A stretch of DNA of 34,663 nucleotides from Deltaproteobacteria bacterium (GTDB taxonomy: Bacteria > Myxococcota_A > Polyangia > Polyangiales > JADJMO01). This document shows, one piece after another, positions 1 to 34,663 of the stretch (its first letter is position 1; each line of letters starts with the position of its first letter). The DNA lies in the NCBI GenBank assembly GCA_022843175.1, contig JALHOE010000084.1, forward strand, positions 1 to 34,663, written 5' to 3'. The translations under genes were made by a program, and so were the position numbers. Below the pieces are notes generated by a model that saw only the letters and a program-made list of their open reading frames with translations, did not search any database and had not been told where the DNA came from.

Positions 1-515
1 GGGTGGTTCGCCCACGCCGCTCGGATCCGAGCGTCGAGAGCCTTCGCCTCAGCGGCGGTCTCGATCCGGAGTGGATTGCTGTGGTCGTACCCCGCTCCGT
101 CGTCGGGAGTTGCGAGGTGAATGACCGCCGCGTAACGCGCGAGAGCTTCGCCCTCGGAGCATTGGAGTCGCGACCAAAACGAACCCGCTTCGTCGGGCCA
201 GTAGGCCAGGCCGTCCAGCAGACCACGGTCGCAGAGCACGACCCCGGCCGCCTGTTCCTCGAGCGTGGCGTCTTCGAGCTCGCGCTGAACGTGGAAGATC
301 GCTCGCTGGGCGCCACGTCGCATCGGTGGGGTGGCGGTGCGGGGGAAGCCGCCGCCGAACACGATGGACGCGGCTTCCGGGAGAACGGCAACGTGCCGGC
401 AGAAGCTCCGCTTGACGACCTCGAGAACGGCCGTCTTGCCAGCCCCCGGACCGCCGGTCAGGACGACGAGTCGAGGATCGTGGAAGGACGCGGGGCAGAC
501 GCAATCGTGGAGCAT
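1..515 (-). CDS. P-loop ATPase, AAA_28-like (partial, C-terminus beyond left edge)
   Basis: The reverse-strand frame is open from an ATG at 515 to the left edge, giving about 171 visible residues. It shows a Walker A motif GGPGAGKT at residues 21-28, followed about 20 residues later by an LPEAA segment, and a CDRGLLDGLAYW segment near residue 100. This order is typical of the NadR/AAA_28 group of small ATP-binding proteins, which have a P-loop, a glutamate in the second strand and a D-R-G-x-x-D motif. The start overlaps the stop of the upstream lipoprotein gene by one base (TGATG), so the two are probably translationally coupled. The substrate cannot be told. The family includes kinases and ATPases of unknown role. 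The end of the gene is not in the window. Confidence 0.75.
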   Translation of the reverse strand, partial: MLHDCVCPASFHDPRLVVLTGGPGAGKTAVLEVVKRSFCRHVAVLPEAASIVFGGGFPRTATPPMRRGAQRAIFHVQRELEDATLEEQAAGVVLCDRGLLDGLAYWPDEAGSFWSRLQCSEGEALARYAAVIHLATPDDGAGYDHSNPLRIETAAEAKALDARIRAAWANH

Positions 516-859
516 CACTTCGCCTTCTCGATCGTGTCGCCCTCCACGAACGCAACGTCACCCTTGAAGCGCACGATCGAGTAGTGCGAGTTCAAGACCT
601 CGACGACCTGACCGGTCCCGACGACCTGACGGCGGCACCGATCACCGGCCGCCCCCACCCACGGCTTCTCGTTGTTCTTGGTGGCGCAGTCGTGGTGGAT
701 CAAGTTGACGGTGTCGCCTACCGCGACCTCACCTTCGCCCAGGCAGACGTGGGCATCCGAGTTGTTCACCCGCATTACGACGCTGCCGCGCATCGCCGAG
801 TGAGTGGCGCAACCAGCGCCGACGAGGGTGAGCAGGGCGAACAGAGCGACTCGAAGCAT
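515..859 (-). CDS. small outer-surface lipoprotein, unknown function
   Basis: This is a 114-residue protein. The N-terminus has a hydrophobic stretch ending in a lipobox LVGAGC, with the lipidated Cys at residue 17, so a lipoprotein signal peptide is clear. The mature part is short and looks beta-rich, with segments such as VAVGDTVNLI and FVEGDTIEKAK that resemble small SH3/OB-like barrels; this fold guess is inference only. The ATG at 859 is preceded by an AAGGA ribosome binding site about eight bases upstream. That makes this start preferable to the longer upstream frame. It is the first visible gene of a leftward pair with the P-loop ATPase. No function is recognised. Confidence 0.7.
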   Translation of the reverse strand: MLRVALFALLTLVGAGCATHSAMRGSVVMRVNNSDAHVCLGEGEVAVGDTVNLIHHDCATKNNEKPWVGAAGDRCRRQVVGTGQVVEVLNSHYSIVRFKGDVAFVEGDTIEKAK

Positions 860-1140
860 GACAGGTCCTTCCGTTGAACAGCCTGCAGCAGCGCAATGCA
901 CCGGGAGTGCCATCGCAACTATTTCGCCCCTCAATCTGCATTCGGTCTCGTGCGGGCTGCGCGGAAAGACAGGGGACGTCCTGGTCGCGCAGTTCCTGCG
1001 CGCACGACGTGATGCGTTCGTCCGTGACCCGCCCGGTCACCCTGCTGCAGCAAGCGCGCTCGCCGCGAACCACCCTTCGTTGCCCGGCCGTCCGCGATGG
1101 CACGCTTTTCGAAGAGCTCCCGTTCCGAAAGGAGGCCACG

Positions 1141-1704
1141 ATGGCAAGGAAGCTCATCGCACGACGCGCCCTCATTGTGGCCGGCCCCGTCGTCCTTCTC
1201 GTGCTGCGGCGGCCGGCGGGTGCGAAGTCGTCGCTCGCGACCCGGGGAAGGGACAAGAAAGATCCGCGCTGGTTCGGTGGCGAGGCTCGTGTCGCAACGA
1301 ATCCGAACTCTGTTCTCGCTCGCTTGCAGGACATCGACAAGTGGCCGCAGGTGTTCAGCGAGGTCAAGTGGATCAAGGTCAAGAAGCGAGCGCCGAATTA
1401 CGCGAAGGCGGAGCTCGAGATCCGCACCTTCGATTGCGGCACGCACGACTGGGACATCACCTTCGGTCCGAACCGTACGATCGAGATGAACATCGGCGCC
1501 CCCGGCATCAAGGCGCGCGCTGTCACCATGGTCAAAGATGGCAAGACTCCGACCGAAGCGCTCGTTACCTACTGGCTGTTCGTTGACGTGTCCGGCGTCG
1601 TCGGCTGGTTCGTGTCGGAGAAGGATCTGCGCGCAAAGCAGGAGAAGCTCGCGACCAACATCCTCAAGGATCTCGAGAAGACGTTTGGCACGGCGGTGTC
1701 GTGA
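1141..1704 (+). CDS. exported START/SRPBCC-like protein
   Basis: This is a 187-residue protein. The N-terminus (MARKLIARRALIVAGPVVLL...) is a basic then hydrophobic signal-like segment of about 28 residues. The body, with segments such as VLARLQDIDKWPQVFSEVKW near residue 60 and a C-terminal helix ending KDLEKTFGTAVS, resembles the SRPBCC/polyketide-cyclase fold used to bind hydrophobic ligands. In that fold a long C-terminal helix closes the pocket. The start is firm: AAGGAGG lies six bases before ATG 1141. The stop is immediately followed by the start of the next gene with no spacer, so both are surely in one operon. The ligand is unknown. The link to an adenylate-forming enzyme next door suggests lipid or acyl-substrate handling (inference). 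Confidence 0.6.
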   Translation: MARKLIARRALIVAGPVVLLVLRRPAGAKSSLATRGRDKKDPRWFGGEARVATNPNSVLARLQDIDKWPQVFSEVKWIKVKKRAPNYAKAELEIRTFDCGTHDWDITFGPNRTIEMNIGAPGIKARAVTMVKDGKTPTEALVTYWLFVDVSGVVGWFVSEKDLRAKQEKLATNILKDLEKTFGTAVS

Positions 1705-3081
1705 ATGGACGTCCGCACGCTCGCCACAGTTCTCGCTCGTCGGCGCATCCTCCGCGGGCACGACCGCTGGTCGCGCCGCGAGCTCGAGGTGTACCAAGCG
1801 GGCGCCCTCCGCGATCTACGCGATTTCGCGGTGGCGCACTCCGCGTTCTACGCGCGGCTCCACCGCGGCCTCGAGCGCCGCGCGCTACACGAACTGCCGA
1901 TCGTCACCAAGACCGACGTGATGCAGTCGTTCGATGACGTTGTGACGGACCGTACGCTGCGTCTCGCCGACGTTCGAGGGTACCTCGACAGCCTGTCGCC
2001 GGACGGCCCGTACGCACCGATGGGCGACCGCTTTTTCGTGAGCTCGACGTCCGGGAGCACCGGCCTCCGCGGCATCTTCGTCCAGGACCGCGACGAATGG
2101 CTGTGGGTGCTCGCGTCGTACGCGCGCGCGAACGACTGGGCCGGGCTCCGTGCCGGTCTCACGCATCGCATGAAGCTGGCGGTCGTGAGCTCCCGCACGC
2201 CGTGGCATCAATCCGCTATCGTCGGCGCGACGCTTCACAACCGCTTCGTTCCGACGCTGCGCATCGATGCGACCGAGCCGCTCGACGCGATCAACGCGAA
2301 GTTGAACGAGTTCCAGCCCGAGTCGCTCGTTGGGTACGCCTCGATGATGCGGTTGCTGGCCGAGGAGCAGCTCGCCGGCCGGCTCGCGATAGGGCCGAAA
2401 GCGGTGACCTGTTCGTCGGAGGTAATCACCGAAGACACGCGGGAGCGCATCCGTAACGCTTTCGGGGCACCGCCCGTCGAGGTGTACGCGGCGACCGAAC
2501 CTGCAGGCATCGCCTCGCACTGCGATCGCGGGCGGATGCATCTTTACGAGGACCTCGTCATCCCGGAGTTCGTCGACGAGCACGATCATCCGGTGCCGCC
2601 GGGCATCTTCGGCGCACGCGTCCTTGTGACCGTGTTGTTCTCACGGACGATGCCGCTGATTCGTTACGCGATGAGCGACTCGGTGCGCGTCTCCGCCGAC
2701 ACGTGTGATTGCGGCCGGCCGTACGCGTTGATCGATGGAATCCAGGGACGCCGTGAGGACGTGCTCGAGCTTCCGGCTGCTCGCGGCGGTGTCGTTGCCG
2801 TCCAACCGAACGTCTTTCATCGGGTGATGGAGCGGGCGCCCGTGACGGCGTGGCAAATAGAGCAAGTCGAGACCGGGCTACTCGTCCGGCTCGTCGGCCG
2901 GGATGTGACGGCGAGCAGCGACGACATGCGTAACCAGTTGAAGCAGGCCCTCGCCGACCAGGGGGCCGCCGCCCTCGACGTGACCGTAGAGGATGTCGAC
3001 GCGATCGCCAAGTCGCGGCTCGGAAAAGCACCGCTCATCGTTGCGCGGCACGTCCCGCCGAGGATTGCGAGCGCGCGCTGA
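1705..3081 (+). CDS. PaaK/CapK-type adenylate-forming enzyme (acyl/aryl-CoA ligase-like)
   Basis: This 458-residue protein resembles the phenylacetate-CoA ligase/CapK family. Visible features in order: an N-terminal helical part with the typical DFAVAHSAFYA segment, the ATP-binding Ser/Thr/Gly loop SSTSGSTG at 113-120, an EVYAATE segment near 259-265 that corresponds to the Y-x-x-T-E adenine/substrate motif, and a CDCGRP cysteine pair near residue 334, followed by a GIQGRREDVL segment. The small C-terminal domain is present. Length fits the family (about 430-460). Members activate a carboxylate with ATP, and many then load CoA. The exact substrate cannot be read from sequence. The ATG directly follows the TGA of the SRPBCC-like gene. 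Confidence 0.8.
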   Translation: MDVRTLATVLARRRILRGHDRWSRRELEVYQAGALRDLRDFAVAHSAFYARLHRGLERRALHELPIVTKTDVMQSFDDVVTDRTLRLADVRGYLDSLSPDGPYAPMGDRFFVSSTSGSTGLRGIFVQDRDEWLWVLASYARANDWAGLRAGLTHRMKLAVVSSRTPWHQSAIVGATLHNRFVPTLRIDATEPLDAINAKLNEFQPESLVGYASMMRLLAEEQLAGRLAIGPKAVTCSSEVITEDTRERIRNAFGAPPVEVYAATEPAGIASHCDRGRMHLYEDLVIPEFVDEHDHPVPPGIFGARVLVTVLFSRTMPLIRYAMSDSVRVSADTCDCGRPYALIDGIQGRREDVLELPAARGGVVAVQPNVFHRVMERAPVTAWQIEQVETGLLVRLVGRDVTASSDDMRNQLKQALADQGAAALDVTVEDVDAIAKSRLGKAPLIVARHVPPRIASAR

Positions 3082-3156
3082 GGCGCAGGATGGGGCGCCG
3101 CTCGCGAACGCTCCGTCGTCACCAGGTGCCGGGCTGAGCGTCGGGCTGGTCGCCGC

Positions 3157-4503
3157 TTAGATCACGTAGCTGACATCGGACGCGCCGGTCGGGTAGGCAA
3201 ACGTCGTCTCCCAGATCTCCTCGGCGGTCATTCCGGCGCGGATCGCGATCGCGAAGACGTTGATGACCTCCGCCGCGTTCGGTCCAAAGAGGTGGACACC
3301 GAGAATCCGCTCACTGCCCTCCTCGATCAGCACCTTCGATGCAGCGTGCGACTCGCCGGTGCGTCGTGTCGAGTACCACGCCGAAGCGTCCTCCGTCCGC
3401 ACGCGATAGCGCATTGCCTTCGCGCGTGCGGCGTCCTCGGTGAGACCGACCATCGCGAGCGGTGGGATCGCGAAGACGACGCTCGGCACCTCGGTGAGAT
3501 CGGTTCGTCGAGAATTTCCACGAAGGAGGTTGTCCGCGACGACGTGCCCGTGGTGACTCGACACCGGAGTGAGTGCGGGAACCTCCGTCGCAGCGACATC
3601 GCCCGCCGCGTAGACCGCCGGGTTGCTCACGCTCTGCAGGAACTCGTTGACGACCACGCCGCCGTCCTCCGCGCGTTGCACTCGACCGGCGTCCAGCGCG
3701 AGCGCGTCGGTGTTGGGGACGCGCCCGCCTCCGTGCACGACCAGGTCCGCGGCGAACGTTCGGCCGTCGCGCGTGCGCACGGTGAGACCGCCCACATCGC
3801 GCACGATCTCTTCGACTGCGGCGCGCACCTCAACGCGAACTCCGCGCTCGCTTCCGGTCTTCACGAGCCGGTCCACGAGCTCGCCGTCGAAGCCGCGAAG
3901 CGGGCGCTCGCCCCGATGGAGGATCACGACCTCGGCGCCCGCGCGCGCGGCGACGTGCGCGAACTCGAACGAGACGTAGCCGCCGCCGACGAACACGAGC
4001 CTCTTCGGTAACGTGTCGAGCTCGAGGAACTCATCGCTGAGAGTCATGAGCTCGGCACCCTGGATGGGAAGCATCGAGGCTCTCGCGCCCGTGGCGATCA
4101 CGATGTGTCGTGCCGCGAGCATGCGGTCGCCGACGCGGATCGTGGTTCCCGTCTCGAATCGTGCGGTGCCGTGCAGCGTCGCGATGCCTGCAGACGCGAG
4201 GCTCTGTTCCTTCTTCGGCGGTGTCGGTTCGGTGAACGTGCGCTTGAATGCCATCAGCGCCGGCCAATCGATCCGCAGGTCGCCGTCGATGCCGCGTCCC
4301 TGCATGCGGCGCGCCCAATCGATCAACTCAGCCGCGCCGACCAGCACCTTCTTCGGATCGCACCCGCGAAGCGCGCACGTCCCTCCGTACGGGAGCTCGT
4401 CGACGATCGCGACGTTCCAACCGGCCTTGCGGCATCGGCGCGCGACGATCGATCCGGCCGTACCGGTGCCGATCACAATGAGGTCATATTCCGTCGGACT
4501 CAT
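3157..4503 (-). CDS. FAD/NAD(P)-dependent disulfide reductase, MerA/glutathione-reductase-like
   Basis: This is a 448-residue class I pyridine-nucleotide disulfide oxidoreductase. It has an N-terminal FAD-binding GTGTAG motif (residues 12-17), the redox-active pair C43-x4-C48 in GGTCALRGC, a second Rossmann motif GGGYVS for NAD(P)H, and the C-terminal dimerisation domain. It overlaps MerT by four bases (ATGA), so it occupies the merA position. However, it has no N-terminal heavy-metal domain and its C-terminus ends YPTGASDVSYVI, without the vicinal Cys pair that known MerA enzymes use to hand Hg(II) to the active site. The usual His-Pro of glutathione reductases is Tyr-Pro. It may be a divergent mercuric reductase, or a reductase recharging a thiol/selenol partner of the locus. 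Confidence 0.8.
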   Translation of the reverse strand: MSPTEYDLIVIGTGTAGSIVARRCRKAGWNVAIVDELPYGGTCALRGCDPKKVLVGAAELIDWARRMQGRGIDGDLRIDWPALMAFKRTFTEPTPPKKEQSLASAGIATLHGTARFETGTTIRVGDRMLAARHIVIATGARASMLPIQGAELMTLSDEFLELDTLPKRLVFVGGGYVSFEFAHVAARAGAEVVILHRGERPLRGFDGELVDRLVKTGSERGVRVEVRAAVEEIVRDVGGLTVRTRDGRTFAADLVVHGGGRVPNTDALALDAGRVQRAEDGGVVVNEFLQSVSNPAVYAAGDVAATEVPALTPVSSHHGHVVADNLLRGNSRRTDLTEVPSVVFAIPPLAMVGLTEDAARAKAMRYRVRTEDASAWYSTRRTGESHAASKVLIEEGSERILGVHLFGPNAAEVINVFAIAIRAGMTAEEIWETTFAYPTGASDVSYVI

Positions 4504-4862
4504 CCGAGCACCTTCGCGGCGAAGTGAGGGAACGCGACGAACGCAACGACCACGACCGTCGTAAGCCAGAGCAGGACACGCGCTGCAGTCCGTGAGCGCG
4601 GGGCTGGACAGTCGCACGTGTCCGCCGTCGCGCGCGGTCGCCGATACGCGAAGTAGAAGCCGGTCGACAACACGACAACGGTCGACGCTATCAAGTACGG
4701 CCGGTAGGGGTCGAGCGTCGTCAGCGCGACTCCCCCTCCGACGCCGACCAGCGCGAGCACCAGCGGACCGATGCAGCACGCGGACGCGAGGAACGCGGTC
4801 ACGATCGAAACGGCGCTGGAGGCGACGGTCCAGGTGTGATCACGCGAGCGACCTGCGGGCAT
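4500..4862 (-). CDS. merT: mercuric ion transporter MerT
   Basis: This is a 120-residue inner-membrane protein with three hydrophobic segments. The first carries the hallmark ASACCIGP (C29-C30), which takes Hg(II) from periplasmic carriers. Next comes a DPYRPYLI segment, then a cytoplasmic loop with a second Cys pair CDC (C83, C85), and a last hydrophobic segment ending in FPHF. All are typical of MerT. The ATG at 4862 is chosen because it starts just before the conserved region and lies two bases downstream of the +1 predicted from a sigma-54-type promoter. The stop overlaps the reductase start by four bases. Role: bring Hg(II) into the cytoplasm for reduction. Confidence 0.9.
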   Translation of the reverse strand: MPAGRSRDHTWTVASSAVSIVTAFLASACCIGPLVLALVGVGGGVALTTLDPYRPYLIASTVVVLSTGFYFAYRRPRATADTCDCPAPRSRTAARVLLWLTTVVVVAFVAFPHFAAKVLG

Positions 4863-4863
4863 G

Positions 4864-4891
4864 CCTCCGACGAGAGCATCGACCGGGCCAC
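4864..4891 (-). promoter_or_regulatory. putative sigma-54 promoter for merT-reductase
   Basis: Read on the minus strand, TGGCCC-N5-ATGCT has the obligatory GG-N10-GC spacing (the CC at 4888-4889 and the GC at 4876-4877 on the plus strand). It matches the -24/-12 consensus TGGCAC-N5-TTGCW except for two bases. The predicted start of transcription is near 4864, only about two bases before the merT ATG, which would make a nearly leaderless mRNA. Confidence 0.5.
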
Positions 4892-4932
4892 GCTGCGCGC
4901 CGCGGAAAGCCTGCCTCGCGACGACGGCGGAC

Positions 4933-4966
4933 TCCAAAGTGGAACTCCCCGTCCTTCCGAAATGGA
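4933..4966. promoter_or_regulatory. two dyad operators/enhancers in the divergent mer promoter region
   Basis: Two copies of a TCC-N5-GGA dyad, TCCAAAGTGGA (4933-4943) and TCCGAAATGGA (4956-4966), lie with centres 23 bp apart. They sit about midway between the two divergent sigma-54-like promoters, roughly 60-100 bp upstream of each predicted start. The same dyad recurs in front of the sigma-54 activator gene at 7885-7960. This is the expected position for upstream activator sites. Their assignment to that activator is inference. Confidence 0.6.
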
Positions 4967-4996
4967 GGGCTGCCCTCGAAGGACGCTGATTTCGCG

Positions 4997-5013
4997 TTGG
5001 CACCGCCGTTGCT
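4997..5013 (+). promoter_or_regulatory. sigma-54 (-24/-12) promoter of the merP-merB operon
   Basis: The sequence TTGGCACCGCCGTTGCT contains TGGCAC, a 5-bp spacer and TTGCT, with exact GG-N10-GC spacing (4999-5000 and 5011-5012). It is an essentially perfect match to the RpoN consensus. The predicted +1 is near 5024, three bases before the ATG of merP. It would need an AAA+ activator, and one is encoded at the end of the operon. Confidence 0.75.
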
Positions 5014-5026
5014 GTACGCAGGGAGC

Positions 5027-5362
5027 ATGCGCGTTCGATCGTGGATCATTGCTGCCGTCATCGGCGTGACCGGGACCGCCGGTCTCGGCATCGCCCTCGG
5101 TCGTGCGACGGGCTCTTCGTGCTGCGCGCCGCGCGCGACCAACCCGGCGAACGCGACCGCGACGATCGCCGTTCACGTCGATGGCGTCACCTGCGCCTCC
5201 TGCACGATCGGCATCCGGAAAGCGCTGAAGCAGCTCGATGGCGTCGGAAAGGTGACGATGAACGGGACCGACGCGGTCGTCTCGTACGATCCGGCGCGGG
5301 TCGATCCGCAGCGGATCATCGGCGCGATCGATAAGCTTGGGTACAAGGCAAGGATCGCATGA
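5027..5362 (+). CDS. merP: periplasmic/membrane-anchored mercury-binding protein MerP-like (HMA domain)
   Basis: This is a 111-residue protein. Residues 1-25 form a hydrophobic signal or anchor. An unusual Cys pair C32-C33 follows (GSSCCAP). Residues 45-110 are a heavy-metal-associated domain with GVTCASC (C56, C59), and the pattern of beta-alpha-beta elements ends in KLGYKA. This is the usual MerP/CopZ fold, which binds Hg(II) between two thiolates and passes it to MerT. No other start exists upstream. A GGGAG stretch lies only two bases before the ATG, and the predicted transcript start falls at that point. The stop overlaps the next gene by four bases (ATGA). Confidence 0.85.
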   Translation: MRVRSWIIAAVIGVTGTAGLGIALGRATGSSCCAPRATNPANATATIAVHVDGVTCASCTIGIRKALKQLDGVGKVTMNGTDAVVSYDPARVDPQRIIGAIDKLGYKARIA

Positions 5363-5859
5363 GCAAGAGCGACGCGCAGGACGGTTGCTGTGCAACGTCG
5401 CATGAAGCAAGCGGTGCGGCTGCGACCGCATGCCCTTCGTGCGGCGCCATGGGCCGAACCGTTCCTGACGTGACGATCTCGGCGATGCTCCCCCGCGATA
5501 CCGCGCTCCGGCTGCTTGGTCTCGAGCGCCGCTTCTGCAAGACGCCCTCGTGCTCGGTGCTGTACTACGGCGCCGACGGAAGGATGGTCGATAAGGGCGA
5601 AGCGCGCGTGCGGGTCGCGCTGAAGGAACGGACCCCGCCGACGACGATCTGCTACTGCTTCGACGTGTCCGCCGAAGATCTTCGTCGCGAGGTCCAAACG
5701 GTCGGACGCGCTCCGTCGGCGGAGCGGATCAAGGCCGAGGTCCGCGCCGGCAACTGCGACTGCGAGCGCAAGAACCCCTCCGGTGCCTGCTGCCTCGCCG
5801 AGATCAACGCGGTGGTGAAGCTCGCGAGCGCAACGCGGAAGAAGGACTGCTGTGGCTAG
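5359..5859 (+). CDS. Cys-rich CopZ-type [2Fe-2S]/zinc protein
   Basis: This is a 166-residue protein with fourteen cysteines: C10-C11, CPSC (25, 28), 60, 65, CYC (98, 100), CDC (133, 135), CC (144-145) and a C-terminal CC (164-165). The second half, from ICYCF to NPSGACCLAEIN, matches the Fe-S-binding fold of the BFD type. Together with the preceding zinc-type part it resembles the N-terminal region described for Archaeoglobus CopZ, which binds Zn and a [2Fe-2S] cluster. Such proteins occur beside metal transporters and may reduce or carry metal ions. It has no signal peptide, so it is cytosolic, and it sits between MerP and MerB. A role as electron donor or cytosolic Hg(II) acceptor is inference. 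Confidence 0.75.
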   Translation: MSKSDAQDGCCATSHEASGAAATACPSCGAMGRTVPDVTISAMLPRDTALRLLGLERRFCKTPSCSVLYYGADGRMVDKGEARVRVALKERTPPTTICYCFDVSAEDLRREVQTVGRAPSAERIKAEVRAGNCDCERKNPSGACCLAEINAVVKLASATRKKDCCG

Positions 5860-6652
5860 GACCGCTGTCGTTGTCTGCCTTCTGTGCGCTGCGTGTGGCT
5901 CCTCGACGCCCACCGCGTCGAGCGTCGCCGATGGCGGCGATGCAGCGCCTGCGGCGAGCGGACACGCCGCGCGCGGAGTCGTCCGCGACCTCGCGGGCAA
6001 TCCGGTGGTCAACATCTACGTGACGGTGAGCACGGAGTTCTGCGTGCCCGATCGTACGTCGCCGTCCGGCACGTTCACCGTGCGCAATGTCGCGCCCGGA
6101 GGCGCGAAGCGCCTGATCCTCTACGGGCCGACCGCGAAGAACGGCCCCTACGCCTCTCTCTCGTTCGCGTTCACCGGAGCGGACACGGCGGACTACGACT
6201 TCGCACGCCCGATCATCACGCCGAAGCTCGACGCGCCGCTCGCATTTCGCGCAGATGTCACGGAGCCGCAGAAGCTGACGACGGCCGACGGGTTCGCGAT
6301 CACGCTGCGCGCCGCCGATCTGCACGTCGAGGGCTTCGGCGACCCGAAGCTGTACGCGGTGCCGATCCCGCTCGATAAGGCGCCGCCGTTCGCCGCGGTG
6401 TCGGGTCTCCACGCGCTCTACGTGCTCGAACCGCTGCAGAGCACGATCGCGTCTGCCGCAGCGGTCGAATTCCCGAATCCGAAGGGTCTGGCCGTCGGCT
6501 CGAAGGTCGAGATCTTCCAGCTCGACTACTTGAAGGGCGAGCTCGTCGTGCGCGCCACCGGTCACGTGCGCGCGGACAGTAAGGTCGTGAGCGACGATGG
6601 CTCGGGGATCACCGAGCTCACGTGGGTCGGGTTCGCGCCCGCGAGTTCATAG
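5852..6652 (+). CDS. lipoprotein with a carboxypeptidase-regulatory-like N-terminal part
   Basis: This 266-residue protein starts at a GTG that overlaps the previous stop by eight bases. A GAAGGA ribosome binding site lies seven bases upstream. Residues 1-15 (MARTAVVVCLLCAAC) are a short lipoprotein signal with LCAAC lipobox. Residues 40-110 (GVVRDLAGNPVVNIYVTV... GTFTVRNVAPG) look like a carboxypeptidase regulatory/PEGA-type beta-sandwich. The rest is an unrecognised beta-rich domain. It is probably periplasmic or on the outer membrane. It is not a usual mer gene, and its role in the operon is unknown. Confidence 0.65.
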   Translation: MARTAVVVCLLCAACGSSTPTASSVADGGDAAPAASGHAARGVVRDLAGNPVVNIYVTVSTEFCVPDRTSPSGTFTVRNVAPGGAKRLILYGPTAKNGPYASLSFAFTGADTADYDFARPIITPKLDAPLAFRADVTEPQKLTTADGFAITLRAADLHVEGFGDPKLYAVPIPLDKAPPFAAVSGLHALYVLEPLQSTIASAAAVEFPNPKGLAVGSKVEIFQLDYLKGELVVRATGHVRADSKVVSDDGSGITELTWVGFAPASS

Positions 6653-6660
6653 GAGAAGTC

Positions 6661-7236
6661 ATGAGACGCATCGCATCGTTCATCATCATCGCGGCGGCAT
6701 CGGCCTGCGCGTCGAGCGCGCAGCAGCCATCGACGGCTGCCGTCGATGCCGCGCCGCCGACCGGCATCGCGGTGGGCAACCTCGCGCCGGACTTCTCGCT
6801 CACCGACAGCGACGGGCTCACTGTTCGCCTCGCGGACTTTCGCGGAAAGGTGGTGCTGCTCGAGTTCTCGGCGATGTGGTGAACGTCGTGCCGACGCCTC
6901 GTGCAGGCGTCCGAATCACTCCACACCGAACGGGGCGCCGAAGGGTTCTCGTCGCTCGGGATTCTCATCGAGAACACGACCGGCGATCCCCCGAGTGCGT
7001 CGGACGTGAAGACATGGATCAAGGCGTACGCGGTCACCTTCCCTGTGCTGGCCGATCCGGAGAAGGCGGTGTTCAACGTCTACGTGCCGTCGCCGGTGCT
7101 GCCGACCTCCTTGGTCATCGATCGCGCCGGCATCATCCGCATGCGTCTGCAGGGAACGACCGATGACACCGCGACCGAGGCAAAATTGCGTGCCGCAATC
7201 GACGAGGCGCTGAAGAGCAGCGCCTCCGGGGGATGA
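6661..7236 (+). CDS. TlpA/thioredoxin-like selenoprotein (UxxC), read through TGA 6880-6882
   Basis: Two frame-matched halves (6661-6882 and 6883-7236) form one 191-residue TlpA/peroxiredoxin-like protein if TGA at 6880 is read as selenocysteine. The N-terminus is signal- or lipoprotein-like (hydrophobic to C16). NLAPDFSLTDSDG (40-52) and RGKVVLLEFSAMW are the classic lead-in to a thioredoxin motif. The motif itself is W-U74-T-S-C77, where family members have WCxxC. After it, homology-like features continue: the PVLADPEK segment, the cis-Pro-like PTSLVIDRAG segment and a C-terminal helix. A SECIS-like hairpin follows the TGA. AGGAG lies before ATG 6661, and merB starts four bases after the stop. 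The expected role is a thiol/selenol oxidoreductase outside the cytoplasm. A selenolate could also bind Hg(II) directly. Confidence 0.8.
6893..6911 (+). promoter_or_regulatory. bacterial SECIS-like hairpin
   Basis: A perfect 7-bp stem GACGCCT/AGGCGTC (6893-6899 with 6905-6911) closes a five-base loop CGTGC. The loop begins 17 bases after the TGA and has G in its second position. These properties (stem length, small loop, a G among the first two loop bases, distance of roughly 16-37 bases) agree with the general description of bacterial SECIS elements that recruit SelB. It lies inside the coding sequence, as bacterial SECIS elements do. Confidence 0.7.
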
Positions 7237-7240
7237 GACG

Positions 7241-7876
7241 ATGGAAGGGAACATCATCACGCGTCTGGGAACCACGATCGCCCGCGACGCAGGCGGCGAC
7301 GCTCTGTTTCGCGCAGCGATCATCAGGCTTGCCGCCGGCGGTCTGCCGACCGCGTCGGAGCTCGCGACCGATCTCCAGTGGCCGGTCGAGCGCGTCGCGT
7401 CCTTGCTCGACGGCCTCCCTTCGATCGAGCGCGACGACCGAGGCCGCATCGTCGGCGCCGGGCTGACGACGCGCGAGACGCAGCACTCGTTTGAGATCGA
7501 CGGCCGGAAGCTCTTCACCTGGTGCGCGCTCGACGCGCTGATTTTCCCGATCGTGATCGGCTCGACTGCGCGGGTGTCCTCGCCGTGCGCCGCGACCGCC
7601 GCACCCGTCACGTTGGAAGTCACTCCCGACGCCGTGCGCTCGGTCGAGCCCGAGGCGGCCGTCGTGTCGATCGCGATCGCCGGCAACGCGTCCTGCGACG
7701 TGCGCCGCGCGTTCTGCGACCACGTGCACTTCTTCGCCTCCGAGGCCGCGGCTGCAGAGTGGCGGCGCCGCTATCCGGACGGCGCGGTGATGCCGATCGC
7801 CGATGCCTTCGTGCTCGCGAGGTCGCTGGCCGCGCACGTCTTCGCCGCGCCGACACGGGGGTGTTGCGGGAGCTGA
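7241..7876 (+). CDS. merB: organomercurial lyase MerB
   Basis: This is a 211-residue protein, the family's usual length. It has an N-terminal winged-helix-like part (residues 20-75), then the catalytic region with FTWCALDALIFP (C95 and D98), C116 and AFCDHVHFFAS (C159). These correspond to Cys96, Asp99, Cys117 and Cys159 of the enzyme from R831b, and all are conserved. MerB protonolyses the carbon-mercury bond of organomercurials and releases Hg(II) to the reductase. Here the C-terminus adds a Cys pair (C208-C209, RGCCGS), which might help hand over the metal. The start lies four bases after the selenoprotein stop. Its presence makes this a broad-spectrum mercury locus. Confidence 0.93.
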   Translation: MEGNIITRLGTTIARDAGGDALFRAAIIRLAAGGLPTASELATDLQWPVERVASLLDGLPSIERDDRGRIVGAGLTTRETQHSFEIDGRKLFTWCALDALIFPIVIGSTARVSSPCAATAAPVTLEVTPDAVRSVEPEAAVVSIAIAGNASCDVRRAFCDHVHFFASEAAAAEWRRRYPDGAVMPIADAFVLARSLAAHVFAAPTRGCCGS

Positions 7877-7884
7877 GCGGACAT

Positions 7885-7960
7885 TCCAAAATGGAACTCG
7901 TCCACCTGGAATCGACCGGCGCTCCCTTGCGCTACACGCAGGCGTCCCCTCCAAGGTGGA
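7885..7960. promoter_or_regulatory. operator cluster upstream of the sigma-54 activator gene
   Basis: Three dyads lie in the 95-bp gap before the activator gene. TCCAAAATGGA (7885-7895, extended to TTCCAAAATGGAA) is a near-perfect palindrome. TCCACCTGGA (7901-7910) has a shorter spacer. TCCAAGGTGGA is at 7950-7960. They match the two dyads between merT and merP, so autoregulation by the downstream activator is likely. A clear -24/-12 promoter was not seen here; the best candidate (CGGCGC...TTGCG, about 7917-7931) is one base short in spacing. Confidence 0.55.
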
Positions 7961-7971
7961 ACCCGGCTCCG

Positions 7972-8967
7972 ATGGCATCCCGACGTGCAACCGCTGCGCA
8001 GCCCGCCGACGACGATCTCGTCGCGAAGAGCCCGGGAATGCGGCGCGTGATCGAGCTCGCCGATCGCATCGCGCGTTCGGAGGCGACGGTGCTGATCACC
8101 GGTGAGAGCGGCACCGGCAAGGAGCGGCTCGCGCGCCGGATTCATGAGAGCTCGAAGCGGCGGAGCGGGCCGTTTCTCGCACTGAACTGCGGTGCGCTCC
8201 CCGAGAACCTGCTCGAGAGCGAGCTGTTCGGACACAAACGCGGCGCGTTCACCGGCGCGGCCTCCGATCATCGCGGCCTGTTCGAGGCAGCGAGCGGCGG
8301 CACCCTGTTCCTCGACGAAATCGGAGAGACGGCGCCCGCGATGCAGGTCAAGCTCCTGCGTGCGCTGCAAGAGCAAACGGTGCGTCCGGTCGGCGCGACG
8401 AGGGACGTCGCCGTCGACGCGCGCATCGTCGCCGCTACCCATCGCGACCTCTCCGCGATGGTCGAGGCCGGCACGTTCCGCGCGGATCTCTTCTACCGCC
8501 TCCGCGTCGTCCCGCTCGAGATCCCGCCGCTCCGCGACCGCCCCGAGGACGTCCTCCCCCTCGCGCGGCAGTTCATCGCGCGGGTGTGCGCGCAGAATCA
8601 GTGCGGACCGTGCTCGCTCCGACCGAGGACGCTCGACCTCCTCGTCGCGTATCAATGGCCGGGCAACGTGCGCGAGCTCGAGAATGCGATCGAGCGCGCG
8701 GTGCTCCTCGCCGAGGGACAGCCGGCGATCGAGCCCGCGGATCTGCCCCCCGAGGTGCGCGCCGAGAGGCCGAAGCGTTCGACGAAGCACGGCGCGGCGC
8801 TCGAGATCGCGACACTCGAGGACCTCGAGCGGCGACACATCCTCGCGACGCTGGAGCACTTCCGAGGGAGCCGAAAAGAGACCGCGGAAGCGCTGGGGAT
8901 CGGCGAGAACACGCTATGGCGAAGGCTGACGCGTTACGGAGTGATCAAGAGGCGGGAGGGCCCATGA
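7972..8967 (+). CDS. sigma-54-dependent enhancer-binding regulator of the mer locus, with a Cys triad
   Basis: This 331-residue regulator has a Walker A GESGTGKE (44-51), the sigma-54-contacting GAFTGA (91-96), a Walker B LFLDEIGE, an arginine-finger region [17 protein letters not shown], and a C-terminal Fis-type helix-turn-helix (about 298-322). It lacks the usual N-terminal receiver, GAF or PAS domain, with only about 20 residues before the AAA+ module. Three cysteines, C206-x4-C211-x2-C214 ([10 protein letters not shown]), sit in the helical lid of the AAA+ domain, where relatives have no such cluster. They could be the Hg(II) sensor, by analogy to MerR's three-Cys site; this is inference. 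ATG 7972 is chosen because the operators lie just upstream. An ATG at 7891 is possible but falls inside an operator. Confidence 0.85.
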
Positions 8968-9074
8968 CGACGCCGACTTCGCGATGATCGTGGTTGCTGA
9001 CCGGTTGTCGCATCCACTTGAAACGCCGCTTCGCGCCATCGCTCAGATTCACGCCGTGCGAGGTGAGAACGGAT

Positions 9075-9926
9075 TCAGGGCTGACGCGGCAACGCGTACA
9101 GATCCCACAGCGCTCGCACGTGGGTCGCCGTCTGCAGGATCAACCCCTCGACGAGCGTCCGATCGTTCGCGGGCACGTTGGGATGGGCGGCGTTGTTGCG
9201 CTCGGTGCGGACGACCTCGGCGGCGGTCAACGCGGTTCGCGCGCGGTGCCGCTCGTCGATCTTCGCGAAGCGCTGGTCGACGCTGCCGAGCATCGCTGCG
9301 AGTCTGTCGCGAGCGTTGGCAGGCCGCGCTGGCGGAGCGATGCGGGACGCGCTGATCTCGAGCCCGTACGCGACCTCCACCGTCTCCTCGAACGCAACAC
9401 CCGCCATCGCAATTGCCGGTCGCAGGATCCCGTGCTGCAGACACGCAATCGCATCCTCGATGGCGGCGACGACCGAGTCGGCGATGCGCGCGACGCGAAG
9501 CGCCTGAACGAACTGCGGGTGCAGCGGGTGCTCGAAATGTTGCTCGAGGACGCGCTCGCCCGCGGCCGTGACGCCGATCGAGAGGATCTCGACCGCAGAC
9601 GCATCGTTCTTCTGGAAGAGTCTCGGGTAGATCAAGCCCTGGCCGACGAGGGTCCAGAGGACCGTGAGGATGCGGCGGTTGTCCGCGAGCTCCTCTGCAT
9701 CGCTGTTGAACCGGAAGATGCCCTGATTGAACGAGAGCGCCTGGCTCGCCCGCGACAGCTCCGGCCCACCCTCATTCGGACGCGCGACACGCACGAGTGC
9801 GTACGCGAACCGGTGATAGTCGATGAGCTTCGGCGGCGGCGAGAGGCGCCGTGCATCGCGTAGCGCCTCGATGACGAGCCCGTGCAGCGCGCGATCGTCG
9901 ATGTGTGAGAGGAAGTCCAACGCCAT
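9075..9926 (-). CDS. hypothetical protein with a C-terminal RNNAAHP segment
   Basis: This is a 283-residue, mostly helical cytosolic protein. The C-terminal part contains VRTERNNAAHPN, the R-x-x-x-N-x-x-x-H type motif found in DUF4145/HEPN-like helical proteins, preceded by a helical region (AIEDAIACLQHGILRPAIAM) also seen in such families. A HEPN-like fold would suggest an RNA-related or defence function, but this is a weak inference. No membrane segment or signal is seen. It lies alone between the mer regulator (convergent, 107 bp gap) and the recombinase. The start has only a weak ribosome binding site (GGGTGGCG). Confidence 0.55.
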   Translation of the reverse strand: MALDFLSHIDDRALHGLVIEALRDARRLSPPPKLIDYHRFAYALVRVARPNEGGPELSRASQALSFNQGIFRFNSDAEELADNRRILTVLWTLVGQGLIYPRLFQKNDASAVEILSIGVTAAGERVLEQHFEHPLHPQFVQALRVARIADSVVAAIEDAIACLQHGILRPAIAMAGVAFEETVEVAYGLEISASRIAPPARPANARDRLAAMLGSVDQRFAKIDERHRARTALTAAEVVRTERNNAAHPNVPANDRTLVEGLILQTATHVRALWDLYALPRQP

Positions 9927-10077
9927 GTCGCCACCCAGGTGAAACGCCGCGTCGCATCCTCGACTTCATGTCGTACGGTTCGTACGGCAAACCCGCCGCA
10001 GCGTCAGCAGGCAAGGCGGCGGGGTCAAGGACGCGGCTCGGCTGCCCGCGTCGGTCATCGGCGCTCTGGTCCGCAAA

Positions 10078-11070
10078 TCACGCAACAACGGGCAGATCGT
10101 GCAGGCTGGCAGCGATTTTTTTGGCGCGGTCGAATCGCCGATCGTAGCGCGATGTCGTGACCGGCGAGGCATGCCCGGCGGTCGCCTGCACGGTCGCGAG
10201 GTCGATCCCGTTCTCCAGACAGTTGCTCACGAACGACCGCCGACAGTCGTGAGCGGTGAAGTGGGCAACACCAGCGCGCCGCTGCAACACGCGGAGTCGC
10301 TCGGCCACGGCCTGATCGGTCATGCGCCGACAGACGGTCCGGTCGGCACGGTTGACCGGCAGCAGAAGCGGACCGGCGGCACCACCTCGACGCGCAACCC
10401 AGGCTGCAACGACGGCGGTGGCCACGGTCCCGAGATAGAGCGTGCGTTCCTTCGCACCCTTGCCGTGCACGAGGAGCCGGCCGGTCGAGACATCGAAGTC
10501 ATCGACGTCCACCGAGACCACCTCCGAGCGCCGGAGACCGCCGGCGTAGAGCAGCGCGAGGAGCGCCGCGTCGCGGGCGCCGGAAGCAGTGTCGGGATCA
10601 CACGCCGTGAAGAGCGCGCGGAGCTCTGCAGCGGAGAGAGCGCGTCCGCGCACGACGCGGGATCCGCGGACCGCTTTCACGAGGTTCACGCGCGCGAGCT
10701 CGTCGGAATTGATGAGCCCGAGCTGGAACGCCGCGCGCATCACGCCTCGAAGCGCAGCGAGGATCCGGTTGCCGGTCGCGGGTGCATACCGGTTGGCGAG
10801 CGCGCTCCGCACGGCCGTCGCGTGCGCGAACGTGACTGCGTGCCAGGGCACCGCACCGATGTCGTCGCCACCGGTCAGGAGCGTCGCGACGGTCCGCAAC
10901 GCGGCCTGCATCGCGCGATGCGATCCGGGTGCGAGCGACGAGAGGTAGAGCGCCGCCGGGTCCGTTTCCGACGCGATCAGCGTCGGGTGGGAGACGGTCG
11001 TGACCGGCACCGCCGCCGACGACGTGGCGGGTAGGTCGGTTGTGAGAACCGCACTTCTCGTAAGTAACAT
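10078..11070 (-). CDS. tyrosine recombinase, XerC/XerD-like
   Basis: This is a 330-residue site-specific recombinase. It has an N-terminal SAM-like core-binding domain (about residues 35-135) and a catalytic domain with all the expected residues: R180 in AGGLRRSE, K204 or K207 in VHGKGAKER, H274-x-x-R277 in HDCRR, H300 in AGHASPVTTSRY, and the nucleophile Y309. The ATG at 11070 follows a weak GGGG. The longer frame upstream has a low-complexity Arg-rich character and is unlikely to be translated. Its place near the left side of the accessory region suits an integrase/resolvase role. It could also be a plasmid-type dimer-resolution enzyme. Confidence 0.88.
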   Translation of the reverse strand: MLLTRSAVLTTDLPATSSAAVPVTTVSHPTLIASETDPAALYLSSLAPGSHRAMQAALRTVATLLTGGDDIGAVPWHAVTFAHATAVRSALANRYAPATGNRILAALRGVMRAAFQLGLINSDELARVNLVKAVRGSRVVRGRALSAAELRALFTACDPDTASGARDAALLALLYAGGLRRSEVVSVDVDDFDVSTGRLLVHGKGAKERTLYLGTVATAVVAAWVARRGGAAGPLLLPVNRADRTVCRRMTDQAVAERLRVLQRRAGVAHFTAHDCRRSFVSNCLENGIDLATVQATAGHASPVTTSRYDRRFDRAKKIAASLHDLPVVA

Positions 11071-11134
11071 GCTGCCCCTACGCGTCTCGCGGCCCGCTAT
11101 CAACCGTCGGTACGTCCGCACTGTGAGGCGCTGA

Positions 11135-11168
11135 GGCAGGCGCGGGTCGCGGATCGTCCGCGCCTGCC
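11135..11168 (-). terminator. strong hairpin after the 11175-12278 gene
   Basis: A perfect 11-bp inverted repeat GGCAGGCGCGG/CCGCGCCTGCC (11135-11145 with 11158-11168) has a 12-base loop. It lies seven bases beyond the stop of the leftward gene and before the recombinase gene. There is no T-run, as is common in very GC-rich genomes. Confidence 0.6.
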
Positions 11169-11174
11169 GAACCG

Positions 11175-12278
11175 TTACCAATCGACGACCGCCGCGCGTG
11201 CGCTGCCGGCGAGAAACGCTGCCGTGTCGTGCACCTCGAACGTGTGCCGCGCGGTCTCGACAACCCGACCGAGCGGCGGCACGCGCACGGGCGCGATGAC
11301 ATCGACACGCACGACCGAGCACCGCGACTCCCCAGTGGGGAACTCGATCTCCGCGCCGGACGCATATTCGTCGGCCCAATCCGCGAAACGCACGTGCGCC
11401 TCCAGTGCCGTCGCTGCTTCCGCGAGGACCGTGACCTCGAGCAGCATCCCCTTGGTGTCGGTGGCCTCGAAGGTGACGCGCCCACTCCAGAGGCGACCAC
11501 GTTCGGCGTCACCGATCTCCGTGGACATCAAGCCATCGGTGATGTCTGCCGAGGCCCCCGTCGCGTCGGGGTGCGCGCTCGGATCGTTCGGACGCGAGCG
11601 CTCGACCTCGATGGGCTCTTGAGTGGCGGCGCTACTGGTCGGAATCCCGACGCTGCCCCCATCGCCGTCGAACTTCGCGAGATATGCGTCGAGCGTTGCG
11701 ACGACGATGAGCGCGCGTGCCGCTGCATCACCATGCGAACTCGCGTCGCGGGCAGCGACGAGGGCCGCTACACGACTTGCCCGTTGCGCCGGTCCTCTCC
11801 CCTCCGTGAGGTAGGTCACTTGTGCGTGCATGATCGCATCGACGCCGTCGGCCTCAAGCGAGGTGGCGGCGAGCGCCTCGCGGACGATCGCGCCGACAGC
11901 ACCCCGCGCTTCCTGGAACGAGAGCCCATCGAAGTAGTCGATGAGTGCTCCAAGAGGATCCTGCAAGACCATCTCGACGATGTCCTTGATCGCGGCAAAG
12001 AACGGCCTCTGCCGCAGGCTGGCGCCAGCGAGGAGGATCGCGAGCTCCTGGACCTCTCTCGGCGAAGCGTGAAGCGACATCCGGTCGAGCGCCTCATACG
12101 CCGCCCAGAGCACGCCTTCCTCCGTGTCCGCGCGCGTCCGGGAAAGCTCGTCGAGTACCCCCTGCAGCCCTTCGTTTGCGCGAGGCACGGCAAGGTACCA
12201 CTGGAGGACGCGCCCTTGGTCGAACGCGCGTCGATGGGTTGTTGGTTCCGACGCGTGGGCCCGTGCTTGGTGACGCAT
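11175..12278 (-). CDS. hypothetical protein, two-part architecture
   Basis: This is a 367-residue protein with no signal or membrane segment. Residues 30-200 are helical and Ala/Leu-rich. A Ser/Pro/Asp-rich linker (about 210-240) leads to a C-terminal beta-rich part with segments LWSGRVTFEATDTKGM and SRCSVVRVDVIAPVRVPP. The beta part loosely resembles a PilZ-like barrel, but the PilZ RxxxR and D/NxSxxG motifs are not seen. No ribosome binding site precedes the ATG, so the start is uncertain. A strong hairpin lies just after the stop. Function unknown. Confidence 0.55.
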   Translation of the reverse strand: MRHQARAHASEPTTHRRAFDQGRVLQWYLAVPRANEGLQGVLDELSRTRADTEEGVLWAAYEALDRMSLHASPREVQELAILLAGASLRQRPFFAAIKDIVEMVLQDPLGALIDYFDGLSFQEARGAVGAIVREALAATSLEADGVDAIMHAQVTYLTEGRGPAQRASRVAALVAARDASSHGDAAARALIVVATLDAYLAKFDGDGGSVGIPTSSAATQEPIEVERSRPNDPSAHPDATGASADITDGLMSTEIGDAERGRLWSGRVTFEATDTKGMLLEVTVLAEAATALEAHVRFADWADEYASGAEIEFPTGESRCSVVRVDVIAPVRVPPLGRVVETARHTFEVHDTAAFLAGSARAAVVDW

Positions 12279-12376
12279 GGAGGGTCACTACACCGCCGGA
12301 ACCCCACACGATGCGGTTCGCGCGGGCGGCGGGCACGACTCGACTCGGCCATGGTTGCTCTGCGACGCTCTACGCC

Positions 12377-12577
12377 ATGCCCAAGAGCCACAGCAACGTC
12401 GACTTCGACCAGCTTCGTCAAAAGCTCCACGGGGGACACCCGCCCCAGGACAAGGACCTGTGGAAGGCGATCCGATCGTTGGTCGACGAGATCGACCGGC
12501 TCAACGAGGAAGTCGAGGGGCTACGCACTGCGAACAAGCAGCTCGCGGACCAGTACGCGAAGGCGTTGAAACCGTAG
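12377..12577 (+). CDS. small coiled-coil protein
   Basis: This is a 66-residue protein. Residues 28-62 show a clear heptad pattern (IRSLVDEIDRLNEEVEGL) that predicts a parallel coiled coil. The N-terminal third is charged and polar. The ATG at 12377 is chosen because the longer upstream reading is Arg/Gly-rich and shadow-like. No good ribosome binding site is seen. It is divergent from the 11175-12278 gene. A hairpin terminator follows 38 bases after the stop. Function unknown. Small coiled-coil proteins of this sort can be oligomerisation partners, but nothing here shows one. Confidence 0.5.
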   Translation: MPKSHSNVDFDQLRQKLHGGHPPQDKDLWKAIRSLVDEIDRLNEEVEGLRTANKQLADQYAKALKP

Positions 12578-12614
12578 GCCACCGCCAACAGCTGCAGCGG
12601 TCGCGGCAGCGCCA

Positions 12615-12665
12615 CGTTCCCGTTCCCGATTCCCTTCGCGCCTCACGAACGCGGGAACGGGAACG
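12615..12665. terminator. bidirectional terminator-like inverted repeat
   Basis: A perfect 14-bp inverted repeat, built of CGTTCCCGTTCCCG and its complement (12615-12628 with 12652-12665), has a 23-base loop. It sits between the convergent genes ending at 12577 (+) and 12688 (-). Each arm is itself a tandem of a GTTCCC unit, and the right arm is followed by a further copy (GGGAAC), so a small direct repeat is embedded. Confidence 0.65.
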
Positions 12666-12687
12666 GGAACCGGTTTCCCGAGCTCGA

Positions 12688-13032
12688 TCAGTCGGATGCG
12701 CGCTTGGCGTCGCGAAGATCGGCGACGAATCCGAACGGCCCCATCAGAACGGGATCGACCTGCGCGAGGCCGAGCAAGGTGAGCGCCATGCAGCTCCGGA
12801 TGCGCGATGTCCTGATCGTCCATGCCTCCCAGTCGGCGATGCGGCCCGTTGCGTCGACCGCGAGGGCCACGATCCCCCAACGCGAGGGGCGCGAGGGGGG
12901 GCGTTCGCTATCGATGAGGAGGTACGTCTCTCGCGCACGCTCCATCGCGCGCAGCTCGAAGGCACGGAGCTCCCCACCTACCTCGGAATCGATCGATGCG
13001 TAGACCCACGCGGGGACGTTGTTCGTGTTCAT
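12688..13032 (-). CDS. hypothetical protein
   Basis: This is a 114-residue soluble protein with no recognised domain. Alternating beta-like stretches (TYLLIDSE, WGIVALAVDA, IADWEAWTIRTS) and a C-terminal helix give it a compact alpha/beta look. AGGGG lies before the ATG at 13032. It is divergently arranged with the next gene across an 81-bp gap and convergent with the small coiled-coil gene. Function unknown. Confidence 0.5.
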   Translation of the reverse strand: MNTNNVPAWVYASIDSEVGGELRAFELRAMERARETYLLIDSERPPSRPSRWGIVALAVDATGRIADWEAWTIRTSRIRSCMALTLLGLAQVDPVLMGPFGFVADLRDAKRASD

Positions 13033-13113
13033 CGCGACCCCTACAGATGGGCCGCCGAATCATCAACCAACTTTCGACGACAAAAGCGGTGGCGGCGCGG
13101 TGTAACGAGGAAC

Positions 13114-13689
13114 ATGTCCAACGTGCGCCGCCCACCTTCCCCCCGCAGCGACAGCGCCGATCGCCGAACGCGTGAGTTCCTCGTACGAGTCCTCATCGAG
13201 CAGCTCACTAAGCGCTACGAAGAAGCCTTTGGCCCGACGCTCGAGCGGCCGGATCTCCGCACCGAGGCACAGATCCGGAGTCTTGCGGCTCGGCTCGCAA
13301 CGGACGCGAACGCGACCCCGTGCGAGGGTATCCTTCGTGAGTCGATCTCGATGGCTCTACTCGAGGCCAGGCGCTGGTCGTACGACCCGTACCACGCAGC
13401 GCTGTCAACCATCGATTACTTCGCAACTGCGCTCTCGGTCGCGCTCCGGCGCTCGCCCAGCGAGTCAGAGATGTGGTGGGTTGTGGCGATTGCGTATCGA
13501 GAGCTGAGCGAGTGGGACATGCCCGCGGCGGATGTCACGTTCTTCGTCGACAAGACAGGCTTGGACATCGTCGATGTGTCCATCGCCCTCGCCGCGGCGG
13601 TGTCGATCGGCGTGCTGCGGAGGAACACTTGCGACCCGAAGGGACCCGGCTTCTACTCTCCGGCGATCTGCGATCCGATCGCGACCTGA
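13114..13689 (+). CDS. hypothetical helical protein
   Basis: This is a 191-residue protein with a GAGG ribosome binding site before ATG 13114. It is largely helical. Segments SEMWWVVAIAYRELSEWDMP and DVSIALAAAVSIGVLRRNTC resemble the end of a winged-helix-like fold, in which a helix is followed by a short tail. The layout of the 19430 gene (a helical N-terminus and a DNA-binding-like C-terminus) is similar, but sequence identity is not obvious. Its 3' end overlaps the end of the leftward ArsR-like gene by about 37 bases. Confidence 0.5.
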   Translation: MSNVRRPPSPRSDSADRRTREFLVRVLIEQLTKRYEEAFGPTLERPDLRTEAQIRSLAARLATDANATPCEGILRESISMALLEARRWSYDPYHAALSTIDYFATALSVALRRSPSESEMWWVVAIAYRELSEWDMPAADVTFFVDKTGLDIVDVSIALAAAVSIGVLRRNTCDPKGPGFYSPAICDPIAT

Positions 13690-13961
13690 CACGGGGGCGG
13701 CTGCCGGACCGATGCCGCGACCAATCGCTCGATCGCGTCCCAGCATCGAGGATCGCGTCTCAACACGCGCCATCGTCCGCGACGGGCGGTAAGGACGAGC
13801 TTCGCGTGAGCGAGGATGCAGACGTGTCGGTGCGCCGTGGCGCATGAGATGCCGAAGGCTCGGGCGACGTCCGAGAGAGTGACCTCCCGGTCGCCGAGCG
13901 CTTCGAGGAGCGCGACGCGCAGGGGATTCCCGAGGGCGTATCCGATCAGGGTGATGTCCAC
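13653..13961 (-). CDS. ArsR-type winged-helix regulator
   Basis: This is a protein of about 102 residues if it starts at GTG 13961. The sequence runs IGYALGNPLRVALLEALGDR, then LSDVARAFGISCATAHRHVC (recognition helix), LVLTARRGRWRVLRRDP (wing). It is a typical small ArsR/SmtB winged helix with DNA-binding and dimerisation helices. No metal-binding ELCVCDL-type motif is present, so it is probably not a metal sensor. The reading frame stays open far upstream. The start is uncertain, since there is no ribosome binding site before the GTG and the upstream part is not family-like. It is convergent with the preceding gene. Confidence 0.6.
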   Translation of the reverse strand: MDITLIGYALGNPLRVALLEALGDREVTLSDVARAFGISCATAHRHVCILAHAKLVLTARRGRWRVLRRDPRCWDAIERLVAASVRQPPPCQVAIGSQIAGE

Positions 13962-14260
13962 GCTTGCAGGAGAAACAAAAGGACAATCGATTTTCGACGC
14001 CGCCACACCGTACGCGCACGTGACGTCGATATCCTGGCGCTCGACGGCGCCACGGAGACTCGAGAAGCGGCCAATTCTCGAGCCCGCGGCCTGCGTGCGG
14101 GGCCCGCAGAGGCGCTCGCTTTCGGTTTGCTCGAAGTCTCGGTCCAGGAGTTCGTGGCCGGTCGGACGTTCCGGTCGGACGATGCACTCTCGTGCGCGGC
14201 ACGCGAAGACACCGAGCCGGCCGGCGGAGCCCGACTGCGCGCCGCGGTGTACAGGTCGTG
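13962..14260. other. 300-base stretch without a confident gene
   Basis: No ATG gene is convincing here. One plus-strand frame is open from 13848 to a TGA at 14262-14264. That TGA overlaps the GTG start of the ATPase gene (GTGA), which hints at a small coupled leader ORF. The only starts in that frame are TTG 14127 and GTG 14154, the latter with an AGGAG just upstream. The stretch also contains the promoter side of the ArsR-like gene. Confidence 0.35.
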
Positions 14261-15637
14261 GTGAAAGACACACCGCCCAACCCCACTCCCTCCGCGTACG
14301 ACGACACAGTCTCCGACGACCTCGTGATCGAGCTCTTGAATGACCTGCATGTCCACCAGATTCGTCGACAGGCCGAAGAGGACATCGCGCCATTCTGGGA
14401 GGCCGCGCGCGTGCAGATCGGGGCATGCACCGGAGACGTCGGCTCCCGCGGTGTGAGCAAGGTCGTGTACGCGCGTGCTCGGGAAGCACTTGAGTCGGTT
14501 CTCGTGCGTCGCCGCAAAGGCGAGCTCGCCGGTTTGCCCCCGAAGACGAGGCTGTCGAGAGACCGATGGCTCGCCGCGTTCGGCGTGCGCGCCGAAACGC
14601 CGCCGGCGATCGCCCCCACGGCGGCATCACCCGCGGCGATTGCATCGAATCCGTCACTCTCTCTGATCGGACCGGCCGAGCTGCTGAAGCTTCCCGCGTC
14701 GCCGCCGTGGCTCATCGAAGATCTCTGGGTCGGCGAGGGCGTGGGGATCATCGGCGCGGCGCCCAAGTCCTACAAGACGTGGATCGCCATCGAGATGGCG
14801 ATCGCGGTCTCGTCCGGGACCCCGTGTTTCGGTCGGTTCGAGGTACCGACCCCCGGTCCTGTGATCGCGTACTTCGCGGAGGACTCCCTTCCCGCCATTC
14901 GCGAGCGAATTCTGGCCGTCTGCAGCGCGCGGGGACTCGAGCTCGAGCGCCTGCCGCTTCAACTCGTGGCGGCCAGCGTGCTTCGTCTGGACTCGCTCGC
15001 GGACCAGGATCGCCTTCGCGAGGTCGTCGAGCAGACGCGCCCCCGATTGCTCGTCCTCGATCCACTTGTTCGGCTTCATGGCGGCGACGAAAACGACTCC
15101 GGCCACATCGGTCGGCTGCTCGGTTTCCTCCGGACCCTGCAGCGTGATTACGGCACATCGATCGTGCTCACGCATCACAACCGCAAGACGCATTCGAGCC
15201 GTGCGCCCGAGGGCCAGGGGTTGCGCGGGTCCGGGGACCTGCACGCGTGGACGGATACCGGGCTCTTCCTCCGGCGACGAAGCGGTGTCGTTACCCTGCG
15301 GGTCGAGCACCGTTCCGCCGCGTCGCCGGAGCCGATGCGAGTCGCGCTCTCGCGTGATCCCGCGCCTCACCTCCAGGTGTCCGATCTCGTGGCGGAGGAC
15401 GAGGACGACGGTCCGATGCAGAGCACGGAGTCGCTCGAGGTGCGAGCGCACCGGGCGATCGCAGAATCCGAGGCACCGCTCAGCCGAGGCGCATTGCGTG
15501 CCGTCCTCCGGTGCCGCAACGAGTCGCTCACGACAGTGCTCCGGGCTCTCGTCGCGCAAGGGAGGGTGCGCCACGTCGACGGCCGGTGGGCGGCCCGCGA
15601 GACATCGTCCGCGCCATCACGCCCGTGCGATCCCTGA
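14261..15637 (+). CDS. RepA-like AAA_25 helicase/ATPase with C-terminal winged helix
   Basis: This is a 458-residue protein if it starts at GTG 14261. Residues 155-360 form a RecA-like ATPase: Walker A GAAPKSYKT (165-173), Walker B LLVLDPLVRL (D267), then SIVLTHHNRKT as sensor. The spacing and the P-K-S-x-K-T form of Walker A match the AAA_25/RSF1010 RepA group of hexameric helicases found on plasmids and phages. The C-terminal 70 residues (ALRAVLRCRNESLTTVLRAL) look like a winged helix. It probably drives replication or maintenance of the element. It overlaps a possible leader frame by four bases. Confidence 0.75.
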   Translation: MKDTPPNPTPSAYDDTVSDDLVIELLNDLHVHQIRRQAEEDIAPFWEAARVQIGACTGDVGSRGVSKVVYARAREALESVLVRRRKGELAGLPPKTRLSRDRWLAAFGVRAETPPAIAPTAASPAAIASNPSLSLIGPAELLKLPASPPWLIEDLWVGEGVGIIGAAPKSYKTWIAIEMAIAVSSGTPCFGRFEVPTPGPVIAYFAEDSLPAIRERILAVCSARGLELERLPLQLVAASVLRLDSLADQDRLREVVEQTRPRLLVLDPLVRLHGGDENDSGHIGRLLGFLRTLQRDYGTSIVLTHHNRKTHSSRAPEGQGLRGSGDLHAWTDTGLFLRRRSGVVTLRVEHRSAASPEPMRVALSRDPAPHLQVSDLVAEDEDDGPMQSTESLEVRAHRAIAESEAPLSRGALRAVLRCRNESLTTVLRALVAQGRVRHVDGRWAARETSSAPSRPCDP

Positions 15638-15674
15638 CAAGCGTCGCGGGTCTCAACAGACCACACTACGCCGG

Positions 15675-16811
15675 ATGACCGCTGAAGCCAGGCCCCGCAT
15701 CGTGTACGCCGACGAGAGCGGCAACACGGGCGACGCAACGAGACCGGTGAACGCCGATCAGCCGAGCTTTTGCCTTGCCGCGATCATGGAAGGCGAGGAG
15801 GGCGAGTTCGACGAGCTCGGAAGGGAGATCCTCCGCACGTATCAGCGGCAGCGCAGCGAGTTGAAAGCGAAGACTGCGCCTCCGGCCGCGTACACCAAGC
15901 TCTTCGACGTCCTACTCGAGCGGCGGCGACCGATCGTCGTCGAGGCCGTGGACATGGAGCTGTACGCGATCGACCACGTGGTCTCGTTCGTCCTTCACGC
16001 CGTTCCGCTCGCCTCGGGACGGGACATCGATGCCAGCGAGCGAGCGAACACCTTCGCGGACACGCTCATCGAGGCAGGCGTCAACGACATCGTGCTGCCG
16101 CCGTACCGCGCGTTCGCGAAGGATCCGCGAGAGGAAACCGGACGGGCGTTCGTCGATGCGATGACGACTGCGCTTGCCGGAGCGATCGAACGACACCCCG
16201 ACCGCCGCGAGGTGCTGACCGTGATGGAGCGAGCCTTGCGGGAGACGTTGGAGGCGCGGCGGTCGGAGCATGCGGAAGTGGAGGCGTACTGGCGCTCGTT
16301 CCTGCCGCCCCCCGACGAGACCGAGGCGGCGAACCCGCAGACGATGCTCCCCCATACGAGTTCGTTCTCGGGCCTGTGCTGGCGTCTCAACAAGCTCGCG
16401 GGGGGCACCCCCTTCGTCGTGCGGCATGATGAACAGAACGAGTTCGGCCCGATCCTGCGTGCCACGCTACAGCAGCTCGCGGCGTTCCCTCGCGGTCTGG
16501 CCATGCAGCTCAACCGTTCGGCGCACGGGCGCTTCCAAGACTTCGTCTTTCCGCCCGGACGTGCCGCGCTGGAGTTTGTTCGGTCCGAAGACACGCCCGG
16601 CGTGCAGCTCGCCGACTTGATCGCCGGATTCGTCACCCGTCGTCTGAACACGATCATCAGGCGGCAGGAGTTACCCGAATGGTCGAACGAGATCGCCAGG
16701 AGCGTCCACGAGCAGCAGCCCGTCGCCATCAGAGTGATGAGTTCTACGACGCGCGCCCAGCGATTCCACATGACGGAGAACGTCTGGGTCGCGGGCGCGA
16801 CGATGGCGTGA
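15675..16811 (+). CDS. DUF3800 family protein
   Basis: This is a 378-residue protein. It begins with the diagnostic YADESGN (11-17). It also carries RHDEQNEF near residue 255 and ends its core with GVQLADLIAG near residue 314. These three conserved acidic motifs define DUF3800, a predicted RNase H-like/nuclease-like family common in phages and defence islands, whose biochemical activity is not established. The helical insert between the first and second motif is long. It stands alone between the ATPase and the methyltransferase, all in the same direction, with a 37-bp gap to the ATPase. Confidence 0.8.
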   Translation: MTAEARPRIVYADESGNTGDATRPVNADQPSFCLAAIMEGEEGEFDELGREILRTYQRQRSELKAKTAPPAAYTKLFDVLLERRRPIVVEAVDMELYAIDHVVSFVLHAVPLASGRDIDASERANTFADTLIEAGVNDIVLPPYRAFAKDPREETGRAFVDAMTTALAGAIERHPDRREVLTVMERALRETLEARRSEHAEVEAYWRSFLPPPDETEAANPQTMLPHTSSFSGLCWRLNKLAGGTPFVVRHDEQNEFGPILRATLQQLAAFPRGLAMQLNRSAHGRFQDFVFPPGRAALEFVRSEDTPGVQLADLIAGFVTRRLNTIIRRQELPEWSNEIARSVHEQQPVAIRVMSSTTRAQRFHMTENVWVAGATMA

Positions 16812-16949
16812 CTCCACCCGCCGCGCTCGTCCCGGCCGTCGACTGCCCTCATGCGGTTCTGTCGTCGGCTGCTGGGTGTTCGTTTTGGTGACGTCCACGC
16901 GATCATCTCTCGTCAGCAAAAGGTCCACATGGGGTACGCTGCGTGACGA

Positions 16950-18632
16950 ATGCTGGATCGCGCGACCGTGGCTCGCATCCGGCGCCTTGCAGCGAAGGGT
17001 CACGGCACGGTCGTCATCGCGCGCGAGATCGGTGCCGCCCCGAAGACGGTCCGTCGCTACCTGACGTCAGCCGAAGCCGACGTGCAGATTCGCCCGCGGG
17101 CGCGTCGGCTGACGCCGGATCAGGTCGCGATCGTGATGGAGGTGTTTCGCGAGCAGGCCGGCTTCAACGCTTCGCTCACCGCGAAGGTCGTCTCGGCGAG
17201 GGGCATCGTAGCGAGTGCTCGGACCATCCATCGGGTGATCGCGTCGAACTGGAAGGGGCGGCGGCCGCGGCGCCGGCCAGTGCGCGTCGCGACGACGGCC
17301 TGCGACTCGTTTGCGTTTACGTGGGCGGGAAAGGCGGCAGCACTCGAAGCAGCGCAGCGACCGACTGAAGGCCGACTCGTCAGGCGGGGCACTGCGGCGC
17401 AGAAGGTGCGCCGCGGTCACGAGCTGATTGTGGCCGACAATCTGGACTCCCTGAAGCTCCTCCGTCAGACCCGGGGCGCGTTCGTGAAAGCGGCGTACCT
17501 CGATCCACCCTACGGGACCGGCACGAAGTTCACGTACGACGACCGATTCGGACCGGCTGGTGGCGGGGACCGGCGGGACGCCAGAAATGCGGCGTGGCTC
17601 TCGATGTTGTTCCCGCGGCTGGTGGTCCTTCGGGACCTGTTGCTCGCCAACGGAGTCGCGGTGATCTCTATCGACGATCGGCACCTGCACCACGTCCGCA
17701 TGCTCATGGATGAGGTCTTCGGCGAGGAGCAGTTCGTTGCGTGCATCACGGTGCGCTCGAACCCTCGGGGCAAGAGTCTGCGGCGCCACGTCGCCACGAA
17801 CCACGAGTTCCTCGTTGTGTACGCAAAGGACCGGCGCGGGTCGGGCGTGATGGGCGGGGTGCGGCTTCACGCCGAAGACGTCGCACGTCACTACCGCCAC
17901 GCCGACAAGCGGGGCCGCTACGCCCTCTACCCACTGCGAGGTACCGATCACCGTCGGCGCCGCCAGGACCAGGAATCGATGTTCTACGCCCTGTTCGTCG
18001 ACCCGAGGACGGGCGAGGTCTCGACGCGTAGAGCGGGGCGCTACACGGTGACGGTCTACCCCGAGGCCACCGGCGGTGAGGGTGACGGCGTGTGGACGTG
18101 GGGGCGCGCGCGGGCGGCGAGCGAGACGAACCACCTGATCGCGAAGCGGTCCTCGCGGGGAATCTGGCGCATTTTCCGGAAGGTCTACGCCGAGTCCGAT
18201 GCCGCTTACTCGCGGGCGACCAGCATCTGGAGCGAGAGGACCTTCTCGTACGCGGCCGGCAAAAGGGCCGTCGACGCCGCGGTCGGCGAGGGCGTGTTCC
18301 AATTCGCAAAACCGGTCGACCTGCTGAGCCGCATCGTCGAGGTCACCACCCGCCGGACGCATCGCGACGTCGTGCTGGACGTGTTCGCCGGGTCGGGGAC
18401 GCTCGCCGAGGCGCTGATCGCGCTCAACCGCGACGACGGTGGGGACCGCCGTGTGATCTCGCTGCAACAGGCGGAACCGACACCGGAGGGTTCGGCCGCC
18501 CGCGAGGGCGGCTACCGAACCGTCGCAGACATCTGCCGGGCGCGGATCCGACGCGCATGCGCGTTGTCGACGCCGAAGACGTCGTTCGAGACCCACGTCG
18601 TTGTGAAACCGATGCCGCGCCGAGCGACCTAG
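16950..18632 (+). CDS. N6-adenine DNA methyltransferase (type III Mod-like) with N-terminal transposase-like HTH
   Basis: This is a 560-residue protein. Residues 155-510 are a beta-class amino-methyltransferase: catalytic motif DPPYGTGTKF (185-194) comes first and the SAM-binding LDVFAGSGT (about 476-484) comes near the end, an order shared with type III Mod subunits. A long variable region (about 270-430) is likely the target-recognition part. Residues 1-110 carry a helix-turn-helix (VARIRRLAAKGHGTVVIARE) and a second HTH-like part ending in a basic stretch. This recalls the N-terminus of IS21-type or IS630-type transposases. No restriction subunit is adjacent, so it is an orphan methylase. 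The start has a weak ribosome binding site. Confidence 0.8.
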   Translation: MLDRATVARIRRLAAKGHGTVVIAREIGAAPKTVRRYLTSAEADVQIRPRARRLTPDQVAIVMEVFREQAGFNASLTAKVVSARGIVASARTIHRVIASNWKGRRPRRRPVRVATTACDSFAFTWAGKAAALEAAQRPTEGRLVRRGTAAQKVRRGHELIVADNLDSLKLLRQTRGAFVKAAYLDPPYGTGTKFTYDDRFGPAGGGDRRDARNAAWLSMLFPRLVVLRDLLLANGVAVISIDDRHLHHVRMLMDEVFGEEQFVACITVRSNPRGKSLRRHVATNHEFLVVYAKDRRGSGVMGGVRLHAEDVARHYRHADKRGRYALYPLRGTDHRRRRQDQESMFYALFVDPRTGEVSTRRAGRYTVTVYPEATGGEGDGVWTWGRARAASETNHLIAKRSSRGIWRIFRKVYAESDAAYSRATSIWSERTFSYAAGKRAVDAAVGEGVFQFAKPVDLLSRIVEVTTRRTHRDVVLDVFAGSGTLAEALIALNRDDGGDRRVISLQQAEPTPEGSAAREGGYRTVADICRARIRRACALSTPKTSFETHVVVKPMPRRAT

Positions 18633-18692
18633 AAAACCGCCGCGGCTAGAGCGTGTTTGACCGAGGGCCCATGTCTCGAGCGCCGATCAAAT

Positions 18693-19076
18693 TCACATGA
18701 GCACCATCCCCGCGCACTCGTACACGTACCAGCTCGAGTCGCTCGCCTCGTTCTGTAGCCATTGCGGGCCGTCCCGCAGACGTTCGACCTCCGCCGCGAC
18801 CGCGCACTCGTCGGCGGAATTAAGTGAGGGCGGCAGCGCGTACACGTAGGCGTTGAGCTCGCCGCCTCTGCTCGGCGCCTGGGTCACGAAGTAGCGCCGT
18901 CCGGACGGGCGTCGCTGGCCCGCCGCGAACTGCTCGATCGCCTCTTCGAGCGATTCGTTCTTCGTTGGAGTCACGCAGCCCGCCATGCACCAGCAGGGCC
19001 ACATGAGCGTGCGATAGCCGCGGTCGGCCATCCATCGCAGGGCGTCGAGGAACGTCATCACGGAAGTTGTCGTCAT
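18693..19076 (-). CDS. orphan protein, paralogue of the gene at 27091-27471
   Basis: This 127-residue protein shares a sequence scaffold with the 126-residue protein encoded at 27091-27471. Common words include MTT..S.MT.L..L.WM..RGYR.L, WPC, RRYF, APS..G, VY.LP..L and LRDGPQ. The pattern is of two copies of one orphan family in one element. It is short, soluble and rich in aromatic residues, and it has many Cys residues (WPCWCMAGC), unlike its partner. Function unknown. It is divergent from the 19245-19960 pair and reads against the methyltransferase end. Confidence 0.7.
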   Translation of the reverse strand: MTTTSVMTFLDALRWMADRGYRTLMWPCWCMAGCVTPTKNESLEEAIEQFAAGQRRPSGRRYFVTQAPSRGGELNAYVYALPPSLNSADECAVAAEVERLRDGPQWLQNEASDSSWYVYECAGMVLM

Positions 19077-19244
19077 CCCGTTCCGTACAGCGTCCTGGCG
19101 TGAACGACGGCGCCTCGAAGCCGCGTCGGTGCTCAGGGCCGCCGCTGGTGAACACCGACCGTTCGGGGAGGGCGCGCGGTGTAAGGGAGCTTACCGGCGC
19201 GGTCCCCGAGATCCTTCGGCCGATCGACGCTCCTGGAGATCATC

Positions 19245-19433
19245 ATGGACGACTTCATCATCGAATTCGAAGAGGCGCTGCACTGCGGCATTCCCGGCTT
19301 CGCGCTCAGGCTTGAGTGGACGACGAAGAACGAGCTCGCCACCGGCAATATCGACCGCTGCCCGGTGACGCCCGCGGTGTCCGGTGGTTTCGAGTCGAAC
19401 GACTTGTCGATCGCGAAGGAGGGCGCCCGATGA
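19245..19433 (+). CDS. small acidic protein
   Basis: This is a 62-residue protein with a GGAGA ribosome binding site before ATG 19245. It begins MDDFIIEFEEALHCGIPG, then has an unstructured-looking C-terminus. Its stop overlaps the start of the next gene by four bases (ATGA), showing they form a coupled pair. An antitoxin or partner role is possible from the layout, but no family is recognised. Confidence 0.55.
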   Translation: MDDFIIEFEEALHCGIPGFALRLEWTTKNELATGNIDRCPVTPAVSGGFESNDLSIAKEGAR

Positions 19434-19960
19434 ACATCCTCGAGATCGCGGCCAGGGTCCTCGACGCGTTGCCGCAGGAGCTCCCGCAGGACATCGACAC
19501 GGTCCTCGCGAAGTTTCCGGAGCGCGAGCAACACATCGTGCGGAAGTCGGTGCAAATGCCCCCCGAACTCTACTGGCCGACGGCGATCGCGGCGAGCGTC
19601 GTCGCAAGCTCGCTTCGGGAGCACGTGACTGGCGAGCTGGCGGCTGCCTATCGCGCAGCCGCACTCGTCTACGAGGAGCTCGCATGGCTCAGCCGCTTCT
19701 TCGCCGACGACGTCGCAGTCAGCGCCGCGAGCGCGGCCGAGACGCTCGACGTCACCCGGCAGTCGGCACAGAAGGCGCTGGACGCAGCGGTCAAGATGGG
19801 GCTGTTGACCAGGCGGCGCTACAAGAACAAGGAAACGTACCATCCGCTCGTGTTGGAGCGCCCGCCGATCGACAAGACGACTGACAGCGAGGGCAGTGCG
19901 AACGTCGTCGCGGGCGCCAGCCCGAGCGACGCATGCGACGGACCGGACTGGCTGTTCTAG
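19430..19960 (+). CDS. hypothetical protein with C-terminal winged-helix-like DNA-binding domain
   Basis: This is a 176-residue protein. Residues 1-95 are helical. Residues 98-150 (SAASAAETLDVTRQSAQKAL... KMGLLTRRRYKNKETYHPLVL) have the helix-turn-helix-wing pattern of small MarR/GntR-like domains. It shares this layout with the 13114-13689 gene. It follows the 62-residue gene with a four-base overlap, and a strong hairpin lies downstream. It may be a regulator, or a DNA-binding partner of the small protein. No family could be named. Confidence 0.55.
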   Translation: MNILEIAARVLDALPQELPQDIDTVLAKFPEREQHIVRKSVQMPPELYWPTAIAASVVASSLREHVTGELAAAYRAAALVYEELAWLSRFFADDVAVSAASAAETLDVTRQSAQKALDAAVKMGLLTRRRYKNKETYHPLVLERPPIDKTTDSEGSANVVAGASPSDACDGPDWLF

Positions 19961-20039
19961 CGTCGAGCGACGTTCGCTCCCGGCCGGTGACGCGCGCCCT
20001 GGTTAGCGTCTACACGATCGGGGACGAGGCGGCCCCCCA

Positions 20040-20081
20040 ACCACCGCGACGGTCGTGGTCAGCGCTGACCGTCGCGGTGGT
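20040..20081. terminator. 14-bp perfect inverted repeat with palindromic core
   Basis: Arms at 20040-20053 and 20068-20081 (CCACCGCGACGGT core) enclose a loop. The bases GGTCAGCGCTGACC at 20057-20070 are themselves a perfect palindrome spanning the loop and the start of the right arm. It is 80 bases after the 19430-19960 gene. It fits a terminator, but the nested symmetry would also suit a protein-binding site or small replication/termination element. There is no T-run. Confidence 0.5.
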
Positions 20082-20099
20082 CCTCCTGGCATAGGTCTA

Positions 20100-20528
20100 A
20101 TGCGACGGCCTGAGATCATCCCGCGGCTTCGCAGAACCTCGACGAGGTGCTCACGCCGAGACGTGTCGGCGCAGTCATTCCGCTTCGTCAGTGCGGCACG
20201 ATGGCTGTTTTGGAGGCACGCCACGGGTCGTGACGTGGAGCTCGATCAGATCGACGTGCAACCGTTCGCGCGTGCCGCCGACGCAGCGCTGAGGAGCATA
20301 GCTCGCCGCCAGGGCGTCGGCCTGAAGTGCGCGTCCGAGCAGGACGTCGATGCGCTTCTCGGACGCGTGCTGCGCGGCGAGCTGGAGCCGCATCCTACGG
20401 AACCTTATCCGTGGGAAATCGACGACGCGGACTTGGCAGCCGTCGAGACTCCAGCGGTGAGCGCAGACGGAGTCGCGCCCGTGCTGGAGATCGTCGACGG
20501 CGCCCCTGGTGGTGTGCGCCGTCACTGA
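20100..20528 (+). CDS. hypothetical protein
   Basis: This is a 142-residue protein with an AGG five bases before ATG 20100. The middle section (VDALLGRVLRGELEP, PYPWEIDDADLAAVE) is acidic and helical. No recognised domain, signal or membrane segment. The complementary strand also has an open frame, so coding here is moderately rather than firmly supported. It lies directly upstream of the reverse-transcriptase operon, with a 118-bp gap, and could be part of the same transcription unit. Confidence 0.4.
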   Translation: MRRPEIIPRLRRTSTRCSRRDVSAQSFRFVSAARWLFWRHATGRDVELDQIDVQPFARAADAALRSIARRQGVGLKCASEQDVDALLGRVLRGELEPHPTEPYPWEIDDADLAAVETPAVSADGVAPVLEIVDGAPGGVRRH

Positions 20529-20646
20529 CGCGTCCGATGGCGACGGGGTTGCCCTGTCGAAGCTCCGAGCAGTGCTTCCGGTGTAGAGGGGACAAGAGCC
20601 CTACAACGACGTACCGCTGGCGATGAAGAAGACCGAGAGAACGACG

Positions 20647-21744
20647 ATGTCCACACCGACGGAGCTGACGAAAGACTGGCGAATCGAGCGACGCGATCGT
20701 CGACTCGAACAGGCCGTGCTGCCGTCGCCGCTTCGTCGGATCGTGCGCAGCGTGCGCCGCGATGATCTCGCGAGGGCGCTGCTCAGTGCGATCGACGACC
20801 GCGTGTTCACCATCGCGAGGGAACGCGGCCTCGTGCAAGTCGAGCGTCGGGTCGGAGATCCCGACCGCACATACGTGCGGCGGTGCGACGAGCACGCGAT
20901 CCTCATCGAGCTCGCGGCGCGCCCGGACATCGTCGGCTGGCTCCGGCGCGACGCTCAGACGATGCTCCGCGCAGAGCATACGGCGCGGTTGGAGCCATCC
21001 ATCACGCCGACCGTCGCGGAACGCACGCGATTTCACTGGAGCGTCGAAGGTGATGTCCTCGTCGTCGCTAGCGACGCCGGTCTCGGTTCTGCGCGCTACC
21101 TCGAAGGAGAACCCGACGGGTGGGCGCTCTGGGTCGCCGACCAACTCACGGGCAGTCTTGTTGACCCTCGCCCGCGGGTTTCGGTCGTCGGTGCCGGGGT
21201 GGGCGGCATCGTGCGTGCGCTCACGGTCACAGGGCTCAGGAAGTTCCGAGTCGAGGAGTGCGACTGGATCCGCAGTGAGCCGACGGCCCTCAACGCACGA
21301 TTTGCCGTTCGTCGAGGCCAGGACGCACTCGAGCCCGGGCACGACGCCGTCGTCTTGGTGTTCCCCTCCTGCGCGACGCCCGCAGCCTCGCAACACCGGC
21401 GAATCTACGTGCCCGACGGGGTCGCGAGCGCCGTCGAGGATCCTTCGCGGCTCGGTCGGAAAAAGTGGCTCCGCTCGCTCTCGGGGTACCTCGCGCTCGC
21501 GATGCAGGCAGTCCGCCCCGACCGTCGCGGCTACTTCCTGATCCCGACCAGCGTGCGCGATGCGCAGGGATACCTGTCGGACCCGCAGCTCGCCGCCGAC
21601 GTCGAGGACATCGTCGTCGCGACGACCGGGCTGCGCGTCGTCGAGAAGAAGTGCGTCGAGGAGGTGTCGCCCGTCCGGTGGCCGTTCGTCGGTACCGCGA
21701 GATCGAACCGATTCAGCTTCATCATCGAGCGGGAGCCCTTCTGA
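20647..21744 (+). CDS. accessory protein of the RT operon, unknown, possible degenerate Rossmann/MTase-like fold
   Basis: This is a 365-residue protein. GAGAG lies eight bases before ATG 20647, which is preferred over ATG 20623. Its stop overlaps the RT start by one base (TGATG), so the two are translationally coupled. From residue 175 it reads VSVVGAGVGGIVRALT, then DAVVLVFPSCATP, then a KWLRSLSGYLALAMQAVRPDRRGYFLIPTS stretch and a C-terminal RSNRFSFIIE. The order (glycine-rich loop, VLVFPSC in the place of a catalytic motif, then a terminal beta-strand) recalls a class I methyltransferase that has lost its catalytic motif. That is inference. No name can be given. Its partner is clearly the RT. 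Confidence 0.6.
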   Translation: MSTPTELTKDWRIERRDRRLEQAVLPSPLRRIVRSVRRDDLARALLSAIDDRVFTIARERGLVQVERRVGDPDRTYVRRCDEHAILIELAARPDIVGWLRRDAQTMLRAEHTARLEPSITPTVAERTRFHWSVEGDVLVVASDAGLGSARYLEGEPDGWALWVADQLTGSLVDPRPRVSVVGAGVGGIVRALTVTGLRKFRVEECDWIRSEPTALNARFAVRRGQDALEPGHDAVVLVFPSCATPAASQHRRIYVPDGVASAVEDPSRLGRKKWLRSLSGYLALAMQAVRPDRRGYFLIPTSVRDAQGYLSDPQLAADVEDIVVATTGLRVVEKKCVEEVSPVRWPFVGTARSNRFSFIIEREPF

Positions 21745-23966
21745 TGCCGCGCCACCCCTTCGAGCCGAGGGACGCGATGCGGCTCCTCCGCGATCCGCAC
21801 CGCATCACGTTCGCTTGCGACGTCGCTATCAACGCGGCGTTCGCGCGGGCCGACGCACGCACCCGTGACGCCCACGGACGGCGCCTCTGCGATGTCGTAC
21901 GAGGCGCCGCCGACGTTGCCGACATGGCAAAGGACATCGCCGGTCTCGTGGACCTCGGCTCCAGGGATCTGGAAGCACGACTCCGCGACGAACCAGTGCG
22001 CCTCGGAGTCGTCCCAGCGAGTGGTCGAAGGGCCAGAGAGGTCGGGGTCGCGACGTACCGGCGGCGCTGTTTCTCGAACCTCGTGACTGATGTCCTTTCG
22101 ACGACCAGCGACCGTCTGCTCAGCCCCATCGCGCGGGCGTACCGCGCCGGCAACGAGCGCGCGGTGCAGAACACGGTGCTCGAGGTGGCGGGCGCTGTCT
22201 CGAAGGGCAACATCGTCTTCTGTGCGAAGCTGGACTTCGTTCGATACTTCGAGGTGATCCAGTGGAGGGCCATCGAAATGGCACTCCTGCACTACGGGTA
22301 CGAGCCGCGGTTCATCGAGCTCGTCCTTGCCCTCGTGCGGTGCCGTGTCGTTCGCATCTCCCGCGGCCGCCGCGACGACCACCACACGTGGCGAGGTCTC
22401 CAGCAAGGGCTGCCGGAGTCCCCGGTGATCGCCAACATGGTGCCCTTCGCGCTGGACGAGGCGCTGGAGGACGTGGTCGCGAAGGGCGCGCACATCGTGC
22501 GGTACTGCGACGACATCTTCATCGGCGGGCCGACGAAGTGTTCGGTGAGGGACGCGGTCCGGCGGGTGCTGGAGTGGGCTCGGCGCCAAGGGATTCCGGT
22601 CAAGGATGATCGCCCGAGTCGCTCACGCGAACCGAAGAGGGCGGCACAGGCCATCGGGCATCACCCGCATCGGCGGACCCTCTCGTGGAACATCGCGCTC
22701 GACAAGTTGGTGTACAGGGTCCAGCAGCGTCGGATCTCGCTGCTCGGCGCCGAGATCGATCAAAACGCGGGGATCCATATTCCGAAGGAGGTGCTGACCC
22801 GGAAGATCGACGAGATCGCAGAGGTCGTGGGCAAACTCGCGAGCCGTCCCGTCGTCGAGGGAACGTCACGCTACGGCGGTGGGGCGGGCTGTGACGCCTA
22901 CGACGACGCCGACCTCGAAGCGAAGATCGACGGTCTCATCAACTACTGGCACTACCTCGATCCCGACGAAGCGGAGTTCGTTCGACGTACCGTCGAGAAG
23001 GCGATCGAGAAGAGATTTCCCGTCACCCGTGCACCTCGTCGTCCCGGGTCTGGGATTGTTTGGCGCGCCCGGCTCTGGGGCGACCAGACGAGCACCACGT
23101 CGGAGGCCATGATCCCGCAAGGGGCCATGGGCGTGACTGCTCATTGTGACCTGAGCCCCGACCTGGGGATCCATCAAGGGACATCGACGACCCCTTCGGG
23201 GCAATCGACCTCCCATGGGGGAGACTCTCTGAATCCCGTCGGAACACGGGATCAGGAAGAGAACACCCAGGACGAGAGCAAAGGACTGGAGCCCACTCGA
23301 TGGGGGGAGAGATCCTCCCATCGGATGGCGGACGATCTCCATGAGGAGAGCGTCAGCGACCTGGAGCCATGCCCCGAAGGGGGTGATGGCGAAGGGGAGC
23401 TGTCGGTTCACGGGTACTCGCACCCGCGTGAATCGTCTGAGGGATGCAGAGCCAACGTTCCTGCGCGGAGCAGTGGCTACACGTCATCCAGGTTCCTCGT
23501 GTCGTCCCTCGAGAGAGTCCTCGGGCATCTCGATGGATCAGATTACGAGTCCGATCGGGGGGAGCCTCCCCTCCCGCCGGACCTCGCGGACGCCCCCATG
23601 GTCCACGTCGCTGTTGCCCGAGCCGAGAGCGGCGGATGCATCGTCTCGCAGGCGACCGTCTTCCGCGGCGAGGTCATCGGCCACCCAACCTTGAGAGACG
23701 TGAGCAGCCGGCCGGAGGTAGCGGAGCTTGCCGCGATCCTGCAGGTCGTCGAGCAGCTTCGCGCCACGCGCGTGGTCGTGGCCCTGCCGACAACGCGACT
23801 TGCAAAACACCTCCTGCAACCCGGCAAGGCGTTTCGAGCGCCCATCCGTTTCGGACTTGTCGAGCGGCTCCACGAGGTCGCACGCGAGCGCGCCGTCGAT
23901 CTCCACATCCTCGGCGGCGTTCCGGTGCCCGATGTGATCCGTGTGCTCGTCGAGGCTCGACCGTAG
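21744..23966 (+). CDS. reverse transcriptase with C-terminal RNase H-like domain and structured internal linker
   Basis: This is a 740-residue ORF. The RT domain is visible at about residues 105-430: a finger segment AYRAGNERAVQNTV, motif A KLDFVRYFEV (D164), motif B QGLPESPVIAN (221-231), and motif C YCDD (254-257). Motif C is intact for catalysis. Motif B and the lead-in differ from DGR enzymes (which have a SQxFAN form). Residues 455-610 are a Ser/Glu/Gly/Asp-rich stretch whose DNA is full of hairpins (see the ncRNA entry). Residues 619-740 resemble an RNase H fold: VHVAVARAESGG, PEVAELAAILQVVEQL with the conserved Glu, and a final PDVIRVLVEA. The first and third catalytic acids are absent, so this domain is probably inactive. 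The ATG is fixed by a one-base overlap with the upstream gene. The family is not assigned. Confidence 0.85.
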   Translation: MPRHPFEPRDAMRLLRDPHRITFACDVAINAAFARADARTRDAHGRRLCDVVRGAADVADMAKDIAGLVDLGSRDLEARLRDEPVRLGVVPASGRRAREVGVATYRRRCFSNLVTDVLSTTSDRLLSPIARAYRAGNERAVQNTVLEVAGAVSKGNIVFCAKLDFVRYFEVIQWRAIEMALLHYGYEPRFIELVLALVRCRVVRISRGRRDDHHTWRGLQQGLPESPVIANMVPFALDEALEDVVAKGAHIVRYCDDIFIGGPTKCSVRDAVRRVLEWARRQGIPVKDDRPSRSREPKRAAQAIGHHPHRRTLSWNIALDKLVYRVQQRRISLLGAEIDQNAGIHIPKEVLTRKIDEIAEVVGKLASRPVVEGTSRYGGGAGCDAYDDADLEAKIDGLINYWHYLDPDEAEFVRRTVEKAIEKRFPVTRAPRRPGSGIVWRARLWGDQTSTTSEAMIPQGAMGVTAHCDLSPDLGIHQGTSTTPSGQSTSHGGDSLNPVGTRDQEENTQDESKGLEPTRWGERSSHRMADDLHEESVSDLEPCPEGGDGEGELSVHGYSHPRESSEGCRANVPARSSGYTSSRFLVSSLERVLGHLDGSDYESDRGEPPLPPDLADAPMVHVAVARAESGGCIVSQATVFRGEVIGHPTLRDVSSRPEVAELAAILQVVEQLRATRVVVALPTTRLAKHLLQPGKAFRAPIRFGLVERLHEVARERAVDLHILGGVPVPDVIRVLVEARP
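23107..23571 (+). ncRNA. candidate structured RNA embedded in the RT reading frame
   Basis: Ten hairpins lie within 465 bases. Stems, in order: 23107-23130 (5+4 bp, GCAA tetraloop), 23156-23168 (CCCC/GGGG), 23184-23208 (TCGA and CCCC/GGGG, TTC loop), 23210-23223 (5 bp), 23229-23255 (10 bp with one bulge, CGGAAC loop), 23298-23323 (11 bp, one G-U, GAGA tetraloop), 23336-23349 (5 bp), 23366-23390 (5+4 bp), 23405-23434 (7+4 bp with a 2-base bulge) and 23559-23571 (5 bp). Two are GNRA tetraloops. Third-position base use here is less GC-biased than in the flanking codons. Boundaries are set by the outermost stems seen. It could be an RT-associated RNA, or a structured mRNA section. Confidence 0.6.
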
Positions 23967-23970
23967 AAAT

Positions 23971-23989
23971 CGACGGGCTGCCCCCGTCG
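23971..23989 (+). terminator. hairpin after the RT gene
   Basis: A perfect 7-bp stem CGACGGG/CCCGTCG (23971-23977 with 23983-23989) with a five-base loop starts four bases after the RT stop and is followed by a short pyrimidine run (CCTTTC). It probably ends the RT operon. Confidence 0.6.
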
Positions 23990-24017
23990 CCTTTCGAAGC
24001 GGCGGTGTATTGGGGGC

Positions 24018-24251
24018 ATGAGCACGAAAACGAATCAGGCAGAACGGTCCCTCCACATCGGCGCCGGGGTGCCCGCTGCGCCGCACGCCACCATCGAGTG
24101 GCCAACGGACTGGAACCCGGATGAAGGGTGGCCGGACACCGGCTCGGCAAGGTCGCCCGACGGCCGCACGTGGGGAGAACTCGACGCCGCGCTGAACGCG
24201 CACGGGCCGTCACTCGCCGAGCGCGTCGCGCGCATGAAGGGAGGCGAGTGA
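24018..24251 (+). CDS. small hypothetical protein
   Basis: This is a 77-residue protein, Pro/Gly/Trp-rich (PTDWNPDEGWPDTGS), with a GGGGGC stretch before ATG 24018. It ends in a short basic helix (LAERVARMKGGE). Its stop TGA overlaps the next ATG by one base (TGATG). No recognised domain. It follows the RT terminator and starts a small gene string leading to the DGQHR-like gene. Confidence 0.5.
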   Translation: MSTKTNQAERSLHIGAGVPAAPHATIEWPTDWNPDEGWPDTGSARSPDGRTWGELDAALNAHGPSLAERVARMKGGE

Positions 24252-24475
24252 TGCTCCGTCGTCCGATCGACACGCTCGGTGACGACCAACTGATCGCGCG
24301 CGCGATCGCCGCCTACTGCCGGTGGACGGATCGCGTCGGCCTCATCCCGACGCAGCCATCGCGGTCCAGCTCGGAGGTGATGAGGGACGGCACGATCATC
24401 CTGCGGAACGTGCGCGGCGAGCTCGCGCGCTATCGCGTCGGCAAGCGCGGCCTGGTCCAGGTTGCGTCGGAATGA
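24251..24475 (+). CDS. small hypothetical protein
   Basis: This is a 74-residue protein coupled to the previous gene by a one-base TGATG overlap. It begins LRRPIDTLGDDQLIARAIAAYCRW and ends in a short basic beta-like tail (ELARYRVGKRGLVQVASE) of the sort found in small DNA- or RNA-binding proteins. No family is recognised. A 29-residue frame that starts within its stop codon (24472) is probably not a gene. Confidence 0.5.
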   Translation: MLRRPIDTLGDDQLIARAIAAYCRWTDRVGLIPTQPSRSSSEVMRDGTIILRNVRGELARYRVGKRGLVQVASE

Positions 24476-24573
24476 ACGTCTTCGTCAAGCCACGGTGCAA
24501 CTCGATTCGAAACCGCGCTCTCGAGACATGCCGTCGCGAGAGCAACAAGCCCTCGGTGTAAGGAGCCCGTTCA

Positions 24574-25641
24574 ATGACCCACGAATCAGATCCACTCAGT
24601 CCAGCAGAAAGCGCAGACGTGACCTCGGGAGGGTCGCGGTCGGAGCCCAGCCTGTCCGTTGCACGCGCCACGAGGCCCGAATCGGACGCAGTACCGCTCG
24701 TGCAAGCAGCAAGCGAACTCGATGCAGCGCGCGAAGTCGTTCGACAGAGACGCCTCGCACGCGCGGCGCAGGAACTCCGCGAGCCGCAAGAGCAGTTCAC
24801 TACGACCGAGACCATCACTCCCGAGCTCGCGTCGATTTTCCTCCAGACCATGCGTTCGAACCGGCCTCTGTCGAGTGCGACAGTGGCAGCGTTCGCGCGC
24901 GACATCACGGCAGGCGCCTGGAAGATTACCCACCAGAGCATCGCGCTCGATACGTCGGACCGTCTCATGGACGGCCAGCATCGTCTCGAGGGGATCGTCA
25001 AGGCGGGTGTGGCGGCCAAGCTGAGGGTGACGTGGAGCGTGCCGGAGGATGCATTCGAGGCGATCGACACGGGACGGGCACGCAGCACGACCGACGTCTT
25101 CGCCATGAAGCATGGCCGCAGCAATTCGACGCTCGTGGTCGCCTCGCTCAAGCTGATCGACACGCTCAGTCGCGGCTTCTACGCCCGCGGACGCAACTCG
25201 TTCGCCGAGGTCGAGCTCCTGTACGAGACCTTTGGTCGTGAAGTGTCATGGGCCGCCTCGGTCCTCAGTGCCGCCACGCACACGGTCCGTACGGCGCCCG
25301 TCGTTGGCGCCGTCGCGTACGCGTACCCGTGCGATCCCGAAGCGGTGGAGCGCTTTGCCACGACGCTCGCCTCACGTGAGGGGATGTCCCCGCCGATGGC
25401 CGCGCTTTGGAACGCGGCCGAGCGGCTCGGGAAAGCAGGTGGCTACGCGCGGCGTCTCGACACCGCCAACATCACGCTGCGGTGCCTGATGGCGCACGTG
25501 CAGGACGAGCACCTTGCGAAGACCTTCATGCGGGGTAGCACCGCCACGGACCAAGCAAAGGGTTTCGTATTCTGGCGCCGCCGTCGCGAGAAGTGCGGGC
25601 TTCCTACGCAGGTCCCGGGCGTCGACGTAAACCGCAAGTGA
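24574..25641 (+). CDS. phage/plasmid-type DGQHR (ParB-like) protein
   Basis: This is a 355-residue protein with AAGGAG before the ATG. The first 80 residues are polar and disordered. From residue 85 a core reads TETITPELASIFLQTM, ITAGAWKITHQSIALD, then LMDGQHRLEG (about 131-140), then FEAIDTGRARSTTDVF. This is the DGQHR/ParB-like nucleotide-binding fold found in many phage and element-borne proteins, and in relatives of DndB. The Gln-His-Arg catalytic-type motif is intact. Known relatives bind DNA or hydrolyse NTPs, but no exact function is established. It is the last rightward gene of this group, before the convergent XRE gene. Confidence 0.75.
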   Translation: MTHESDPLSPAESADVTSGGSRSEPSLSVARATRPESDAVPLVQAASELDAAREVVRQRRLARAAQELREPQEQFTTTETITPELASIFLQTMRSNRPLSSATVAAFARDITAGAWKITHQSIALDTSDRLMDGQHRLEGIVKAGVAAKLRVTWSVPEDAFEAIDTGRARSTTDVFAMKHGRSNSTLVVASLKLIDTLSRGFYARGRNSFAEVELLYETFGREVSWAASVLSAATHTVRTAPVVGAVAYAYPCDPEAVERFATTLASREGMSPPMAALWNAAERLGKAGGYARRLDTANITLRCLMAHVQDEHLAKTFMRGSTATDQAKGFVFWRRRREKCGLPTQVPGVDVNRK

Positions 25642-25684
25642 AGCAGCCGACTGCTCCGTGACGGATTCAACGACGGCCTCCGCG

Positions 25685-25984
25685 TCACTTCCTCCGGGAT
25701 GGGCGCTTGCCCGACCGGCCGCCGGGCGGCACCTTCCCCTTGCCAGCGGAGGTGCCGCCGACGAGCACCGCGGGCTCGGTGTCGAGCGCGTCGGCGATCC
25801 GAGCGATTGTCCGAAGAGTCAGGTTCATCCCGCCGGACTCGATCTTCTGGACGACGCGCGGGATCACGCCGAGCCGTTCCGCGAACTCCTCCTGCGTGAA
25901 ATCGGCACCGCGCCGTGCCGCCGCGATGGCTCGGCCGACCCGTTTCAGCAGCGGGTCGTACTTCGCGTCGTCGGGACGTTTCAC
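25685..25984 (-). CDS. XRE-family transcriptional regulator
   Basis: This is a 99-residue protein starting at GTG 25984, with a GGGG just before. Residues 14-70 form a Cro/C1-type helix-turn-helix: VGRAIAAARRGADFTQEEFA, LGVIPRVVQKIESGG, then LRTIARIADALDTEP. The remaining 25 residues are basic and low-complexity (GKGKVPPGGRSGKRPSRRK). It is divergent from the lipoprotein gene at 26084. The 99-bp region between contains a repeated AATGGCG unit and a GGCGACGCC dyad, which are likely operators. It probably controls its own gene and the lipoprotein. Confidence 0.85.
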   Translation of the reverse strand: MKRPDDAKYDPLLKRVGRAIAAARRGADFTQEEFAERLGVIPRVVQKIESGGMNLTLRTIARIADALDTEPAVLVGGTSAGKGKVPPGGRSGKRPSRRK

Positions 25985-26027
25985 CCCGAGAACGCTGCCG
26001 GGGTGGCGCGGCGCCTACCACGCCACT

Positions 26028-26053
26028 AAAATGGCGACGCCAATATAATGGCG
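26028..26053. promoter_or_regulatory. operator/promoter candidate between XRE gene and lipoprotein gene
   Basis: A pair of (A/T)AATGGCG units (26029-26036 and 26046-26053) is spaced 17 bp apart, about one and a half helical turns. The dyad GGCG-A-CGCC (26033-26041) lies between. A perfect -10 hexamer TATAAT (26044-26049) overlaps the second unit, but no good -35 is seen 17 bp before it. XRE binding here is inference. Confidence 0.45.
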
Positions 26054-26083
26054 CATCGGCCAGCAGGCCGAGGAGGCTTGCCC

Positions 26084-27028
26084 ATGCAATCTCGACGGAT
26101 CGTGGCGTTGGCCACCTTGACGCTCACCGCGTGTCTCCCCTCGCAGCGCGGCGCTCACCACCCTGGCGGAGGCTCCGATGGACGGTGCGAGAACCCCAAC
26201 GATCCGACGACCACCATCCCTTGTGAGGGGGCATGGACCCCGGTCCCGGGCGACCACCTGACACCGGCCGAGAAGGAAGCGAAAGCCGCGAAGGAGGCGA
26301 GCATCGCGGCCGAGGAGAAGGCCGCCGCGGACGCGAAAGCCGAGGCGGCGGCCGAAGAGGCCGAAGCGCAGAAGAAGGTAGACGCCGCCAAGAAGAAGGA
26401 ACTCGCCGCGAAGGAGAAGGAGAAGGCGATGCACGACAACGCCATCGAGGCCGAGCTCCCCGACATCACCGCCGCGCGGCAGGTGTGCAAGCAAGCCCCG
26501 AACTCGTGCAAGGCTCCCTGCGACAAGGGCGACGGCTACTACTGCTGGGGGTTCGGCTGGGCGCTCATCTCTGTCATGGGATCGCCCCCGAGGTTCGCCG
26601 ATGCACGCAATGCCTTCGCGAAGGGTTGCAAGCTCGGGGTGGTCACCTCGTGTGACTGGACCGAGCAGGTCGATCGCGAGGAGAAAGCGTACCGCGACGA
26701 GGTGGAGTCACTATGGTTCGACGTTCGCAACGCTGCCAACGAAGTCGCCCACAAGCGCTACTTGTACACCTTCGCGACGACGAAGCTGTCGCAGACGCCG
26801 CAGAACGTGAAGGGCGCAGCAAACCTCCAGGCCCACCTCAAGATCATTATCGCGGAGCAGTTCTGCCCAGCGAAGAAGAGCTTCCTCTTGAAGAGCACAG
26901 AGGGCGACTATTCCGCCCGCGTGAAGCAGCACTGCAAAGACAACCCTCCGGTCGGCGCAGGGCTGGGCGGGACGCAGGTGACGTTGACCACCGAGTGCAA
27001 CGGCGCGTTCGCGACGACGTGCCCGTAG
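26084..27028 (+). CDS. lipoprotein with Ala/Glu/Lys coiled coil and Cys-rich C-terminal half
   Basis: This is a 314-residue protein, with GGAGG nine bases before ATG 26084. Residues 1-17 are a lipoprotein signal (LTLTAC lipobox). Residues 60-125 are a long Ala/Glu/Lys helix (KEAKAAKEASIAAEEK...) that predicts a coiled coil. The C-terminal half has eleven Cys residues and a segment ADARNAFAKGCKLGVVTSC reminiscent of a Sel1-type repeat. This is the common design of myxobacterial surface lipoproteins, yet it lies well inside the accessory segment, upstream of the recombinase. Function unknown. Confidence 0.7.
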   Translation: MQSRRIVALATLTLTACLPSQRGAHHPGGGSDGRCENPNDPTTTIPCEGAWTPVPGDHLTPAEKEAKAAKEASIAAEEKAAADAKAEAAAEEAEAQKKVDAAKKKELAAKEKEKAMHDNAIEAELPDITAARQVCKQAPNSCKAPCDKGDGYYCWGFGWALISVMGSPPRFADARNAFAKGCKLGVVTSCDWTEQVDREEKAYRDEVESLWFDVRNAANEVAHKRYLYTFATTKLSQTPQNVKGAANLQAHLKIIIAEQFCPAKKSFLLKSTEGDYSARVKQHCKDNPPVGAGLGGTQVTLTTECNGAFATTCP

Positions 27029-27090
27029 CGCGATCGGGTGACCAGGGCGGCGGGAAACGGTGACCACCTCGGATCGAAGAAGGCGCGCAC

Positions 27091-27471
27091 TCATACGCAG
27101 ACGCGGCCGACGCCGGCAGCTACATACGCATAGTAGTAGCTGTCGGTCTCGCGATCTTGGCTGTGCTGCGGGCCATCGCGAAGCATCTCGATTTCCCGCC
27201 GCTCGCCAAGCACATCCGCCGGGTCAAGATCGGCCGGTAGCACGTAGACCCACGCGCAGATGTCTCCGCTCTTGCTCGGGGCCTCGTCGATGAAGTAGCG
27301 CCGACGGCGCCTCGATCGGTCGTCGCCGCGCCGCAGCGCGTCCGCGAGGGGCTCGGTCTGAGTCGGGTCGATGGTCCCTTCGATCTGCATGCACGGCCAG
27401 ATGAGCTCGCGGTAGCCGCGAGCGATCATCCACTCGAGACACGCGAGCCAGGTCATCGGCGAAGTCGTCAT
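27091..27471 (-). CDS. orphan protein, paralogue of the gene at 18693-19076
   Basis: This is a 126-residue protein with a good GGAGGA ribosome binding site before ATG 27471. The upstream extension of the frame is not supported. It matches the 18693-19076 protein along its whole length, with the same order of words (MTTSPMTW, RGYRELIWPC, RRYF, APSKSGD, VYVLPADLDPAD, LRDGPQ). The C-terminal tail is Tyr/Ala-rich (DSYYYAYVAAGVG). Both copies read leftward. The family is not recognised. Possible ancestral duplication inside the element, or two transferred members of one family. Confidence 0.7.
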   Translation of the reverse strand: MTTSPMTWLACLEWMIARGYRELIWPCMQIEGTIDPTQTEPLADALRRGDDRSRRRRRYFIDEAPSKSGDICAWVYVLPADLDPADVLGERREIEMLRDGPQHSQDRETDSYYYAYVAAGVGRVCV

Positions 27472-27711
27472 GTCCTCCCTACACCGGCGATCACCAAGCA
27501 CAGCGCACCCGAGGTGCGAATTATCGTGATCGGTGGGATTTTTTTGCCGGGCAAGAATTTTTGAACCGCGGGGCCTCGGGTTTCCCCATTTGGCCATCCT
27601 GCCGATCCATTTCCACGCGCATCACGGATCCGCCGCGGACCGATGCCCGCGGAGTGTCGAAGAAATAACCGATCGGTTTCGCGGAGAGGGTCCGCAGTCT
27701 TCGACCGAAGG

Positions 27712-27728
27712 ACATCAAAGTTTGATGT
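27712..27728. promoter_or_regulatory. perfect palindrome overlapping the PadR start
   Basis: ACATCAAAGTTTGATGT is a perfect 8+1+8 dyad at the start of the PadR-like gene, overlapping its likely ATG (27725). PadR proteins often bind ACAT/ATGT dyads near their own start, so this is a likely autoregulatory operator. A longer leader upstream (about 27530-27600) is unusually AT-rich for the window. Confidence 0.6.
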
Positions 27729-28105
27729 ATCGTTCCGCAATGGCTACGGCGCCGGTCACGGCTCGGGCGGCCTTGCTGCAGGTTCTCGCGATCGATCGCG
27801 AGGGCCACGGCTACGGCCTCAAGCTCCGGGTCCTGGGCCTCACCCGAGGCGAGCTCGAATTGGGTGACGGCAGCATCTACCGAGCGCTCGACGGTCTCGT
27901 GGAGGAAGGCCTCGCGAGATCCCTCGATCCAACCGGGGGCGGGACCCCGTCGCGCCGGCGCTACCGGATCACGAAGCAGGGACGCGGGGCGGCCGCTCGG
28001 CACCGTACGGCTGTGCTCGGGCTATTCGGCGGGACATCGGGGCGGACCTCGAACTCGCCGGTGTACAGAGAGCGTGCCCCTCGTCGAGTTCGTGAGCGCT
28101 CGTGA
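27725..28105 (+). CDS. PadR-family transcriptional regulator
   Basis: This is a 126-residue protein. Residues 10-90 show the PadR winged helix: AALLQVLAIDREGHGYGLKL, LGDGSIYRALDGLVEEGLA, then the RRRYRITKQGR wing. The C-terminal coiled dimerisation helix is shortened and low-complexity. The start is ATG 27725 (GAAGGA is 12-13 bases before), with ATG 27740 as an alternative. It overlaps the start of the next gene by about 32 bases in another frame. The perfect dyad at its start suggests autoregulation. It lies just upstream of the recombination genes and may switch their expression. Confidence 0.75.
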   Translation: MYRSAMATAPVTARAALLQVLAIDREGHGYGLKLRVLGLTRGELELGDGSIYRALDGLVEEGLARSLDPTGGGTPSRRRYRITKQGRGAAARHRTAVLGLFGGTSGRTSNSPVYRERAPRRVRERS

Positions 28106-28445
28106 CGTCATGCAGGCGATGCGCTGGTCCAAATCGAAGGCCTACCGTGAGCTTCGGGCCGCCGGAGCGGTGATCGTACTCGGCACGCTCCGCATCGAGC
28201 GGGAACGGTGGGAGCAGTACCTGAAGGAAGGGACGCAGAAGTCATGTCCGAGCACCTCCGAAAACGCGGCGATGTCTGGTACGGCACGGTCAACGTCCAC
28301 AACCCCGATGGCAGCGTCACGCGCATCGAACGGTCGACGGGCTGTAGCGACAAGGCGGCAGCTCGGACCGTTCGCGCCGGCTGGGAGCGCGAAGCCGCCG
28401 ATCCCCATCACGCAGCCGCGCGCACGACGATCAACGACGCGCTGA
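28074..28445 (+). CDS. excisionase-like helix-turn-helix protein
   Basis: This frame begins at GTG 28074, with GAGAG four bases before. Residues 1-56 (VPLVEFVSARDVMQAMRWSK, AYRELRAAGAVIVLGTLRIE, WEQYLKEG) form an AlpA/Xis-type winged helix such as directs excision. Beyond residue 58 the frame runs on another 65 residues, overlapping the recombinase start by about 200 bases, and looks like an out-of-frame shadow (Ser/Thr/Arg-rich). The true gene may therefore be a short excisionase whose stop lies later than needed, or it may continue into the integrase by frameshift. The position right before an integrase is typical of xis. Confidence 0.55.
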   Translation: MPLVEFVSARDVMQAMRWSKSKAYRELRAAGAVIVLGTLRIERERWEQYLKEGTQKSCPSTSENAAMSGTARSTSTTPMAASRASNGRRAVATRRQLGPFAPAGSAKPPIPITQPRARRSTTR

Positions 28446-29878
28446 CGCTGCTGCTCGAGGAACGCGCCTCGCGCGTGCCCGAGAACGATGGCGCAGCCGA
28501 GACCGTCGAGTACTACCGCTACAAGGTCGGACACCTCGTTCGCGTCTTCGGCCACGACACGCCGGTCAGTACGTTCCGGACTTCCGCACCATCGTGGCGG
28601 TACATCGACCAGCGCCGCCACGAGGGCGCGCACACTCGAACCATCGCCAAGGAACTGAAGGTCCTCCGTACCGCCCTGCACCTCGCAAGAAGCCGTGGTG
28701 CGTTCTCCGGCGATCCCGATGTCGTCTACCCCGCCGATTTCGTACCCGCCGAGGACGACGAGCCGGGACGTTCACTGACTCGGCAGGAAGCTTTGAAACT
28801 CTGGCCGCTTCTCGCCCCGGATGCCGCAGCGGCCATGGCATTCGCCCTCGCGACCGGAGCCGAGATGTCGGCGTTGAAGCATGCGCGTCGCGAGGACCTC
28901 CCGAACGACATCGACGCGGCGATGAGCATCCTGGTCCGCGGGACCAAGAACGAGCACCGCGCCGCGCACGTGCCGATCGTCACCGACGAGCAGAAGACAC
29001 TTCTCCGCTACGTCGCCCTCCACGCCGGGGGAAATGACGGCGCGCTGTTCGGTCCGTCGCTGTCGAACCTCCATCGTGCGGTGTCGGCGGCGTGCGACGA
29101 GGCGGGCATCGAGCACGCGAGCCCTCACGATTGGCGCAGAACGGCCGGACAATGGTTGATCGATCTCGGCGCGGCACTCGAGCTCGTCTCGCGATTCATG
29201 CGTCACGCCGACACCCGCATCACGGAGACGGTCTACGCGCGCATTCGCGACGAGGACGTGGCCGATCGGATCCTCGACTCGATCGATCCGCGCTACGCGC
29301 GCGTCGCTCACAAGTCGCGTCCAAAGAAGCCCGTCGTCGAGACCATCACGTCCGTGCCGTCGCCGAAGAAGGCCCGCGAGACGCTGTACCGCGTCGGCGA
29401 TGTCGAGCGATCGCTCTCGGGTTGGGCGCAAGCGTCCGGCGTCTCGAAGGCGACGCTCCATTACCGACTCAACAACGGCCTCACGATGGCAGAGGCGATC
29501 GGGCGTGGCCGTCGTGAGCTCCGGGCGACTTCCGCTGTCAGTCGTTCAAAGACTGCCGCACCGGTGCCGCAGACAGGAAGGACTCCAGGGCACTCAGAGG
29601 ACACAAACGACGAAGGGTCGCTCTCGCGACCCCTAGAAAACCTGTCGATCTTAGCGCGCCCAGGACGATTCGAACGTCCGACAACTGGTTCCGTAGACCA
29701 GTGCTCTATCCAGCTGAGCTATGGGCGCAACCCCCCGAAAGGGGACGCGCAAGTTACCGCGACGGCTCCGTATGTCAAGCCAACTGCGCGAGCGTGTCGG
29801 CGGCCATCTCGCCGACCATCGGATCGTCGCGGAGCGCCTCGAGCTTTGGCCGGGCCTCGGAGAGGGCGGTGCGGTTGA
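28244..29878 (+). CDS. tyrosine recombinase (integrase) running into tRNA-Arg antisense
   Basis: This frame is 544 residues long from ATG 28244 (the upstream 12 codons to 28208 are not needed). The first part, with the GDVWYGTVNVHNPDG segment, is an arm-type DNA-binding domain. Residues 100-185 are a core-binding domain. The catalytic domain has K in GTKNEHRA, H295-x-x-R298 in HDWRRTAG, H321 in MRHADTRI and nucleophile Y331. However, the box I arginine is not seen: the segment reads TGAEMSALKH with Glu207 where Arg is usual. A second HTH (about 389-421) resembles those of phage HNH proteins. From about 470 the frame reads through antisense tRNA-Arg (RPGRFERPTTG...) to 29878, so the real end is junction-dependent. 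Confidence 0.75.
   Translation: MSEHLRKRGDVWYGTVNVHNPDGSVTRIERSTGCSDKAAARTVRAGWEREAADPHHAAARTTINDALTLLLEERASRVPENDGAAETVEYYRYKVGHLVRVFGHDTPVSTFRTSAPSWRYIDQRRHEGAHTRTIAKELKVLRTALHLARSRGAFSGDPDVVYPADFVPAEDDEPGRSLTRQEALKLWPLLAPDAAAAMAFALATGAEMSALKHARREDLPNDIDAAMSILVRGTKNEHRAAHVPIVTDEQKTLLRYVALHAGGNDGALFGPSLSNLHRAVSAACDEAGIEHASPHDWRRTAGQWLIDLGAALELVSRFMRHADTRITETVYARIRDEDVADRILDSIDPRYARVAHKSRPKKPVVETITSVPSPKKARETLYRVGDVERSLSGWAQASGVSKATLHYRLNNGLTMAEAIGRGRRELRATSAVSRSKTAAPVPQTGRTPGHSEDTNDEGSLSRPLENLSILARPGRFERPTTGSVDQCSIQLSYGRNPPKGDAQVTATAPYVKPTARACRRPSRRPSDRRGAPRALAGPRRGRCG
29655..29728 (-). tRNA. tRNA-Arg(ACG)
   Basis: The minus strand gives a full cloverleaf. The acceptor stem GCGCCCA pairs with TGGGCGC, the D arm is GCTCAGCTGGATAGAGC, the anticodon arm is CTGGT-CTACGGA-ACCAG, and the T arm is GGACGTTCGAATCGTCC. 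The anticodon is ACG (Arg). The 3' CCA is not encoded; the discriminator is G (complement of 29655). The 3' end faces the accessory segment to the left and the integrase frame runs into it, so this tRNA is the probable attachment site. Confidence 0.9.
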
Positions 29879-30800
29879 CGATGCCGATCGCGGCGACCTT
29901 GCGCTCCCAGCCGCGGGCCTCGAGCTCGGAGAGCACGTGATCGACCGCGCGGCGCTCTCCGAGGCGGATGAGCGTGACGAGCGCGGCGGCGCGGCGGGAC
30001 GGGTCGCCGAAGCGGCTGCGAAACGAGAACGCCGCGTCGGTCGCGATGGCGCGGGCCTCTTCGACGCCGAGCTCGCCGAGGAGCTCGAACACGGCCTGCA
30101 CGCGGCGCGGGTCTTTCTCCTTGAGCTCGCCGCGCGCGACCGCGAGGAGCGTTTCGGCCGCGCGCTCGTCGCGCGACTCGCCGAGGGCGATGGCCGACGC
30201 CACGCGCACGTCGAGCGTCTCCTCCGCATCCCGCGCGCGGCGCGCCAGGCGGTCGGCCACGTGGGCCGGGAGCTTTTCGCCGTCGGCCAGCTCGGCGCAC
30301 GCCTCGGCCGCGTGGCTGCGCACGAACGCGTCGTCGTCCTCGATGCCGAGGCCGAGCGCCGTCCAGATCTCGTCGTCCTCGCCGGCGCCCCGCGCGATGC
30401 GCGGGAAGGCGACCATGGCCTGGAAGCGGACCTCGGGGCGCGGATCGCGGAGGGCGCGCGAGACGCGCTCGCGGGCGCGCGGATCGCCGAGCTCGCCGAG
30501 CGCGGTGATCGCCATCTGCCGCACCATCGCCGATTCGTCGTCGGCCGCGAGGAGGAGCCCCGGCAGCGCCTCGATGGCCTGCATGTCGGCGAGCGCGATG
30601 GCGACGGCGGAGCGGACCGCGTCGTGGTCGTCGGCGAGCGCCGCGATCAGCCCCGCCACCACCTTCGCGCGCACGTCGCCCTCGTCGTCGCCGACGACGG
30701 TGGTCGCGTACTGCGCCGCCTCGACGCGCACGCGGTGGTCGCGCGAGGCGAGGTCGCGAAGGATGGCTTCGAGGGTGGCCGGGCGAGCGCGGGTGAGCAT
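29775..30800 (-). CDS. HEAT-repeat protein
   Basis: This is a 341-residue protein of repeated two-helix units of about 30-40 residues, e.g. DPRPEVRFQAMVAFPRIARG, DDHDAVRSAVAIALADMQAI and DDDAFVRSHAAEACAELADG. These are typical HEAT/PBS-lyase-like repeats that form a curved scaffold for protein binding. Roughly seven to nine units are present. The start is ATG 30800, overlapping the stop of the next upstream gene by one base. There is no signal, so it is cytosolic. A longer overlapping frame (to 31847) is a shadow of the lipoprotein gene. Its partner is unknown. Confidence 0.8.
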   Translation of the reverse strand: MLTRARPATLEAILRDLASRDHRVRVEAAQYATTVVGDDEGDVRAKVVAGLIAALADDHDAVRSAVAIALADMQAIEALPGLLLAADDESAMVRQMAITALGELGDPRARERVSRALRDPRPEVRFQAMVAFPRIARGAGEDDEIWTALGLGIEDDDAFVRSHAAEACAELADGEKLPAHVADRLARRARDAEETLDVRVASAIALGESRDERAAETLLAVARGELKEKDPRRVQAVFELLGELGVEEARAIATDAAFSFRSRFGDPSRRAAALVTLIRLGERRAVDHVLSELEARGWERKVAAIGIVNRTALSEARPKLEALRDDPMVGEMAADTLAQLA

Positions 30801-31855
30801 CAGCGGGGGACCGTCACGGTAGCGGGCTCGGCGGTGCCGAGGACGCCGAAGAAGTGGTAGTGAGCGGCATCGTCCACCTGGCGCAGGTCGTAGCGACCCG
30901 CAAGGCTGCGGGCGAACGACTCGTAGCCGTCGACCGAGAGCGTGACGCCCTCGGCGGTGACGCGCGAGAGGAGCCAGTCCCCCGGGCGGCTCGCGTAGCG
31001 GTCGGGCGCGGGGATGATCTCGTGGCGGGTGACGCGGCCGGTGCCGGTCTCGATGTAGACGCGCTCGAGGAAGTCGCGGTAGCGGCTCATGCGCTCGATG
31101 GCGAAGATCGAGGGGAACGCGCCCGCGGCCGAGAGCACCATCGGCGGACCGGAGGGGCCGACGCCGAGGCGGTCGAGCGCGGCCGACACCCGCTGGGCGA
31201 GCGTGGCGAGCGCGTCGGCGGTGGCGAGCTGCACGGCGTACTGCACCTCGCGCACGCGCTCCTTCTCGGCCGGGCGCTGCGCGTAGCCGGTGACGTGCTC
31301 GGTCCACACCGTGCGCGGCGCGCCGGAGCGCTTGTCGATGAGCTCCGCCTTGAGCGTGACGTTGCCGTAGGCGGCGTAGTTGTGGGAGTGCACGTCGACG
31401 ACCGCGTCGGTGGACTGATTGGAGCTGACGACGACGATCGTCTGCTTGTTGGCCGCGAAGTGGGTGCCGTAGAGGTGCTCGATCGTGAGCACGAGATCGA
31501 AGTCTCCCGCGCTCGTGGCGGTGACCTTCTTGGCGACGCCGCGCGACGCGAGGCTCTCGACCGCGAGCGTGTGCAGCTCGGCCGCCGCGTCGGGCGAGGC
31601 GGCGAAGTCGTTGGTGATGTAGTTGCCCTCGCGCTTGATGTGCACGCCGAAGAGGAAGAAGACGAACAGCTTGGTGCGCACCGAGGAGCCCTCGTGCTCC
31701 TCGGCCGGGCGCGCATCCTTCACGGTGGGGATGTGCAGCGTGATCTGCGGGCGCGCGTTGACCGCCTGCGCCATGGCCGGCCCCTTGAGGGTGCCCTGCT
31801 GCACCTTGCCGCCGCAGCCGGCGAGCAACGCCGCGAGTGCGAGCCACTTCTTCAT
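30800..31855 (-). CDS. outer-surface lipoprotein, unknown
   Basis: This is a 351-residue protein beginning MKKWLALAALLAGCGG, a clear lipoprotein signal with lipidated Cys at residue 14. The mature domain has segments GDFDLVLTIEHLYG, TDAVVDVHSHNYAAYG and TLKAELIDKRSGAPRTVW, which read as a beta-rich lipoprotein of the type often annotated in myxobacteria and Polyangia. The ATG at 31855 is supported by a start of signal and the four-base overlap with the upstream gene. Its stop is coupled to the HEAT gene. No family is named. Probably part of one leftward operon from 32819. Confidence 0.7.
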   Translation of the reverse strand: MKKWLALAALLAGCGGKVQQGTLKGPAMAQAVNARPQITLHIPTVKDARPAEEHEGSSVRTKLFVFFLFGVHIKREGNYITNDFAASPDAAAELHTLAVESLASRGVAKKVTATSAGDFDLVLTIEHLYGTHFAANKQTIVVVSSNQSTDAVVDVHSHNYAAYGNVTLKAELIDKRSGAPRTVWTEHVTGYAQRPAEKERVREVQYAVQLATADALATLAQRVSAALDRLGVGPSGPPMVLSAAGAFPSIFAIERMSRYRDFLERVYIETGTGRVTRHEIIPAPDRYASRPGDWLLSRVTAEGVTLSVDGYESFARSLAGRYDLRQVDDAAHYHFFGVLGTAEPATVTVPR

Positions 31856-32517
31856 TGGGCCTCGATCGCGCGGAGGAACTCCGCGTCTTGCGCGAGCCGC
31901 TCGGCGGCCGTCCACCCGAGGACCTTGAGGAGGTCGAACTCGGGGTTCCAGGGGACGCGCCCCTCGATGAGGTAGGTCTTGTTGAGGCGCGGCGCGCCCG
32001 TCTCGCTCGTGACCTTCACCGCGAGCTCGAGGCGCGCGGCCTCCCACTCGACCGACTCCTTCTTGTCCTCCCCCTTCTCGCGGATCTGGTCGTGCTGCAG
32101 CGCGAGCACCGTGGCGGTGACGAGGATCGGCTGCTTCTTGCGGAGCGGCTCGTCGAGGAGCGCGGGCTCGGCGTGACCGACGTAGTCCTTGAGCACGGCG
32201 AGGCCGGCCGAGCGCAGGCCGTCGGACACGTGCTCGAACACCTCGACCGCGCCGTCCTTGTAGAAGTAGGTGCGGATCAGCGGCGAGACCTTGTAGTCCT
32301 TGCGGTCGTAGAGGCCGCCGATCGGGTTGGGCGCCACGGTGTCGAAGCGGCCGAGCACGATGGTGCGCTTGCTCGACACCTTGCGCGGCGAGGGGTTGCC
32401 GAACGCCGGGATCGCCGCGAGGTCGACCTGCACGCTCCGGTGCGGCGTCGACGGGGGCGACGACCAGTAGCAGCCCATGCCGAACGCGAGGACCGCGAGG
32501 ACCGCGAGGCGCTTCAC
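31852..32517 (-). CDS. lipoprotein, unknown
   Basis: This is a 221-residue protein with MKRLAVLAVLAFGMGCYW as a lipoprotein signal (Cys at 16). The body contains ALQHDQIREKGEDKK and RLELAVKVTSETGAPR segments, similar in style to the downstream lipoprotein. This gene and the next share similar domain outlines (a mid-region ALRS/LAVLKD helix and a C-terminal RTYL/RVPW strand), so they may be related, but the alignment is weak. It overlaps the downstream gene by four bases and the upstream gene by four bases. Confidence 0.7.
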   Translation of the reverse strand: MKRLAVLAVLAFGMGCYWSSPPSTPHRSVQVDLAAIPAFGNPSPRKVSSKRTIVLGRFDTVAPNPIGGLYDRKDYKVSPLIRTYFYKDGAVEVFEHVSDGLRSAGLAVLKDYVGHAEPALLDEPLRKKQPILVTATVLALQHDQIREKGEDKKESVEWEAARLELAVKVTSETGAPRLNKTYLIEGRVPWNPEFDLLKVLGWTAAERLAQDAEFLRAIEAQ

Positions 32518-32819
32518 GGCTTCACCCGCGCGCCCTGGTTCTGCAGGTGGGCGTTGAAGCGGATGCCGTCGATCGGCGCGGACTGAACGAACGGGTCCTT
32601 GCCGGCGGACTCGTCGTGCACGCCCTTCTCGTCACGGAACGAGAACGCCATGCCGTACGCGGGGAAGCCGTAGCGACTGCCGCCGACGACCGTGGTGTCC
32701 GCCGATTGGTACCCCTGGTAGTCGTACGCGTAGGTCATGCCGCGCGGGGGCATGGGTTGCCACGGCTGTCCGCCGCAGCCGACCACGAACGCGATCGGAA
32801 CGAGGATGCGCTTCGACAT
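32514..32819 (-). CDS. short lipoprotein-like protein, unknown
   Basis: This is a 101-residue protein. The N-terminus (MSKRILVPIAFVVGCGGQPW) is a signal-like segment with a GC lipobox (Cys at 15), then a Tyr/Gly/Pro-rich mature part (PRGMTYAYDYQGYQ). It is the first gene of the chain 32819 to 29775. The start at 32819 has a modest context. A divergent lipoprotein gene begins 57 bases away. Confidence 0.65.
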   Translation of the reverse strand: MSKRILVPIAFVVGCGGQPWQPMPPRGMTYAYDYQGYQSADTTVVGGSRYGFPAYGMAFSFRDEKGVHDESAGKDPFVQSAPIDGIRFNAHLQNQGARVKP

Positions 32820-32876
32820 GGGGCAGCAATTAGCACGGCCTCGACGATGGCGCCGCACACGCCTAGGGTCTTCCGC

Positions 32877-34151
32877 GTGAAGTGGGCGATCGCACTCATG
32901 TCGCTGCTCGCGCTCGCGGGCTGCCGCAAAAAGCGCGATATCCCGGCCGGCACAGACGCGGCGGCGGCGCCCACGGCCATCCTTCCGGACCAGCCGATCG
33001 AGAAGTTCCTCGCGGCGCGCGCGCGCGGCGACAACCTGGAGGTCGCCGCGGTCGCGCGCGATCGGAGCGTCATCCTCACCACGCTCAACAAGGACCTGAA
33101 GCCGATCGCGCGCGACGTGCTCGCGCGCGAGGTCGAGGCCACCGAGGGCACCGAGATCGCGCTCGTCGGCGACGGCCTGGTCGTCGTCGTGGCCAAGGTC
33201 AGCGGCACGCCGGGCGCCTTCCTCCTCCGTCGCAACGCGGCGCCGTTGGCGATGACCCGCGACCGCTGCACCACCCGCGACGGCGTCGCGTGGGTGCTGC
33301 GCGAGCCGGGCTCCGCGCGCGTAAGGCTCGTGCGCGCGAGCGGCGAGGCGAGCACGCCGCCGATCCCGATCGCCGCCGAGGGCGAGCTGCACGTGACGTG
33401 CGGGCCCGACGCGGTGGTGCTCTCGGTGCGCGACGGCGAGCACCTCCTCGTGTCCTCGATCGGCGTCGACCAGCTCGGAGCCCCGCCCGCGCTGGTCGAG
33501 GTCGAGAAGGAGCACGAGCTCGACGACGAGCTGCGCGACCGGGTGATCCTCCCGCGCAAGGGAAACGGCGTCGTCATCCTCCGCCTCGGCGAGGCGAGCG
33601 TCTCGGTGCGCGAGCTCGACGGCGGCGGCCCCGGCGCGTGGCGCAAGGTGCTCCGCGGCACGTCGCCGCTCGCGCTCCGCGAGGACGCCGATCTGGTCGA
33701 GGCGGCGGCGGCTCCGGAGCCCGGCGGGCGCATCTACTTCTTGATCAGTGAGCCCACGAGCGGCGGGTGCGCCGAGGATCCCCCCCGGCGGATCGTGCTC
33801 CACGACCTCGAGCCCAAGGGCGACGCCGTGCTCTCCACGTCGCGCCCGGTGATCGAGCTCCCGTGCGGCATCGAGGCGATCGCCGCGCACCTCCAGGCCG
33901 ACGCCACGCACGCGACCATGTGGTGGACCGAGCCGGTCGACACCAAGACCTGCGCGCAGCCCGGCATGTCCGCGTCGGCGATCGTCACCGCGTCGAGCGA
34001 CAAGCCGGGCGCCAAGCGCGCGGCGATCCTCGCCGAGGGCGTCGCGCGCGCTGACGAGACGCGCTTCGTCGCGGTCGTGCGCGCGGGCGGGTGCGCGCCG
34101 TACAACGCTCCCGGCAACGGCGCGCTCGTGCTGGCGCCGCAGCCGAAGTGA
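32877..34151 (+). CDS. lipoprotein, beta-rich, unknown
   Basis: This is a 424-residue protein starting at GTG 32877, with MKWAIALMSLLALAGCRKK as a lipoprotein signal (Cys at 16). ATG 32898 would cut the signal short. The rest has many short beta-like stretches separated by turns (EIALVGDGLVVVVAKV, VVILRLGEASVSVREL, GRIYFLISEP), which suggests a propeller-like fold. Cys residues late in the protein (GCAEDP, TCAQPG, GCAPYN) may form disulfides. Convergent with the next gene. No function recognised. Confidence 0.75.
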   Translation: MKWAIALMSLLALAGCRKKRDIPAGTDAAAAPTAILPDQPIEKFLAARARGDNLEVAAVARDRSVILTTLNKDLKPIARDVLAREVEATEGTEIALVGDGLVVVVAKVSGTPGAFLLRRNAAPLAMTRDRCTTRDGVAWVLREPGSARVRLVRASGEASTPPIPIAAEGELHVTCGPDAVVLSVRDGEHLLVSSIGVDQLGAPPALVEVEKEHELDDELRDRVILPRKGNGVVILRLGEASVSVRELDGGGPGAWRKVLRGTSPLALREDADLVEAAAAPEPGGRIYFLISEPTSGGCAEDPPRRIVLHDLEPKGDAVLSTSRPVIELPCGIEAIAAHLQADATHATMWWTEPVDTKTCAQPGMSASAIVTASSDKPGAKRAAILAEGVARADETRFVAVVRAGGCAPYNAPGNGALVLAPQPK

Positions 34152-34155
34152 GCCG

Positions 34156-34663
34156 TTAGAACTGGCCGACGAGCGAGAACGTGGCGCCGCCGAACGTGGG
34201 GGCGCCGACGATCGCCACCGTGGGCTCGTTCTTCTTGCGCAGCAGCACGTAGGTGGCGACGGTGGCGCCGGCGCCGACGAAGGTGACGACCGCGGACACC
34301 AGCGCGAGCGACTTGGCCGAGTCGCCGGAGTCGAGCTCGGCGAGCCCCTGGTCCTTGTAGAGCGCCTTGTTGGCGGCGGAGGTGCACGAGCGCCCCGCCG
34401 ACTCCGGCGTGCCGCACGTGGGCCGCTGGTAGGCCTCGGCGAAGCGGTCGGCGTTGGCGAAGTGGGTCTGCGACTTGGCGTAGAAGGCGATCCATCCGAC
34501 GGCGCCGAGCACGGTGACACCGGCCGCGACGTAGGTGACGGGATGGACGCCGGAGAAGAAGCCGCGACTCGGCGTGTCGCTGGGCGGCGCGCCGGTGGGC
34601 GCGGGCGCGGCGGTGACCGTGGGCGCGGCGGTGGCCGTGGGCTCGGCGGTCGGCAGCGGGGGC
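34156..34663 (-). CDS. C-terminal part of a membrane protein with Pro/Ala/Thr linker (partial)
   Basis: The frame is open to the right edge. It begins in the window with a Pro/Ala/Thr-rich linker (PTAEPTATAAPTV...), then a hydrophobic segment (VTYVAAGVTVLGAVGWIAFYA), a Cys-containing loop, and a second hydrophobic segment (LALVSAVVTFVGAGATVATYVLL) before a basic turn and a short tail ending GGATFSLVGQF. This tail is typical of myxobacterial TPR/PEGA proteins with a membrane C-terminus. The internal start at 34512 is not the real one. Full gene not in the window. Confidence 0.7.
   Translation of the reverse strand, partial: PPLPTAEPTATAAPTVTAAPAPTGAPPSDTPSRGFFSGVHPVTYVAAGVTVLGAVGWIAFYAKSQTHFANADRFAEAYQRPTCGTPESAGRSCTSAANKALYKDQGLAELDSGDSAKSLALVSAVVTFVGAGATVATYVLLRKKNEPTVAIVGAPTFGGATFSLVGQF

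Follow-up and report, generated by a model that had tools for sequence, protein, structure and literature searches.

The DNA analysed in this study, hereafter the window, is a stretch of 34,663 nucleotides that makes up the whole of contig C84 in a 9.75-Mb high-GC genome. At 16950..18632 its forward strand encodes a 560-aa protein, here called the fusion and its gene mod, in which a helix-turn-helix (HTH) domain is joined to an orphan type III-like adenine methyltransferase, an assignment drawn from Pfam, NCBIfam, PADLOC, alignment, AlphaFold and Foldseek. A second copy of mod, 59% identical, occupies the same place in a syntenic element of this genome, on the sister contig C56. The syntenic set of C84 and C56 comprises two tyrosine recombinases, ArsR-, Xre- and PadR-like regulators, a RecA-like ATPase, mod, a 373-aa protein, a reverse transcriptase (RT) and others. 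In the window the element core includes, all on the forward strand, the RecA-like ATPase (AAA_25; 14258..15637; 68% identical in the sister), the conserved 373-aa protein (20623..21744) and the RT with which it is paired (21678..23966; about 70% identical in the sister); in both elements mod lies upstream of this same-strand RT operon. The far end of the syntenic core holds an XerC-like tyrosine recombinase (10078..11010, reverse strand; 85% identical in the sister), and at the tRNA end stands a tyrosine integrase (28244..29653, forward strand; Pfam Phage_integrase, 4.4e-8; PHROG integrase, 3.1e-32), the start codon of which is uncertain, its open reading frame running into the tRNA. The integrase adjoins tRNA-Arg(acg), the integration site (29654..29728, reverse strand), and in the sister element it adjoins tRNA-Phe; both are therefore tRNA-integrating elements, and the placement of the fusion on a mobile element in an earlier, preliminary description of this DNA was correct. 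No repeat of the tRNA-Arg attachment site was present inside the window.

Relatives elsewhere in the order, in other contexts, were found for two sets of the core genes searched, the RT pair and the RecA-like ATPase, and for no others. The RT and the upstream 373-aa protein, which has no known family, form a two-gene module in both elements (window 20623-23966), and this module recurs at 25-36% identity, without the methylase, in two other genomes of the order (L109 6843-10123; L110 8370-10681). The C-terminal part of the RT appears RNase H-like by eye, and the families closest to this RT, those of group II introns and retrons, score far below the cut-offs. Relatives of the RecA-like ATPase, at about 44% identity, stand beside an apparent transposase gene and a second ATPase gene (L142 7072-10327, L143, L144 and L145), which suggests that these loci are a three-gene transposon module. 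We also note that the sister element has received an IS21 insertion, an istA/istB pair next to its integrase side (L009 1-2325); its IstA is of a different subgroup, with an N-terminus 30% identical.

The methyltransferase domain (residues 121-537; 17310..18560, forward strand) contains an internal TRD, the usual seat of methyltransferase sequence specificity. Residues 179-495 match Pfam N6_N4_Mtase (4.5e-24), and the top PADLOC match for the fusion is the type III methyltransferase (3.7e-74). Its motifs, DPPY (17502-17513, residues 185-188) and DVFAGSG (18378-18398, residues 477-483), follow the beta-class order of type III Mods, and the features that define a beta-class Mod, namely DPPY, then FxGxG, with an internal TRD, are all found in the fusion. 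Since the fusion keeps all the residues that are invariant in a 35-row alignment of Mod relatives, the enzyme is probably catalytically active. The PDB relatives of this part are Mod (6k0w), Mbo45V (7dsu) and EcoP15I Mod (4zcf), and the same three head the Foldseek results. The preliminary description had taken the protein for a type III Mod-like methyltransferase, and the Pfam and PADLOC matches, the motif order and the alignment agree with that reading.

In a quick tree the nearest branch is formed by solitary Nocardioides methyltransferases (95 SH-aLRT; L017, L022 and L031), which are about 36% identical to the fusion and likewise short and without Res, but are chromosomal and have no HTH. 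In three Nocardioides genomes these solitary type III-like methylases lie close to glgC among similar genes, and they are apparently domesticated orphan Mods in their own right.

With the type III Mods 4zcf (EcoP15I), 6k0w and 7dsu (Mbo45V) the fusion shares the beta-class methyltransferase core, the internal TRD, the catalytic motifs and the fold, and it departs from them in having an IS21 HTH for the NTD and in lacking both the CTD and Res. EcoP15I Mod is laid out as an NTD (14-60), a methyltransferase domain (62-262 and 390-516), a TRD (263-384) and a CTD (539-644), in which the NTDs help to build the dimer interface and the CTD of ModA touches Res (PMC4490356). The alignment to EcoP15I Mod begins at about 42-52 and, for the sister protein, stops at Mod residue 514; the Res-contacting CTD (539-644) is therefore missing. 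Typical relatives open with the short Mod NTD, the place of which is taken in the fusion by the IS21-like domain. When the window and C56 were searched by phmmer with P1 Res as the query, neither yielded a Res homologue, and no cognate endonuclease was found in either. The same query was positive in 54 of the 83 loci with a relative, many of the negative loci being cut by contig ends, and a search for Res in the whole genome, run without a positive control, was also empty. The original view of the gene as an orphan with no adjacent restriction gene is borne out by these searches, which likewise turned up no Res elsewhere in the operon. An ordinary type III restriction-modification system, which would have both Res and the CTD, is rejected, as the CTD is missing and these searches found no Res.

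The N-terminus had been read initially as an IS21/IS630-like DNA-binding domain that a domain search could place, and that search returned the N-terminal part of the NCBIfam IS21 transposase model for residues 10-134 (9.1e-8; 6.0e-8 for the sister copy). The tandem HTH occupies residues 1-104 (16950..17261, forward strand; HTH-1 4-39, HTH-2 56-102), and over these residues the identity to IstA N-termini in 183 genomes of the same order reaches 40-43%, with a best E of 1.4e-16 for a 43% match over residues 1-100. The matched IstA proteins are genuine IS21 transposases, with the DDE domain downstream followed by istB. The AlphaFold model places helices at 4-15, 20-27 and 31-39 (unit 1) and at 56-68, 74-83 and 90-102 (unit 2). 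In the IstA cryo-EM structure HTH-1 spans 1-39 and HTH-2 spans 55-104, and DNA is contacted by R31, K32, T92 and K95 (PMC10122671). The spacing of the two HTH units is the same in the fusion, which has P31, K32, T92 and R95 at the contact positions, so that the last three are kept or similar. A Foldseek search with the N-terminal model placed PAX paired domains, IstA and Tc3 on top, all with weak E-values; a Z-score structure search with the HTH model gave generic HTH and paired-domain matches only, at a Z of about 7, and did not list IstA. From the NCBIfam match, the IstA identity, the HTH spacing, the contact residues and Foldseek we conclude that, judged from sequence and predicted fold, the N-terminal domain is transposase-derived and specifically IS21-like. 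The transposase part of the first reading thus stands in favour of IS21, and the IS630 part, which scored below IS21, does not. In the fusion the HTH is followed by the methyltransferase, and no match to an rve or DDE catalytic domain was found in it.

In a pattern-limited scan of 84,980 species genomes, no Mod with this N-terminus was found among the best 80 loci kept, and none was found in 377 genomes of the phylum; the 50,697 phages and 72,556 plasmids searched gave no match spanning 80% of the query. Across the 80 best relatives no Mod match reaches into the N-terminal domain, which speaks against the domain being a general feature of ordinary type III Mods; its presence in such Mods had been named in the preliminary description as a finding that would refute the reading given there. 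One seeming full-length match (L079) proved to be a separate Xre gene upstream. An IS21-methylase fusion was not described in the open-access literature searched.

Comparison of the two copies of mod gives 62% identity for the HTH, 62-66% for the methyltransferase, 63% for the TRD and 24% for the linker. By NG86 dN is 0.33 and dS, which is saturated, is 1.6, with 58% of third codon positions differing; the HTH residues that contact DNA are identical. By these measures the HTH and methyltransferase halves are both under selection in the two elements. Another account of the protein would be a plain orphan modification enzyme that shields the element from restriction in new hosts, the HTH being a passenger of chance fusion. 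Orphan methylases are indeed common on mobile elements, phages and plasmids are among the carriers of type III-like Mods, and the nearest branch consists of a solitary methyltransferase; however, the retention of the HTH at 62% with identical contact residues, and a conserved 17/17 site upstream of the gene, make this account improbable.

That site lies 21 bp before the ATG. Ahead of mod, the noncoding DNA of the two elements is diverged save for an identical 17-bp block, GTCAGCAAAAGGTCCAC, which stands 21 bp before the ATG in both and which we designate the right arm of a candidate operator (16912..16928, forward strand; 17/17 identical in the sister). An inverted copy matching at 13/17 positions, the candidate left arm (16876..16892, reverse strand), lies upstream at a start-to-start distance of 36 bp here and 35 bp in the sister (P 0.0005 and 0.001, respectively, against shuffled upstream DNA). 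The exact 17-mer has two copies in the 9.75-Mb genome, none in the other genomes of the 377-genome phylum set and 0 in viral contigs. No sigma-70-like promoter was recognised upstream of mod.

The candidate operator resembles the termini of IS21. In IS21 elements with a fusion-like IstA the left-end repeats are GCGWCAGYAAAACTGACCCC, 23 bp apart, which is the spacing reported for IS21. The repeat half GTCAGYAAAA matches the candidate operator, and the second half has diverged and gives no match alone. A position matrix was built from IS21 terminal repeats of other genomes only, using the columns GWCAGYAAAA with or without the second half, columns that were picked after the resemblance had been noticed. 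When the IS21 matrix is run over the roughly 69,000 strand positions of the window, the right arm ranks 1st and the left arm 2nd, and the sister right arm ranks 1 in C56. With the full 20-column matrix the left arm comes first in the window, and with matrices that include columns 12-13 (CT after AAAA) the right arm comes second. Among 400 column-permuted matrices the top two matches never both fell upstream of mod, and the top match fell there in both elements once; we note that the two elements are homologous, so their upstream sites are not independent. The matrix scan found the inverted pair upstream of mod only, with nothing of similar strength elsewhere and no flanking IS21-type terminal repeats, nor did the element show repeats of the iteron kind or HTH sites in large number.

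The sole strong candidate binding site in either element lies at the presumed promoter of mod itself, which favours autoregulation. The other regulators of the element (ArsR-, Xre-, PadR- and MarR-like) could, alternatively, own the upstream site. The preliminary description had instead proposed a self-targeting methylase; in its fuller form, the HTH would tether the enzyme to the element, and methylation of adenines near the operator or the ends would switch excision, replication or expression of the RT operon. It is in keeping with such a role that the HTH and methyltransferase have been kept together under selection and that in each element the RT operon follows mod on the same strand. A further sequence common to both, CTCGACCGTARAAATCGACGGG, lies at the RT stop codon (window 23957-23974; C56 19575-19592), resembles half an IS21 terminal repeat and is a possible second HTH site. 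This second, partly IS21-like site at the RT 3' end (GACCGTARAAATCGACGG) leaves room for a wider targeting of element DNA. Against this, no strong site was found at the element ends or at other genes, and the TRD is intact and 63% identical between the copies, from which ordinary methylation of a motif would be expected. With the only strong candidate site at the mod promoter, self-targeting of the element's DNA in general was not borne out, nor was a control of its transposition or replication, and we consider the tethered switch unlikely.

A third possibility is that the fusion is directed at IS21 itself, binding the terminal repeats and blocking or methylating them so as to keep IS21 out of the element. 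Its N-terminus is closest to IstA and the candidate operator half-matches IS21 repeats, as this would require, but the sister element carries the istA/istB insertion, the candidate operator has already drifted from the IS21 repeats, and the matching IS21 subgroup was not detected in the source genome. We regard such antagonism as very unlikely.

The reading we prefer, and hold to be reasonably probable on the present sequence evidence, is that the promoter of mod contains an inverted operator, similar to terminal repeats, to which the captured IS21 HTH binds, making the fusion an autoregulated orphan adenine methylase. In this scheme an orphan N6-adenine methyltransferase would have arisen from the type III Mod lineage by exchange of the Mod dimerisation NTD for the terminal-repeat-binding tandem HTH of IS21 IstA and by loss of the Res-contacting CTD. 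The HTH would then bind the inverted pair of sites shortly before the start codon of mod, each site matching roughly half of an IS21 terminal repeat, and the fusion, bound as a dimer, would regulate its own gene, most likely by repression, so that methylation may be held at a low, element-set level, as with M.SsoII. For this scheme we infer binding and the sign of regulation, as well as methylation activity, a target motif and a benefit to the element. We further speculate, more tentatively, that the IS21 domain was captured with its terminal-repeat-derived site, or before that site evolved, and that the methylase thereby became a site-tethered epigenetic switch of an RT-carrying element.

The closest functional parallel may be the bifunctional methylases M.SsoII / Ecl18kI; the N-terminal domain of M.SsoII binds a palindromic sequence of its intergenic region, an interaction that represses the gene and also prevents methylation by the enzyme (PMC6100179). 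In both cases an N-terminal HTH is joined to a methylase, and the promoter of the gene has a palindromic site found in that system alone, which in the fusion is an inverted candidate site; however, M.SsoII/Ecl18kI is a C5-cytosine enzyme with a cognate endonuclease and a C-protein-like HTH, whereas the fusion is an N6-adenine orphan with a transposase HTH. The IS21 IstA N-terminus (8b4h, 8q4d; IstA of L147 and L149) shares with it the tandem HTH, the same spacing and up to 43% identity, together with a terminal-repeat-like upstream site in the same orientation. In contrast to IS21, the fusion has neither a DDE domain nor IstB, and its site is an inverted pair rather than direct repeats 23 bp apart. 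SETMAR (Hsmar1-SET) likewise combines a captured, paired-like transposase DNA-binding domain with a methyltransferase, but is a eukaryotic protein (histone) methyltransferase and its enzyme is not homologous (PMC9062482). The fusion would be M.SsoII-like in its working without being a relative of M.SsoII; it is Mod-derived without being part of a type III system, and equipped with an IstA DNA-binding domain without being a transposase. If true, this would be a case of bacterial transposase-domain domestication in which a protein domain and a DNA site, both traceable to one insertion-sequence family, have been joined to a DNA-modifying enzyme, and it would mark out a route from a restriction system to an orphan epigenetic regulator through loss of the Res-docking domain and gain of an operator-binding domain. 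The sequence of the candidate operator is at hand, making the proposal immediately testable.

Several other features of the window and genome were observed. From reading alone, the genes at 3157-7876 (reductase, MerT-like, metal-binding and organomercurial-lyase-like ORFs) form what we take to be a mercury-resistance-like cluster. Two paralogous small proteins of unknown family are encoded on the reverse strand (18693-19076 and 27091-27597), and the sister also has two copies. A gene at 24574-25641 matches phage family PHROG 5931, of unknown function (4.4e-41), and was not seen in the sister. On contig C1, the tRNA-Arg 3' end recurs in two 50-bp copies accompanied by integrase remnants (6877-6927 and 20449-20501; L107 and L108); the 13.5-kb stretch between them, which includes a SocA-like gene and a gene resembling an anti-phage dCTP deaminase (PADLOC 1.7e-147), is probably a further element located at that tRNA site.
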